51,410 nt of DNA from Coriobacteriia bacterium (GCA_030655755.1 JAUSOQ010000044.1:1-51410), one strand, 5' to 3'. Shown: positions 1-51,410, numbered from the stretch's first letter. The notes: generated by a model from the letters alone, not told the origin. Translations and numbers: made by a program.

Positions 1-141
1 GATCCGGCTCATACAGCGGCGCGCCTACGGCTTCCACGACCCCTTCGCACTGATCGCACTCGCCCAGCTCACACTCTCCGGACTCTGCCCCCCGCTACCC
101 GGAAGAGGTCGGGCCTGACCCACACATGTGTCACAAGACCC
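1..141 (+). mobile_element. 3' end of an ISL3-type insertion sequence (partial)
   Basis: The window opens inside the end of a transposase reading frame. About 20 bases after its stop lies GACACATGTG-type sequence ending in a GACCC at 137-141, which could be the outer end of the element's inverted repeat (reading inward GGGTCTTGTGACACATG). The other end lies outside the window, so the repeat cannot be verified. The placement of the right boundary is inference. Confidence 0.45.
2..118 (+). CDS. ISL3-family transposase, C-terminal 38 residues
   Basis: Frame 2 is open from the window edge to TGA at 116-118 and encodes a tail with RLIQRRAYGFHDP, then ALIALAQLTL and LCPPLPGR. This matches the usual C-terminus of ISL3-family transposases in actinobacteria (RRAYGF followed by ALIALAMLTLGGLCPPLPGR, from memory of the family). 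The protein would catalyse DDE-type transposition, but its catalytic domain is upstream of the window. The frame is too short to stand alone and is called only from this conserved tail. Confidence 0.75.
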   Translation: MRLIQRRAYGFHDPFALIALAQLTLSGLCPPLPGRGRA

Positions 142-208
142 AAGATCTGCCTGTATACGTCAGAAGCGTCAGTGCTGTCCGCCATCAAATCCTCCTGTTA
201 CCGGCGCA

Positions 209-1516
209 TCAGCCGTGTGAAACGGTGCGCCTTCTCTTCTTTCCCAAGTCGAGCTTCATCGTGAGTATCCGGTCGGACGAGAAGATTCGAGCAGTAAGCA
301 CCAAGAAGACGATGAACCACACGGCCTCGTATGCGATCCCGGCCCACACCATCCCGTAGTTGCCGAGGAACAGGTTGGGCCCCGCCATGAACGGATGACT
401 GAACGGGATGGCGTAGACAAGCAACCGCAACCCTGGACTCACCGTCTCGATATCGAGGAACAGCACCAGAAAGTACGGCAGCATGAGCATGAGCGTGAGC
501 GGCGTCAGAAGCGACTGCACCGCACGGACACTCTCAGCGAACGCACCCAAGATGAGCGCGATCGAGATCGCCACCAGTATGGCAAAGAAGAGTGTGACGC
601 CCAGGAGCGCGTAGTCGCCGACACCGAGGTTGAGTCCGAGCTCGGTCAACGCCTCGGTCCCACCGCCGAGTCCTGCCCCTCCGAAGCTCGCCTGTAGGCC
701 CTTCATGTAGTAGTTCAGGCCAATCATGTACGCGCCTGCCGAGAGCAGCGCCACCGCGGCGGCAGCGATCATCTTGGCCGCGACAAGCGCACTGCGAGAT
801 ATTGGCACAGCGAGCAGCGTCTCGAGAGTCTTGTTCTCCTTCTCGTTCGCAATCGTCGTCGCGACCATCTGCGCCGCGAAGATCGTGACGATGAACAAGA
901 CGATCGGGATGAACGTGGTCTGCTGACTGATGAACGCACCGATCATGTCAGGGGAAGCCGCCGCTTCCTTGTCACCGACAATGACGTGCTCCTCCACCGA
1001 GAGCGGTGACTTCAGCATCTCGAGATCGACGTCGCCTACTCGCTCGGCTAGCATCTGAGCACTGACCGCCTCAGACACACTCGCGATCGCTTGCTGCAAG
1101 GCGCCCACGTCACGAGACCCCGTGGCGGACAGGTTACGAAGTGCCGAGTACGTCACGATCTGCGGCCGCTCGATCGCTGACAACTTCTCGCCGAAGCCTT
1201 CTGAAACAACGACCAGGAAGCGTGCGGCGGCGTCCTTGTTCTTGAGCTCGGCCACCGCATTCTCAACGCCAGTACCCTCGCGAACGTCTGCCGTGAAGCC
1301 CGCTTGCTCGATGGAAGCGACGACAAGTGCCGAGGCGCTGCTGCGGTCACGATCGACGATGATGACGTTGCGCTGCACTGCACCGTTCTCGCCCTGCGAA
1401 CCCATGATGTTGCCGATGAACGCGAACATGAGGATCGTCACGGCAAAGGGCACAAGCATCTGCGGTGTGAGCAGCTCTCTCAGTTCCTTGCGCAAGAGCA
1501 CCATGAACTTCCTCAT
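209..1516 (-). CDS. natB: ABC-2 type exporter permease (NatB-like)
   Basis: A 435-residue membrane protein of the ABC-2 permease family, acting in the cytoplasmic membrane with the ATPase encoded just upstream on the same strand. The N-terminus MRKFMVLLRKELRELL followed by one hydrophobic helix is the usual ABC-2 start. A large extracytoplasmic region of about 160 residues comes next, then five or six membrane segments in the C-terminal half (from about residue 200). The basic tail ends KKRRRTVSHG. NatB-type proteins export Na+ or other small substrates; the substrate here cannot be read from sequence. Its ATG overlaps the stop of the ATPase gene by 4 bases (ATGA), so the two are translationally coupled. 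It is the last gene before the transposase remnant. Confidence 0.85.
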   Translation of the reverse strand: MRKFMVLLRKELRELLTPQMLVPFAVTILMFAFIGNIMGSQGENGAVQRNVIIVDRDRSSASALVVASIEQAGFTADVREGTGVENAVAELKNKDAAARFLVVVSEGFGEKLSAIERPQIVTYSALRNLSATGSRDVGALQQAIASVSEAVSAQMLAERVGDVDLEMLKSPLSVEEHVIVGDKEAAASPDMIGAFISQQTTFIPIVLFIVTIFAAQMVATTIANEKENKTLETLLAVPISRSALVAAKMIAAAAVALLSAGAYMIGLNYYMKGLQASFGGAGLGGGTEALTELGLNLGVGDYALLGVTLFFAILVAISIALILGAFAESVRAVQSLLTPLTLMLMLPYFLVLFLDIETVSPGLRLLVYAIPFSHPFMAGPNLFLGNYGMVWAGIAYEAVWFIVFLVLTARIFSSDRILTMKLDLGKKRRRTVSHG

Positions 1517-2235
1517 CGCGCCACCTCCGCGAAGACCTCTTCTAAGTTCGCCGCACCGTAGCGCTCCTTGAGCGTCGCCGGTGTGCCGACTTCGTGTATC
1601 ACTCCCTCGTGAATGATCGCCACGCGATCTGAGAGATACTCGATCTCAAGCATGTTGTGGCTCGAAAGCAGAACCGACATGCCCCGGCGGGCGAACTCCT
1701 TGATGGCGCCGCGCACCTCAAGGGCGTTCAAGACGTCGAGCCCACTTGTGGGTTCATCGAGGATGGCGAGGCGCGGACGCGTCATGATCGTGCGCGCAAG
1801 CAGAAGCTTTCGAATCATACCCTTGCTGTATGTGCCGAGTTTGTCGGTGAGTCGCCCGGCAAGACCCGACACATCACGCGCGGTCCTGAGCGCCTCTTCC
1901 TGCGCCGGCTTCTCGGCGAAGTATAGCTGTGCCATGAAGCGCAGATAGTCCTCACCGGTCATGTTCTTGTATGCGCCGGCCTCCTCGGGCAGATACGAGA
2001 TGCGCTCACGAACGGCGGCGGGGTCTGCCGTCACATCAATGCCATCCAGCCGTGCGCTGCCGGCACTCGCCTGCAAGATGGTCGCCACGATGCGAAGCGT
2101 CGTTGTCTTACCGGCTCCGTTCGGACCGATGAGCGCGAAGATCTCGTTCTCTCCCACTGCGAAATCGATGCCCTTCACGGCTTCATACTTGCCGTATGAC
2201 TTGCGGAGCCCGGACACCTCAAGGACGTTTGACAC
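1513..2235 (-). CDS. natA: ABC exporter ATPase (NatA-like)
   Basis: A 240-residue nucleotide-binding subunit energising the NatB-like permease. It shows the Walker A motif GPNGAGKTT (around residue 40), a variant ABC signature YSKGM in place of LSGGM, and Walker B LAILDEPTSGLD followed by the switch histidine in LLSSHN. The reading frame is open further upstream, but GTG at 2235 is preferred: it has GGAGGAGCC directly before it and gives the normal family N-terminus (SNVLEVSGLRKSYG). The longer frame would overlap the divergent lipoprotein gene. Substrate specificity is unknown. Confidence 0.9.
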   Translation of the reverse strand: MSNVLEVSGLRKSYGKYEAVKGIDFAVGENEIFALIGPNGAGKTTTLRIVATILQASAGSARLDGIDVTADPAAVRERISYLPEEAGAYKNMTGEDYLRFMAQLYFAEKPAQEEALRTARDVSGLAGRLTDKLGTYSKGMIRKLLLARTIMTRPRLAILDEPTSGLDVLNALEVRGAIKEFARRGMSVLLSSHNMLEIEYLSDRVAIIHEGVIHEVGTPATLKERYGAANLEEVFAEVAR

Positions 2236-2351
2236 GGCTCCTCCGTTCGCGCGGCGAGAATCCACTTCATTCTGCCACAGGCGTGCAGCAGGCGTGCAAC
2301 ACGTCGTACGCGGGAATGAACGAAGCAGTACCGCTCTGCAAGGAGACCGAC

Positions 2352-2855
2352 ATGAGGTATGGGGCCGCACGGGCAGCAGCATTCTTGCTGTGCCTGACAT
2401 CGCTCGCCGGGTGTTCGACTGCCCTTTCGGATGGTCCGCCGCAAGACGCCCCACGTGATGACATCATCACGCTGGATGGCGTTGAGATCAGAGAGTACGA
2501 GGGTACCGACCTCGGCTCGACCAACGACTTCCGCGACATACTCGAAGAGGTCACGGTGCGGCCCTCGGCAAATACTGTGATACTGCGCGCCGTGGACGGC
2601 TATTCGACGTCGTTCCCACTCCAGTACTTCTACGACAACGACATACTCCTGGCGTACTCGATGAACGGCGCTACCTTGCCCCCCGAGCGTGGCTTCCCGT
2701 TCCAGCTGGTAGCCGAGGACAGGTGGGGCTACAAGTGGATCAAGTGGATCAGCGAGATCGAGCTTTCTGACGACGAGGGTTACCAAGGCTACTGGGAAAG
2801 CCGCGGGTACTCCGACTCAGGTGATCTAGACAAGAGTTTCCTCGACGGCGACTAG
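2352..2855 (+). CDS. Lipoprotein related to molybdopterin oxidoreductases, internally shortened
   Basis: A 167-residue predicted lipoprotein. A signal peptide ends in the lipobox LAGC (about residue 22), so it should be anchored outside the membrane. The C-terminal half (GFPFQLVAEDRWGYKWIKW and YQGYWESRGYS) is characteristic of the sulfite-oxidase-like molybdopterin-binding domain. In relatives I recall, about 70-80 residues lie between the N-terminal SINDFR-type motif and the segment equivalent to LEEVTVRPSANTVIL. Here NDFR runs directly into that segment. The mature protein has no cysteine apart from the lipobox, so the usual molybdenum ligand is absent. ATG 2352 follows AAGGAG at good spacing. 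It probably forms a unit with the stress protein 24 bases downstream. Confidence 0.7.
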   Translation: MRYGAARAAAFLLCLTSLAGCSTALSDGPPQDAPRDDIITLDGVEIREYEGTDLGSTNDFRDILEEVTVRPSANTVILRAVDGYSTSFPLQYFYDNDILLAYSMNGATLPPERGFPFQLVAEDRWGYKWIKWISEIELSDDEGYQGYWESRGYSDSGDLDKSFLDGD

Positions 2856-2879
2856 GAAGTGTGAAGGAGGCACGGACTG

Positions 2880-3725
2880 ATGTTCCGAAACGCCGTGGTC
2901 TGCACCGATCTCTCCTCATCATCAGACGGGATCGTCAGATGCGCCGAACAACTCGGCGTGCTTGGTGTCCGGGATGCGGTCCTCGTCCACGTCATCGAGC
3001 TTGACCGGCCGGCCTCGGTGCCCGGTCCTCACGACGACGCCCTCTTCGAACGCCAGACCGAAGAACTCGAACGGGCGGGCATCGCCGTCCATGTCGACAC
3101 CGCCGTAGGCTATGCCCCCTATGAGATCGAACGAGTCGCTGTAGAGTACGGAGCGGGCCTCATCGTCGCAGGCAATCATGGCAAAGGGCTGTTCGAAGGC
3201 ATCATGTCCGGTAGTGTGTCCTCGGATCTGATCAGGATCGCCGAGCGACCGCTCCTGCTGACAGCGCCTTCCTCTGAAAATGACTCCGAACAAGTAGGTA
3301 CTTCATGTGCCACCATGCTCGCCCATGTCCTCTTCCCGTCCGACCCGAGCGACACATCCCAACACGCGAGACGGCTTATGCTCGCTCTTGCCGAGAAGAA
3401 ACCGCGCGCGGTGACGCTGCTTCGCGTGTTTGCAAAGAGAGGCACGTCAGGTGCGGACCATACTGTTGACGACACGCACGGACAGTTCACTTCATTCGCC
3501 GAACAACTGCGCGATGCGGGCGTAGGGGAGGTGCACCTGCGAATCCTTGTGGGCGATCCGGAGCGGGTCGTGTCACAAGCTGCGGCCAGTGGGGAGTTCT
3601 CGCTTGTCGTCATGGGACCGCGTTGCGATGAGGGATCCGACTCCACACTGGACAGCGTCACCGATATCACCCTGCAAAAGACTGTCGTACCCGTCTTCCT
3701 CGCGCCTCCGCGCTGGCAACCTTAG
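2880..3725 (+). CDS. Universal stress protein, tandem UspA domains
   Basis: A 281-residue soluble cytoplasmic protein with two UspA folds (about residues 1-135 and 145-280). The first domain begins FRNAVVCTDLSSSSDGI and keeps the nucleotide-binding G-x2-G-x9-G pattern in GNHGKGLFEGIMSGSVS. The second domain begins MLAHVLFPSDPSD, but its matching loop (MGPRCDEGSD) lacks the glycine pattern, so probably only the first half binds ATP. The ATG follows AAGGAGG by ten bases. Tandem Usp proteins are associated with stress and growth arrest; no specific role can be read here. Confidence 0.88.
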   Translation: MFRNAVVCTDLSSSSDGIVRCAEQLGVLGVRDAVLVHVIELDRPASVPGPHDDALFERQTEELERAGIAVHVDTAVGYAPYEIERVAVEYGAGLIVAGNHGKGLFEGIMSGSVSSDLIRIAERPLLLTAPSSENDSEQVGTSCATMLAHVLFPSDPSDTSQHARRLMLALAEKKPRAVTLLRVFAKRGTSGADHTVDDTHGQFTSFAEQLRDAGVGEVHLRILVGDPERVVSQAAASGEFSLVVMGPRCDEGSDSTLDSVTDITLQKTVVPVFLAPPRWQP

Positions 3726-3729
3726 ATCG

Positions 3730-4428
3730 TTATTTCAGCACGTAAAGCACGACAGCCAGGAAATGGCACACGCTGCCACCGAGCACGAACAGATGCCAGA
3801 CCATATGCATGTAGGGCACCCGCTTCAACACGTAGAAGACCGTGCCGAGCGTATATGACAGTCCACCCGCTGCCAGCAACCACACTCCACCGGATGGCAG
3901 GTTCGCCAACAGCGGGTTCATCGCAGTCACCACGAGCCAACCCATACCCAGGTAGACGGCGGCGGAGAGCCACTTGGGCCGGTAGACCCAGAACGCTTCG
4001 AGGCTTACCCCGGCGACTGCCAGACCCCAGATGACACCGAACCACCACCAACCGCCGGTGTCGCGAAGGGTCACAAGCATGAACGGCGTGTAGGTACCCG
4101 CGATGAGCAGATAGATCGCCGAGTGGTCGATGATCTTGAATACACGCCGGGCACGAGGACCGGGAATCGAGTGATAGAGCGTCGATGCGACATACAGCAA
4201 GATCAGTGTGATGCCGTACGTGATCGCACTCGCCAATTGCCACGGGTTACCAGTGCGGGCAGCCGTGACTATGAGGAGAACGAGCGCGGCGATGCTCAAC
4301 GCAACCCCGACGCCATGCGTGATCGCGTTGGCGATCTCCTCGCCAAGGGAATACGTCCGTGCGAGTTTCTTACCTCGCTCCTTGCCGGTACCCGGGGTAT
4401 CCGTAGCGTACTGCTCTTTCACTGCCAT
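3730..4428 (-). CDS. TrhA/hemolysin III family membrane protein
   Basis: A 232-residue integral membrane protein with seven predicted helices, of the YqfA/TrhA (hemolysin III, PAQR superfamily) type. Family motifs visible are EEIANAITHGVGVALS near the N-terminus, the S-x3-H of VASTLYHSIPG, D-H-S in KIIDHSAIYLLIAGTYTPF, and the C-terminal H-x3-H of MHMVWHLFVLGG. These His and Asp residues form the metal site in PAQR proteins. Bacterial members affect membrane lipid homeostasis. It converges with the stress protein gene and leaves only four bases between the stops. Confidence 0.9.
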   Translation of the reverse strand: MAVKEQYATDTPGTGKERGKKLARTYSLGEEIANAITHGVGVALSIAALVLLIVTAARTGNPWQLASAITYGITLILLYVASTLYHSIPGPRARRVFKIIDHSAIYLLIAGTYTPFMLVTLRDTGGWWWFGVIWGLAVAGVSLEAFWVYRPKWLSAAVYLGMGWLVVTAMNPLLANLPSGGVWLLAAGGLSYTLGTVFYVLKRVPYMHMVWHLFVLGGSVCHFLAVVLYVLK

Positions 4429-4890
4429 CTGACGCGTCCCGTCACTCGGTGAAGTCTATGGTCTCCGCTTGTTCGTTGATCATGTGACACGCACCGCACG
4501 GTTCACCGAAGTGACCCGGAGGCGATACCCGCTCGGAGGACACAGGCCGAGCAAACATATGGGCTGGCCCCAGGAGCACCATTGACCTTCCCGTCTCGAG
4601 AGAAGACCACTCTATCATTCCTCTTACACCACAATTCCTCTTACACCAAACCCACGCGTTTCCAGGCCCACCGAGAATGCTTTATCCTTTTCAACTGACC
4701 ATCAGGTCTTCTCAGGATTACGCTCGGTTCATGATTTCCATCACGCGCAATGGAATACTGGAAATGGAAAACAGGACATTGTGAAAGAGCAACGAACATT
4801 GTCAATAAGCCGATGTCTCACATGTCGCACCCCGGGCGACATGGAAACGTTGGAATCTGTGTGCCGATTGTGATCGGGGGGAGTGTGCCC
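4429..4890. other. Intergenic region before the GGDEF-like gene
   Basis: About 460 bases with no convincing gene. It is noticeably more AT-rich than its surroundings between 4600 and 4750 and holds a 15-base direct repeat. Reading frames extending the GGDEF protein upstream into this region lack a recognisable domain or ribosome-binding site. It is the likely promoter region for the GGDEF/antiporter genes and for the divergent TrhA gene. I could not fix a promoter. Confidence 0.5.
4617..4648. repeat. Two direct copies of ATTCCTCTTACACCA
   Basis: The 15-base sequence ATTCCTCTTACACCA occurs at 4617-4631 and again at 4634-4648, a period of 17 bases. It lies between the divergent TrhA and GGDEF-like genes, in a position suited to a tandem regulator site. 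It could also be a chance slippage product. Confidence 0.6.
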
Positions 4891-5790
4891 ATGCCGAGGG
4901 TAGCCAACGAATTCGCACCGGGAGTCACCACCCAGGCAACCCATTTTCGTCTGTGGAGTGTACTTCTGCTGGCGGTGACAACCATCTTTGTGACCGCACT
5001 TATTTTCGTCACAGGAAACCTGTCAACGTACTGGCCTCTCTATCTTGTACCTATAGTCATCGCGGCCTTTGCATATCACGTGGGGGGCGCGGTCACGGCA
5101 AGCGTACTCGCCAGCGTGCTGATCGCACTTCTCATGCTGGAGGCGGAGGCCTCGTTGGCCGCGGTACCCCAGCTTAGCATCGGCATGGGGGTGTTCCTGC
5201 TATCCGGTGTCGTGATCGGCACTCAAGCCCGCCGTCAGCGACAGCACGCTAGACTGCTTGAGCGGGCCTCGATCCGCGATCAGCTCACCGGTCTGTACAA
5301 GAGCGGCCACCTGCACGACCGCTTGAATGAAGAGATCAGCCGGTGCGACCGCCAGGCGACACCGGTCGCATTCATGCTCGTGGCAGTGAACGATTATGCC
5401 GGCTTCAAAGACCGCTTCGGCCATTACAAAGCCGATCTGATGCTCCAACACCTGGCGGACCTTATCCAGATCTCGATTCGCGACATCGACATAGTGGCAC
5501 GTTACCGTTCCACCGAGTTCGCCGTGGTCCTCCCCTTCACCTCCACCGAACAGGCCGACATCGTTGCAGAACACATCAGCCGTACCGTCGCGGACGCCGA
5601 GTTCGAAGGCGACGTGATCGATGCGGTCGGTAAGGTGACGGTGTCTCTCGGCACCGCAGCCTATCCCGAGGACGCGCCTGATGAGAACGAACTCATCAGG
5701 CTCGCCACAGAACGCCTCGGCGTGCGCAAGAGGATGCCTGCGAAAGCCGTTTCGGATGGATTCAACAGCATGCAGCAGGTGTTGCCGTGA
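4891..5790 (+). CDS. Membrane GGDEF-like protein with degenerate active site
   Basis: A 299-residue protein with four or five hydrophobic segments (about residues 25-125) and a C-terminal GGDEF-type domain beginning RDQLTGLYKSGHLHDRL. The signature loop reads RYRSTEF where active diguanylate cyclases have RYGGDEF, so both glycines and the first acidic residue are replaced. I infer no c-di-GMP synthesis and perhaps a binding or scaffold role. ATG 4891 follows GGGGGGAG by seven bases; the frame continues upstream to 4750 without a better start. The stop lies 20 bases before the antiporter operon, so the two are likely co-transcribed. Confidence 0.85.
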   Translation: MPRVANEFAPGVTTQATHFRLWSVLLLAVTTIFVTALIFVTGNLSTYWPLYLVPIVIAAFAYHVGGAVTASVLASVLIALLMLEAEASLAAVPQLSIGMGVFLLSGVVIGTQARRQRQHARLLERASIRDQLTGLYKSGHLHDRLNEEISRCDRQATPVAFMLVAVNDYAGFKDRFGHYKADLMLQHLADLIQISIRDIDIVARYRSTEFAVVLPFTSTEQADIVAEHISRTVADAEFEGDVIDAVGKVTVSLGTAAYPEDAPDENELIRLATERLGVRKRMPAKAVSDGFNSMQQVLP

Positions 5791-5818
5791 AGACTGCAGG
5801 AGGTACTGCCGTGAAGAC
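5771..5818 (+). repeat. 24-base tandem duplication of a ribosome-binding site and start codon
   Basis: Positions 5771-5794 and 5795-5818 are the same 24-base unit with three mismatches. Each unit contains a CAGGTG or GAGGTA ribosome-binding-like stretch, GCC, and a GTG start followed by AAGAC. The unit is a multiple of three, so both GTG codons (5787 and 5811) are in frame for mnhE. The first GTG overlaps the stop of the GGDEF-like gene. The second has the better AGGAGG. Confidence 0.85.
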
Positions 5819-6284
5819 GACGCAGGCCTCGATAACCCTTTTCGTCTTCTGGCTGGTCATCTCCGGCTCGGTCGCACCACTGGATCTCGTAATCGGCGTG
5901 GCGTATTCAGTTGGCCTTGGCTGGTGGGCGGCACGCAACTTGTGGTCGGACGATGCGCCCACGCTCAGTCTCCGCCAACTCGGTCGACTACTCGTCTACG
6001 TGCCCTGGCTGCTCAAAGAGATCGTCGTGGCGGCGGTGTCTGTGGCGGAGAGAGTCCTCGATCCTCGGATGCCGATCGACCCCGTCATCATCACGTACCG
6101 TGGTTCGATGCAACGCGACGTGTCCCGGGTCGCGCTGGCAAACTCGATCACCCTCACGCCCGGGACGCTGACTGTCGATGTCGACGAGAACACCTTCACT
6201 GTCCACTGCCTGGCCGAAGAGTTCGCTGATAGCATCGTGAGCGGCGCCTTCGAACGCAAGGTCGTCCGGGTGTTCGAGGGGTGA
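5811..6284 (+). CDS. mnhE: Mrp/Mnh antiporter subunit E
   Basis: A 157-residue membrane protein of the MnhE/MrpE family. It has an N-terminal pair of hydrophobic segments and the family signature around LVYVPWLLKEIVVAAVSVAE. The hydrophilic C-terminal domain shows the typical NSITLTPGTLTVDVDE motif (about residues 105-120). GTG 5811 was chosen for AGGAGG seven bases upstream; GTG 5787 is possible because the start region is duplicated. First gene of a ten-gene operon with gaps of 0-28 bases. MrpE is a small accessory membrane subunit of cation/proton antiporter complexes. Confidence 0.9.
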   Translation: MKTTQASITLFVFWLVISGSVAPLDLVIGVAYSVGLGWWAARNLWSDDAPTLSLRQLGRLLVYVPWLLKEIVVAAVSVAERVLDPRMPIDPVIITYRGSMQRDVSRVALANSITLTPGTLTVDVDENTFTVHCLAEEFADSIVSGAFERKVVRVFEG

Positions 6285-6288
6285 GGTA

Positions 6289-6564
6289 ATGGAAACCTTC
6301 TTCTGGGGAACTGGCATATTCCTGCTGGTGAATGCATTTTTGTGCCTGTGGCGTGCGTACGCGGGCCCCACAATCGTTGACCGGATTCTCTCCATCAATA
6401 TCGTTGGGACCAAGACACTCGTCGTGGTCGCGCTGCTCGGCGTCGTGTTTGGCCGGAGCATCTACATAGATATCGCACTCGTCTATGGCCTGCTCAACTT
6501 CATCGTCACGATCGCCGCAGCGCGCTTCTTGGAAACCGAGCGACTGAGAGGTGACTGGTCATGA
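6289..6564 (+). CDS. mnhF: Mrp/Mnh antiporter subunit F
   Basis: A 91-residue protein with three membrane helices and the MrpF hallmark RAYAGPTIVDRILSINI, in which the Asp is highly conserved in the family. The second half (GRSIYIDIALVYGLLNFI) also matches MrpF. Its stop overlaps the ATG of the next gene by four bases, so translation is coupled. It is an obligatory small subunit of Mrp-type Na+/H+ antiporters. Confidence 0.93.
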   Translation: METFFWGTGIFLLVNAFLCLWRAYAGPTIVDRILSINIVGTKTLVVVALLGVVFGRSIYIDIALVYGLLNFIVTIAAARFLETERLRGDWS

Positions 6565-6893
6565 GTACGCTCGACGCGATCCTTCGCGCGATCACGGTCG
6601 TCCTCTCGGGGATCGGCATGTTCTTCTTCTTCGTCGGCACCTTCGGTATGCTCAGGCTGCCGGACTTTTACTCGCGTACGCATGCTGCGACCAAGTGCGA
6701 CACCGTTGGAGCCGGCGCTCTGTTGCTCGCCCTTGTCGTTCACAATGGCCTGGACGTTTCAGGACTGAAGATCCTTGCGCTCGCCGTACTGGTTCTCCTA
6801 TCCAGCCCCACCGCCGCGAACGCGCTGGCGAGAGCCGCGTACAAGACCGGGCTCGTCCCGTGGCGCCACCCGGAGCGGGAGGTGTCGGCATGA
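6561..6893 (+). CDS. mnhG: Mrp/Mnh antiporter subunit G
   Basis: A 110-residue protein with three helices and the MrpG signature GTFGMLRLPDFYSRTHAATK followed by SSPTAANALARAAY. ATG 6561 overlaps the preceding stop and its own stop overlaps the next start, so it is translationally coupled on both sides. It is a structural small subunit of the Mrp complex. Confidence 0.93.
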   Translation: MSTLDAILRAITVVLSGIGMFFFFVGTFGMLRLPDFYSRTHAATKCDTVGAGALLLALVVHNGLDVSGLKILALAVLVLLSSPTAANALARAAYKTGLVPWRHPEREVSA

Positions 6894-7132
6894 GCCAGGT
6901 TTTCGACGCCGTACTCATCTTGCTGCTTATCACCTGTGCTCTAGCGGTGATCCACACCAAAGACCTGCTCGCCGCCGCGATCATCTTCTCGACCTACAGC
7001 CTCGTACTGTGCATCGTTTGGCAGCTCCGCGGCTCACCGGACGTGGCGATGACTGAAGCGGCTGTGGGCGCGGGTGTCACGACGGTGCTCTTCTTGGTGA
7101 CCGTCAGCCGGACGACAAGGCATGAGAAATGA
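6890..7132 (+). CDS. MbhD/MrpA C-terminal-like subunit (DUF4040 type)
   Basis: An 80-residue three-helix membrane protein with the DUF4040/MbhD signature GSPDVAMTEAAVGAGVTTVL. This domain forms part of the large MrpA in canonical Mrp systems. Here it is a separate polypeptide, as in Mbh/Mbs-type complexes and group 4 hydrogenases. ATG 6890 overlaps the mnhG stop and its own stop overlaps the next ATG. The split form places the operon between the classical Mrp and Mbh arrangements. Confidence 0.88.
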   Translation: MSQVFDAVLILLLITCALAVIHTKDLLAAAIIFSTYSLVLCIVWQLRGSPDVAMTEAAVGAGVTTVLFLVTVSRTTRHEK

Positions 7133-7923
7133 AGAAGCTACTGGTTACAGCACTCCTTATCGTGGCGGGCATCCCGCTCTTGCTCATGGTGGCCGAACTG
7201 CCGCCGTACGGCTCGGCGGAGAACGCCACCTACACGCATGTCTCCGCCCACTACCTCGAGCACGCCGTTGAGGACGCCGGCGCCGAGAACATCGTCACCG
7301 ACATCATCCTCAACTACCGCGGCTTTGACACCAACGGCGAAGTCACGGTCATCTTCACTGCACTTGCCGCTGTGCTCGCAGTGCTACTGCTGGATCGGAC
7401 ACCAGCGGCGGCCGGCGAGGAGTCGGCACCGGCCCCCGCCGACGAGGAGTCGACTCAGCCGGTGAGCATCGTCGTGAGTTTCATCGTGCGCCTCCTTGCG
7501 CCATTCATAGCCCTGTTCGCTCTCTATGTGATCTTGAACGGGCACGCGACCCCCGGCGGCGGCTTTCAGGGCGGCACCATTCTGGGCGCGCTCGCCATCG
7601 CACTGACCGTTGTGCTCGGCCATAAGGAGGCGCAGCGCTTGTTGCCCGAAGGGCTAAAGCCCTGGCTGCAGGCCGCTGCGCCGCTGACCTTCATCGTCAT
7701 CGGACTCGCCGGACTTGTCAGTGTCGGATCCTACCTCGAGTTCCCTGCCGTCAACGGTCACGTGGCTTCAGCAGTGGCCACCTTCTTCAGCAACATCGGC
7801 TTCCCTGCCGCCGAAGGACTCTCGTGGGTGCGCGCGATGTGGTTGCTGCTCCTCGAGTTCGGCATCGGCATCGGTGGCGCCGCAGTTATCGCGTCCATCT
7901 TCTGGACCATGGAGGCCGAGTGA
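7129..7923 (+). CDS. mnhB: MbhE-MnhB fusion subunit
   Basis: A 264-residue membrane protein with two family parts. Residues about 1-90 resemble MbhE (LPPYGSAENA, then DIILNYRGFDTNGEVTV). An Ala/Glu-rich linker follows at about 90-112. Residues about 115-264 are MnhB, with the clear signature ILNGHATPGGGFQGGTI and a later GxGGAAVIASIF helix. In canonical Mrp the MbhE-like part belongs to MrpA, so the MrpA C-terminal portion appears here split between this gene and the previous one. It overlaps its neighbours by 4 bases and 1 base. Confidence 0.9.
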   Translation: MKKLLVTALLIVAGIPLLLMVAELPPYGSAENATYTHVSAHYLEHAVEDAGAENIVTDIILNYRGFDTNGEVTVIFTALAAVLAVLLLDRTPAAAGEESAPAPADEESTQPVSIVVSFIVRLLAPFIALFALYVILNGHATPGGGFQGGTILGALAIALTVVLGHKEAQRLLPEGLKPWLQAAAPLTFIVIGLAGLVSVGSYLEFPAVNGHVASAVATFFSNIGFPAAEGLSWVRAMWLLLLEFGIGIGGAAVIASIFWTMEAE

Positions 7924-8276
7924 TGCTTACAGCACTGTGGAATAACCTCGACTACGCTGCTCCGATGATGTTGTTCTTGATCGGGCTGTACGCCGTCATC
8001 GCTAAAGACAACCTCATCAAGAAGTTCATGGGACTCAACATCATGGAGACAGCCGTATTCGCGTTCATTATGGCGCTCGGCGTCGTCGATGGCGGCAGCG
8101 CACCCATCATAGACCATGGCGCCCACGCTCCCTTCACCAACCCCATTCCTCAAGCTTTGATTCTTACGGGCATCGTTGTCGCGCTCAGTACGACTGCGCT
8201 CGCCCTTAGTCTGATCATCCGCATCTACGAACAATGCGGGACAATAGAGGGTAACGAGCTAAGGGAGTTGGGGTAG
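7923..8276 (+). CDS. mnhC: Mrp/Mnh antiporter subunit C (NuoK-like)
   Basis: A 117-residue three-helix protein homologous to NuoK. Visible features are LIGLYAVIAKDNLIKKFMGLNIMETAVF with the membrane-embedded Glu, and PQALILTGIVVALSTTALALSL near the C-terminus. ATG 7923 overlaps the mnhB stop (TGATG). The next gene begins directly at the stop. MrpC is thought to contribute to the proton path between the large subunits. Confidence 0.93.
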   Translation: MLTALWNNLDYAAPMMLFLIGLYAVIAKDNLIKKFMGLNIMETAVFAFIMALGVVDGGSAPIIDHGAHAPFTNPIPQALILTGIVVALSTTALALSLIIRIYEQCGTIEGNELRELG

Positions 8277-9767
8277 ATGGTCTCGTGGCCTCATTGGCTT
8301 GTCACTATCATCATCGTGCCTCTCGTTGGGGCGGTGCTGACGCCTGTCGTCGGCCGAGGACGACCGAAGGTGATACCCATATGGGCTCTCGGCATCATGA
8401 CCGCAACGTCACTGGCCGCACTTATGCTGATCATCAGGGTGGCCCAAGAGGGACCGTTCTCTTATCTTGTTGGCGGGTGGGCACGCCCGTACGGTATCGA
8501 ACTTCATTTCGATGAGTTCAGTGCGTCGGTAGGCATCATATGTTTGGTCGGTTGGCTTGCGCTGCTGTTCTCCTACCACTATGTGGCCGAGACGATCCCC
8601 GCACGCCGCGTCCCTTATTTCTACACCCTGGTCTTGCTCAACCTCACCGGCATGATCGGGTTCGTTGTCACCGGTGACCTGTTCAACCTCTTCGTCTTCC
8701 TGGAGATCCTGTCGCTTTCCGCCTACGCGCTGGTCGCGGTAAGCGGCGAGCACATCGCTGAGATGGCTGCCTTCAAGTACCTCGTCATGGGTGCCGTGTC
8801 CTCGATCGTCGTCCTGCTCTCTATCGGGCTTCTCTACTCGGTCACAGGCAGTCTCAACATGGCCGACATCGCATCTCGTCTCGCAGGCGTCGAACAACGA
8901 CTGCCCGTCATGCTCGCACTCGCGGGTCTAGCGATGAGCTTCATGGTGAAAGCGGCGCTCTTCCCGCTGCACATCTGGCTGCCTGACGCCCATTCGATCG
9001 CCCCGAGTCCGGTCAGTGCCATCCTCTCGGGCCTCGTGGTGAAGGTGGGCGTCTTCGGTCTCCTGCGCGTCTACCAGATCTTCTATGGCGCGGGCACCTA
9101 CGACCTGACCGGCCTGAACACGGCCCTCGTGTGGTTGGGCGCCATCTCCATCGTCATGGGTGCGTTCTTTGCCATCTTCCAAGAAGACATCAAGATGATG
9201 CTCGCCTACTCGACGATCTCCAACATAGGCTACATCGTGATGGGTCTCGGCCTAGCGTCGCAGTACAGCTTGATCGGCGCGACAGTGCACATATTCAACC
9301 ACGCTCTGATCAAGGGCACGCTCTTTCTCGCCGCCGGCGCGATCATCCACAAGACGGGATACCGCACACTCACCGACCTGCGCGGCGTGGGCAAGGCGAT
9401 GCCAGTGACATGCATGGCCGTCTCCATCGGAGCCATCTCCATCGTGGGCATCCCTCCAACTGCAGGCTTCCTGTGCAAGTGGTACATCGCCCTTGGCGCA
9501 TTTCAGGCCGGGAAACCGGCGTTCGGGATCGCGCTCATCTTCGGTGCCCTGTTCATCTTCATTTACTACATACGCATGGTGAATTCGTTCTACTTCCAGA
9601 AGCCGACACACCCCGAGATCCTTGAGGTCGGCGAGGCGCCTCTTTCCATGCTGATCCCGATTCTGGTACTTGCGACCCTATGCCTGGTGATGGGCATCTT
9701 GGGCAGGATACCGATCAGCTTCATCGAACCCGCCGTGATCCGCATGCTCGGCCCGTTTGGGGGATAA
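8277..9767 (+). CDS. mnhD: Proton-conducting antiporter subunit, MrpD-like (first of four large subunits)
   Basis: A 496-residue, roughly 14-helix protein of the NuoL/M/N family. The key TM5 glutamate is in LFVFLEILSLSAYALVA and the TM7 lysine in SFMVKAALFPLHIWLPDAHS. APSPVSAILSGLVVKVG and NHALIKGTLFLAAGAI are further family signatures. ATG 8277 follows the mnhC stop immediately, with GGGAGTTGGGG upstream. It probably carries out proton or Na+ translocation. It is the best MrpD candidate from its position after mnhC. Confidence 0.92.
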   Translation: MVSWPHWLVTIIIVPLVGAVLTPVVGRGRPKVIPIWALGIMTATSLAALMLIIRVAQEGPFSYLVGGWARPYGIELHFDEFSASVGIICLVGWLALLFSYHYVAETIPARRVPYFYTLVLLNLTGMIGFVVTGDLFNLFVFLEILSLSAYALVAVSGEHIAEMAAFKYLVMGAVSSIVVLLSIGLLYSVTGSLNMADIASRLAGVEQRLPVMLALAGLAMSFMVKAALFPLHIWLPDAHSIAPSPVSAILSGLVVKVGVFGLLRVYQIFYGAGTYDLTGLNTALVWLGAISIVMGAFFAIFQEDIKMMLAYSTISNIGYIVMGLGLASQYSLIGATVHIFNHALIKGTLFLAAGAIIHKTGYRTLTDLRGVGKAMPVTCMAVSIGAISIVGIPPTAGFLCKWYIALGAFQAGKPAFGIALIFGALFIFIYYIRMVNSFYFQKPTHPEILEVGEAPLSMLIPILVLATLCLVMGILGRIPISFIEPAVIRMLGPFGG

Positions 9768-9768
9768 G

Positions 9769-11244
9769 ATGGAAGTCGTCGATATCCGGCCGATACTCGC
9801 ACCAATGCTCTCCCTCGTCTGTGCTGGGCTTATCTTTCTCACAGGGAGACAAGCTTTCTGGCGGCGGATGTGGAGCCTTCTGGCGGCCGCTCTCAAGCTT
9901 GGCGTCGTCATGTCGATGCTGCCTGGGACGCTGAACGGGACCATCTACGTCTTCAAATTAACGGATTTCACACCCGGCATCGGACTGGGATTCCGCGTCG
10001 ATGCTCTTGGTATGTTCTTTGCAATCGTCTCCTCCACGCTATGGCTGCTCACGACGATCTATGCGATCGGGTACATGGAGCCCGAAGAGTCCAAGGTGCG
10101 GTTCTTCGGATTCTTCGCATTATGCGTCTCCACGACCGTAGGTATTGCGTTTGCCGAGAACCTCCTCACGCTCTTCCTCTTCTACGAGAGCCTGACGATC
10201 GTCACCTACCCGCTCGTCATTCACGAGGAGACACCAGCAGCCTTCAAGGCAGGCAAGAAGTACCTCGTCTATACGCTGATCGGTGGCGCGTTCATCTTGC
10301 TCGGCACCGTACTCACGTATCACACTGCGGGAACGCTGACCCTCAGTAAGCCCGGGATTCTCACGCTCGCTAACGGGACGCAAACTCTCACGTTGCTCTT
10401 CGTGACTCTCATCGCCGGCTTTGGCGTGAAGGCGGCCATCATGCCACTTCACGGTTGGCTGCCAACAGCGATGGCGGCGCCGACACCGGTGAGCGCCTTG
10501 CTGCATGCGGTCGCTGTCGTCAAGGCAGGCGCGTTCGGCATTCTGCGCGTCATATACAACGTGTTCGGCGTGGAACTCCTCAGGCAGCTGAACCTCACGG
10601 TATGGCTCGCGTGGCTCGCCGCGTTCACGATTCTCACAGCATCGTTCATTGCACTGTTCCAGGACAACTTCAAGCGACGGCTGGCATATTCGACCGTCAG
10701 CCAACTCTCCTACATAATCCTCGGCGCGGCGCTGCTGACGCCGATGGCAGCCATGGCTGCCATCGTGCACATTGCAAACCAGGCTTTCGCAAAGATAACG
10801 ATGTTCTTCGTTGCCGGCGCCATCCAGCGCAAGACCGGTAAGACGTCGATTCGCGAGTTTGCCGGTATCGGTTACCAGATGCCTTACACCATGGGCGCGT
10901 TCACGGTTGCAGCGCTAAGCTTCGTCGGGGTGCCACTGTTCGCCGGCTTCATCACAAAGTGGTACCTCTCGCTCGGTGCGCTAGAAGCCGGCGCGTGGTG
11001 GTTCGTGGTGGTGATGATAGCCAGTGCATTGCTGAACGCCGCGTACTTCCTGCCAATAGTCTACCTTGCGTACTTCAAGGCACCCCCTGGTACTCGGTTC
11101 CATGTTGACGAAGCGCCCTTGACGCTGCTCATCCCCACCGTTATATGCGCGCTGTACGTGATCGTTCTCGGTACGACCGCCGAAGTTCCCTGGATGCCCT
11201 TATCCCTGGCTCGCACGGCGGTTCAGTTCTTCTTCGGCACATAG
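9769..11244 (+). CDS. Proton-conducting antiporter subunit (second large subunit)
   Basis: A 491-residue NuoM/MrpD-like protein. It keeps the TM5 glutamate (LFLFYESLTIVTYPLVIHEE) and the TM7 lysine (GFGVKAAIMPLHGWLP). The normally conserved D-A-H after GWLP is TAM here (LPTAMAAPTPVSALLHA). GKKYLVYTLIGG and HIANQAFAKITMFF occupy the positions of the other family motifs. ATG 9769 lies one base after the previous stop; the frame can be read from TTG 9757, but ATG is preferred. The altered DAH may mean changed ion specificity or a mainly structural role. Confidence 0.88.
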   Translation: MEVVDIRPILAPMLSLVCAGLIFLTGRQAFWRRMWSLLAAALKLGVVMSMLPGTLNGTIYVFKLTDFTPGIGLGFRVDALGMFFAIVSSTLWLLTTIYAIGYMEPEESKVRFFGFFALCVSTTVGIAFAENLLTLFLFYESLTIVTYPLVIHEETPAAFKAGKKYLVYTLIGGAFILLGTVLTYHTAGTLTLSKPGILTLANGTQTLTLLFVTLIAGFGVKAAIMPLHGWLPTAMAAPTPVSALLHAVAVVKAGAFGILRVIYNVFGVELLRQLNLTVWLAWLAAFTILTASFIALFQDNFKRRLAYSTVSQLSYIILGAALLTPMAAMAAIVHIANQAFAKITMFFVAGAIQRKTGKTSIREFAGIGYQMPYTMGAFTVAALSFVGVPLFAGFITKWYLSLGALEAGAWWFVVVMIASALLNAAYFLPIVYLAYFKAPPGTRFHVDEAPLTLLIPTVICALYVIVLGTTAEVPWMPLSLARTAVQFFFGT

Positions 11245-11272
11245 GCTCGGCACCTAGGGGGAGTGGTAGTTC

Positions 11273-12775
11273 ATGGAAAGTCAGCTTATCGTCTCGAACA
11301 TACTGCCGGCCGCGTTCTTGTTGCCCATCCTGGCCGCTATCGTGGTGGTTCCGATGACGCGACTCTCTGAACACGCCCGGGCCATCGGACTGACGGTGAT
11401 GTGTCTGGGGACCGTCGTGGTCGCGGCAAGCTTCATACCCGGCATCCTGGACGGGCGCATTTACGAGATCTACCTGCTGCGTCTGACGCCCCAGATCTGG
11501 ATTCACATGCGCGTCGATCCGATGGGTGCGCTGTTCGGGATCACGGCGTCGGTGCTGTGGCTGCTCGCTCTGGTCTACTCCTTTGGCTACATGGCCGACG
11601 AGCACCACAAGAGTCGCTACTACGCATTCTTCATGCTGAGCCTCGCATGGACGATGGGTGTTGCCTACTCAGGAAACCTGCTGACCTTCCTCGTCTTCTA
11701 CGAGCTCTTCTCAATCCTGACCTACCCGCTCGTCACACACGAAGAGACCCCTGAGGCCATGGCTGCCGGTACCAAGTACATCATCTACATCCTCATCGGC
11801 AGTTCGTTCGTTCTTCTCGCCATCGTGTTCACGTACTTCCTTGCCGGCGACCAGACGCTTGCTACCCAAGGGCTGCTCTCCATGGACATGGGCAAGGCCA
11901 ACCTCATCGTGATCTTCGTGTGCTTCCTCATCGGCTTCGGGGTGAAGGCTGCGATCTTCCCGCTGCACGGATGGGTCCCCGATGCCCACCCGGCTGCACC
12001 GGCGCCGTTCTCGACCGTGCTGTCCGGCATCATGGTCGCCATAGGGACGTTCGGCATCATGCGCGTTGCCTTCAACGTCTTCGGCCTGGAACTCCTTGGC
12101 CAACTCGACGTGATGTGTTACGTGCAGTACCTCGCCGCGTTCACGATCATCTTCGCGGCGATTCTTGCGGTGAACCAAGACAACCTCAAGCGTCGCCTCG
12201 CTTACTCGACGATCAGCCAGATGGGTTATGTCATGCTCGGTATCGCGCTGCTCGGCCAAGAGGCGTTCGTCGGTGCACTCGTCCACGTCACCAACCATGC
12301 ATTCATGAAGGGCACGCTGTTCCTGTGCGTTGGTCTGCTCATCAAACAGGCCGGCGTACACAACGTGAGCGAGCTGCGCGGCATCGCCAAGAAGATGCCG
12401 ATAACCATGGCCGCATTCTCGGTCGCCGCACTTTCGATGATCGGTACACCGCCGCTCTCCGGGTTCGTGAGCAAGTGGTACCTGGGTCTGGGAATACTCG
12501 AGGTCGAGCAGCCACTCTATCTGGCCGTGCTGCTCGGTGGCGCGCTGCTTGCAGCCATCTATCTGCTGCCCATCGTCTACGCTGCATACTTTCAGGAACC
12601 GGAGCCTGCAGCAGGCGATGATTCCGTGAGCGCAACAACCCGCGAGGCGCCGCTCTCGATGCTTGTACCTGTGGTGGCCGCAGCCGCATTGACAGTCATC
12701 CTCGGCCTGTTCGCATCCACGCCCGGTCTTCCGCTTTCACTTGCACGGCTCGCAGCAAAAATCGCATTCCACTAG
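11273..12775 (+). CDS. Proton-conducting antiporter subunit (third large subunit)
   Basis: A 500-residue NuoM/MrpD-like membrane protein. The TM5 glutamate is in FLVFYELFSILTYPLVTHEE, the TM7 lysine in FGVKAAIFPLHGWVPDAHP, and HVTNHAFMKGTLFLCVG follows. It resembles the preceding protein more closely than the first large subunit (shared YxxF/L-x-S-I-L-TYPLV-x-HEETP block), so the pair probably arose by duplication. Unlike its neighbour it retains the DAH motif. The 28-base gap before it holds GGGGGAGTGGT as ribosome-binding site. Confidence 0.9.
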   Translation: MESQLIVSNILPAAFLLPILAAIVVVPMTRLSEHARAIGLTVMCLGTVVVAASFIPGILDGRIYEIYLLRLTPQIWIHMRVDPMGALFGITASVLWLLALVYSFGYMADEHHKSRYYAFFMLSLAWTMGVAYSGNLLTFLVFYELFSILTYPLVTHEETPEAMAAGTKYIIYILIGSSFVLLAIVFTYFLAGDQTLATQGLLSMDMGKANLIVIFVCFLIGFGVKAAIFPLHGWVPDAHPAAPAPFSTVLSGIMVAIGTFGIMRVAFNVFGLELLGQLDVMCYVQYLAAFTIIFAAILAVNQDNLKRRLAYSTISQMGYVMLGIALLGQEAFVGALVHVTNHAFMKGTLFLCVGLLIKQAGVHNVSELRGIAKKMPITMAAFSVAALSMIGTPPLSGFVSKWYLGLGILEVEQPLYLAVLLGGALLAAIYLLPIVYAAYFQEPEPAAGDDSVSATTREAPLSMLVPVVAAAALTVILGLFASTPGLPLSLARLAAKIAFH

Positions 12776-12784
12776 GGGGAAACA

Positions 12785-15442
12785 ATGGAGGGTTCTGAAC
12801 ACATAGCGCATAGCGCGTTGCCCGCGCTGATCGTCCTGCTGCCGCTGTTCTCGGCGCTACTGGTGCGCCCGCTCGGCAAGTGGAACGAAAGCGTGCGCAA
12901 CGCGTACGTGGTGGTCATTACGGGTGTCACACTACTCATGACCGCCGGGCTCGTGCCATTGATAGCCGAGCATCACAAGATCACCTACTCGATACCGGCG
13001 ATCATCGGCGAACTGAGCTTCACCGTAGATTCGTTCAGCATGCTCTTCGCGCTGTTCTCGGCATTCGTGTGGTTCTGCTCCACCCTCTACTCGCTCGATT
13101 ACCTCAAACACGAGAAGAAGCGTGACCGCTACCACATCACGAACCTGGTCGTGCTCGCGGCGATGCTCGGCGTCGTGCTCGCGGGCGATCTGATCACTCT
13201 CTACGTCAGTTTCGAAGCACTCGGTCTCGTGGCGTATCTCTTTGTCGTCCATACCGAGACAGACGAAGCGAAGAAGTCATCGATCAAGTACTTCTGGATG
13301 ACGGTTGTGGGCGGTTTCGCTCTCATCGGGGGCATCTTCCTCACTTACGCACTGGGTGGTACCGGCGCGATCGCACCGATTCCTATCGAGCATACCGCGC
13401 CAGTTCTGCGCTGGGCCGCATTCGCACTCCTCACGTTGGGGTTCGGTGTGAAGGCGGGCATGCTGCCCGTCCACGTGTGGCTCCCCGACGCTCACCCGGT
13501 CGCACCGTCCCCGGCAAGCGCCCTGCTCTCAGGCGTGATGATCAAGGCGGGCGCCTACGGCATCTTCCGTACGGTCACCGCGCTCTTCCGTCCCGAGCTC
13601 GGCGAGCACATAGCCCATGAGCTATGGCACTTCAGCGCTCAGATCGGGCTGGTAGTGTTGTGGATCGGTGTTGCGACGATGTTCATCGGCGTTGTAATGG
13701 CCCTCGGTCAATCCAACGCGAAGCGCATGCTTGCCTATCACAGCGTGAGTCAGATGGGCTTCATCCTCGCCGGCATCGGAGCGGCAGGGTACCTGGGCAC
13801 GCATGGTGCGCTGGGCTACGCCGGCGGGCTTTATCACATCGTGAACCACGCGCTTTTCAAGGGATGCCTGTTCCTTGGCGTAGGCGCGGTCTTCTTCCGG
13901 ACAGGCTCACTGGACATGTACCACCTTGGCGGGCTGTGGAAGAAGATGCCGCTCACGTTCCTGTTCACGCTGATCGCAGCATGCGGCATCACGGGCGTAC
14001 CGCTGTTCAATGGCTTCGTGAGCAAGTGCCTCATTCACCACGCGATCGTCGAGGCGTACGAGCTACACGAACTCGCATCGCTCGCCGTTGCCGAGAAGAT
14101 ATACATCGTCACGTGCGGCGGCACAGCGTGTTCGTTCATCAAGTTGATAGGCCTGGCGTTCCTCGGCAAACCTAAGATCGAGTACGGACCCGAGGTCAAA
14201 GACGCCCCTCCGCGCATGCTGATCGCTATGGGCCTGCTCGCAACCGCCATCATCACGCTCGGCCTCTTCCCGCAAATCGTGCTCAACGGCGTCGTGGCGC
14301 CCGGCCTGCACACCTGGGGCCTGCACTCCGACCTCATCGCGCACTACCTGGAGCACTCTTTCATGAGCATGGCCGACATCATGTCGGTCGTCACTGCGTT
14401 CGCCCTCGGCTTCACGATCTTCTTCGTCGGCATGAAGTTCGGTCTCTTCCATTTGCATGTGCCCAAGTGGTTCGGCGTGGACTACTGGTACCGCAAGACG
14501 GCGGTGTGGTTCATCGCGTTTTGCCGCTGGATCGACGAATGGTATGAGATCTACCGTCACAACATCTCAAAGCTCCTGCGCTGGCTACGCTTCCTCGTCA
14601 CCGTCGTCACCGGTTCACCCGGCCCGCAGGATCAACACTTTGTGCAACAGGCACACCTGCTCCTGGAGCGTGAGCGTCACGCCACGGTATGCCATGCGAT
14701 CACGATGGCCATCGGCCAGTCGCGCGAACATCTCAACGAGAAGAGCGACACAGCCTGCCAGGATATAGTCGATGCCGTTCGTGATATCGCATCCGACATG
14801 GCGACCGCGCTTTTCAAGGAGCGCTTCGGTGTCGTGTCAGACTTCATCCGGAACGACCATACGGATGCGATTCGGGACGTCCTCGAGCAAGTGGTCTCAT
14901 CACTGTCCCAGGCTCGTGAGACCATTGGACAGACCGCTCTCACGCTCGCCCAAAAACACATAGCGGGTGAGGACGTAGGGCCCGACATCTTGGCCACTAT
15001 GAACCGCATCCTGTCCGAGGAACACTTTGACCAGCGTCTCCGAGAGGCTGTGCCGCACGACCTCTCGGCATCCGACAGGTTGTCCCAGACGGGTCACGAC
15101 GCACTCGGTGTGATTCCTTTAGCAACACAGCAGCTCTCCACGTATCGAGTCGAGGGACGCGACCATCTGGAACGCGCAGAAGAGTGGGCAACGGCGTATC
15201 GAGTCGAGGGACACAACCGTCTGAAGCGTGCGGCGGCATGGGGGACGAATATAACGCGGATCGCCGTTGTGAGCGTAACGCAGGAGCGCGTGGATTGGAT
15301 GACCGGCGACCGCTCGGGCATGGAAAGCGTCCTCCACACACGCCGCCAGATCCAGCGCTACGCGCGCGACATGAGCTTTAATATCGCCGTCCTCCTTATC
15401 GCGCTGCTCATCTTCCTCGCAGCGCTTGCGAATAACCTTTAG
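12785..15442 (+). CDS. NuoL/MrpA-like antiporter subunit with a long C-terminal helical extension
   Basis: An 885-residue protein. Residues about 1-600 are a NuoL/MrpA-N-like antiporter with the TM5 glutamate (LYVSFEALGLVAYLFVVHTE), the TM7 lysine (GFGVKAGMLPVHVWLPDAHP), a second lysine in GVMIKAGAYGIF and NHALFKGCLFLGVG. Beyond this lie about 250 mostly soluble, helix-rich residues. They include an 18-residue tandem repeat (YRVEGRDHLERAEEWATA then YRVEGHNRLKRAAAWGTN). One final hydrophobic helix (about 865-885, FNIAVLLIALLIFLAALANNL) ends the protein. I know no standard NuoL or MrpA with such a tail. Last gene of the operon; a strong terminator follows. Confidence 0.9.
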   Translation: MEGSEHIAHSALPALIVLLPLFSALLVRPLGKWNESVRNAYVVVITGVTLLMTAGLVPLIAEHHKITYSIPAIIGELSFTVDSFSMLFALFSAFVWFCSTLYSLDYLKHEKKRDRYHITNLVVLAAMLGVVLAGDLITLYVSFEALGLVAYLFVVHTETDEAKKSSIKYFWMTVVGGFALIGGIFLTYALGGTGAIAPIPIEHTAPVLRWAAFALLTLGFGVKAGMLPVHVWLPDAHPVAPSPASALLSGVMIKAGAYGIFRTVTALFRPELGEHIAHELWHFSAQIGLVVLWIGVATMFIGVVMALGQSNAKRMLAYHSVSQMGFILAGIGAAGYLGTHGALGYAGGLYHIVNHALFKGCLFLGVGAVFFRTGSLDMYHLGGLWKKMPLTFLFTLIAACGITGVPLFNGFVSKCLIHHAIVEAYELHELASLAVAEKIYIVTCGGTACSFIKLIGLAFLGKPKIEYGPEVKDAPPRMLIAMGLLATAIITLGLFPQIVLNGVVAPGLHTWGLHSDLIAHYLEHSFMSMADIMSVVTAFALGFTIFFVGMKFGLFHLHVPKWFGVDYWYRKTAVWFIAFCRWIDEWYEIYRHNISKLLRWLRFLVTVVTGSPGPQDQHFVQQAHLLLERERHATVCHAITMAIGQSREHLNEKSDTACQDIVDAVRDIASDMATALFKERFGVVSDFIRNDHTDAIRDVLEQVVSSLSQARETIGQTALTLAQKHIAGEDVGPDILATMNRILSEEHFDQRLREAVPHDLSASDRLSQTGHDALGVIPLATQQLSTYRVEGRDHLERAEEWATAYRVEGHNRLKRAAAWGTNITRIAVVSVTQERVDWMTGDRSGMESVLHTRRQIQRYARDMSFNIAVLLIALLIFLAALANNL

Positions 15443-15450
15443 TCATCCGA

Positions 15451-15486
15451 CCCGCGGCGAGGACCTCTCCTCGCCGCGGGTTGTCT
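15451..15486 (+). terminator. Rho-independent-type terminator of the antiporter operon
   Basis: A perfect 13-base stem, CCCGCGGCGAGGA at 15451-15463 pairing with TCCTCGCCGCGGG at 15468-15480, has a CCTC loop and is followed by TTGTCT. It lies eight bases after the stop of the last antiporter gene. Confidence 0.88.
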
Positions 15487-15584
15487 ATCACGCCTCGTAA
15501 CAGATCTGCTGGCGCACTCCGGTGCTGGAGTATAGTGGGTCGGGTACGCAAGTCCAGCCTAGCCGAACATGGGGGTGTTGCCAC

Positions 15585-16511
15585 GTGATCTTGACGGTTA
15601 CCCTGAATCCGTCAGTCGATAAGGTGTTCGAGGTCTCTGGGCTCTCGCTGGGAGGCCTCAACCGTATCGGGAACACCTTCACGCAGCCCGGCGGCAAGGG
15701 CGTCAACATCGCCTTCATGCTCAGAGCACTCGGCCACGAGATCACCGCCATGGGCTTCGCAGGTGATGGCCCCGGCCGCTTCATACAGAACTCCCTTCGT
15801 GATGCGGGTATCACTACTGCCTTCACGCTGTTGCCAGGCAAAACGCGCACGAACTACGCCCTGCTCGATCCGCAAGCGGGCTCACTGACAGAACTGCTGT
15901 CGCCGGGTCCCGAGGCGACTCCAACCGACATCGCAGTACTCCGCTCGACGTTCGAGCGTCTGTTGGGTCTTGCTGATATGGTCGTGATCGCAGGCAGCCT
16001 CCCTCCGGGTGTCGAGCCCACGTTCTGCGCGGAGCTCGTCCGCCTGGCGACGTCACGTGGAGTCCGGGTCGCCGTGAACGTCCGGGAGGAGATCATGAAT
16101 GCCGCTCTCTCCGCTCGGCCATTCCTGGCCGAGCCTGATCTTCGCGACGTGACCGTGTACGGCGACTACGACCTGTCTGAACACGATGGTCGCTTGGCAC
16201 TCGCTCGACACGTGGCGAAGAGCGCGGAAATCGCCGTGGTCAATGCAGGACATGAAGTCATCTGCGTCTCGGGAGAGAAGTCGGTCTCGGTGAAAGTCCC
16301 CGCATGTGGCCTTCTCGGCAGAATACGCCTTGATGATGCGCTTATCGCTGGCGTGATCGACGCGACCACCGGCGGTGACGTGCTCGAGGACCTCGCGCGC
16401 GAAGGTGTGGCCGCCGCGCTTGCCGCCGCTTCTTCCCCCAACGGTCAGTTCACGTCCCGTGATGATATCCAATCCTGTCTTGACCGTGTCGAGGTGACTC
16501 CTGATGCCTGA
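15585..16511 (+). CDS. PfkB-family protein with degenerate catalytic motif
   Basis: A 308-residue protein with the ribokinase/1-phosphofructokinase fold. The N-terminus VILTVTLNPSVDKVF and the substrate motif QPGGKGVNIAFMLRALG are typical of 1-phosphofructokinases. The C-terminal catalytic loop, normally G-A-G-D before A-L-V-A-G, reads R-L-D-D-ALIAG, so the anion-hole glycines are gone while the aspartate remains. The NEEEL-type motif is also missing (AEPDLRDV). I infer impaired kinase activity, perhaps a sugar-phosphate sensor. GTG 15585 was chosen for GGGGGTG upstream. The stop overlaps the CBS gene start. Confidence 0.82.
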   Translation: MILTVTLNPSVDKVFEVSGLSLGGLNRIGNTFTQPGGKGVNIAFMLRALGHEITAMGFAGDGPGRFIQNSLRDAGITTAFTLLPGKTRTNYALLDPQAGSLTELLSPGPEATPTDIAVLRSTFERLLGLADMVVIAGSLPPGVEPTFCAELVRLATSRGVRVAVNVREEIMNAALSARPFLAEPDLRDVTVYGDYDLSEHDGRLALARHVAKSAEIAVVNAGHEVICVSGEKSVSVKVPACGLLGRIRLDDALIAGVIDATTGGDVLEDLAREGVAAALAAASSPNGQFTSRDDIQSCLDRVEVTPDA

Positions 16512-16956
16512 CCGTAAAGTTGTCGATATCATGACGCGCGATCTTACAGCGCTCACTCCTGAGACCAGCCTTCAGCAAGCAGCGCATCTGTTCAGTCTCA
16601 TGCGCATCTCCGGGCTACCCGTCGTCGATGAGCAGCAGCGCGTGATCGGTTTCCTCTCTGAAGCCGACATCATCGATGCGATATCGCCTCGCAGCCGGGA
16701 TCACTCGGGAATCTTTCTTATGGACTTCGGTGAGATCGCACGCAAGATGCGCAGTGCCAGCAATGCTGTAGTACGCGACTACATGACCGAACACCCGATC
16801 ACCGTCGAAGAATCGCAGGACATCGGGAGTGTGTCGGAGATCATGCTTACCGAACACACGAAGATCCTACCGGTCGTTCGCGATGGCGTCTTGATTGGAA
16901 TCGTCAACCGCGCTGACGCCTGTAGCGCGCTCATGGAAGACCACTGGGAGTCCTGA
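16504..16956 (+). CDS. CBS-domain pair protein
   Basis: A 150-residue soluble protein made of two CBS domains (about residues 8-65 and 90-148). Each has the usual pattern: VVDIMTRDLTALTPETSL with GLPVVDEQQRVIGFLSEADI, then VRDYMTEHPITVEESQD with LPVVRDGVLIGIVNRAD. CBS pairs bind adenosine nucleotides and regulate partner proteins. It overlaps the PfkB-like gene by eight bases and precedes the antiporter gene by six, so it is a plausible regulator of that transporter. Confidence 0.92.
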   Translation: MPDRKVVDIMTRDLTALTPETSLQQAAHLFSLMRISGLPVVDEQQRVIGFLSEADIIDAISPRSRDHSGIFLMDFGEIARKMRSASNAVVRDYMTEHPITVEESQDIGSVSEIMLTEHTKILPVVRDGVLIGIVNRADACSALMEDHWES

Positions 16957-16962
16957 CATATC

Positions 16963-18171
16963 GTGGAGCTTGGTACTCTTCTCACAATCGGAATAATGGT
17001 CGTTCTCGGCTTTTTGGGGGCACGTCTCAGCGATAAGATCCATATCCCTTGGGTCGTAGGCTACATCCTCGTCGGGGTGTTGCTCGGGCGTTCAGGTGTC
17101 GGCTTTCTCAGCGCGGATCTAGTCGAGACCCTGAACGTCATCTCACTGTTCGCTCTCGCGCTCATCGGCTTCACGGTAGGCGGAGAACTCCAAATGCGCG
17201 AGATGCGCGAACTCGGCAAGAGCATCACTATCATCACCCTGTTCGAGGCGGGTTCGGCGTTCATACTCGTGTGTGGCGCGATGTATCTTGTCACCCACAG
17301 CCTCCCCATCGCCATCGTGTTCGGTGCACTGGCCTCGGCGACCGCTCCGGCCGCCACCGTGGACGTGTTGTGGCAGTACCGGTCTCGCGGCCCATTGACC
17401 ACCACGCTCTTCGGCGTAGTGGGTCTCGATGACGCGGCCGCACTCATCATCTACGCGTTCGCATCCTCTGCCACGAAAGCGCTGCTCAGCTCGGGCGGCT
17501 TCGAGTGGAAGTCGGCGCTGTCCGGTCCGCTGCTCGAGATCGGCGGCGCACTGCTCATGGGCGCGATCGGCGGATGGGTGCTTCACTTGGCCATGCGCTG
17601 GGTCCGCGACAAGGGCCAGCGATTGATCATCATCCTTGGCATGATCATGTTGTGCGCCGGGCTCGCTGATCACTTCTCGCTCTCGCTCATCTTGACGAAC
17701 ATGGCCATGGGCTTCACGCTCGTGAACATCTCCCGAGATAATCGTGTCGCTTTTGAGCTCTGCGGGGCATTCAACCCGCCGGTCATGGTGCTCTTCTTCG
17801 TACTTGTCGGTGCATTGGTGAACGTCTCGCTGCTCCCAAGCATCGGCCTCATCGGGGTGACGTACCTGGTCATGCGTGTCATCGGCAAGACCGTCGGCGC
17901 ATGGACGGGCGCAAAACTGTCCGACGCGCCGGATGTGGTCCGGAAGTATATTGGGCTCGGTCTACTCTCCCAGGCCGGTGTCGCCATCGGCCTGGCCATT
18001 GACGCATCTCACACGTTCAAGGCCTATGGAGCGGTCGGTGCCGAGATCGGAGCTCTGGCGATCAACGTCATCGCTGCCACGACCTTCGTCTACCAGGTGA
18101 TAGGTCCCGCCCTGACCAAAGTGGCGATCTTCAAGGCGGGCGAGGTTGCCGAGGAGTTCCGAGTCACGTAA
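16963..18171 (+). CDS. CPA2-family cation:proton antiporter
   Basis: A 402-residue membrane protein with about 12 helices, of the KefB/CPA2 type. The N-terminal helix GFLGARLSDKIHIPWVVGYI and the characteristic consecutive aspartates in VVGLDDAAALIIYAF identify the exchanger fold. No TrkA-N or other nucleotide-binding domain follows, so regulation may come from the CBS protein encoded six bases upstream. Start is GTG 16963. It would exchange Na+ or K+ for protons. Confidence 0.92.
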   Translation: MELGTLLTIGIMVVLGFLGARLSDKIHIPWVVGYILVGVLLGRSGVGFLSADLVETLNVISLFALALIGFTVGGELQMREMRELGKSITIITLFEAGSAFILVCGAMYLVTHSLPIAIVFGALASATAPAATVDVLWQYRSRGPLTTTLFGVVGLDDAAALIIYAFASSATKALLSSGGFEWKSALSGPLLEIGGALLMGAIGGWVLHLAMRWVRDKGQRLIIILGMIMLCAGLADHFSLSLILTNMAMGFTLVNISRDNRVAFELCGAFNPPVMVLFFVLVGALVNVSLLPSIGLIGVTYLVMRVIGKTVGAWTGAKLSDAPDVVRKYIGLGLLSQAGVAIGLAIDASHTFKAYGAVGAEIGALAINVIAATTFVYQVIGPALTKVAIFKAGEVAEEFRVT

Positions 18172-18233
18172 CTCTTGGCTCCCTCCTTGATGGGCGCGCC
18201 ATGGTACCCTCGTCCCCTGACAAGGAGGCGGCC

Positions 18234-19073
18234 ATGTGTGAGTTCTGTGTGCAGCACGGCGATGGCAAGAAGTGGTATCTCGAAGCCTCCAACTACGCGT
18301 ATGACCTCACCAGTGACCTCAAGCGCCGCGAGTACGTCGTCGACTTCGTGCAGGGCTTCAGTAAGCGCATGCCTGGCAATGTGAAGCTGCTCGAGGTCGT
18401 GAAGACCTCTCCCCGACCGGTGCAACGGATCTTTCGCGCGCTGACACTTCCTCACCAGAAGAAGTACCACTACGGACAGCCCGTGCCTATCGAAGAGTGC
18501 GAGCAGATATTCGACTTCGCCACGAGCATCGTCCAGGTCCCCTGCGTGTGTCGCGACTTCGCCGGCATGCCCGAGCGCGGCTACTGCATCGCGATGACCG
18601 TCACCCCTCAAGACGAGGCGCTTGCCGAGGCGTTCAGTGGATACACCGACGGCCCCGACACGAGCGTGCTGCAGAGGTTGACGCGCGAGGAGGCCTCGGC
18701 AGTGCTGCGGCGCTGCGAGGATGAGGGGCTGATGCACTCGGTGTGGACGTTCGGGACGCCGTTCATCACCGCTATCTGCAACTGCAATCTCGACGCCGGC
18801 TGCATGGCGATGCGCACGACGCTGGAATTCGACCACAAGACGATGTGGAAGGGCGAGTACGTCGCCCGGATGAACGACGAGACGTGCCGGAGCTGCCGTG
18901 CATGCGTTGAGCGCTGTCCCTTCTCGGCGATCAGCTGGGATGCGGACGCCGGACTTCCGGTCATCGACCTCCATGCGTGCTACGGCTGCGGCATCTGCCG
19001 GTCGGCGTGCAGGTTCGATGCTATAGCGCTCACCGATCGCGCAAAGGATCCGGCTGTCGCCAATGACTGGTAG
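18234..19073 (+). CDS. Iron-sulfur protein with C-terminal 2x[4Fe-4S] ferredoxin domain
   Basis: A 279-residue protein. The C-terminal 60 residues hold two classical clusters: CRSCRACVERCPFSAI and CYGCGICRSACRFDAI. Extra cysteines occur at the N-terminus (MCEFC), in VPCVCRDF and in ICNCNLDAGC, so a further metal site is possible. Its substrate is not evident. ATG 18234 follows AAGGAGG by six bases. It sits alone between the CPA2 gene and the convergent nitroreductase and probably has its own promoter. It is likely a cytoplasmic electron-transfer protein. Confidence 0.88.
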   Translation: MCEFCVQHGDGKKWYLEASNYAYDLTSDLKRREYVVDFVQGFSKRMPGNVKLLEVVKTSPRPVQRIFRALTLPHQKKYHYGQPVPIEECEQIFDFATSIVQVPCVCRDFAGMPERGYCIAMTVTPQDEALAEAFSGYTDGPDTSVLQRLTREEASAVLRRCEDEGLMHSVWTFGTPFITAICNCNLDAGCMAMRTTLEFDHKTMWKGEYVARMNDETCRSCRACVERCPFSAISWDADAGLPVIDLHACYGCGICRSACRFDAIALTDRAKDPAVANDW

Positions 19074-19076
19074 CGT

Positions 19077-19871
19077 CTAACCTGCAGGAACCCACCGCGC
19101 GGCATCCCGCCCATCGAGGAATTCCCACGTACCATCCGCTCCGGCACTTCGCGCCCCCAGCTCGAAATGCAGCATCGCGATACCGCAGTCGAGTCTTTTG
19201 GAGACACGTGGCGTGTCCACTCCCTCGGCGGAGACGATGACGGCGCCCGCATCGAGCCGGAATCGCCACGGCTGGCGATTCAAAGCCGACGGCGCGACCT
19301 GCGCAGCCTCGACTCCCGCCCGCGCCCACGCAGGCCAGGCGCCGTTGCCCGGCGCGATCTCATCAAGCGCACGCCGGAACTTGGGCCGCCCCATGCGAAA
19401 CACCACCTGCTCTTTGGTGGTGATGCCTGCAGCGGCATGTCCGAGCGGACTCACCGCATACACCCGTTCCCGCTCCCCGATGCCACCAAGAAGCGCTGCG
19501 TGCCGGGCATTGAACATACCGCCGACCCAACACGTGTCAAGGCCGCGCGCCGTCGCCTCCAAGACGAGTCCTTCGCCGGTATAGCCGACTGCCGCCTGAA
19601 CGTGCGGAGCTCCTTTAATGCCCACGAACGCCAACGCACTCGGCGCGCCGGAGATGCCTCCGTAAGATCCTGCGACACCCATGAACAGCCGTTGCGGCGC
19701 TTCACGCACGAGCACCGTGCGTGCGAGATCCCCAAAGGGACGGAACTCACGGCAACATGCCTCGAGAGCGTCGAGTTCATCCGTCGGTAGTGATGTCGCA
19801 TCAAAACTCCGCCGCGCATGACGCACACCAATGGCCTCATGCCACGACTGCTGCTGAGATATCATCATCAC
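19077..19871 (-). CDS. Putative nitroreductase (TM1586 type)
   Basis: A 264-residue flavoenzyme-like protein of the nitroreductase superfamily. VRHARRSFDATSLP near the N-terminus and APSALNRQPWRF in the second half are the FMN-binding signatures; the SALNRQPW block marks the TM1586-like branch, in which two half domains form one unit. It would reduce nitro or quinone compounds with NAD(P)H; the actual substrate is unknown. Its ATG overlaps the stop of the histidine kinase gene by four bases, so it is the second gene of that operon. Confidence 0.85.
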   Translation of the reverse strand: MMMISQQQSWHEAIGVRHARRSFDATSLPTDELDALEACCREFRPFGDLARTVLVREAPQRLFMGVAGSYGGISGAPSALAFVGIKGAPHVQAAVGYTGEGLVLEATARGLDTCWVGGMFNARHAALLGGIGERERVYAVSPLGHAAAGITTKEQVVFRMGRPKFRRALDEIAPGNGAWPAWARAGVEAAQVAPSALNRQPWRFRLDAGAVIVSAEGVDTPRVSKRLDCGIAMLHFELGARSAGADGTWEFLDGRDAARWVPAG

Positions 19872-21898
19872 GTCTCGGTAGGACAGTACTTCTCGGGCAG
19901 GATGATCGAGAAGGTAGTGCCCTTGCCCGGCTCGCTCGTCACTACGATCTCGGCGGCGAGTACATCGGCGAGTTTGCGCGAGAGGGCGAGTCCGAGTCCC
20001 GTGCCGTGGTGCGTACCGGAGTCACCGCGACTCATCTGGCGGAACTCCCCGAAGACATGCGGCAACTCATGCTCCGAAATGCCTACGCCGCTGTCAACGA
20101 CTGAGACCGTGACCCGGCCGTCAGCGATCGCGGAAACCGCGACGTAGATGGCGCCCTCGTCGGTGTACTTGATGGCGTTCGATATCAGGTTCATGAGGAT
20201 TTGCTGGAGCTTGAATCGGTCACTCACGATCGTCACGGGGCGTTCCACCGACGTGAAGTGGACCTGGAGTCCCTTGTCCTCAGCGGGTGGCCGCATGCTG
20301 AACAGTGTGGACTCAGCAACCTCGACGACATCGAACTCCTCGGCATCGCAGTGTGCCTGACCTGCCTGAATGGCCGAGATGTCAAGCACGTCACTGACCA
20401 GGTCGAGGAGCGAGCGACCCGCCTCGTTCACCATACCGACCTGTTTGATCTGCTCGTCATCGAGTTCACCGACGAGTCCACCGTTCAACATGTCGGTGAG
20501 GCCGATGATGGTGTAGAGCGGGGTCCGCAATTCATGACTCATGTTCGCAAAGAAGATGTCGCGCGCCTGAGTCGCCTGTTGAAGCTCGATGTTCGCTCGC
20601 ATAAGATCATCGGTACGCTGTTCCACCACCCGCTCGAGGTTCTTATGATAGTGCTCGAGCTCCTCCTCGATTCTACGGCGATCGGACATGTCGTGCACGA
20701 TCGCGTAGATCAACTCACGTGAGTGCATCGTGATGGGACCGGCATAGACCTCGACCTCACGCACGGTTCCATCAGCCACCCGATGCTTGAACTGGAAGTA
20801 GTCACGCGAACCGGAGAGCGCGCGCTGGAACTCCTGCTGCACGTGCTCGGGAGGAAGCGTATCGATCTGGAAGATGCTCATCGTCGTGAGTTCTTCGCAG
20901 GGGTAGCCATAGAACGCGCATGCGGCGTCATTCGCTTCGACGATCTGGGAGGACTCCGGATCGATGACGATCATGGGCAGATGCGTGTGACGGAACAGCG
21001 CGCTGTAGCGCTCCTCGCTCTCCAGGAGCTCACTGCAAGAGCGGCTTTGCCACAACACGCACGAAAGACGTGCGCCTACGAGTCCCAGGATCGCGCGCGC
21101 GACTTCCGGGTTCTTGAGTGGATGGCGCCACAGAGCCCCGAGAACGCCGATGCGATGTCCCGACGGATCAGTGATCGGTGTCCCGGCATATGCCTCGAAG
21201 CCTTCGCTCTCGATCCACTTATCCTCGGGGAAACGCTCCTGCAGCCCGTAGGGATAGCACACGACGCGCCTGCTCGAGACGGCTGCGGCGGGCGTGCCGG
21301 CCAGTCCCCACTCGACTGGGGGCTGTGTATCACCGTCGCAGCGGCACAGCAGCATTCTCGCACGGGTAGCGCGTTCCGAGGCAACCTCGGCGACGTAGAC
21401 CGCATCACATCCGAGAGCGGTCACGATCGTATCCACGTAACCTTCAAGGGTGTCGATCGTGGTGTGCGTAGACCGCACGGCATGTGCACCCTGACCGTCC
21501 GCTTCATCCGGCGGCTCTCCTGCGAAGACGATCGCACCTATCAGCGTGTCGGCCGGTTGCCAGCTGGCGAGTACCCAGAAGTCGAACTCTGCGCTGCGAC
21601 CGCTCGACAACCGCATGCGCGAGTGGACGTTCGCCTGGTGTCGGCCCCGTTCCAGTGTGCTCGACAGGAGTTCCCACATGTCCATGCCGTCGAATGTCAT
21701 CGGCCGACCCGAGGAACCATCAGGCTGTGTCACCAGCAACGACTGCGCGGCATCGTTGGCGACAACGAGTTCGCCTGTCGCGCCGAACGCGAATATCGGC
21801 AGGGGAAGCAAGGCTGCCACAACATGGTAGAGCTCAGTGCCTGCGGTGACAGGATGTCGCCCCCCGGCCACCGTGCCTGTGTTCTCGATGGAGTTCAC
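19868..21898 (-). CDS. PAS-GAF-PAS sensor histidine kinase
   Basis: About 676 residues, no obvious membrane helix. Order: PAS-like region (about 20-115), GAF-like region (about 145-285), PAS domain (about 300-420, with YSALFRHTHLPMIVIDPES and a PAC-like HDMSDRRRIEEE), coiled coil, HisKA with FANMSHELRTPL (about 450), then HATPase with NLISNAIKYTDEG, VVDSGVGI and GTGLGLALSRKL. All catalytic boxes look intact. The frame opens at TTG 21976, but GTG 21898 (NSIENTG) leaves room for a divergent promoter with the acylphosphatase gene; the start is uncertain. No response regulator gene is adjacent. Confidence 0.85.
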   Translation of the reverse strand: MNSIENTGTVAGGRHPVTAGTELYHVVAALLPLPIFAFGATGELVVANDAAQSLLVTQPDGSSGRPMTFDGMDMWELLSSTLERGRHQANVHSRMRLSSGRSAEFDFWVLASWQPADTLIGAIVFAGEPPDEADGQGAHAVRSTHTTIDTLEGYVDTIVTALGCDAVYVAEVASERATRARMLLCRCDGDTQPPVEWGLAGTPAAAVSSRRVVCYPYGLQERFPEDKWIESEGFEAYAGTPITDPSGHRIGVLGALWRHPLKNPEVARAILGLVGARLSCVLWQSRSCSELLESEERYSALFRHTHLPMIVIDPESSQIVEANDAACAFYGYPCEELTTMSIFQIDTLPPEHVQQEFQRALSGSRDYFQFKHRVADGTVREVEVYAGPITMHSRELIYAIVHDMSDRRRIEEELEHYHKNLERVVEQRTDDLMRANIELQQATQARDIFFANMSHELRTPLYTIIGLTDMLNGGLVGELDDEQIKQVGMVNEAGRSLLDLVSDVLDISAIQAGQAHCDAEEFDVVEVAESTLFSMRPPAEDKGLQVHFTSVERPVTIVSDRFKLQQILMNLISNAIKYTDEGAIYVAVSAIADGRVTVSVVDSGVGISEHELPHVFGEFRQMSRGDSGTHHGTGLGLALSRKLADVLAAEIVVTSEPGKGTTFSIILPEKYCPTET

Positions 21899-21996
21899 GC
21901 TCTTTCGTCCGTCCACGTGCGGTCGGCCCCTAGGAAAGATACCCTGATGATGACGGTTGATAGGGCGTTCGCGCAACGTGATAGGAGGTCGGTGGC

Positions 21997-22293
21997 ATGC
22001 AGGACGGGGTCATACGCCTCCACATCTGGGTCTCGGGCGTCGTACAGGGGGTATTCTACCGTGCGTCCATGATCGAGCGCGCAAGAGGACTCGCTATCGA
22101 TGGTTGGGTGCGTAATCTCGCTGACGGACGCGTGGAGGCTGTCTTCGAAGGCGACCCGGGGGCAGTAGGGGCGATACTGGCCTGGGCCCACGAGGGCCCT
22201 GCCCATGCTGTCGTCGAATGCGTGGAGACAGCGGCCGAAGCACCTCTCGGCGAACAAGGATTCCACGTCGCTAGAGGTGCTCCGAGATCCTGA
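21997..22293 (+). CDS. acyP: Acylphosphatase
   Basis: A 98-residue protein with both acylphosphatase signatures: the phosphate loop VQGVFYRAS (with catalytic Arg) and GWVRNLADGRVEAVFEG (with catalytic Asn). It hydrolyses acyl phosphates such as acetyl phosphate in the cytoplasm. ATG 21997 follows AGGAGGTCGGTGGC. It is divergent from the histidine kinase gene and its 3' end overlaps the convergent HD-GYP gene by about 23 bases. Confidence 0.93.
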   Translation: MQDGVIRLHIWVSGVVQGVFYRASMIERARGLAIDGWVRNLADGRVEAVFEGDPGAVGAILAWAHEGPAHAVVECVETAAEAPLGEQGFHVARGAPRS

Positions 22294-23593
22294 CTCGTAG
22301 ACTTTCGGGGTCGACCGTCTCCAACACTTCGAGGCCCACATCAGACAGCAGTACGTCTTTCGGCGGCTCCAGTGCAAGTCCCGTCGCGTCGTACATGACC
22401 CGTACGCGAGGCCTGAGCGAATCCCCTGTCATGCCGGAGACGATACCGACCGACTGGTCGGACAAGCGTACGACGCAGCCGACAGGAAAGACGCCAAGCT
22501 GTTTGACGAACAGCCTGGTAAGAGTCTGGTCGAATGTCGTCAATGTATCGCGGAGGAGCTGCATGACCGCCTGATCCGGCGTATGGCCAAGTCCATCGGG
22601 TAGCGGTGTCGTCAAACGGTCGTAGCGGTCAGCGATCGCGACGATGCGACTGTACGGGTGGGTGACGTAGTCGGCCTCGCGTTCGGGGTAACCCGATCCA
22701 TCGCGTCCCATGTGATGTTCGTAAGCGACGAGCATCGGCGTGCGGTCCTGCTCGGGCAGTCGCGAAAGCACTTCAGCCCCGATCTTCGGGTGTAGATAGC
22801 GGGCTTTCTCCGCCTCCACCGGGTCTGTCATGTCGAACGCGACCTTCCCCACATCATGCAGCAGGGCGGAGATGCCCAGTGTCGTCAGGCCTTCCTCGGG
22901 TATCCCGAGTCCTACGCCGAGGACCAGGGCGTAGATCATGGTATTGATCGAGTGGAACAGGTTCGGCTCCGTGTTGCCGGTCATGGTCGCCAGGCCGAGT
23001 ACGGCGGCGCTGTCCTCCATAAGCCTGCCGAGGATGCTTTCGACGATGATGGCCGAATCGCCTACATCGGTGGAGCCCGTCTTCTGGATACGCTGGGTCA
23101 GCGAGCGCATCACGCCTAGCAACCGGTTGTAGAGAGCCCGATCCTGCTGACGCAGACGGTCGCGCTCCTCGGCCTCCTGAGCATCCTCGTCGACGATCGC
23201 GGATACCGTCACGGTGGAGACGCCGCGTTTCTCGAGTTGTTCGGCCACCTCGAGTGACTGGCTTGGTCGCAGACCGAGCACTTCGATGAGCATCTCGGCG
23301 TCGTGAGGGTTGAAGCCTTCGTGCAGGGTAAGGCTCTCGACGCGATGAGCTTCGAGAGTCTCGGCCATCGAATGCAGACCCGGAGCGTCGGTCGGCAGTA
23401 CCTGGCTGCCGTGGTAGAGGCGACCGAGATGGACGTTCAGTGTGAACGGTCCCTCGATGAGACATGTCGCCGTCGCCTCGAGCAGCCCGTCGATGGCTTC
23501 GCTGTACCGGGGGTGCGTCGGCGGGTAGAGGTGCAGTGCCTTGCGTGCCGAGGAGAGTGCTACGACAAGCTCTATAGGCTGGCGCTCGTTCAC
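22271..23593 (-). CDS. HD-GYP protein with N-terminal YPP domain (unit 1)
   Basis: A 440-residue protein. Residues about 8-115 form the N-terminal domain shared by four proteins in this window (ARKALHLYPPTHPRYSEA, then LGRLYHGSQVLP and the acidic ESLTLHEGFNPHD). A coiled-coil stretch follows. The HD-GYP domain (about 190-360) has NLFHSINTMIYAL, SALLHDVGKVAFD and HHMGRDGSGYP, so the metal ligands and GYP motif are intact. It is expected to hydrolyse c-di-GMP. A C-terminal beta region follows (VGCVVRLSDQSVGIV). It is translated after the HEAT-like gene with a four-base overlap. Confidence 0.9.
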   Translation of the reverse strand: MNERQPIELVVALSSARKALHLYPPTHPRYSEAIDGLLEATATCLIEGPFTLNVHLGRLYHGSQVLPTDAPGLHSMAETLEAHRVESLTLHEGFNPHDAEMLIEVLGLRPSQSLEVAEQLEKRGVSTVTVSAIVDEDAQEAEERDRLRQQDRALYNRLLGVMRSLTQRIQKTGSTDVGDSAIIVESILGRLMEDSAAVLGLATMTGNTEPNLFHSINTMIYALVLGVGLGIPEEGLTTLGISALLHDVGKVAFDMTDPVEAEKARYLHPKIGAEVLSRLPEQDRTPMLVAYEHHMGRDGSGYPEREADYVTHPYSRIVAIADRYDRLTTPLPDGLGHTPDQAVMQLLRDTLTTFDQTLTRLFVKQLGVFPVGCVVRLSDQSVGIVSGMTGDSLRPRVRVMYDATGLALEPPKDVLLSDVGLEVLETVDPESLRVRISEHL

Positions 23594-25575
23594 CGGGCAC
23601 CTCCTGTGGTACGACCGTCAAGTGCTTGCTGAGCCAGTGCGGACACCTCGGTGAAGTGACCGCGCTTGATCAATGATTTGCGTGTCGCGAGTCTGGTCAG
23701 CACGTTGGATGCGTGATCGTCGGCACTCCGCATCAATGCGTCGATGATCTCGCGTGTCAGTGCGAAATCCTTACCGTCGGCGTCTATCTCACCGAGAAGG
23801 TCGCTGAGCGCTCCAGTGGCCCCCGGCGTCTTGCTTGCTCCTATGGCCCGGATGGCCGACACTGCGACCTCCGTATTCCCGTCGTGCATCAGCACCCGCA
23901 AGTGGGAGAGTGCGTTGGGAGATCCTGACTTGCTCAGACCCTTGGTGACCTCCCGGCGCGACTGTGCGTCTGCACGGCGGACGAGTGTCTCGAGCGCTTG
24001 TGTGGCGCGTGGCTCGGTCTCGGAGGCGAGACGCTGTGCGATGGGTGCGAGCTGGAACCACTGTGCTTTCGCTGCGAAGGAGACGAGCAGATCTGTCAGG
24101 CGTCGTCCCAGTATCTGTCCTGCCAACTCCAGGCCGTCGTGGTCGCGCAGTGTCAGAGCCTCCTCAAGTAGCGCTGTCTGCGCCTGCTCGCCGCACTTGA
24201 GTACGATGTTGCGTGCGGTATGCACGAGCGCGGCGTCGTCCATCACCGCGTGCAGGAGCGCTCCCATGGCACGCCGGTCGGTCGCGCGCGCCAGTGCGCT
24301 GTGGAGACGGTTTGCCAGCTCGGGCCAGGGAAGGTCGGTGCGAGACTCGCGCGCCACGAGTTCAGAGATGACACGGGTCGCGAGGTCGAGGTCGCGCTGT
24401 TCGAACAGTGTTGGCGCCAGCGAGACAAGCCCGTCCAGTGTCTTGCAGTACAGATCGAAGTCTTCTTGCTGATCAAGCAGGGACAACATGGTCGCGACGC
24501 TACGTGCGCTCACGTGCGAAAGCGAACGTTGCACTTCTGATCGAACTGCGGCGACCTCATCGGGTCGCACTTCCGCGATCTTTGCGACCTTCGCATAATC
24601 AGGAGCCCGCACGAAGAGGGGTTTCTCCGGTTCCTTGGCGGTGCGAACACCCATCATGTGTTCGAGGAAAGTCAGCTCCTTGGCCGAGTGGCCCGCCTGA
24701 GCGAGCATCGGTTCGATCTCGGCCATGATCTCATCAAGTCGTTGGCCGATAGGGAGATTGGTGATCATGCTCGAGACGGAGAGCATGTTTTTGCCGTACA
24801 GGCCACCGACGAGTGATGCGGCGAGGTCGCCGGAGCCGATCTGGCTGAAGACGCCTGCCACCAGATCGTTCAAATCATCGTCACAAGAAGCGGCGATCCC
24901 AAGAATCGCGTCGCGCCCACTGGCGTCCTGTGCGAGGAATGCCGCGGTCAGTGACTCGACAAGGCGGTCGAAGTCATCCGGACCGACCGTTGAGAGCATC
25001 TCACTCAAACCCTCCTCCAGTGCCGAGGGGTCACCCTTGACGACGCTTTGCAGCCAAAGCGCGAGCTTCTCCGGGTCGGTGGCCAGCTGTCGCAGGAACT
25101 CGTCAACGTCACCATCGGGAGCGATGGCTTCGAACTCGATGACCGTGAGACTGACATCAGAGGCTCTGACGCATTCGATACCCGCTGCCGCAAGCGCAGC
25201 GCCGAAGCCGCCCCGTTCGCGCAACGTGTCCGGCGGTTCAAGCACGATGGTGAGCGCCGTGGTCAAGTCTTCCTCGCTGCAGCCGGGGAGGATGTCCAGC
25301 TCTGCGACTCCATGCGCGACAAGCAGATCGGCGAGTTCACTTGAGCCGACCGAAGCGACCGACATCCCACCGAAGGTGAAGCCTTCACGGGCGACCGTCA
25401 ACGGGATCACGGGTTCGACGGCAAGGAGTTCTGCCAGTGCCGAACACGCGGCGGCGGCGCTTTGACGCGGGATCGGACTGGATGCGGGATAGAGGCGGAG
25501 CGTCTTGGTCGTCGTCGTCAGTGCTCGCACGACGGTCTCCACACTGCGCAGCGTGGCCAGATCAGGTGCACTCAA
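23590..25575 (-). CDS. Helical HEAT-like repeat protein with N-terminal YPP domain (unit 1)
   Basis: A 661-residue, apparently soluble protein. Residues about 10-120 carry the shared N-terminal domain (TKTLRLYPASSPIPRQSA, FTFGGMSV, ELDILPGCSEEDL). The rest is alpha-helical with degenerate HEAT-type repeats, clearest near the C-terminus (LSHLRVLMHDGNTEVAVSAI, LTRLATRKSLIKRGHF). Such proteins are usually scaffolds. Start is TTG 25575, preceded by a G-rich GGGGGGGTGGGA. Its stop overlaps the HD-GYP start, so the two proteins probably act together. Confidence 0.8.
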   Translation of the reverse strand: MSAPDLATLRSVETVVRALTTTTKTLRLYPASSPIPRQSAAAACSALAELLAVEPVIPLTVAREGFTFGGMSVASVGSSELADLLVAHGVAELDILPGCSEEDLTTALTIVLEPPDTLRERGGFGAALAAAGIECVRASDVSLTVIEFEAIAPDGDVDEFLRQLATDPEKLALWLQSVVKGDPSALEEGLSEMLSTVGPDDFDRLVESLTAAFLAQDASGRDAILGIAASCDDDLNDLVAGVFSQIGSGDLAASLVGGLYGKNMLSVSSMITNLPIGQRLDEIMAEIEPMLAQAGHSAKELTFLEHMMGVRTAKEPEKPLFVRAPDYAKVAKIAEVRPDEVAAVRSEVQRSLSHVSARSVATMLSLLDQQEDFDLYCKTLDGLVSLAPTLFEQRDLDLATRVISELVARESRTDLPWPELANRLHSALARATDRRAMGALLHAVMDDAALVHTARNIVLKCGEQAQTALLEEALTLRDHDGLELAGQILGRRLTDLLVSFAAKAQWFQLAPIAQRLASETEPRATQALETLVRRADAQSRREVTKGLSKSGSPNALSHLRVLMHDGNTEVAVSAIRAIGASKTPGATGALSDLLGEIDADGKDFALTREIIDALMRSADDHASNVLTRLATRKSLIKRGHFTEVSALAQQALDGRTTGGAR

Positions 25576-25690
25576 TATCCCACCCCCCCGGTTCGGCCAT
25601 GTACAGGTTCTACTCGATTCTGCGGTAACAGCGTGACATCGTCCACACCAGCCATGTGAGAGATGGCGCTGTTACGGTAACCTTATCGGC

Positions 25691-27028
25691 ATGAACTCAT
25701 ATATCGGAGAGATATTACTCATCGCAGTGCTGCTCGTGCTGAACGGCTATTTCGCTGCGGCCGAGATCGCGCTCGTCTCCGCGCGCCGCGCGGCACTCAA
25801 GACAGAAGCGGATGAAGGTTCGGCGCAGGCGAAGAGTGTCCTGCGTCTCACAGAGGATCCATCGCGCTTCCTCGCCGCGATCCAGGTGGGCATCACACTC
25901 GTTGGTTTTGGAGCGTCAGCCACCGCTGCCGTTACGCTCGCTGAGCCGGTGGCTATTGCACTGCGTGGTCTTGGTATACCGTGGGTGACCGACATCGCCG
26001 GCGGACTATCGGTCTTTCTCGTGACGCTGGTGATCGCGTATCTCACGCTCGTGTTCGGTGAGCTCGCGCCAAAACGCCTCGGACTACAGCGTGCCGAACA
26101 CGTGGCAAAGTCCGTCGCCGGTCCCATCGGCTGGCTGGCCACGTTCATGACGCCGGTCATCTGGGTACTCACGAAGTCTACGAACGGTGCCGCACGTATG
26201 CTCGGAGTGAGACCCGGCGCGGTGCGTCCGGGCGTGACCGAGGAGGAGATCAAACTGCTCGTTACCGAGCAGGGCACGCTGCTAGACGAAGAGAAGCGCA
26301 TGATCCACGAGATCTTCGAGCTCGGCGACACCGTCGCTAAGGAGATCATGGTGCCGCGGGTGGACATGGCGATGCTGGAGGACACTGCGACCGCCGGTGA
26401 AGCAATCACCCTTTTCCGTCGTTCCGGCTTCTCGAGGCTGCCGGTCTTCCACGGGGACGCAGACTCCATCGTAGGTATCTTGCTGCTGAAAGACCTCGTC
26501 GGTCCGGCATCTGAAGGTGCGTTGGGTGAACCGGTCACCCGCTTCACCCGCCCCGCGGTCTTCGTGCCCGAGACGAAGCCTATCCTCGCGATCCTCTCGG
26601 ACATGCAGATCGCACGCAACCACATCGCGGTCGTCGTGGATGAGTACGGTGGCACCGAGGGCATCGTCACGATCGAGGATATCGTGGAGGAGGTCATCGG
26701 CGAGATCTCTGACGAGTTCGACAAGGAGCACCGCTACATCACGGTGCTGGGTGCCGATGAATGGATGATCGACGCGCAGCTGTCGGTCGAGGAGGCGCGG
26801 GAACACCTTGGACTGGAGATACCGGAGTCCGAGGAGTACGAGACACTCGCGGGCTGGGTGCTGATGGAGCTCGGACATATTCCCGTCCCCGGCGAGACCG
26901 TCGAACACCCGGACCTCTACGTGACCGTGGAGGTCGTACGCCGTCGTCGCATCGCGCGGTTACGGGTATCAAAGACAAAGGATGCTCACGAAGGGGGACA
27001 TGAGGATGGAACGCAGGCTCTATCGTAG
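25691..27028 (+). CDS. CNNM/CorC-type membrane protein (UPF0053) with CBS pair
   Basis: A 445-residue protein in the usual order for the family. An N-terminal DUF21/CNNM membrane domain (about 1-190; NGYFAAAEIALVSARRAAL and FGELAPKRLGLQ) is followed by two CBS domains (about 215-335; EIMVPRVDMAML and GFSRLPVF, then HIAVVVDEYGGTEGIVTIED) and a C-terminal CorC_HlyC domain. Members take part in Mg2+ or other cation export or homeostasis. It has its own short upstream region, divergent from the HEAT-like gene. Its end overlaps the next gene in another frame. Confidence 0.92.
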   Translation: MNSYIGEILLIAVLLVLNGYFAAAEIALVSARRAALKTEADEGSAQAKSVLRLTEDPSRFLAAIQVGITLVGFGASATAAVTLAEPVAIALRGLGIPWVTDIAGGLSVFLVTLVIAYLTLVFGELAPKRLGLQRAEHVAKSVAGPIGWLATFMTPVIWVLTKSTNGAARMLGVRPGAVRPGVTEEEIKLLVTEQGTLLDEEKRMIHEIFELGDTVAKEIMVPRVDMAMLEDTATAGEAITLFRRSGFSRLPVFHGDADSIVGILLLKDLVGPASEGALGEPVTRFTRPAVFVPETKPILAILSDMQIARNHIAVVVDEYGGTEGIVTIEDIVEEVIGEISDEFDKEHRYITVLGADEWMIDAQLSVEEAREHLGLEIPESEEYETLAGWVLMELGHIPVPGETVEHPDLYVTVEVVRRRRIARLRVSKTKDAHEGGHEDGTQALS

Positions 27029-27458
27029 TCGCCGGGACCGCGTGATCGTCGGCGTGTGCGGTGGCATCGCGGAACAGATGCAGGTCGATCCTACACTCGT
27101 ACGGGTTGCCGCAGTCGTGCTTGCGCTCATCACACACGGTGGCCTTGTCATCGCATATGTGGTGATGGCATTCGTCGTACCCGAGGAGCCGCTTTCCATC
27201 GACACCAACGGGGCTGCGATCGCCCCGCGGCTGGCGAACACCTTTGAAGAGGAGAAGACCATGGCCGAGGACGCTGCGCCCGAGTCACATCGAGCGGCGC
27301 ACCGCCGTGGGGGAGTCGGTTTCGGGGTCGTTCTGATCGTCGTGGGACTTGCCTTTCTTGCGCACCAGTTCATCCCCGACTTCGATATCTGGCTCTATTG
27401 GCCGGTGGTCGTGATCTTTCTCGGCATCGTATCCGTGATGAGAGGGCTGAGGGGCTGA
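27006..27458 (+). CDS. PspC-domain membrane protein with LiaF-type C-terminus
   Basis: About 150 residues. The N-terminal PspC domain (RLYRSRRDRVIVGVCGGIAE, followed by a membrane helix and AFVVPEEP) is joined by a charged linker to a second membrane section (GVVLIVVGLAFLAHQF, WPVVVIFLGIVSVMRG) like the DUF5668/LiaI-type helices of envelope-stress proteins. ATG 27006 has AAGGGGG eight bases upstream; ATG 27000 is also possible. It overlaps the CNNM gene by about 20 bases and the next gene by one. Confidence 0.87.
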   Translation: MERRLYRSRRDRVIVGVCGGIAEQMQVDPTLVRVAAVVLALITHGGLVIAYVVMAFVVPEEPLSIDTNGAAIAPRLANTFEEEKTMAEDAAPESHRAAHRRGGVGFGVVLIVVGLAFLAHQFIPDFDIWLYWPVVVIFLGIVSVMRGLRG

Positions 27459-28393
27459 TGGACCTCAAACGAGCAGCAGAAGGGCTGACCGTCATCGCGG
27501 TGGGGTCTGTCCTTCTGGCGAACACACTGGGCTATCTGCCGTGGTCGGTATGGTGGAACGTTCTGTCGCTGTGGCCACTGCTTATCATCGCCGCCGGTAT
27601 CGACATCATCGGTCGCGGTACGGACAATACCTGGCTCCGTGTCTTGGCGAGCCTACTCGTGGTCGGCGGCCTGCTATATGGGGCTTTCCTCATGACGCCG
27701 AGCGGTCGCTGGTTCCCCTTCGTCACGTGGGGCACGTCGATGGATTCGACTCCATTCGATGAACGCGAGTCTCACGATGCTGACGTGAAGAGCGGCATCG
27801 CCGAGATAGGCGGCGGCGTCGGTGAGTTCACGCTGGGCGCGGGCAGCGATCTTGTCTCTGCAGCCGGTGAGACGCCATTTGACGGACCCGCGTTCAGCAC
27901 CGCGGTGATCGGGGATGAGGCCGAAGTACAGGTCTCGCTCGGCAAAGGAACGACGGTCTGGCCGAGCGGCACCACGGCGCGCCTTGATGTGCTGCTCGAC
28001 CGCAGTGTCGTGTGGGACCTGAGGATCGACGCAGGCGTATCGAGGACGGAAGCCGATCTGAGCGACCTGAGGCTTTCGGCTCTCACGGTCGACGCGGGCG
28101 TCTCCGACACATCGGTCATGCTTGGTGAGATATCGTCGACCGCTGATCCCAAAACGGTCCCGGTCCACGTGGACGGCGGCGTCTCTTCGATCGAGCTGCG
28201 GATTCCCCGGGGTACGCAAGCGCGCGTGCTCGTGAAGGGCGGCCTCAGCGCCATCAATGTAGACCCCGGGATCAGGCGTCTGTCCGGCGGTAGCGACAAG
28301 CACTACGAGACCGATGGTTTTTACGACGGCGCTGCGTACTACGACATCGTGATCGATGCAGGCGTCGGCTCGATCAGCATCGACCTCTACTAG
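27458..28393 (+). CDS. LiaF-like protein: membrane hairpin plus beta-rich toast-rack domain
   Basis: A 311-residue protein. The first 100 residues contain paired membrane helices (VIAVGSVLLANTLGYLPW, WPLLIIAAGIDII, then LVVGGLLYGAFL). From about residue 115 on, the protein is beta-rich with repeating short motifs (IAEIGGGVGEFTLGAG, DLRIDAGVSRTEADL, VHVDGGVSSIELRIP, IDAGVGSISIDLY), as in LiaF or DUF4097/toast-rack domains. ATG 27458 overlaps the PspC stop. It probably forms an envelope-stress module with the two flanking PspC proteins. No LiaRS-type kinase is adjacent. Confidence 0.83.
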   Translation: MDLKRAAEGLTVIAVGSVLLANTLGYLPWSVWWNVLSLWPLLIIAAGIDIIGRGTDNTWLRVLASLLVVGGLLYGAFLMTPSGRWFPFVTWGTSMDSTPFDERESHDADVKSGIAEIGGGVGEFTLGAGSDLVSAAGETPFDGPAFSTAVIGDEAEVQVSLGKGTTVWPSGTTARLDVLLDRSVVWDLRIDAGVSRTEADLSDLRLSALTVDAGVSDTSVMLGEISSTADPKTVPVHVDGGVSSIELRIPRGTQARVLVKGGLSAINVDPGIRRLSGGSDKHYETDGFYDGAAYYDIVIDAGVGSISIDLY

Positions 28394-28410
28394 GTCGCCG
28401 AGGAGGCACC

Positions 28411-28878
28411 GTGAGCAACGAATACCCACAGCAAGGGTCGGGTCAGCCGGACCCGTTCAAGACAGGTGACGGCAAGCCGGCGCTGATCATCGGCATCGCG
28501 CTGATCATCGTCGGTGTCTGGCTCGCAGTGTGGCGTCTCGGCCTCGTACCGGACTTCTTCTGGACCGGCTGGAACCTGGTGCGCAACGCCGGGTGGGGCG
28601 TCGCGATCATCCTCATCGGCGTCGTTATCGTCATGTGGTCGGGCAAGAGTGCCGTGCCGCGCATGCCTGCACGGGGTACGCGCCTGTATCGCTCGCGCAC
28701 CGAGAAGTGGATAGGCGGCGTCTTAGGCGGCCTCGGACAGTACTTCGGTATCGATCCGACACTGCTCCGCTTCGCTTTCATCGCCTTGATGCTGGCGAAC
28801 GTGGGCGGTCTCATCGTCGCCTACATCATCATGCTGGTGATCGTTCCCGAAGAGCCCAAGGCGGCGGCGGGTCAGTGA
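28411..28878 (+). CDS. PspC-domain membrane protein, reversed domain order
   Basis: A 155-residue protein with two N-terminal membrane segments (about 22-40 and 60-75; LIIGIALIIVGVWLAVW and VAIILIGVVIVMW). A C-terminal PspC domain follows (RLYRSRTEKWIGGVLGGLGQ and AYIIMLVIVPEEP). In the PspC gene two positions upstream the PspC domain comes first, so the pair are mirror-image arrangements. Start GTG 28411 follows AGGAGGCACC. Its stop overlaps the GTG of the next gene. Confidence 0.87.
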   Translation: MSNEYPQQGSGQPDPFKTGDGKPALIIGIALIIVGVWLAVWRLGLVPDFFWTGWNLVRNAGWGVAIILIGVVIVMWSGKSAVPRMPARGTRLYRSRTEKWIGGVLGGLGQYFGIDPTLLRFAFIALMLANVGGLIVAYIIMLVIVPEEPKAAAGQ

Positions 28879-29795
28879 CCCCGCTCGAGTCCGCTCCGGC
28901 CACCTGCCCGGGCGATATCGTAGACGCGCACGTGCACCTGTTCTCGGTGCCATTGTTCGCCGAGTACGTTGCAGCGTATCCCGACGCGAACCCCCGTTTC
29001 AAGCGGGCGCTTGAAGAGCGCAAGTTCGGGCGACGCAACGAGACGCTGCCCGATCTGGACGCGACCGCGATGGCCGAGTGGTACACGCGTCGCATCCATG
29101 ATGCCGGTGTCGCGAAGGCGCTTGTGGTGAGCGTGATCGAGGACTCGCAGTACACGCGGGAGTTCATCGCCGCAGCCCGTGGTCACGTGCATGCGCTCAC
29201 CTATGTGGATCCGCGCGGAAAGCATGCTCCGGAGCTACTTGAACGCGAGATGGCCGCCGGCTTCAAGGGCGTCAAGCTGCTACCGGTCAACCGCAGCTAC
29301 CGTCTTTCAGACCCGGAGTGTCGGCCCTTCTTCAAGAAGGCGGCCGAGCTGGGTGCACCGATGATCGTGCACTATGGCGTGACCGTCGATCCGACGGGTG
29401 ACATGCGCTATGCAGACCCGACCGACCTCTCGCCGGTCGCGAGGGACTTCCCGGAGGTCACCTTCGTCATCGCACACTTCGGCGCGGGTTACCTGCACGA
29501 GGCGCTGCGAGTGTGTTACCAGTGCAAGAACGTGTGCCTTGATTCCTCGGGCACCAACAACTGGATGGATTTCGATCCGCACAGCTACACACTTGCGGAC
29601 GTCTTCTTGCGTTCCGTCACCGCTCTCGGGCCCGAGCGGGTGCTGTTCGGCACCGACTCCGGCACCACCGCGCAGTATCGTTCCTGGATCAAACATCAGC
29701 AGCTGAGGACGCTCGAAGAGATCGGGCTGTCCGAACAAGACCGCGATCTGATCGCACGCGGCAACGCGGTGCGCATCTTCGGTCTGGACGGGTAG
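28875..29795 (+). CDS. Amidohydrolase-2 family metal-dependent hydrolase
   Basis: A 306-residue TIM-barrel hydrolase. The strand-1 metal motif is VDAHVHLF (H-x-H), followed by the lysine-bearing GFKGVKLLPVNRSYRL, the histidine in GAPMIVHYG, a further histidine in TFVIAHFGAGY, and the aspartate in VLFGTDSGTT. These match the amidohydrolase-2 superfamily (decarboxylases and lactonases included). The substrate is unknown. Start GTG 28875 overlaps the PspC stop (GTGA). The methyltransferase gene follows six bases later, so the two may share a pathway. Confidence 0.87.
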   Translation: MTPLESAPATCPGDIVDAHVHLFSVPLFAEYVAAYPDANPRFKRALEERKFGRRNETLPDLDATAMAEWYTRRIHDAGVAKALVVSVIEDSQYTREFIAAARGHVHALTYVDPRGKHAPELLEREMAAGFKGVKLLPVNRSYRLSDPECRPFFKKAAELGAPMIVHYGVTVDPTGDMRYADPTDLSPVARDFPEVTFVIAHFGAGYLHEALRVCYQCKNVCLDSSGTNNWMDFDPHSYTLADVFLRSVTALGPERVLFGTDSGTTAQYRSWIKHQQLRTLEEIGLSEQDRDLIARGNAVRIFGLDG

Positions 29796-29801
29796 GTAGC
29801 C

Positions 29802-30629
29802 ATGTTCGACGCGATGCAGAACCAGGAACGCGAGTACGACCAACTCGTGGACTGGGAGCGTCGTCTGGAGCGTGAGGGGCCCTTCTTCCGCAGATTGTTC
29901 GCGGATGCAGGTGTATGCTCTATCGCCGATGTGGGTGCCGGCAGCGCACGCCATGCGATCATGTTCCGCTCCTGGGGTCTGGAAGTGACCGCGATCGACC
30001 CGAGTGAGGACATGCTCGCGTTGGCGCGGGAGAACGCCGAACGCATGGGTAGCGACCTACGGATCGTCGAGGGTGGTTTTGGCGAGGTCATGCGTATCGT
30101 GGGGTGCCATGTGGACGCGATCACCTGTACGGGCAATGCACTCCCGCACGTGCGCTCACGTGCCGGTCTGCGCGCGGCGCTGGGCGACTTCGCGACCGCG
30201 CTACGCCCCGGCGGAGTGCTGGTGCTCCACTATCTCAACCATGCGCGGCTCATCCGTCAACGTGTGCGTACGATGAGCCCGGTCTTTCGGGAAACGCCCG
30301 ATGGCGACAAGTTCTTCCTGCGGCTCTTGGACTACACCCCGGAGTGCGACGGCATCCTGTTCGACTTCGTGACGCTTGTACGCGACCCGGCGGTCCGAGA
30401 TGGCGAACACACCATCGAAAGCTGGCCCGCGACGCTTGGAACCGATGCGCTCGGAGGGTGGAGCCTGAAGACGCGCCGTTCGCTCCACTTCGCGATGCCG
30501 TACGACATGATAACGACCGAGTTGGAGCATGCGGGTTTCAATCAGATCGTCATCTACGGGGATCACGAGAACAGGCTTCTTGATCCGGACACTGATGAGT
30601 CGATGGTACTCGTCGCCCGACGCGTCTAG
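29802..30629 (+). CDS. SAM-dependent class I methyltransferase
   Basis: A 275-residue protein with a Rossmann methyltransferase core. Motif I is IADVGAGSARHAIMF (glycine-rich SAM loop), followed by the acidic residue in VTAIDPSEDMLALARENAE, ITCTGNALPHV, and the post-motif LRPGGVLVLHYLNH. The C-terminal half is beta-rich and shows no substrate signature. It follows the amidohydrolase by six bases and converges on maf, with a four-base overlap of the stops. Confidence 0.87.
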   Translation: MFDAMQNQEREYDQLVDWERRLEREGPFFRRLFADAGVCSIADVGAGSARHAIMFRSWGLEVTAIDPSEDMLALARENAERMGSDLRIVEGGFGEVMRIVGCHVDAITCTGNALPHVRSRAGLRAALGDFATALRPGGVLVLHYLNHARLIRQRVRTMSPVFRETPDGDKFFLRLLDYTPECDGILFDFVTLVRDPAVRDGEHTIESWPATLGTDALGGWSLKTRRSLHFAMPYDMITTELEHAGFNQIVIYGDHENRLLDPDTDESMVLVARRV

Positions 30630-31303
30630 CTCTTGCCGAGGAGCTTTCTGCCGAGCAGGCAGCCCACGCACCGGTCGGCATCACAGGCTTCGAGTGGTGA
30701 GTGTAGTCCGTCGGGCACGCCCTGAAGCTGCCCCGCGGCGAGCGCCAGGTAGATGTGGCACAGGGGCAGACCGGCCACGTTGCGGTAGCACTCGGTCAAC
30801 TCGACGGTCGCCAGGTGACTCTCGATATTGTACGCACCAGCGCAGCCGAGCAACTCGCCTTTCGCTGCCCACACAGCCAGGTCTGTTTCGGACAGCTCGT
30901 GCATGCGTACCCGCGTCGTGACGGAGAACGTGTGTGGCTCTGTCTCGCCATGGCTCAGAAGTGCGATACCCGTGATGACTTCGTGTTCGCGTCCCGAGAG
31001 CGAGCGCAGCATGCGATATGCGTCGTTAAGGTCAGCCGGCTTGCCCAGCACGGTGTCGTCATGCACGACGATCGTGTCGCATGCGAGCACGAGTCGTCCG
31101 TCTGCGGCAATCGGTGCCGCAGCAACGGCCTTCTCGGCAGCGATCGACGCCGCCAGTGCTGTGGGGTCGACCGAAAGCGGTGTGTCGAGGTCTTCCGGCG
31201 TGTTGACCGACGTCACATCGACAGGGATCCCGAGCCATGTGATCAAGCGGCGTCGTCGTGGGGACGCCGAGGCGAGCAGGAGCGGGTGTAGGGGTTCGTT
31301 CAT
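30626..31303 (-). CDS. maf: Maf-family nucleotide pyrophosphatase with Cys-containing tail
   Basis: A 225-residue protein. Maf signatures are LLLASASPRRRRLITWLGI, the catalytic VLACDTIVVHDDTVLGKP, and the ELLGCAGAYNIES region. Maf proteins hydrolyse non-canonical or modified NTPs and guard nucleotide pools. ATG 31303 gives the normal start; the frame extends a little further upstream. The protein runs about 25 residues past the usual end and finishes with CDADRCVGCLLGRK, a C-x4-C-x2-C cluster that could bind metal and is not typical as far as I know. Confidence 0.88.
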   Translation of the reverse strand: MNEPLHPLLLASASPRRRRLITWLGIPVDVTSVNTPEDLDTPLSVDPTALAASIAAEKAVAAAPIAADGRLVLACDTIVVHDDTVLGKPADLNDAYRMLRSLSGREHEVITGIALLSHGETEPHTFSVTTRVRMHELSETDLAVWAAKGELLGCAGAYNIESHLATVELTECYRNVAGLPLCHIYLALAAGQLQGVPDGLHSPLEACDADRCVGCLLGRKLLGKS

Positions 31304-31383
31304 GCGCGGATGATAGCATCTGAGCGCGGAGAGCGGCATAATCAAGAGGGTTTTCGTCCTCGCTGCATCGGGGGGAACATCAC

Positions 31384-33552
31384 GTGACTGATGTCGATAG
31401 GGAGAAGTGTGCGCCCGAGCCGGTCGAACGGTTCGTCAAGCAGCTGCTGGTCACACACAAGGCCGTGAGGCTCTACCCGCCGGCCAGTGCGATACCTCGC
31501 GAGAACGCGCGTGATGCGCTCATGCTGCTTCGCCATCTCCTGCGCGAACGCGCGGACATCCGCTTCTGCGTGCTCAAAGAGGGCCTGATCGTCGATGGCA
31601 AGCCTGTGCTTCCCGATAAGCCTGCGTTCACAGAGTTCGCTCGCGAGTTCTACGCCCGCAATATCGCCGAGTTCCGTTTCCACACGGGTGCGAGCGAGCG
31701 CGAGCTCGTGGAGTTCCTCGCTGTCGTCCAGGAGTCGCCCGACGCTATCACGGCTGCGGGTGGCTTCGAGGCGCGCATGTGGGAGCGCCAGATCGACAGC
31801 ATAACCGTCAAGGACGTGAGCACCAAGATAGTCGATGCCGCTCCGTTCGATGATGCCGAAGAGACTCTCGTCGCTGGCGAGCCGTGGCCGCCCTCGCCTG
31901 AGCGGATCGAAGCGATCCTCGCGTTCGGTCGTCTGGCTCGACCGCGCGACCAGCGCCTTCTCGTGCGTTTCACGCAGAGCCCTCGGTTGGTGGGGCGCTA
32001 TCTGGCGGAGGCGGCGCACGGTCGCGGCGCCGAAGTCTCGATGGGGCGCCTCGCGACGATCGTGGGGGATCTCGCCCGTGTGGCGCGCGATGAGCTCACC
32101 GAGGAGCAACCGGCGCTATTCCGCTCGATCGGCGAGGCGATCATGGGTCTGGAAGAGGATACGCGCTTCCGCCTGCTGTCAGAGCATCTGCTCGAGGAGG
32201 CTCGCGTCGATGACGCCGTTGCGGGGGTGTTGCGCCAGCTCGATCTCGGCGAGGTGTGTCGCGCGCTCGTTACCGCGCTAAGCGAGGACCCGGTCTCGCA
32301 GGAGGGACTCGCGCGGGCGATACGCAATCTCGCCGCTATCAGCCTTGCGGGCAGGGAGGACGTTTTAGACGCGGCGAGGAATGCGATGGGGGAGCAGGGG
32401 GCGTCACCATCGGTCATCTCGGCGGTACTCGAAGGAGCGGCTCCGACGAAGTTGCAGACCGCGGAACAGGAAGAGAGCGGCGATGCGCTTGCGAGCGTGC
32501 TGCGCCTCGTGGACCTCGCGCCGCAGCAACGGGATGTGGGGGTCGGTGATGACGAGGTCGCGGCGCTCAAGGCAGAGGTGATGCGCGGCGTGAGCGACGG
32601 CGACATCCTCTCCACTCTCATCTCGATCGCGTCACTCGAACGGCGGCCGGGCGTGTTCGGATCGCTACTTGCGCTCGTCGAAGACAATCTCTCGCTGCTG
32701 GCCGAATGGGGAGAGTTCGAGGCGGCGACGCATGTCGCAGTCGTCCTCACCGCCTTGGAGTCGGACGAGACGCTCGACCCGGAGCAACGGGCGCGCGTCC
32801 GGGCCGCGATCGGTATCCTGGCAAGCGCTCGGACCATGCAGCTTGTAAGTCAGGCGATCCGCATCTACGAGCCTTCTACACCCGAGCATGAGGCGAGTAG
32901 ACGCTTCCTCGACGCCCTCGGCGAGCATGCGATACAGCCACTTCTCGAGATCTTGGCCGATGAACCCGACATGGCGGGCCGCAAGGCGCTCGTCGACCTG
33001 CTATCCGGTCTCGCGGGTGACTACATCGAACGCCTCGGGTCGCATGTCACTGATCCTCGCTGGTACTTCGTTCGCAATGTCGTGAACATACTCGCTGCTA
33101 CGCATGCCGCTTCTGTCCTGCCCTACCTCAACCGCACGCTGCGTCACGGCGATGCACGGGTGCGCAGGGAGACGATCCGTGCACTCTTAGGGATCCGGGA
33201 CAGGATGGCCGAGGAGATGTTGGTCGCCGCTCTCGGCGACGACGATGAGCAGAACGTGCGCCTTGCGGCTCGTTACCTCGGCACATCGGGTGTCCGCGGT
33301 GCGGTTTGCGCGCTCTCCGAGGTGGCGCGAGGCGACGGGCGGGGCAACCGTGACATCGGTCCGCGGGTCGAGGCGATCGAAGCGCTTGGACGGATCGGAG
33401 ATACGGCCGCGAAGCCGGTGCTCGAGAACCTCGCACGACAGCGCGCGCTCATGCGCTCGGGTCGGTTGCGCGAAGTGCGCACCGCCGCCACGTCCGCGCT
33501 GACGGCGCTTGCTGTGTCGCAGGCTGCCGGGGCGACGGGGGAGGACTCGTAA
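31384..33552 (+). CDS. HEAT-repeat protein with N-terminal YPP domain (unit 2)
   Basis: A 722-residue soluble protein. The shared N-terminal domain spans about 12-125 (HKAVRLYPPASAIPRENA, LKEGLIVDGKPVLP, EFRFHTGASERELVEF). A long helical middle follows, then clear HEAT repeats in the last 200 residues (LPYLNRTLRHGDARVRRETI, AVCALSEVARG, AIEALGRIGDTAAKPVLENL). The extreme end (LARQRALMRSGRLREV) matches the end of the unit 1 protein (LATRKSLIKRGHFTEV). GTG 31384 follows CGGGGGGAAC. The stop overlaps the HD-GYP start by one base (TAATG). Confidence 0.85.
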   Translation: MTDVDREKCAPEPVERFVKQLLVTHKAVRLYPPASAIPRENARDALMLLRHLLRERADIRFCVLKEGLIVDGKPVLPDKPAFTEFAREFYARNIAEFRFHTGASERELVEFLAVVQESPDAITAAGGFEARMWERQIDSITVKDVSTKIVDAAPFDDAEETLVAGEPWPPSPERIEAILAFGRLARPRDQRLLVRFTQSPRLVGRYLAEAAHGRGAEVSMGRLATIVGDLARVARDELTEEQPALFRSIGEAIMGLEEDTRFRLLSEHLLEEARVDDAVAGVLRQLDLGEVCRALVTALSEDPVSQEGLARAIRNLAAISLAGREDVLDAARNAMGEQGASPSVISAVLEGAAPTKLQTAEQEESGDALASVLRLVDLAPQQRDVGVGDDEVAALKAEVMRGVSDGDILSTLISIASLERRPGVFGSLLALVEDNLSLLAEWGEFEAATHVAVVLTALESDETLDPEQRARVRAAIGILASARTMQLVSQAIRIYEPSTPEHEASRRFLDALGEHAIQPLLEILADEPDMAGRKALVDLLSGLAGDYIERLGSHVTDPRWYFVRNVVNILAATHAASVLPYLNRTLRHGDARVRRETIRALLGIRDRMAEEMLVAALGDDDEQNVRLAARYLGTSGVRGAVCALSEVARGDGRGNRDIGPRVEAIEALGRIGDTAAKPVLENLARQRALMRSGRLREVRTAATSALTALAVSQAAGATGEDS

Positions 33553-35036
33553 TGACCGACGATCGCGGGCATGAAGATATCCATGAGGCCGCAGGCGCCT
33601 CTGCAGCGATGCCCGGTATCGAACGTATCACCTCTGAGATGGCGCCCAGTGGCGCCACTCGGCAGTTCACGACGAAGCAGATCAAGCGTGCGCGTGATCT
33701 ACTGGCGCGCTTGTATGCGCTGCGGCGTACGATCCGCTTCTACCCGCCGGAACATCCGGCGACGGCTCAGGCCGTCGAGGAGCTGTTCCACGTGATCGAC
33801 CAGTATCACGCCGAAGGTGTGGACGTACCCATCACGTTCTTCGATGACGAGCTGCTTCTTGGTGAACAGCTCCTGACCGAGGACAGCGTGTTGTTCGACC
33901 AACTCATCCGCGATATGACCGCCATCGGCATAGGCACGCTGCGTTTCAAGCGAGGACTCAGTAAAGATGAGCTTGTCCGCTTCGCGGTGGTGCTTGGCAG
34001 CGATCCCGAGAGCGTGGAGCAACGCGGCGGCATCGTCGGACTCCTGGATGCCGCAGCCTTAGAGCATGTGGAAGTGAGTGCGGTCACCGTTCTGCGAGAG
34101 CGACTATCCTCTGAGGATTCGCACAAGGTAGCCAGAGTCGCGTACGGCGATGCGATCGATCTGCTGCGCGAGCTCGATCAGCTTGTGCGCTCGAACGAGT
34201 CACTGAACGTCCCACGCGTGAAAGCCAGCGTGCGAAGTCTCGTCGACAACGTGCTCGCGAACCGGTATGCGATGCTTGAGCTGTCGGGGCTCAAGAACTA
34301 CGACGAGTACACCTTCTATCATTCCGTGAACGTCGCCATACTCTCGCTCGCGCTCGCCTCGGCGTTGACCAAGGAATACAGGTTCCTCTCGATGCTCTGT
34401 GTCGGTGCGCTGCTGCACGACATCGGGAAGATGACCATCGCAGCAGACATCCTCAACAAGCCGGGTCCACTCACCTCTGACGAGTGGGCGATGGTGCGGC
34501 AACATCCGGTCGTGGGCGCCGAGCACGCTGCGCTTACGGCCGGCCTTGACAAGGCCGCGCTCGTCGTCATCTTCGAGCATCACATGCGCTACGACCTTAC
34601 GGGTTATCCGCAGCAGATGCCGCCCCGGCCGCAGCACCTGGCGAGCCGCATCGTGGCGGTCGCGGACGCCTTTGACGCCATGACATCGAAACGGACGTAC
34701 AGTTGCGCGCGCATGCAGCCCGAGGCGATCGAGGTCCTCGTGAAAAACGCGGGCACCGCGCTTGATCCTACACTCGTCCGACTCTTCGTCGGCCTCATGG
34801 GTGCGTATCCTCCGCGCTCGATAGTGCAGCTCTCCTCCGGGGAGACCGCGATCGTCGTGAGCCCCAGCCCTCGCGATCCGGTCCGCCCCGTGGTCCGCAT
34901 CATCGCCGACGCTTCGGGAGGCATGATCGATCCCATCGATATCGACCTCTCCGAACCCGTTGCCGCAGCCGGCCGAGAGGTGCGTGCCTGTCTGGATCCG
35001 AGTGGCGTGAACGTGGATGTCGCCGACTTCTTGTAA
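33552..35036 (+). CDS. HD-GYP protein with N-terminal YPP domain (unit 2)
   Basis: A 494-residue protein. After a variable leader, residues about 45-165 hold the shared domain (LRRTIRFYPPEHPATAQA, FDDELLLGEQLL, TLRFKRGLSKDEL). The HD-GYP domain follows (about 240-400) with TFYHSVNVAILSL, GALLHDIGKMTIA and HHMRYDLTGYP. The metal-binding His and Asp residues are kept, but the D-G-x-G-Y-P core reads D-L-T-G-Y-P. A beta-rich C-terminus like unit 1 ends the protein (SIVQLSSGETAIVV). Probably a c-di-GMP phosphodiesterase coupled to the HEAT protein before it. Confidence 0.9.
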   Translation: MTDDRGHEDIHEAAGASAAMPGIERITSEMAPSGATRQFTTKQIKRARDLLARLYALRRTIRFYPPEHPATAQAVEELFHVIDQYHAEGVDVPITFFDDELLLGEQLLTEDSVLFDQLIRDMTAIGIGTLRFKRGLSKDELVRFAVVLGSDPESVEQRGGIVGLLDAAALEHVEVSAVTVLRERLSSEDSHKVARVAYGDAIDLLRELDQLVRSNESLNVPRVKASVRSLVDNVLANRYAMLELSGLKNYDEYTFYHSVNVAILSLALASALTKEYRFLSMLCVGALLHDIGKMTIAADILNKPGPLTSDEWAMVRQHPVVGAEHAALTAGLDKAALVVIFEHHMRYDLTGYPQQMPPRPQHLASRIVAVADAFDAMTSKRTYSCARMQPEAIEVLVKNAGTALDPTLVRLFVGLMGAYPPRSIVQLSSGETAIVVSPSPRDPVRPVVRIIADASGGMIDPIDIDLSEPVAAAGREVRACLDPSGVNVDVADFL

Positions 35037-35102
35037 GGCGACCGTCTCCTATTGCGCGACTCGGGTACCATACACGAGAACACACTCTAGGGAGGAACAC
35101 CC

Positions 35103-37853
35103 ATGGTCGACCGCACTCCGCGTAACCCCCGGGTTCTGACGATCGTCATCGCCATGCTTTTCGTGTTGTTTGCGATCTCGGGCGGCGTTGCGACGTTTTA
35201 CACGGATCTTCTCTGGTTCGAGGACCTCGGCCAACAGGGGGTCTTCTGGACGACGCTACTCTCGCAATGGGGTGTCGGCCTCGCATTCGGCTTGATCTTC
35301 TTCGTGATCATGTACGTGAACCTTCGCATCGCACGGGCGATGGCGCCACGGGCGGTGCTCAGCAGCACCGATGAGGTGGGTTTTCGTTACGAGATGGCCA
35401 TCCAACAGATCCGCGATGTGATCGAGCAGTTCTTCGGCTGGGTCCTGTTGGGCGCCAGCGCGATCACCGCGATCATGTCCGGTGCGGCTATGTCGGGCAG
35501 ATGGGCCGACTTCCAGCTGTGGCTGAATCAGGTCCCCTTCGGGATGACCGATCCACAGTTCGGGAAGGATCTCGCCTTCTACTTCTTCACGATCCCTGCC
35601 TATCGAGCGGTTGCCGACTGGTTGACCAGCGCCCTACTGCTCACCTTGGTGCTGACGGCGGTCGTGCACGTGCTGACAGGGGCGATACGGCCGTGGGCGC
35701 GCCTCAAGGGCTTCGACCCGCATGTGAAGGCGCATCTGTCGGTGCTCGCCGGACTCATCGTGGTCGTGCGGGCATTCATCTACTGGCTCGACATCTACGA
35801 CCTGAACTTCTCGCCGCGGGGTCAGGTCCTCGGCGCGTCATTCACAGACGTGCATGCACAGCTGCCGGCGCTGCAGATCCTCATCGTGATCGCGCTGCTT
35901 TCGGGCATCGCACTCATCGCCAACATACGCTTCCGGGGGTGGAGGCTTCCCGCCATCGCCTTCGGTGTCTGGGTTGCCGCTTCTATCGTGATCGGCGGAG
36001 TCTACCCGGCGCTCGTACAGCAGTTCCGTGTCGCCCCCAACGAGGTGGCCGCCGAGGCTCCCTATATCGAGCGCAACATCAAGATGACCAGGGCGGCGTT
36101 CGGCCTGGACGAGATCGAAGTGCGCGCATTCCCTGCCGAGGAAAGCCTGGTGGCGAGCGATATCGCAGCGAATGCTGACACAATCGACAACGTGCGCTTG
36201 TGGGACCCGGCCATCGTCGCGCAGAGCTACCAGCAGCTGCAGGGCATCAGACCCTACTACGAGTTCGACGACGTGGACATCGATCGTTACCAGATCGACG
36301 GGGCGAGTCGGCAGGTGCTCGTGTCAGTACGCGAGATGAACGTCGGCCAGCTCGCGGAACAGGCGCAGACCTGGGTCAACCAGCATCTCGTCTACACGCA
36401 CGGCTATGGTGTGGTCGTGAGTCCGGTGAACAAGGTGACCGGCCAGGGCCTGCCGGACTTCATCGTCAAAGACATCCCGCCGAGCGGGTCCGGTACGCTC
36501 GAAGTGACTCAGCCCGGCATCTACTTCGGCGAGCAGACCAACAACTACGTCATCGCGGCGACCGACCTCAAAGAGTTCGACTACCCGATGGGCGATCAGA
36601 ACGCGACCACCAGCTACGACGGCGCGAGTGGCGTTGCGATGGGTGGCCTGGTGACGCGCGTGGCGTTCGCGCTGCGCTTCTCGGCGCCACAGATGCTCTT
36701 CAGCTCCTACATCACGCCGGACAGCAAGGCGCTCTTCCGGCGCTCGCTCACCGAGCGTCTCGGCGCGCTGGCTCCATGGCTTGCGCTGGACGGCGACCCA
36801 TACCCGACGATCATCGATGGCCGGGTCATCTGGATCGTGGACGGTTACACGACTTCTTCGCGCTTCCCCTACTCGCAGCCCGTCTACGGTGATCTCAACT
36901 ACATGCGCAACAGCGTGAAGGTCACGGTGGACGCGTATGACGGAACCACCACGCTTTACGCGTTTGATGAGAGCGATCCGCTGCTCACGACCTGGAGGGC
37001 GGTCTTCCCGGATCTTGTGAAGCCGGGCTCAAAGATGCCCGAAGCGGTGCGAGCGCATCTGCGCTACCCGGAGGATCTCTTCCGCGTGCAGGCGGAGGTG
37101 TATAAGACCTACCACATGCAGGACCCGCAGGTGTTCTACAACAAAGAGGACCAGTGGGCGCTGCCGGGAGCGACCGCCGATGGGACGGGTACGGCTATGG
37201 ACCCGTTCTACGTGCTGATGCAGTTGCCGGACGAGTCCACCGAGGACTTCATGATGATGATGCCGTTCACTCCTCGGAACAAAGACAACATGATCGGCTG
37301 GATGGCGGCGAAGTCGAATCCGGGCGACTACGGGCGGCGCGTGGTCTACACCTTCCCGAAGCAAAAGCTCGTGCTTGGACCGGAACAGGTGAGCGCGCGC
37401 GTCAATCAGGACCCGGTCATCTCTCAGCAGCTGACGCTGTGGAACCAGCGGGGGAGCGGGGTGCTCTTCGGAAACCAGCTCGTCATCCCCATCGACACGT
37501 CGATCGTCTACATCCAACCGCTCTATCTGCAGGCCGAGAAGACCGCGATGCCTCAGCTCACACGCGTGATCGTGGCCTATGGAGACAAGGTGGCCATGGA
37601 GGTCGATCTCACGAGTGCCCTCACGGCGGTCTTCGGGAACGAGACCGTTGTGTCGGACGACGGGACGACCGGGGGCGCGACGCCGCCTGCGATAGGTGAT
37701 GACGCCGGGCTTGCACAGGAGCTCTACATGAAGGCCATCGGCGCCCAGAAGTCCGGTGACTGGGCGGCGTACGGCAGGTATATCAAGCAGCTTGGCGAGG
37801 TACTCGACAGGCTCGCGGGAGTGGTCTCGGAGCCTGCGACGACGACTCCGTAA
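35103..37853 (+). CDS. UPF0182 family large membrane protein
   Basis: A 916-residue protein. The first 310 residues contain about seven membrane helices, with TDLLWFEDLGQQGVFWTTLL typical of UPF0182/COG1615. A large extracytoplasmic domain follows, with VAPNEVAAEAPYIERNIKMTRAAFGLD and later YRVQ/YPEDLF-type motifs (LRYPEDLFRVQAEVYKTYH). Members are widespread in actinobacteria and cyanobacteria; their function is unknown. ATG 35103 follows AGGGAGGAACACCC. A hairpin lies 24 bases after the stop. Confidence 0.92.
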   Translation: MVDRTPRNPRVLTIVIAMLFVLFAISGGVATFYTDLLWFEDLGQQGVFWTTLLSQWGVGLAFGLIFFVIMYVNLRIARAMAPRAVLSSTDEVGFRYEMAIQQIRDVIEQFFGWVLLGASAITAIMSGAAMSGRWADFQLWLNQVPFGMTDPQFGKDLAFYFFTIPAYRAVADWLTSALLLTLVLTAVVHVLTGAIRPWARLKGFDPHVKAHLSVLAGLIVVVRAFIYWLDIYDLNFSPRGQVLGASFTDVHAQLPALQILIVIALLSGIALIANIRFRGWRLPAIAFGVWVAASIVIGGVYPALVQQFRVAPNEVAAEAPYIERNIKMTRAAFGLDEIEVRAFPAEESLVASDIAANADTIDNVRLWDPAIVAQSYQQLQGIRPYYEFDDVDIDRYQIDGASRQVLVSVREMNVGQLAEQAQTWVNQHLVYTHGYGVVVSPVNKVTGQGLPDFIVKDIPPSGSGTLEVTQPGIYFGEQTNNYVIAATDLKEFDYPMGDQNATTSYDGASGVAMGGLVTRVAFALRFSAPQMLFSSYITPDSKALFRRSLTERLGALAPWLALDGDPYPTIIDGRVIWIVDGYTTSSRFPYSQPVYGDLNYMRNSVKVTVDAYDGTTTLYAFDESDPLLTTWRAVFPDLVKPGSKMPEAVRAHLRYPEDLFRVQAEVYKTYHMQDPQVFYNKEDQWALPGATADGTGTAMDPFYVLMQLPDESTEDFMMMMPFTPRNKDNMIGWMAAKSNPGDYGRRVVYTFPKQKLVLGPEQVSARVNQDPVISQQLTLWNQRGSGVLFGNQLVIPIDTSIVYIQPLYLQAEKTAMPQLTRVIVAYGDKVAMEVDLTSALTAVFGNETVVSDDGTTGGATPPAIGDDAGLAQELYMKAIGAQKSGDWAAYGRYIKQLGEVLDRLAGVVSEPATTTP

Positions 37854-37876
37854 CGGCTACGTCCGGGCACCATGAT

Positions 37877-37910
37877 GCGAACGGGCGTTCGATTCCAGGC
37901 GTCCGTTCGC
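37877..37910 (+). terminator. Hairpin after the UPF0182 gene
   Basis: GCGAACGGGCG at 37877-37887 pairs with CGTCCGTTCGC at 37900-37910 with one mismatch (12-base loop). It is followed by TGGTGTTTCG, which lacks a strong T run. The location 24 bases after the stop supports a terminator. Confidence 0.55.
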
Positions 37911-38248
37911 TGGTGTTTCGGCACGTGGTGTGCTAACGTACTCGGCTGTTGGTCTGAAAGGGGCAACGCGCGGCGTTCGGATCGGTCTTCGTGCCGGTTC
38001 GTCGGACCGGCGGCGCGAGTGTCCGAAGAGCGAACAGAGCGCGAAGCGGACGTTGCTTCGCATAAGGATCCACGGTCCAGCCACAACAGCATAGCTTGAG
38101 CTTGTTATGGCCGAGACGGCGATGCGCCGATCCACGCGGCCGGGTACGAGACAGCTAGCTCCCCCCAGTTCCTCCGCTGTCGACACATTCCGTGTCCATT
38201 CTTGTGCCCGGGACGCCGTCTGCCCTGTAGTCGGACCCGGAGGTACGT
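37911..38248 (+). other. Long leader region before the RlpA-like gene
   Basis: About 340 bases with no gene I can support. Its length and GC-rich stem-forming stretches would suit a structured 5' leader, which is common upstream of cell-wall hydrolase genes in actinobacteria. I looked for c-di-AMP (ydaO) and c-di-GMP riboswitch core sequences and did not recognise either. The last bases (CCCGGAGGTAC) are the ribosome-binding site of the next gene. Confidence 0.4.
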
Positions 38249-38866
38249 GTGAAGGTATCAAGTAGTCGAGTGAGGTTGGTCCCCGCCATTCTGGCGCTGA
38301 CGGGTGTTATGGCTCTGGTGCTCGCCGGTGTGGTCGGCGTCGGGTTCGTTCCGCCGCAGACGGCTGAGGCCGCGACGGCGTTGCGTCTCGATGGCCCGTC
38401 AGCAGCGACCGCAGCCGCAGGAGTCACTATGGACGCTGCAGCCAAGAGCGCGATGCTTAGGGCGGACAACGTATCGACAGCGGTAAAGACCGCGTCAGCG
38501 ACAAAGGTCGCAACGACGATCGTTCGGACCCCGCCACATGTGGTCCATACGACGACGGTGTCACGCGGGTCGAGTGGGACGGGTGCGTGGAGCACCGCGA
38601 AGGTCTCATGGTACGGCCCGGGTTTCTACGGCAACACCATGGCGGGCGGCGGTACGCTGACCCCTACGAGCATGGTCGTCGCCCATCGCTCGATGGCGTT
38701 CGGTACCCGCATCGAGTTCCAGTACAAAGGTAGGACGTGTGTCGCCGTTGTGCAGGACCGCGGTCCCTACGTCGGCGGCCGTCTGTTCGACCTTGGTCCC
38801 GGTACGGCGAAGGCGTTGGGTTTCTCCGGCGTCGGTACCGTGAGCTACCGGATACTCGGCAGATAG
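38249..38866 (+). CDS. Secreted RlpA-like double-psi beta-barrel protein
   Basis: A 205-residue exported protein. A basic N-terminus and hydrophobic segment (about 10-38) form a signal peptide or anchor. A low-complexity Ala/Thr/Val-rich linker leads to a C-terminal RlpA domain (about 118-205; KVSWYGPGFYGNTMAGGG, AHRSMAFGTRIEFQYKG, VQDRGPYVGGRLFDLGPG). The RGPY motif and the catalytic-type Asp residues of lytic transglycosylase RlpA domains are present. It probably acts on peptidoglycan at the cell surface. GTG 38249 has GGAGG eight bases upstream. A terminator follows. Confidence 0.88.
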   Translation: MKVSSSRVRLVPAILALTGVMALVLAGVVGVGFVPPQTAEAATALRLDGPSAATAAAGVTMDAAAKSAMLRADNVSTAVKTASATKVATTIVRTPPHVVHTTTVSRGSSGTGAWSTAKVSWYGPGFYGNTMAGGGTLTPTSMVVAHRSMAFGTRIEFQYKGRTCVAVVQDRGPYVGGRLFDLGPGTAKALGFSGVGTVSYRILGR

Positions 38867-38888
38867 CACTCCCCGTACATGAGAAGAG

Positions 38889-38919
38889 GCCGGCCACGCT
38901 CGTGTGGCCGGCTTCTTTA
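38889..38919 (+). terminator. Rho-independent terminator after the RlpA-like gene
   Basis: GCCGGCCAC at 38889-38897 pairs with GTGGCCGGC at 38904-38912 around a six-base loop. The stem is followed by TTCTTTA. It lies 22 bases after the stop. Confidence 0.85.
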
Positions 38920-38993
38920 TGTTGACGACGCAGCGATGGGGATGCGTTAGGGTATGTATGAGACGTTGCCGTTCGACGAAAGGGGCATCACGC

Positions 38994-39341
38994 ATGGCCG
39001 AACCCGACACCACGCCTGAAGCGCCGAAGACCGGCGTCCAGGGGATCATCGATGCGATTGCCGATCTGCTGCAGACCGCGTCTGATTGGCTCCGTCAGGA
39101 GGCGGAGACCGTCGTTCGCGAGAAGGTCATCAAGCCTGTTCAGCGCCTGGGTCTCACGCTGGTCTCGGCAAGCGCCGCGGGCTGTCTGCTCGTCGTCGGT
39201 CTCATCTTCATCGCTGTAGGACTCTTCATACTGCTAGGGCAGTGGATCACCTATCCTGGCGCGCTGCTCGCCATCGGCGGCGTGTACGTGCTCGTATCAC
39301 TCGTGTTCATCGCCATCAAGGTGAGGATGATGCAGAAATGA
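38994..39341 (+). CDS. Phage-holin-like (DUF1469-type) small membrane protein
   Basis: A 115-residue protein. An amphipathic helix (about 15-50; QTASDWLRQEAETVVREKVI) is followed by two membrane helices (about 55-80 and 85-108). This layout matches the actinobacterial phage-holin-family/DUF1469 proteins, which are usually chromosomal and not lytic. The frame opens earlier, but ATG 38994 follows AAAGGGG and gives a sensible N-terminus (MAEPDTTPE). Its stop overlaps the next ATG. Confidence 0.8.
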   Translation: MAEPDTTPEAPKTGVQGIIDAIADLLQTASDWLRQEAETVVREKVIKPVQRLGLTLVSASAAGCLLVVGLIFIAVGLFILLGQWITYPGALLAIGGVYVLVSLVFIAIKVRMMQK

Positions 39342-39526
39342 CATCGGCTGACACGCCCATCACCGTAGAGGACCTGCGCAGTAAGGCGCTGCACATCAAA
39401 GACATGGCCGAGGGCGAAGTGCGTGACCTGGCGCAGGAGAAGACGGTGCAGGTCGTCGTCGTGGGGGTCGTGGCCGTGCTGGCCGTCGTCTCGATCGCGT
39501 ACTACTTGGGTACGCGGCGGCGCTGA
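39338..39526 (+). CDS. Small single-pass membrane protein
   Basis: A 62-residue protein starting at ATG 39338, overlapping the previous stop (ATGA). A charged N-terminal helix (VEDLRSKALHIKDMAEGEV) is followed by one membrane helix (about 38-57; VVVVGVVAVLAVVSIAYYLG) and a TRRR end. It has no named family that I recognise. The tight overlap suggests it works with the holin-like protein, perhaps at the membrane. The start was chosen by overlap; the longer frame upstream is antisense-like in composition. Confidence 0.75.
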   Translation: MTSADTPITVEDLRSKALHIKDMAEGEVRDLAQEKTVQVVVVGVVAVLAVVSIAYYLGTRRR

Positions 39527-39559
39527 TCGGCGCACGGGTGTTTTTGGGCGGGGGGGACG

Positions 39560-40048
39560 ATGCACGTTCACAGTGTCACGGTCTGCGAGGACCGTATCGA
39601 TGTCGTCGTGAGGGTCGACGATGACGAACGCATGCGTACCGCTGGAGATGACGCAGCCGTGCGCCGCGCGCTGGAGCTGTTGCCGGGCCTGAAACAGCAC
39701 ATGTGCGACAACGCGCAAGGCATCACGTTCGCCGAGGAGATCGCAGACACCGAAGTGCCACATCTGTTCGAGCATGTGGTGATCGAGCTGATGACCCGCG
39801 CGGGTTCGCCGCGGGGGCTCAAAGGCGAGACACAGTGGGACTTCAACCGAGATGGACACGGCACCTTCAGGGTCTCGTTCGAGTACGACGACGACCTTGT
39901 CTGTCTGGGGGCGATCAAGACCGCCGATCGCGTGATGGTACACATCCTGGAAGACACGGAGCCGCCCGATGTGGAGGTAGAGACCGCGCGCTTGCGGGAT
40001 CTAAGACTGCGTGTCCCGCAGGTGGAGGGCGTACCCACACGCATGTAG
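39560..40048 (+). CDS. Hypothetical protein, resembles the N-terminal domain of cyanophycin synthetase
   Basis: A 162-residue soluble protein. The segment with TEVPHLFEHVVIELMTRAG followed by GETQWDFN resembles the N-terminal region of cyanophycin synthetases, where an H-x4-H/E-L-Q pattern precedes a G-x-T. No ATP-grasp or Mur-ligase domain follows, so it would be a free-standing version of that domain. ATG 39560 follows GGGGGGGAC. No function is assigned. It is the last apparent core gene before the restriction-modification island. Confidence 0.6.
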   Translation: MHVHSVTVCEDRIDVVVRVDDDERMRTAGDDAAVRRALELLPGLKQHMCDNAQGITFAEEIADTEVPHLFEHVVIELMTRAGSPRGLKGETQWDFNRDGHGTFRVSFEYDDDLVCLGAIKTADRVMVHILEDTEPPDVEVETARLRDLRLRVPQVEGVPTRM

Positions 40049-40173
40049 CGGGCGAGCGTCGTGTTGACCGTTCGCGTGCTCCTTTCCATGGTCTTCAACG
40101 TTGCCGTCCACACGGGTGTCACCCTCACCTGGTATCCTATTCTTACCATCACCGAGAACGCTGGGGGGCGCGC

Positions 40174-43100
40174 GTGTCGGACCCTGTCGAGAGCTACTTC
40201 AGTGAGCTGCGCGACATCCGCAGCTCTGGTGCCGGTGTCGCTGAGATCAGCTACTACGACCCGCTCAAGCAGCTCCTGAACGAGGTTGGAAAGCACCTCA
40301 AGCCGAAGGTTCGCGCGCTCATGCAGCTGCGCAACACCGGCTCCGGCAACCCCGATGGCGGCCTGTTCACCGCCAACCAGCTCAAGGGTTGGGAGCCCGG
40401 CGTCGATCCGCTCCTGGGCCAGCTGCCGGCGCGTGGCGCGATCGAGGTCAAAGGCACTGCCGACGATGCCTTCGCGGTCGCCGCCTCCGAGCAGGTCGCC
40501 CGCTACGTGGAGCGCTACGGCCTCGTGCTCGTCACCAACCTCCGCGACTTCGTGCTCGTGGGCAAGAACGCCGAGGGCACGGGTGTCCGCACGCTTGAAT
40601 CATGCAGCCTGGCAACAAGCGAAGCGGCGTTCTGGGCCAAAGTGCAGCAGCCCCGCAAGTATGCCGAAGATGCCGGCGAGGGCCTCACCGAGTTCCTGCG
40701 CCGCGTGCTGCTTCATAACGCACCGCTCTCCGATCCCAAGGACCTCGCGTGGTTCCTCGCAAGCTACGCACGCACTGCTCGCCTGCGGTTGGAGCAGAAG
40801 CACGAGTTGCCTGCGCTCGACGCGCTGCGCGCTCAACTGGAAGACGCGCTGGGCCTCAAGTTCGAAGGCGAAAAGGGCGACCACTTCTTCCGCTCCACAC
40901 TGGTGCAGACGCTCTTCTACGGCATGTTCGCGGCCTGGGTTCTCTGGGCGCGCGACCGGGACCGCGAGGAGCAGATCTCCTGGGAGAGCCGCTTCCAGTG
41001 GGAGACGGCGACCGCCACGCTCCACGTCCCGATGGTCTACGAGCTCTTCCGCCAGTTCGCTGACGTGCGCCAGCTGGGCGCGCTCGGTATCTCCGAAGTG
41101 CTGGAGTGGGCCGAGGAGATACTCTGGCGCATCGACCGGAAGGCGTTTTTCGAGAAGTTCAAAGAAGAGCACGCCGTCCAGTACTTCTACGAGCCGTTCC
41201 TGCAGGCGTTCGACCCGCAGCTGCGCAAGGAGCTTGGCGTCTGGTACACGCCCGACGAGGTCGTCAAGTACATGGTGGCGCGCGTTGACTGGGCGCTTCG
41301 CGAGGAGCTTGGCATTGCTGACGGGCTTGCCGACCCCAGCGTTGTGGTGCTCGACCCGTGCTGCGGCACCGGCGCCTACCTCGTGGAGGTCCTGCGCACG
41401 ATCGACGAGACGCTCCAGGCCAAGGGCGCCGACGCGCTCACTCGCCAGGACGTGAAGCGCGCTGCGATGGAGCGCGTCATCGGCTTCGAGATCATGCCGG
41501 CGCCGTTCGTGGTGGCGCACCTGCAACTGGGTATCCTACTTGCCGAGCTGGGCGTGCCGCTCCGCGATGCCGACGAACGTGCAGCCGTCTACCTCACGAA
41601 CGCGCTCACCGGCTGGAACCGTGATGTGGCGCCACCCAAGGAGAAGCGCGGTGTGGCCGGCCAGCTTCACTCGACGCTGCTCTTCCCCGAGTTTGCCGAG
41701 GAACGCGACGCCGCCGATCGCGTGAAGCGCGAGGAGCAGATCCTCGTGGTTATCGGGAATCCGCCGTATAACGGGTTCGCAGGGATGGCCGTTGACGAGG
41801 AGCGAGACCTATCGGATGCGTATCGCACGACGAAGCTAGCGCCGAAGCCGCAGGGACAAGGACTGAATGACCTATACGTCCGTTTCTTCCGGATGGCCGA
41901 GCGTCAGATCGTTGAGCGCAGCGGTCGCGGAGTCGTCTGTTTGATCTCAAACAACTCGTGGCTCGATAGCCTATCGTTCACCGGTATGCGCGAGCGGTTC
42001 CTCGAGGTGTTCGACCACATCTGGATCGACAACCTAAACGGCGACAAGTACCGCACAGGCAAGCTGACCCCTGAAGGGAAGCCCGACCCCAGTATCTTCT
42101 CGACTGAGAAGAATCACGAAGGCATCCAGGTAGGCACCGCGATCGGTCTACTCGTCAGAAATCACGTTGCGGTCGCAGAAACGCAGACGATGTACCGCGA
42201 CTTCTGGGGGGCGGACAAGACCGGTGAGTTGGCGGCCGATGCTTCGCGATGGTCTCGAGTCGAGTATGAGGTGCTCTCACTGTCGCTGGACACGGGTCTT
42301 CCCTTCGTCCCGGGGCGCCACTCAGCGGAGTTTTTCGAATGGCCGGCTGTTCCAGACTTGATGCCGGTATCGTTCTCGGGGGTGACGACGGCGCGCGATG
42401 ACCTGTTGGTCAGTAGCGACCGGGACGAGCTTGAGTCTCGAATGGCTGGCTACTTCGACCCCAACTTAAGCGATGCGGAGCTTGCCCTTCTCGCCCACTC
42501 ATCCGTGACAAGGAACGCCTCCTTTGATGGTCCGGCGGTACGGCGGAGGCTACAGGAGCGCGGCATCGCCGCTGGGGAGATTCTCCAGTACGGTTACCGC
42601 CCCTTCGATTTACGATGGCTCTATTGGGAGCGCTCCAGTGGACTGCTTGATAGGAACAGGCAGGAGTTCCGCGATCAGGTGTTCGGGGGGAATGCGTTCC
42701 TCTTCACAACGGGTCGCACTCGGAAGGGCAGCCCTGAACCTGCCTGGTTCACTCCCCATCTCAACGACTACAACTGTCTCGACAGCGGTGCACGTGGCTT
42801 TCCGTTGTTTGTAGCCGGCGCGGACCCCTTACTCAACCCAGATATGCGGAAGCCGAACATCAGCGACAAGGCGCAGCTATATCTCGACGGAATCGGTGGG
42901 AACGAGACCGCGCTCTTCTATCATTCGCTTGCGACCCTCCACTCGGTCCTCTTCCGAGAGGAGAATGCTGGGGCCCTGCGCCACTCTTGGCCGCGGATTC
43001 CGCTTCCCAAGGGCGGGGCCGTGCTTGACGACTCGGCTTCTCTGGGCCTCCGTGTGGCCTCTCTGCTGGATGTAGCCACGCAGGCCAGAATCGGTGCTCC

Positions 43101-43587
43101 AGGCGGCGTGGGCGTCTTGTCGTCGTCACAGCCGCTTGACCCATCCGTCGATCTCGCCGTCACCGCACGCTGGGGCATCGCCGGCAAGGGTGGTATCACC
43201 ATGCCCTCGACCGGCAAGCTTACCGAGCGCCCTTACACTACCGACGAACTCGCCGCCATCGCCGACGGCGTCGAGTCGCTCGGCATGTCGGCTGAGCAGA
43301 CGATCGCTCTCCTCGGCGAGACGTGTTTCGACGTCTACCTCAACGACGTTGCGTACTGGCGCTGCGTGCCGGCCAACGTGTGGCGCTACACGATCGGCGG
43401 CTACCAGGTCATCAAGAAGTGGCTGAGCTACCGCGAGCGCGCGCTGCTCGGCCGCGACCTCAAGCCCGAGGAGGCGCGGTACGTCACCGAGATGGTGCGC
43501 CGCATCGCTGCGCTCGTGCTGATGCAGCCCGAGCTCGACGCCAACTACGAGCGCGTGAAGGCCGACGTGTGGGAGTGGGGGACGTGA
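40174..43587 (+). CDS. Fused nuclease/N6-adenine methylase, type ISP/IIG-like restriction-modification enzyme
   Basis: A 1137-residue single-chain enzyme. A PD-(D/E)xK-like nuclease motif is seen near the N-terminus (NPDGGLF, Asp about 61; IEVKG, Glu about 91 and Lys about 93). After a helical region come methylase motif I (LDPCCGTGAYL, about 393-403) and the catalytic NPPY (about 529-532), then a target-recognition region. The C-terminus (DVYLNDVAYWRCVPANVW, GGYQVIKKWLSYRE) matches the type ISP family end. No helicase domain lies between nuclease and methylase, unlike classical type ISP. GTG 40174 follows CTGGGGGG; the open frame upstream to 39703 is not coding. Its last ~80 codons recur twice downstream. 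Confidence 0.88.
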   Translation: MSDPVESYFSELRDIRSSGAGVAEISYYDPLKQLLNEVGKHLKPKVRALMQLRNTGSGNPDGGLFTANQLKGWEPGVDPLLGQLPARGAIEVKGTADDAFAVAASEQVARYVERYGLVLVTNLRDFVLVGKNAEGTGVRTLESCSLATSEAAFWAKVQQPRKYAEDAGEGLTEFLRRVLLHNAPLSDPKDLAWFLASYARTARLRLEQKHELPALDALRAQLEDALGLKFEGEKGDHFFRSTLVQTLFYGMFAAWVLWARDRDREEQISWESRFQWETATATLHVPMVYELFRQFADVRQLGALGISEVLEWAEEILWRIDRKAFFEKFKEEHAVQYFYEPFLQAFDPQLRKELGVWYTPDEVVKYMVARVDWALREELGIADGLADPSVVVLDPCCGTGAYLVEVLRTIDETLQAKGADALTRQDVKRAAMERVIGFEIMPAPFVVAHLQLGILLAELGVPLRDADERAAVYLTNALTGWNRDVAPPKEKRGVAGQLHSTLLFPEFAEERDAADRVKREEQILVVIGNPPYNGFAGMAVDEERDLSDAYRTTKLAPKPQGQGLNDLYVRFFRMAERQIVERSGRGVVCLISNNSWLDSLSFTGMRERFLEVFDHIWIDNLNGDKYRTGKLTPEGKPDPSIFSTEKNHEGIQVGTAIGLLVRNHVAVAETQTMYRDFWGADKTGELAADASRWSRVEYEVLSLSLDTGLPFVPGRHSAEFFEWPAVPDLMPVSFSGVTTARDDLLVSSDRDELESRMAGYFDPNLSDAELALLAHSSVTRNASFDGPAVRRRLQERGIAAGEILQYGYRPFDLRWLYWERSSGLLDRNRQEFRDQVFGGNAFLFTTGRTRKGSPEPAWFTPHLNDYNCLDSGARGFPLFVAGADPLLNPDMRKPNISDKAQLYLDGIGGNETALFYHSLATLHSVLFREENAGALRHSWPRIPLPKGGAVLDDSASLGLRVASLLDVATQARIGAPGGVGVLSSSQPLDPSVDLAVTARWGIAGKGGITMPSTGKLTERPYTTDELAAIADGVESLGMSAEQTIALLGETCFDVYLNDVAYWRCVPANVWRYTIGGYQVIKKWLSYRERALLGRDLKPEEARYVTEMVRRIAALVLMQPELDANYERVKADVWEWGT
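43270..43580 (+). repeat. Methylase tail repeat, copy A (in the full gene)
   Basis: The 3' end of the methylase gene. The last ~240 bases (from AACGACGTTGCGTACTGG to GGAGTGGGG) recur at 45475-45709 and 47554-47792. Copy B also shares the preceding ~75 bases. The conserved block ends in GGAGTGGGG (43572-43580), which encodes Trp-Glu-Trp-Gly and also lies nine bases before ATG 43590 of the next gene. Confidence 0.97.
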
Positions 43588-43589
43588 AG

Positions 43590-45269
43590 ATGAACGCAGA
43601 TGACGTTTGCCGGCTCATAGCTGCCGGCGAGAGCATGGAAGTCGAGTTCAAGTCCGACATTCCACCGCTTTCCTCCGCAGACACCTACGGTGAGGTCGTC
43701 GCATTGGCCAACCACGAGGGCGGCGTTCTTCTTGTCGGCGTTGAGGACCATGGGCTCATTACTGGCGCTCAACCTCGCGGTGGCGACAGGATCCAATCTG
43801 AGAAGATGGACGCGGCCATCTTCAACAACACGGTGCCGCCGGTTGCGGTTCGGACGTCTGTTGTAGAGATCAGTGACCAGGTAGTGGTCGGCATAGAAGT
43901 GCCTCGTTCTGAGAGTGTCGTGGCGACCGCGGCAGGAGTCTGCAAACGTCGGGCACTTGGCGGGGACGGTCGTCCTGCCAGCGTGCCCTACCCGCCAATT
44001 CAGCAGACGTCCAGGAGATTCGATGCTACGGGACTCGACTATTCGGCCGCACGGCTCTCTGGGGCCACGCTCGAGGACTTGGATCCGGTCGAGATCGACC
44101 GGGTGCGCGGGATGGTCCGACGTCTCAACGGAGACGCTGCTTTGCTTGAGCTTGATTCCACCGAGTTCGTCAAAGCACTACGCGCCGTTGACACCATTGG
44201 CGCCGTTCTGATTCCGAACGTCACGGGACTTCTCATGTTTGGGCGGGAGGACTCGATTGCCCGCCTGGTTCCCACTCACGAAGTGCGCTTTCAGGTGCTT
44301 GGCCCCGATTCAGGTGTTCTGGTGAATGAAGTCTACAGGGGCCCGATTGGTAGAACGCTCGAGGAGATCGCGGTGCAGTTCGCGGCGCGGAATCGGGAAC
44401 AGGAGATATCTGTTGGTCTGTTCAGGCTCCCGGTCCCTGACTACGCTCCTGAAGGATTCCGCGAGTCGTTGAACAACGCGATCCTGCATCGCGACTACGC
44501 GAGACTCGAGTCAGTCAACGTTCAATTCCAACCGGATAGCCTGACCATCACGAACCCTGGAGGTTTCCCGCGCGGGGTCACTACTGAGAACCTGCTGGTC
44601 CATGAGCCACAACCTCGCAACCCCCGTCTTGCTGAGGTGTTCAGGCGGATTGGACTTGTTGAGCAGACCGGGCGTGGGGTCGATCGAATCTACGCCGGTC
44701 AGCTCCGCTACGGCAGGCCGCTGCCCGACTACTCGCGCACGGACTTCGACACGGTCAGGCTTGTCTTGCGAGGTGGCGATGGATCCCTCGAGTTCGCTGA
44801 GATGGTGTACGAGGAGAATGATACTGGCGGCCTGAGTCTAGATCAGATGATTGCCTTGAACACGCTGTTCCATGAGCGGAGGACCGATGCGCACATGGTC
44901 GCTGGATCAATCCAGAAGTCGCCAGCGGACGCACGCGCGATTCTTGAGGCTCTGGTCGAGCGGGGGCTCGCCGAAGCGCGTGGAGTTCGTCGTTCGCGGG
45001 AGTACATCCTCTCAGGGGCCATGTATCGTCGGCTACACATGAAGTCAGAGTACGTGCGTGGCAGGGGCTTCGATCGAATCCAGCAAGAACAGATGGTCCT
45101 CACGTACGTTCGTGAGCACGGGCGAATCACGCGTGCGGTCGTGGCCGACCTATGCGGCCTCGACTCAAAGCAGGCGAAGGCGCTGCTCTTGTCGATGCGC
45201 GACCGTGGGCTGCTGGTACTTCGTGGCGAACGTCGTGGCGCTAGGTACGAACTACCTCTGGCCGAGTGA
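43590..45269 (+). CDS. AlbA_2 (Schlafen-like) and ATP-binding regulator, first inserted gene
   Basis: A 559-residue protein. The N-terminal AlbA_2/Schlafen domain (about 1-140) shows ESMEVEFKSDIP and VVALANHEGGVLLVGVEDHG. A HATPase-type region follows (about 250-400), with LNNAILHRDYARLE, TITNPGGFPRG and QTGRGVDRIY as nucleotide-site motifs. Two winged-helix segments are at the end (ARAILEALVERGLAEARG; RAVVADLCGLDSKQAKAL). Such proteins occur in defence islands, often beside restriction systems; AlbA_2 domains can be nucleases or regulators. ATG 43590 was chosen for GGAGTGGGG inside the methylase tail; GTG 43584 overlapping the methylase stop is an alternative. Confidence 0.87.
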   Translation: MNADDVCRLIAAGESMEVEFKSDIPPLSSADTYGEVVALANHEGGVLLVGVEDHGLITGAQPRGGDRIQSEKMDAAIFNNTVPPVAVRTSVVEISDQVVVGIEVPRSESVVATAAGVCKRRALGGDGRPASVPYPPIQQTSRRFDATGLDYSAARLSGATLEDLDPVEIDRVRGMVRRLNGDAALLELDSTEFVKALRAVDTIGAVLIPNVTGLLMFGREDSIARLVPTHEVRFQVLGPDSGVLVNEVYRGPIGRTLEEIAVQFAARNREQEISVGLFRLPVPDYAPEGFRESLNNAILHRDYARLESVNVQFQPDSLTITNPGGFPRGVTTENLLVHEPQPRNPRLAEVFRRIGLVEQTGRGVDRIYAGQLRYGRPLPDYSRTDFDTVRLVLRGGDGSLEFAEMVYEENDTGGLSLDQMIALNTLFHERRTDAHMVAGSIQKSPADARAILEALVERGLAEARGVRRSREYILSGAMYRRLHMKSEYVRGRGFDRIQQEQMVLTYVREHGRITRAVVADLCGLDSKQAKALLLSMRDRGLLVLRGERRGARYELPLAE

Positions 45270-45272
45270 CAC

Positions 45273-45728
45273 GTGTGCTATATGGCTCGATTTGGGCGAT
45301 TTGTGGCGGTTTATGGCGGTTTGTGGACGTTTGAGCGTGAAACAGAGCGGAATCCAGAGGGGGTCACTGCGGTTGGCACGAGTCTCACCACTGCGATCGC
45401 CGAGTCGCTCGGCATGCCAGCCGAGCAAGCGATCGCCCTCCTCGGCGAGACGTGCTTCGACGTGTACCTCAACGACGTCGCGTACTGGCGCTGCGTGCCG
45501 GCCAACGTGTGGCGCTACACGATCGGCGGCTACCAGGTCATCAAGAAGTGGCTGAGCTACCGCGAGCGCGCGCTGCTCGGCCGCGACCTCAAGCCCGAGG
45601 AGGCGCGCTACGTCACCGAGATGGTGCGTCGCATCGCCGCGCTCGTGCTCATGCAGCCCGAACTCGATGCGAACTACGAGCGCGTGAAGGCGGACGTGTG
45701 GGAGTGGGGTGTTCAGAGTGACTCGTGA
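45273..45728 (+). pseudogene. Detached methylase tail, copy B, in a 151-residue frame
   Basis: An open frame starting GTG three bases after the stop of the first AlbA_2 gene. The first ~42 residues (MCYMARFGRFVAVYGGLW and onward) are unrelated to the methylase. From IAESLGMPAEQ to the end it repeats the methylase C-terminus, with the last ~78 residues identical to copy A. There is no methylase domain, so it is a fragment as an enzyme. It could still be translated by coupling as a small tail-only protein. Its stop lies inside the start region of the next gene. Confidence 0.85.
45399..45710 (+). repeat. Methylase tail repeat, copy B
   Basis: Matches copy A from CGAGTCGCTCGGCATG to GGAGTGGGG (45701-45709). 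In the final 240 bases I count nine differences from copy A, and all nine are synonymous. A nine-base gap separates the two copies near the start. Confidence 0.95.
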
Positions 45729-47424
45729 TGACCTCTTGGGCACATTGAGACAGCTTGAGACGCGCGCGGCGTCCAGCCTCGAGGGGCAACGTCTCGACTT
45801 CAAGCGTTGGATCGACCGGAGTAAGGGCGACTCCCTGCGCCTGATCGTCCAGGCCTCCGTGTGTATGGCCAACGGGGGAGGCGGGTCGGTTGTCGTGGGG
45901 GTCGACGACAAGGCCGTCGGTCAGGCTGCAGCGATTCTCGGTGTACCGGCGGACATCGAGACTGACAAGATCGCTCGAGCCGTGGCCGCAAAGACGTCTC
46001 CGCGTCTGGCGATTGCTGTCGAGGAGGTGGCCGTCGATTTTGGAACGCGCCGCCTGCTGCTCGTCCACGTCCCCGACTGTCACACCACGACGACGGATGG
46101 TCAGTGCTGGCAGCGTCATGGCGATGAGTGCGTGCCCATGACGCCCGACATGATTGTGAACCACCTCGAGTCACGCGGTAGCCTGGACTTCACCGCAAAC
46201 GCCGTGCATGTTCCACTGTCCGAAGTGGTGTCCGCCGCAGCTGCCGAACGCCTGCGCGACATTTCTGGACGCGACGCACCCGCGGATCTCCTAGCACAGT
46301 CAGACCAAGAACTGCTCGCGAGCCTCGGAGTGCTCCGAGACGGGCTTCCCACGATCGCCGCGCTACTCCTCGTTGGGCACGAAGACGCGCTGCGACGATT
46401 CGTGCCCGCGTACAAGTGGACCTACTTGCGGATGCGTAGCGGCACCGGCTACTCGGATCGGGCCGATGGGACGCAGGCGCTTCCGGTAGCTGTGGATCGC
46501 ATCACTGACCGCATCATGGCGGACAACCCGATCGACACCATTGCGCATGGACTCCTGCACTTCGAATACCGGAAGTTCCCGGAGCTGGCGATTCGCGAGG
46601 CATTGCTTAACGCCTTCGGTCACGCTGACTACCGCATCGCCTCGCCCATAACCATTGAGCAGTACTCAAACAAACTGACGATTTCGAACCCAGGCTCATT
46701 CATAGGCGGAGTGAGCCCGTCGAATATCCTCAGGCATGTCTCCGTGTCGCGAAACCCGATGCTCATGGAGGCGCTGCTGCGGTTACGTTTGGTCAACAGG
46801 GTTCATCTCGGAGTGCGGCGTATCTACGAGTCGATGCTGCTAGATGGCAAAGAGCCGCCAATCTGGGATGAGGTAGGCAACTCCGTAAGCGTCGTCATGC
46901 TGGGCCAACAGATGTCTCCACGGTTCCGTGGGTTTGTCGATGGTGAGAACGAGTCAGGGCGAGCGCTCGAGGTCGAGGACCTGCTCATCTTGCAGCATCT
47001 CGGAAGACACGCCGAGGTCACCACAGCGACCACTGCCAGACTCACTCAAGAGAGTGCCGAAGAAGCTCGGGCCCGCTTGAACAGGCTTGCAATCGAGCGA
47101 GGCTATTTGGCGCGCGGCGGGAGCGGGAAAGGAACTTACTGGAGGCTTCGCCGCGAGGCCCACGCGCGCCTGGCCGGTTCGGGTATTCCAGATCGAGATA
47201 ACCGAATTGACTGGGCAACTGCGCGGACGCAAGTCGTTAGTGCACTGTTGCAGCGCGCTCGGCGAAGCGAACCTGGCCTCACGAATGCGGAGATTCGTCA
47301 GGTCACGGGCTACGACCGGTCGCAAGTCACGCGGCTAATGGTCGAGCTTCGAGACGAAGGACTCGTGATTCTCGAAGGGCACGGGCGTGGTGCTACGTAC
47401 TACCATAGCGGCCAGCGGAATTGA
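45718..47424 (+). CDS. AlbA_2 (Schlafen-like) and ATP-binding regulator, second inserted gene
   Basis: A 568-residue protein with the same architecture as the first inserted regulator but clearly diverged in sequence. The AlbA_2 domain shows LEGQRLDFKRWI and ANGGGGSVVVGVDD. The ATP-binding region has IREALLNAFGHADYR, LTISNPGSFIGG and LGVRRIYES. The winged helices at the end include AEIRQVTGYDRSQVTRLM. GTG 45718 follows GGAGTGGGG of the copy B tail by eight bases; GTG 45709 is in frame but has no room for a ribosome-binding site. It overlaps the copy B frame by about ten bases. Confidence 0.87.
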   Translation: MTRDDLLGTLRQLETRAASSLEGQRLDFKRWIDRSKGDSLRLIVQASVCMANGGGGSVVVGVDDKAVGQAAAILGVPADIETDKIARAVAAKTSPRLAIAVEEVAVDFGTRRLLLVHVPDCHTTTTDGQCWQRHGDECVPMTPDMIVNHLESRGSLDFTANAVHVPLSEVVSAAAAERLRDISGRDAPADLLAQSDQELLASLGVLRDGLPTIAALLLVGHEDALRRFVPAYKWTYLRMRSGTGYSDRADGTQALPVAVDRITDRIMADNPIDTIAHGLLHFEYRKFPELAIREALLNAFGHADYRIASPITIEQYSNKLTISNPGSFIGGVSPSNILRHVSVSRNPMLMEALLRLRLVNRVHLGVRRIYESMLLDGKEPPIWDEVGNSVSVVMLGQQMSPRFRGFVDGENESGRALEVEDLLILQHLGRHAEVTTATTARLTQESAEEARARLNRLAIERGYLARGGSGKGTYWRLRREAHARLAGSGIPDRDNRIDWATARTQVVSALLQRARRSEPGLTNAEIRQVTGYDRSQVTRLMVELRDEGLVILEGHGRGATYYHSGQRN

Positions 47425-47433
47425 GTAATTGAG

Positions 47434-47799
47434 ATGAGCGCGCTCAATTCGCGATGGTTTCCGCAGGTCAAGGGCGATACGGAGTGTATCCGATTCGAAA
47501 ATCCCTGCGCTATTACAGAGTGCACCGAACGACCGATCAGGTTTTCGGGTGCGAACGACGTCGCGTACTGGCGCTGCGTGCCGGCCAACGTGTGGCGCTA
47601 CACCATCGGCGGCTACCAGGTCATCAAGAAGTGGCTGAGCTACCGCGAGCGCGCGCTGCTCGGCCGCGACCTCAAGCCCGAGGAGGCGCGCTACGTCACC
47701 GAGATGGTGCGTCGCATCGCCGCGCTCGTGTTCATGCAGCCCGAGCTCGACGCCAACTACGAGCGCGTGAAGGCCGACGTGTGGGAGTGGGGCGGATGA
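47434..47799 (+). pseudogene. Detached methylase tail, copy C, in a 121-residue frame
   Basis: An open frame from ATG nine bases after the stop of the second AlbA_2 gene. Its first ~41 residues (MSALNSRWFPQVKGDTEC and onward) are unrelated to the methylase or to the start of copy B. From NDVAYWRCVPANVW on it repeats the last ~80 residues of the methylase, with one change (Leu to Phe in AALVFMQPE). It is a fragment of the enzyme, perhaps still translated. The stop overlaps ATG of a very short downstream frame. Confidence 0.85.
47554..47795 (+). repeat. Methylase tail repeat, copy C
   Basis: Matches copies A and B from AACGACGTCGCGTACTGG to GGAGTGGGG (47784-47792). I count six differences from copy B and seven from copy A over about 240 bases. 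Homology to A and B stops abruptly at its 5' edge, further in than for copy B. Confidence 0.95.
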
Positions 47800-47882
47800 T
47801 GTCTGCACCCGCCACCGGTGGAGAACGGGAATCGGCACAGGTATGGAATGCTATGTCTGCATACGCAGACTGCAGAATATAG
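47799..47882 (+). other. 27-codon frame in the third slot
   Basis: ATG 47796 or 47799 lies three to six bases after GGAGTGGGG of tail copy C, in the place held by AlbA_2 genes after copies A and B. The frame encodes only 27 residues (MSAPATGGERESAQVWNAM and onward). I recognise no family. It may be the remnant of a lost third gene, the sequence originally downstream of the methylase, or noncoding. Confidence 0.4.
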
Positions 47883-47897
47883 GGTTAGGCGAAGGCC
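47855..47897. repeat. Left inverted half-site of the DUF488 cassette
   Basis: A hairpin GTCTGC-ATAC-GCAGAC (47855-47870) is followed 11 bases later by GGGTTAGGCGAAGGCC (47882-47897). The same pair of elements occurs in inverted orientation at 49224-49267, on the other side of the two minus-strand genes. GTTAGGC (47884-47890) fits the integron core consensus GTTRRRY. Confidence 0.65.
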
Positions 47898-47904
47898 GAG
47901 ATCG

Positions 47905-48684
47905 TCACTGTTCTGCGCGGGGCGGGAAGTAGAGCCCGATTGCCATGAACTCGTGTTGCCACCGGTAGTGCGTCCCGACGAACATGTGAAGATTCTTGCG
48001 CGCTTCGCAGTAGTCCTCGGTGTGCTTGTGTCGGACCTTCTCGATGGCCTCCGACGCTCCATATGTGTCGCGCATATTGCGGTACAGCTGGTACGCCTCC
48101 CAGTCGAGAAACTGCATGTCGTGTCCCTTGCAGTCCTCGCAGCAGCGAAACTTGAAACGGAACTTCCAAGGCACCTTCTCCAGGGGCTTCAGCTTCCGGC
48201 CAAACAGCTGATCGCGCTGCAGGGCTGCAAGCTGTTCGGGCGTCCAGTCTTCATCATCCGGTTCTGCGATGAACTCAACGTCTCTCATCTGAACGATGCC
48301 CAGCGAGCAGGTCTTGGTCTTTGCAGTATCCATCAGCTGCTCGACAGTCGTGACCAAGGGCAAGACGATTGCGTTCCGTTCCGCCCAGTCTCGCCGCCGC
48401 TTCGAGCCTGTCTCGATGTGACCGACATTCACAATCGAGTCAACGTCGGGTGTGTAGGTATCTTGCCTTCGGTCGGTCTTGTGCCTGGCTGCGTTCATCT
48501 CCAGGATGTCGTACTTGTGGAACCACTTGTCGTAGTCCATGTGCCTGAATCGGATTGGATACAGTCGGACGAATCGCCCTGTGTGGAGGTCGACGCCGGC
48601 CGTGCAGACGGTCTCGTCGTAGGTGTTGCTAGGGTTGGGGTACGTCTTGACGGTGACGAGCACCCGACGCTTCTCAGTGGCCAT
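47905..48684 (-). CDS. Hypothetical protein paired with DUF488, Cys-rich centre
   Basis: A 259-residue soluble protein of no family I can name. The N-terminus RRVLVTVKTYPNPSNTYDET is followed by AGVDLHTGRFVRLYPIRFR. In the C-terminal half, FRCCEDCKGHDMQFLDWEAY has a C-C-x2-C-x2-H group that could bind metal, and FVGTHYRWQHEFMAIGLY is near the end. Its start overlaps the DUF488 stop by 11 bases, so the two are one translational unit. Location in the island suggests a defence or DNA-related role, but that is inference. Confidence 0.75.
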   Translation of the reverse strand: MATEKRRVLVTVKTYPNPSNTYDETVCTAGVDLHTGRFVRLYPIRFRHMDYDKWFHKYDILEMNAARHKTDRRQDTYTPDVDSIVNVGHIETGSKRRRDWAERNAIVLPLVTTVEQLMDTAKTKTCSLGIVQMRDVEFIAEPDDEDWTPEQLAALQRDQLFGRKLKPLEKVPWKFRFKFRCCEDCKGHDMQFLDWEAYQLYRNMRDTYGASEAIEKVRHKHTEDYCEARKNLHMFVGTHYRWQHEFMAIGLYFPPRAEQ

Positions 48685-49123
48685 AGCCCAGGTGGACGAC
48701 TTCTATGGCGCCGTCGGTCATCTCGGCAAGCACCTTCGCAACCAAGCTCCGATGACACTGCGCAGGGTCTGCTTCGAAGCACAGTAGGCATGCCCTCTTG
48801 GACAGTGCGAGCTCCTCAACTAGTTCTAGCGCTTCGACTTGCGAACTGAGCAATGTGCGGAACGTCATCGCGAATTCCTCAAATGCCCACCCGCGCTTCA
48901 GCGCGTCGCGGTACTCCTTCGGATTCCCCAGCTCTCTCATGTGGATGTAGTCAACGCCTTCAGCTGCAAGCCGCTCAGAGAGTGCGCTCTTCGACAGCCC
49001 GCGCTTGCGACTCAGGGGCCGCTCGCGAACATCAATCACTACCTGGACTGAATTCGCTGAGAGCAGTTCGATGAGATCATCGGCTGAACGACCCTCGTAC
49101 CCAGCCGTGCATATCGGAGTCAT
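48674..49123 (-). CDS. DUF488 family protein
   Basis: A 149-residue protein. It begins TPICTAGYEGRSADDLIELL and contains VVIDVRERPLSRKRGLSKSAL, YIHMRELGNPKEYR and the family hallmark ACLLCFEADPAQCHRSLVAK with its C-x2-C/H-R motif. DUF488 proteins are of unknown biochemical function and are frequent in accessory islands. It is the first gene of the minus-strand pair. No ribosome-binding site stands out, but the ATG start at 49123 fits the family N-terminus. Confidence 0.88.
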   Translation of the reverse strand: MTPICTAGYEGRSADDLIELLSANSVQVVIDVRERPLSRKRGLSKSALSERLAAEGVDYIHMRELGNPKEYRDALKRGWAFEEFAMTFRTLLSSQVEALELVEELALSKRACLLCFEADPAQCHRSLVAKVLAEMTDGAIEVVHLGYGH

Positions 49124-49223
49124 CCGGCCGCCTCCCCAGTCAACACTGCTGCGATGAGATCTTCCAATTGTGACCCGGCCCTATCGGGTCATAGCATACC
49201 AAATGGCACTGTCACTGAGCGCA

Positions 49224-49267
49224 GGCCTCGCCTAACCCCGGCGTCCAGCAGACACCGCGTATGCGGT
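49224..49267. repeat. Right inverted half-site of the DUF488 cassette
   Basis: Reading on the minus strand: a hairpin ACCGC-ATAC-GCGGT (49267-49254), then GGGTTAGGCGAGGCC ending at about 49224. This mirrors the left half-site at 47855-47897, including the ATAC loop with a different but still paired stem. It is also the right part of a larger element, 49230-49324, with GGCGTC/GACGCC inner arms and TAAC/GTTA outer ends that resemble an integron attC site. The outer box CGCTAAC does not fit RYYYAAC fully. Confidence 0.6.
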
Positions 49268-49342
49268 ATCCTCGGGCTGGAGGGGGCGTCGGTGCGGTGC
49301 AGCTGACGCCGAAGAACGTTAGCGCTACAGCAGCTACCGCTT

Positions 49343-49378
49343 GAGGACTTGCGCGGTCCTCATCTCGCTGGCTATACT
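49343..49378 (+). promoter_or_regulatory. Probable mazEF promoter with overlapping inverted repeat
   Basis: TTGCGC at 49349-49354 and TATACT at 49373-49378 are separated by 18 bases, consistent with a sigma-70-type promoter. GAGGAC (49343-49348) and GTCCTC (49356-49361) form an inverted repeat spanning the -35 element, a suitable operator for autoregulation by MazE/MazEF. Confidence 0.5.
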
Positions 49379-49404
49379 TCGGCTATCCATTGGAGGTGGC
49401 CGTG

Positions 49405-49653
49405 ATGATCACGAAAGTCCAGAAGTGGGGCAACAGCCAGGGTCTTCGGCTTAGCAAGGATCTGCTCTGCGATGCCGACATCGAGGTTGGCGACCCTGTG
49501 GACGTGACAGTGCGCGACGGGGTTCTCGTCGTGACGCCGGTTCGTCGTGTCAGGGGCCGACTCGACCTCGGGCAGCTCATCAGGGAGATTCCCGCAGACT
49601 ACAAGCCCGGTGAGCTCGACTGGGGTCCGCCTGCCGGCCGCGAGGTCTGGTAG
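49405..49653 (+). CDS. mazE: MazE/AbrB-type antitoxin
   Basis: An 82-residue protein with an N-terminal SpoVT/AbrB DNA-binding fold (MITKVQKWGNSQGLRLSKDL, then VGDPVDVTVRDGVLVVTPV). The acidic, probably disordered C-terminus (about 60-82) would wrap the toxin. It neutralises the MazF-like toxin encoded directly downstream and binds its own promoter. ATG 49405 follows GGAGGTG by six bases; TTG and GTG codons upstream are less likely. Toxin start follows the stop with no gap. Confidence 0.9.
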   Translation: MITKVQKWGNSQGLRLSKDLLCDADIEVGDPVDVTVRDGVLVVTPVRRVRGRLDLGQLIREIPADYKPGELDWGPPAGREVW

Positions 49654-49989
49654 ATGGCGGCCTACATCCCACAGAAGGGGGACTTCGTCGCCCTCACCTT
49701 CGATCCACAGTCCGGACACGAGCAGCGTGGTCGCCGCCCTGCCCTTGTGGTCAGCAACGACCTGTTCAACAAGCACACCGGACTTTGCATCGCCTGCCCG
49801 ATCACCAACGCGCGCCGTGGCTATCCTTTCCATGTCTCGATCCCTGAAGGTCAGACGGTGACTGGCGTGGTCATGGTCGAGCAGGTCAAGTCCATCGACT
49901 TCCGTTCTCGGGATGTGAAGTGCATCGGGAGCGCCCCGGAACCGGTCCTGGAAGAAGTGCTGTCGATACTCGACGCATGCATCTACTGA
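49654..49989 (+). CDS. mazF: MazF-type endoribonuclease toxin
   Basis: A 111-residue protein of the PemK/MazF family. YIPQKGDFVALTFDPQSGHEQRGRRPALVVS contains the catalytic Arg region, and ACPITNARRGYPFHV and GVVMVEQVKSIDF follow (the conserved Thr/Ser and the DQ/EQ-x-K-S-x-D core). MazF cleaves mRNA at short sequences. All family landmarks are present, so it is probably active. It is directly adjacent to mazE. Confidence 0.93.
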   Translation: MAAYIPQKGDFVALTFDPQSGHEQRGRRPALVVSNDLFNKHTGLCIACPITNARRGYPFHVSIPEGQTVTGVVMVEQVKSIDFRSRDVKCIGSAPEPVLEEVLSILDACIY

Positions 49990-49997
49990 GCTGAGCC

Positions 49998-50112
49998 ATG
50001 CCAGACCCCGGGAGCGACCTCTTGCAGCCCGCCCGGGATGCCGCTCATCCGCAAGCTCGAGCCGGACCTGAAGACCGCACAGCAACGGCTCGCGGACCTA
50101 CGAAAGGAGTGA
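49998..50112 (+). pseudogene. Vestige of a HigB/RelE-type toxin
   Basis: A short frame (ATG 50038, 24 residues) reads MPLIRKLEPDLKTAQQRL and onward. HigB-type toxins contain a G-MPLIRKLEPDLWEVR motif in the middle and a basic helix with (K)ELARQRLADLRK near the end. Here the first motif is joined directly to the second. The codons just upstream (PPG before MPL) also fit. I read this as a toxin gene collapsed by an internal deletion, leaving the antitoxin gene immediately downstream intact. The frame ends 5 bases before the antitoxin start. Confidence 0.55.
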
Positions 50113-50117
50113 GCACG

Positions 50118-50402
50118 GTGGACAAGAAACACATCGGGACCGACTTCGACGACTTCCTGCGTGACGAGGGCATCCTCGACGACGCGGAGGCTGTAGCGAC
50201 CAAGCGCGTGATCGCCTACCAGATCGCCCAGGAGATGGAGCGCGCCAACGTCTCGCAGTCAGAGCTCGCGCGCAGGATGAAGACCAGCCGGTCTTCCGTG
50301 GAGCGCCTCCTCGATCCCACGAACCCTTCGGTCACGCTCGCCACTCTCGAGCGCGCCGCGAGTGCCGTGGGCAAGCGACTCAAGGTACAGCTGACAGCGT
50401 GA
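50118..50402 (+). CDS. XRE-family antitoxin (HigA-like)
   Basis: A 94-residue protein. A helix-turn-helix (about 45-92) reads ANVSQSELARRMKTSRSSVERLLD, then VTLATLERAASAVGKRLKVQL. This is the usual C-terminal HTH of HigA-type antitoxins, with an acidic N-terminal helix (TDFDDFLRDEGILDDAEAV) like those paired with HigB. GTG 50118 follows GAAAGGAG by eight bases; GTG 50109 is in frame. Its toxin partner seems to be the vestige directly upstream, so it may now be an orphan repressor. Confidence 0.85.
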   Translation: MDKKHIGTDFDDFLRDEGILDDAEAVATKRVIAYQIAQEMERANVSQSELARRMKTSRSSVERLLDPTNPSVTLATLERAASAVGKRLKVQLTA

Positions 50403-50685
50403 GCGAGGGCACCTGAAGGCAATCTACGCAGACGGAGAGATCGACGCTGAGGCAACTGTCCGGAGATTCCGGATAGTTCAAACCGAGGGCACGCGCGAGA
50501 TCGCTCGTTCCATCGATCATTACGATCTCTCGGCCATCCTCGCCGGCTGCATGAGACATGCGGTACATCGAAGCCTGCATGAAGCCTGTGGCGCGCAGGT
50601 TTTCGAGGACTGTGTATCTCCGTGTCGTCTAATCATGTCCCAGAGACAATGGCCCCGTTCTCGTCAGTACCACAACATGTGGTAA
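50395..50685 (+). pseudogene. Vestige of a RhuM-like gene
   Basis: Between the XRE gene and the next operator the plus strand carries a frame without a usual start. It reads LKAIYADGEIDAEATVRRF, then IVQTEGTREIARSIDHYDLSAILA. This corresponds to the HI-x-NI-(Y/F)-x-D/E-G-E-L, Q-T/N-x-G and HYNLD-x-I blocks of the RhuM family, which are typical near its N-terminus. The similarity fades after about 50 residues and the frame ends at 50685. I call a truncated remnant from this pattern; it needs a database comparison. Confidence 0.5.
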
Positions 50686-50704
50686 CATAACCACACATTG
50701 TGGT
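50669..50704. promoter_or_regulatory. Twin ACCAC-N5-GTGGT operators
   Basis: Two palindromes, ACCACAACATGTGGT (50669-50683) and ACCACACATTGTGGT (50690-50704), have centres 21 bases apart, about two helical turns. They are immediately followed by a -10-like TACTAT (50704-50709), 30 bases before the winged-helix start. This is well placed for autoregulation by that protein. Confidence 0.75.
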
Positions 50705-50738
50705 ACTATCACAGCAGCCTAGTAGTGAGGATAGTGCT

Positions 50739-51077
50739 GTGAATCCGGTACTTGAGGCCATATTCGGCAACCGATCAGCCGTGCAAGTGCTGCTGTTCCT
50801 GGAAGCCTATGGGTCAGGGTATGCTTCGCGGATCGCCACCACCTATGAGGTGCCGGTCATGGCGGTGCAAAGACAGCTGCGTCGTCTGGAGGTGGACGGC
50901 GTACTGCTCAGCCGCATGGTTGGCAAAACCCGCGTATTTGAGTTCAACATGCGTATCCCAACGGTTCGCAATCTACGCCAGTTCCTGAGTGCTGAACTCG
51001 AGCAGCTGCCAGAGGCGGACATCAAACGATACTACCGTCAGCGTCAGCGTCCACGTCGTACCGGAAAGCAGCTGTAA
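50739..51077 (+). CDS. Winged-helix transcriptional regulator, antitoxin-like
   Basis: A 112-residue protein with an ArsR-like winged helix. The segment FGNRSAVQVLLFLEAYGSG is followed by YEVPVMAVQRQLRRLEVDGVL and VGKTRVFEFN. A basic C-terminus follows (KRYYRQRQRPRRTGKQL). GTG 50739 was chosen because it leaves the operators upstream; GTGAGGAT precedes it. Proteins of this type often form toxin-antitoxin pairs with nucleotidyltransferases, as here. It probably represses its own promoter through the twin operators. Confidence 0.82.
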   Translation: MNPVLEAIFGNRSAVQVLLFLEAYGSGYASRIATTYEVPVMAVQRQLRRLEVDGVLLSRMVGKTRVFEFNMRIPTVRNLRQFLSAELEQLPEADIKRYYRQRQRPRRTGKQL

Positions 51078-51080
51078 CCA

Positions 51081-51317
51081 ATGCAAGGGATCACCGGCGA
51101 AACCACGATGCAGGAGTTGGCGGTGCTGGTGAGCCAGGCTCTTGAGCGTGCCGGTGTCACGGCCACGCTGTCCGGCGGTGGCGCCGTGTCCATGTACAGC
51201 GACAACGAGTACCAAAGTCGTGACCTAGATTTCGTTTCATCGGAACGGCTGAAGGTGATCAGCGATGCGCTGGCCGCGCGCGCGGACGTGGTGTATGAAG
51301 ATCTGAGGGCCGCCTGA
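51081..51317 (+). pseudogene. Nucleotidyltransferase (AbiEii/MNT-like), truncated
   Basis: A 78-residue frame. TLSGGGAVSMYSDNEYQSRDLDFVS contains the GG/GS motif and the D-x-D catalytic pair (DLD) of minimal nucleotidyltransferases. These proteins normally run to about 180-250 residues, with further conserved parts after the DxD. Here a stop follows 28 residues later and downstream sequence shows no continuation in another frame. The likely cause is a deletion or frameshift. The start ATG is 51081, four bases after the regulator stop. Confidence 0.7.
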
Positions 51318-51329
51318 CATAGGGCGGCC
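51308..51329 (+). terminator. Hairpin at the end of the truncated nucleotidyltransferase
   Basis: GGCCGCC at 51308-51314 pairs with GGCGGCC at 51323-51329 around an eight-base loop that contains the stop codon. There is no T run after it, so termination is uncertain. Confidence 0.3.
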
Positions 51330-51380
51330 ACTGCTCCATCCTTGAAGGTGACAAAGCCAAACAAGGAGGAGACAGTGACC

Positions 51381-51410
51381 ATGAACAAGATGCAACTGCA
51401 CGACGTTCTG
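51381..51410 (+). CDS. Start of an unidentified gene, cut by the window end
   Basis: ATG 51381 follows AAGGAGGAG (51363-51371) and reads MNKMQLHDVL to the window end. GTG 51375 is an alternative start. Too short to identify. Confidence 0.5.
   Translation, partial: MNKMQLHDVL

Follow-up and report, generated by a model that had tools for sequence, protein, structure and literature searches.

The window analysed here is a 51,410-nucleotide stretch of DNA from a Coriobacteriia bacterium (GCA_030655755.1 JAUSOQ010000044.1:1-51410), and it carries two gene pairs, A and B, in divergent orientation, with A on the - strand and B on the + strand. As the first-pass annotation had said, in both pairs a HEAT-type gene lies upstream of an HD-GYP-type gene on its own strand and overlaps it. 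Pair A consists of a HEAT-type gene at 23590-25575 (661 aa; ORF call and Pfam HEAT_2, 1.7e-5) and an HD-GYP-type gene at 22271-23593 (440 aa; Pfam HD_5, 1.4e-13), with an overlap of 4 nt (23590-23593). Pair B consists of a HEAT-type gene at 31384-33552 (722 aa; Pfam HEAT_2, 4.6e-11) and an HD-GYP-type gene at 33552-35036 (494 aa; Pfam HD_5, 1.5e-18), and here the overlap is 1 nt, as the HD-GYP gene begins on the final base of the HEAT gene (33552). Tandem HEAT repeats are above the Pfam cut-off for the 31384 gene and 2 bits below it for the 23590 gene, the product of which is laid out as an N-terminal domain, a helical middle and C-terminal HEAT repeats. The HEAT genes of the two pairs are 25% identical across about 700 residues and the HD genes 28% identical across about 460 residues, and we therefore treat pairs A and B as copies of each other.

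Pfam assigns HD/HD_5 and HEAT_2 only in the C-terminal parts of the four proteins, and for their N-termini neither Pfam nor NCBIfam gave anything credible. All four N-termini are nevertheless homologous, as had been proposed from inspection: Smith-Waterman z values are 7.3-34 over the six comparisons, and none of the 300 shuffles made for each comparison reached any real score. BLASTP also joins the two types of protein, with E values of 3e-9 for the 31384 and 33552 genes and 3e-8 for the 23590 and 33552 genes. We refer to this shared region as the N domain. It is the same region in all four proteins but is about 130 residues long, and not about 100 as first estimated, because the 'GGF...L...I..V.V..VS' segment also belongs to it. 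With profile A3 it is located in pair A at 25150-25551 in the HEAT protein (- strand; E 2.6e-24) and at 23168-23584 in the HD-GYP protein (- strand; E 2.6e-26), and in pair B at 31414-31845 in the HEAT protein (+ strand; E 6.8e-38) and at 33678-34103 in the HD-GYP protein (+ strand; E 1.1e-40, and also in the AF2 model). In this last protein it begins about 42 residues from the start of the ORF.

Profiles of the N domain were built from 47 and 90 members. When Pfam-A was searched with 47 N domains and NCBIfam with 90, no family was matched by more than one member, and the earlier description of the domain as unnamed stands, the four regions being similar to one another and having no Pfam or NCBIfam model. 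A search of the PDB by sequence with the profile found no credible relative, the sole match below 0.01 being Octarellin V.1, at 20 bits and scattered over its repeats. A second, partial N match in mid-protein was considered for some Deltaproteobacterial HEAT proteins and was rejected, as the larger profile gives it only E 0.01-0.09.

Structure prediction for the N domain of the 33552 protein, suggested in the first-pass annotation, gave a confident AlphaFold2 model from an alignment of 90 rows (33678-34103; pLDDT 90.1, pTM 0.82). The model has two long helices linked by a Tyr-Pro loop, a beta hairpin, a helix, a strand, three helices and a strand, an order given in the feature table as a-a-b-b-a-b-a-a-b. 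Foldseek against the PDB gave a best E of 0.14, the best rows being the GAF fold of PelD (probability 0.13, TM 0.20); against the viral models of BFVD there was nothing under E 0.65, and with VIA the best Z among PDB candidates was 3.7. As modelled, the N domain is without a close solved counterpart among the PDB and viral-model candidates compared, and its fold is possibly new. Conservation was scored on 87 HD-type and 87 HEAT-type N domains and shows a near-invariant tyrosine (92% and 99% respectively), with an Arg/Lys five residues ahead of it; the remaining conserved positions are mostly hydrophobic. This pattern is better suited to a surface for contact than to a pocket for a ligand, and is proof of neither.

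Searching with the profile gave hits strongly enriched in HEAT and HD-GYP architectures, and the pairing seen in the window is conserved across phyla. Among the loci read there are 111 genes encoding an N domain with HD-GYP, and 91 of these are immediately preceded, on their own strand, by an N-HEAT gene, the commonest spacing being a 4-nt overlap (29 cases). For 15 of the other 20 genes the neighbour is cut off at the end of the locus sequence or contig (in one of these, L090, a partial HEAT gene is visible); in L044 the HEAT gene is broken into two ORFs, and in L149 there is a HEAT neighbour in which the N domain is undetectable. The clear exceptions with no partner number three (L190, L192 and L228). 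Among 71 proteins flanking the named loci no family is common to more than four, and we therefore take the pair itself to be the unit. TatC, GLUCM-like_C and UPF0182 neighbours appear to be lineage-local. In some Actinomycetota it is common to find HEAT-only N proteins that have no HD-GYP gene beside them, so the N domain does not need an adjoining HD-GYP partner.

The domain was found in all 41 genomes searched from the order to which the window belongs, and in 29 of 198 sampled whole genomes of its phylum. Elsewhere, again in sampled whole genomes, it is present in 53 of 118 Desulfobacterota (the phylum of L049, a Deltaproteobacterium), in 40 of 78 from the phylum of L083 (a Myxococcales record) and in 46 of 61 from that of L045 (Nitrospirae). 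Further named records with pairs are from Planctomycetota, Bdellovibrionales and Krumholzibacteriota. Its presence in 41 of 41 genomes of the order is unlike the pattern of mobile defence loci, and bears on the suggestion that the pairs might be an anti-phage system of HD nuclease and HEAT protein, which PADLOC might suggest through weak matches to HD models of Cas3/Cas10 and to one HEAT-ARM model. These matches (E 3e-4 and 3e-7) cover only generic HD or HEAT parts, and the GYP loop and the metal set of HD-GYP proteins are present; we have rejected a defence role as highly improbable.

Any tight operon would lead one to expect co-inheritance of the partners. The N domains of HD type and HEAT type form two old groups that can be split with 94% accuracy, and the tree includes a clade with 77 HD tips and no HEAT tips (support 0.98). 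The HD and HEAT trees mirror one another, with a mirror-tree r of 0.86. When partners were swapped within genomes, in a set of ten that each contain two or three pairs, none of 2000 swaps gave a correlation as high as the observed r of 0.908. On these comparisons cognate pairs have been duplicated as units, and such matching of partners is compatible with their direct binding, of which it is no proof.

Using the N domain alone as query in one phylum (the set with 53 of 118 genomes positive) took away the bias that comes with HD-GYP proteins as the starting point, and found the domain on other c-di-GMP proteins. There are proteins of about 1200-1414 aa with the order GGDEF-AAA_16-N-HEAT (L204, L205 and L209-L212), and in two of these the N domain is present as a tandem; Pfam finds AAA_16 and HEAT in the four of them that were scanned (L204, L209, L211 and L212). 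GGDEF proteins with a STAND-type AAA_16 ATPase are the known plan to which these correspond, their GGDEF being N-terminal, and what they add to that plan is one or two N domains and mostly HEAT as well; the N-HEAT unit is thus tied to messenger synthesis. N-HEAT-cNMP_binding-PilZ proteins form another type (L206-L208), and a third is of N proteins of about 740 aa with a divergent C-terminal GGDEF, recognised by Pfam in L220 (E 2.7e-6) and by alignment in its relatives L214, L216, L219, L227 and L233. The remaining N proteins read from this search are HEAT-only. The tree distances of N domains from GGDEF, PilZ and solo proteins are too long for these to be placed with the HD type or the HEAT type.

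Apart from the AAA_16 and cNMP domains of the proteins just described, every enzymatic or receptor domain recognised in the N proteins read belongs to the c-di-GMP set. As the domain is found in GGDEF, PilZ and HD-GYP proteins, its enzymatic or receptor partners are nearly always c-di-GMP domains; a link of this kind is absent from the HEAT-only proteins. The presence of N-HEAT and GGDEF or PilZ on one chain argues for physical association, and since in these cases they share a polypeptide it is a reasonable inference that HEAT and HD-GYP proteins also associate in the split pairs. The same fusions bear on the suggestion that we have only an old operon, in which the N domain serves as a general-purpose cap for dimerisation or folding and partner matching is a matter of co-inheritance. 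Overlap of the genes would by itself yield a mirror-tree correlation, and HD-GYP proteins are described as dimerising through their helical stalk (PMC13090378), but a cap leaves unexplained both the fusion of N-HEAT to GGDEF and PilZ in unlinked genomes and the tandem N domains within one protein, and we think it quite unlikely that there is nothing more than this.

The N domain might also recognise a third partner, or a small ligand, common to both types of protein, with HEAT and HD-GYP proteins co-recruited or co-regulated and not touching each other. A domain that is present on HEAT-only, GGDEF and PilZ proteins could well report one common cue. There is however no conserved polar signature of a pocket, only mainly hydrophobic positions with one Tyr and one Arg/Lys, and for a common ligand the tight cognate pairing and near-invariable adjacency would be superfluous, so that we regard a shared ligand as rather unlikely.

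With regard to the HD-GYP proteins themselves, residue roles were taken from PmGH and applied through an alignment of HD relatives. In PmGH the metal ligands are H189, H221, D222, H250, H276, H277 and D305, with D183 and K225 catalytic; alanine at D183 or H221 abolishes activity and alanine at R314 or K317 does not (PMC4159591). The core of the pair B protein (residues 250-408; 34299-34775, + strand; located by Pfam HD_5, the residue table and the structural match to Bd1817) has, in order, the motifs YHS, HDIGK, H, EHHMRYDLTGYP, D..D and R. All of the PmGH-type metal ligands and the equivalents of D183 and K225 are present (DEYTFYHS, HDIGK, RQHP, EHHM and VADAFD), as are the GYP loop and the R314 equivalent, and because these are kept the protein is probably an active c-di-GMP phosphodiesterase, as the first-pass annotation had it. 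A tyrosine at the E185 position is as in the Y/F subfamily described for HD-GYP proteins (PMC4159591).

The pair B protein is like the PmGH type in its HD..GK, H, HH, GYP loop and D..D positions. It differs at the E and DG positions of the HHExxDGxGYP consensus, where proteins of the window type have HH[M/L/A]xxD[L/G]xGYP, and the K317 position is not conserved in the window type. PmGH-type proteins have GAF or REC domains, where the window type has the N domain and a HEAT partner that looks obligate. The AF2 model of the full-length 33552 protein (pLDDT 86.9) has the N domain, then a long helical stalk (34110-34260, + strand; helices 146-173 and 179-195) and then the HD core. The closest solved structure to the stalk and core is the unconventional HD-GYP protein Bd1817 of Bdellovibrio (VIA Z 26.2, against 19.0 to PmGH), with 223 residues aligned at an rmsd of 2.7 and the N domain outside the match; Bd1817 is without the GYP tyrosine and without phosphodiesterase activity (PMC4159591).

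For the pair A protein, with its core at 22520-22933 (- strand; residues 221-358, Pfam HD_5), the label of c-di-GMP phosphodiesterase was overstated. The seven metal ligands are kept, but there is a T at the D183 position and the equivalents of R314 and K317, the base-binding residues of PmGH, are also absent, TTPLPDGLG containing no R or K; other members of its subfamily also lack D183 and the R/K pair. Given the loss of D183, for which the alanine mutant of PmGH is inactive, and of R314/K317, for which the mutants are active, the protein is probably impaired or acts differently, and it is doubtful that it should be called a phosphodiesterase.

Many of the relatives searched have a third pair in which the HD motif is changed to YD (L104-L111). 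In L104-L108 and L111 a metal ligand is lost, with YDLGK in place of HDxGK, and nucleotide-binding residues (GYP and RPFR) remain. The third pair is present in a genome of the same genus, and a search for it in the genome of the window did not find it. The HD-GYP protein of this pair is probably a c-di-GMP receptor, as H221A kills the activity of PmGH and there is experimental support for the degenerate HD-GYP of DvhD as a c-di-GMP receptor that signals through a helical stalk (PMC13090378). DvhD is thus a metal-site-deficient precedent and a likely analogue, but it is a membrane protein, carries dCache and PAS domains and has lost residues different from those of the YD pair, and the excerpt of PMC13090378 reports for it no N domain or HEAT partner.

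The nucleotide concerned needs some discussion, as the HD proteins may act on another, such as 3',3'-cGAMP or some linear product, in which case the module would not be one for c-di-GMP. Among PDB sequences the 33552 protein is matched best by V-cGAP3, an HD-GYP protein specific for 3',3'-cGAMP, and many of the relatives are from Deltaproteobacteria, in which the messenger could be 3',3'-cGAMP instead of c-di-GMP. But the match is almost as good to PmGH and PA4781, which were both deposited as c-di-GMP enzymes, the genome of the window has 14 GGDEF matches (one of them within the window), and PilZ fusions exist, although a PilZ search of that genome gave no match. We consider a different nucleotide for the module unlikely.

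Our preferred interpretation, to which we give a probability of a little over one half, is that the N domain is an undescribed adaptor joining HEAT scaffolds to c-di-GMP proteins, and that the products of a pair assemble by contact between their N domains. Homology of the N domains, their lack of a known family, the conserved pairing, the co-inheritance of cognate partners and the fusion or linkage to GGDEF, PilZ and HD-GYP are matters of observation; the contact between N domains, the direction of signalling and the enzymatic state of each HD-GYP protein are what we infer. The genes of each pair would encode a HEAT scaffold and its cognate HD-GYP protein, with a separate subtype of N domain on each, and the two would most likely assemble through these domains. 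The HEAT array would take in an input or anchor the complex, and a ligand of the HEAT surface would tune the HD-GYP protein, with the helical stalk carrying the effect to the HD core. The outcome would differ between pairs, the HD-GYP protein of pair B being an active phosphodiesterase, that of pair A impaired or altered, and that of the YD pair of relatives a receptor. The proposal of a signalling module, in which scaffold and phosphodiesterase recognise each other or a common ligand through the same domain, is supported in part, by the conserved unit, the matching of partners after duplication and the fusion of N-HEAT to GGDEF and PilZ.

More broadly, and here we would put the chances slightly short of even, this unnamed domain, possibly with a new fold, may define a branch of c-di-GMP signalling that extends over several phyla. 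In this branch HEAT scaffolds would physically assemble, by homotypic N contacts, with proteins that make the messenger (GGDEF), degrade it (HD-GYP) or bind it (PilZ and degenerate HD-GYP), with several insulated pairs in parallel in one cell. HD-GYP, HEAT, GGDEF and PilZ are already known; the N domain and the HEAT-linked organisation are absent from Pfam, NCBIfam and the open-licence papers searched. A search of the open-licence literature for HD-GYP with a HEAT repeat or domain found no relevant paper, and the word 'HEAT' does not occur in a 2022 census of c-di-GMP input domains (PMC8846402).

The N domain probably marks an unrecognised way to organise c-di-GMP signalling. How signals are kept specific amid the many GGDEF, HD-GYP and PilZ proteins of one cell is a long-standing question, and many of the input domains of these proteins are still unrecognised. 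If our interpretation is correct, a domain that pairs an HD-GYP protein with its own HEAT scaffold, and elsewhere connects scaffolds of that type with GGDEF and PilZ proteins, would offer a physical explanation, open to direct test, for c-di-GMP modules that are local and insulated. It would do so for large groups in which c-di-GMP signalling is little studied, namely Nitrospirota, Desulfobacterota, Myxococcota and some Actinomycetota. Many proteins that can so far be recognised by nothing more than their HEAT repeats or HD domain would also acquire a name.

The N domain, the unnamed region of about 130 residues with which four proteins of the window begin, is also found on GGDEF and PilZ proteins among the loci recovered from Desulfobacterota with the domain alone. 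Two proteins of 1414 aa each (loci L204 and L205) have the architecture GGDEF-(AAA_16/STAND)-N-N-HEAT, with the N domain twice in tandem and a GGDEF motif that reads AGDEF or GADEF. At L206-L208 the order is N-HEAT-cNMP_binding-PilZ in proteins of up to 1680 aa, the longest of which is repetitive in its middle part. There is also a family of about 740 aa (L214, L216, L219, L220, L227 and L233) in which the N domain is followed by a helical middle with no Pfam name and, at the C-terminus, by a divergent GGDEF domain whose signature motif is no longer present. The window itself includes a DUF4118-GGDEF gene of diguanylate cyclase type (4750-5790, forward strand).

Many relatives have a third HEAT/HD-GYP pair (L104-L111; for example L107:2625-5917), in which the HD motif is replaced by YD while GYP and RPFR are retained. 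This pair is present in a genome of the same genus (837 bits), and a search of the window's own genome did not find it.

The last 70 or so residues of the HD-GYP proteins form a conserved beta-rich extension after the HD-GYP core, which has no Pfam name. In the pair B protein it lies at 34820-35030, with strands predicted by the model at 383-440.

A UPF0182 membrane protein gene (35103-37853, forward) starts 66 bp past pair B, and at three other loci (L039, L040 and L043) pair B is likewise followed by an ORF of similar size, confirmed as Pfam UPF0182 in one; further on is a Type ISP-like restriction-modification protein with N6_Mtase and Type_ISP_C (39703-43587, forward). Between pairs A and B a CNNM/CorC transporter gene (25691-27028) precedes two PspC-domain genes flanking a LiaF-like gene (26982-28878, forward), and these three are possibly a cell-envelope stress cluster.
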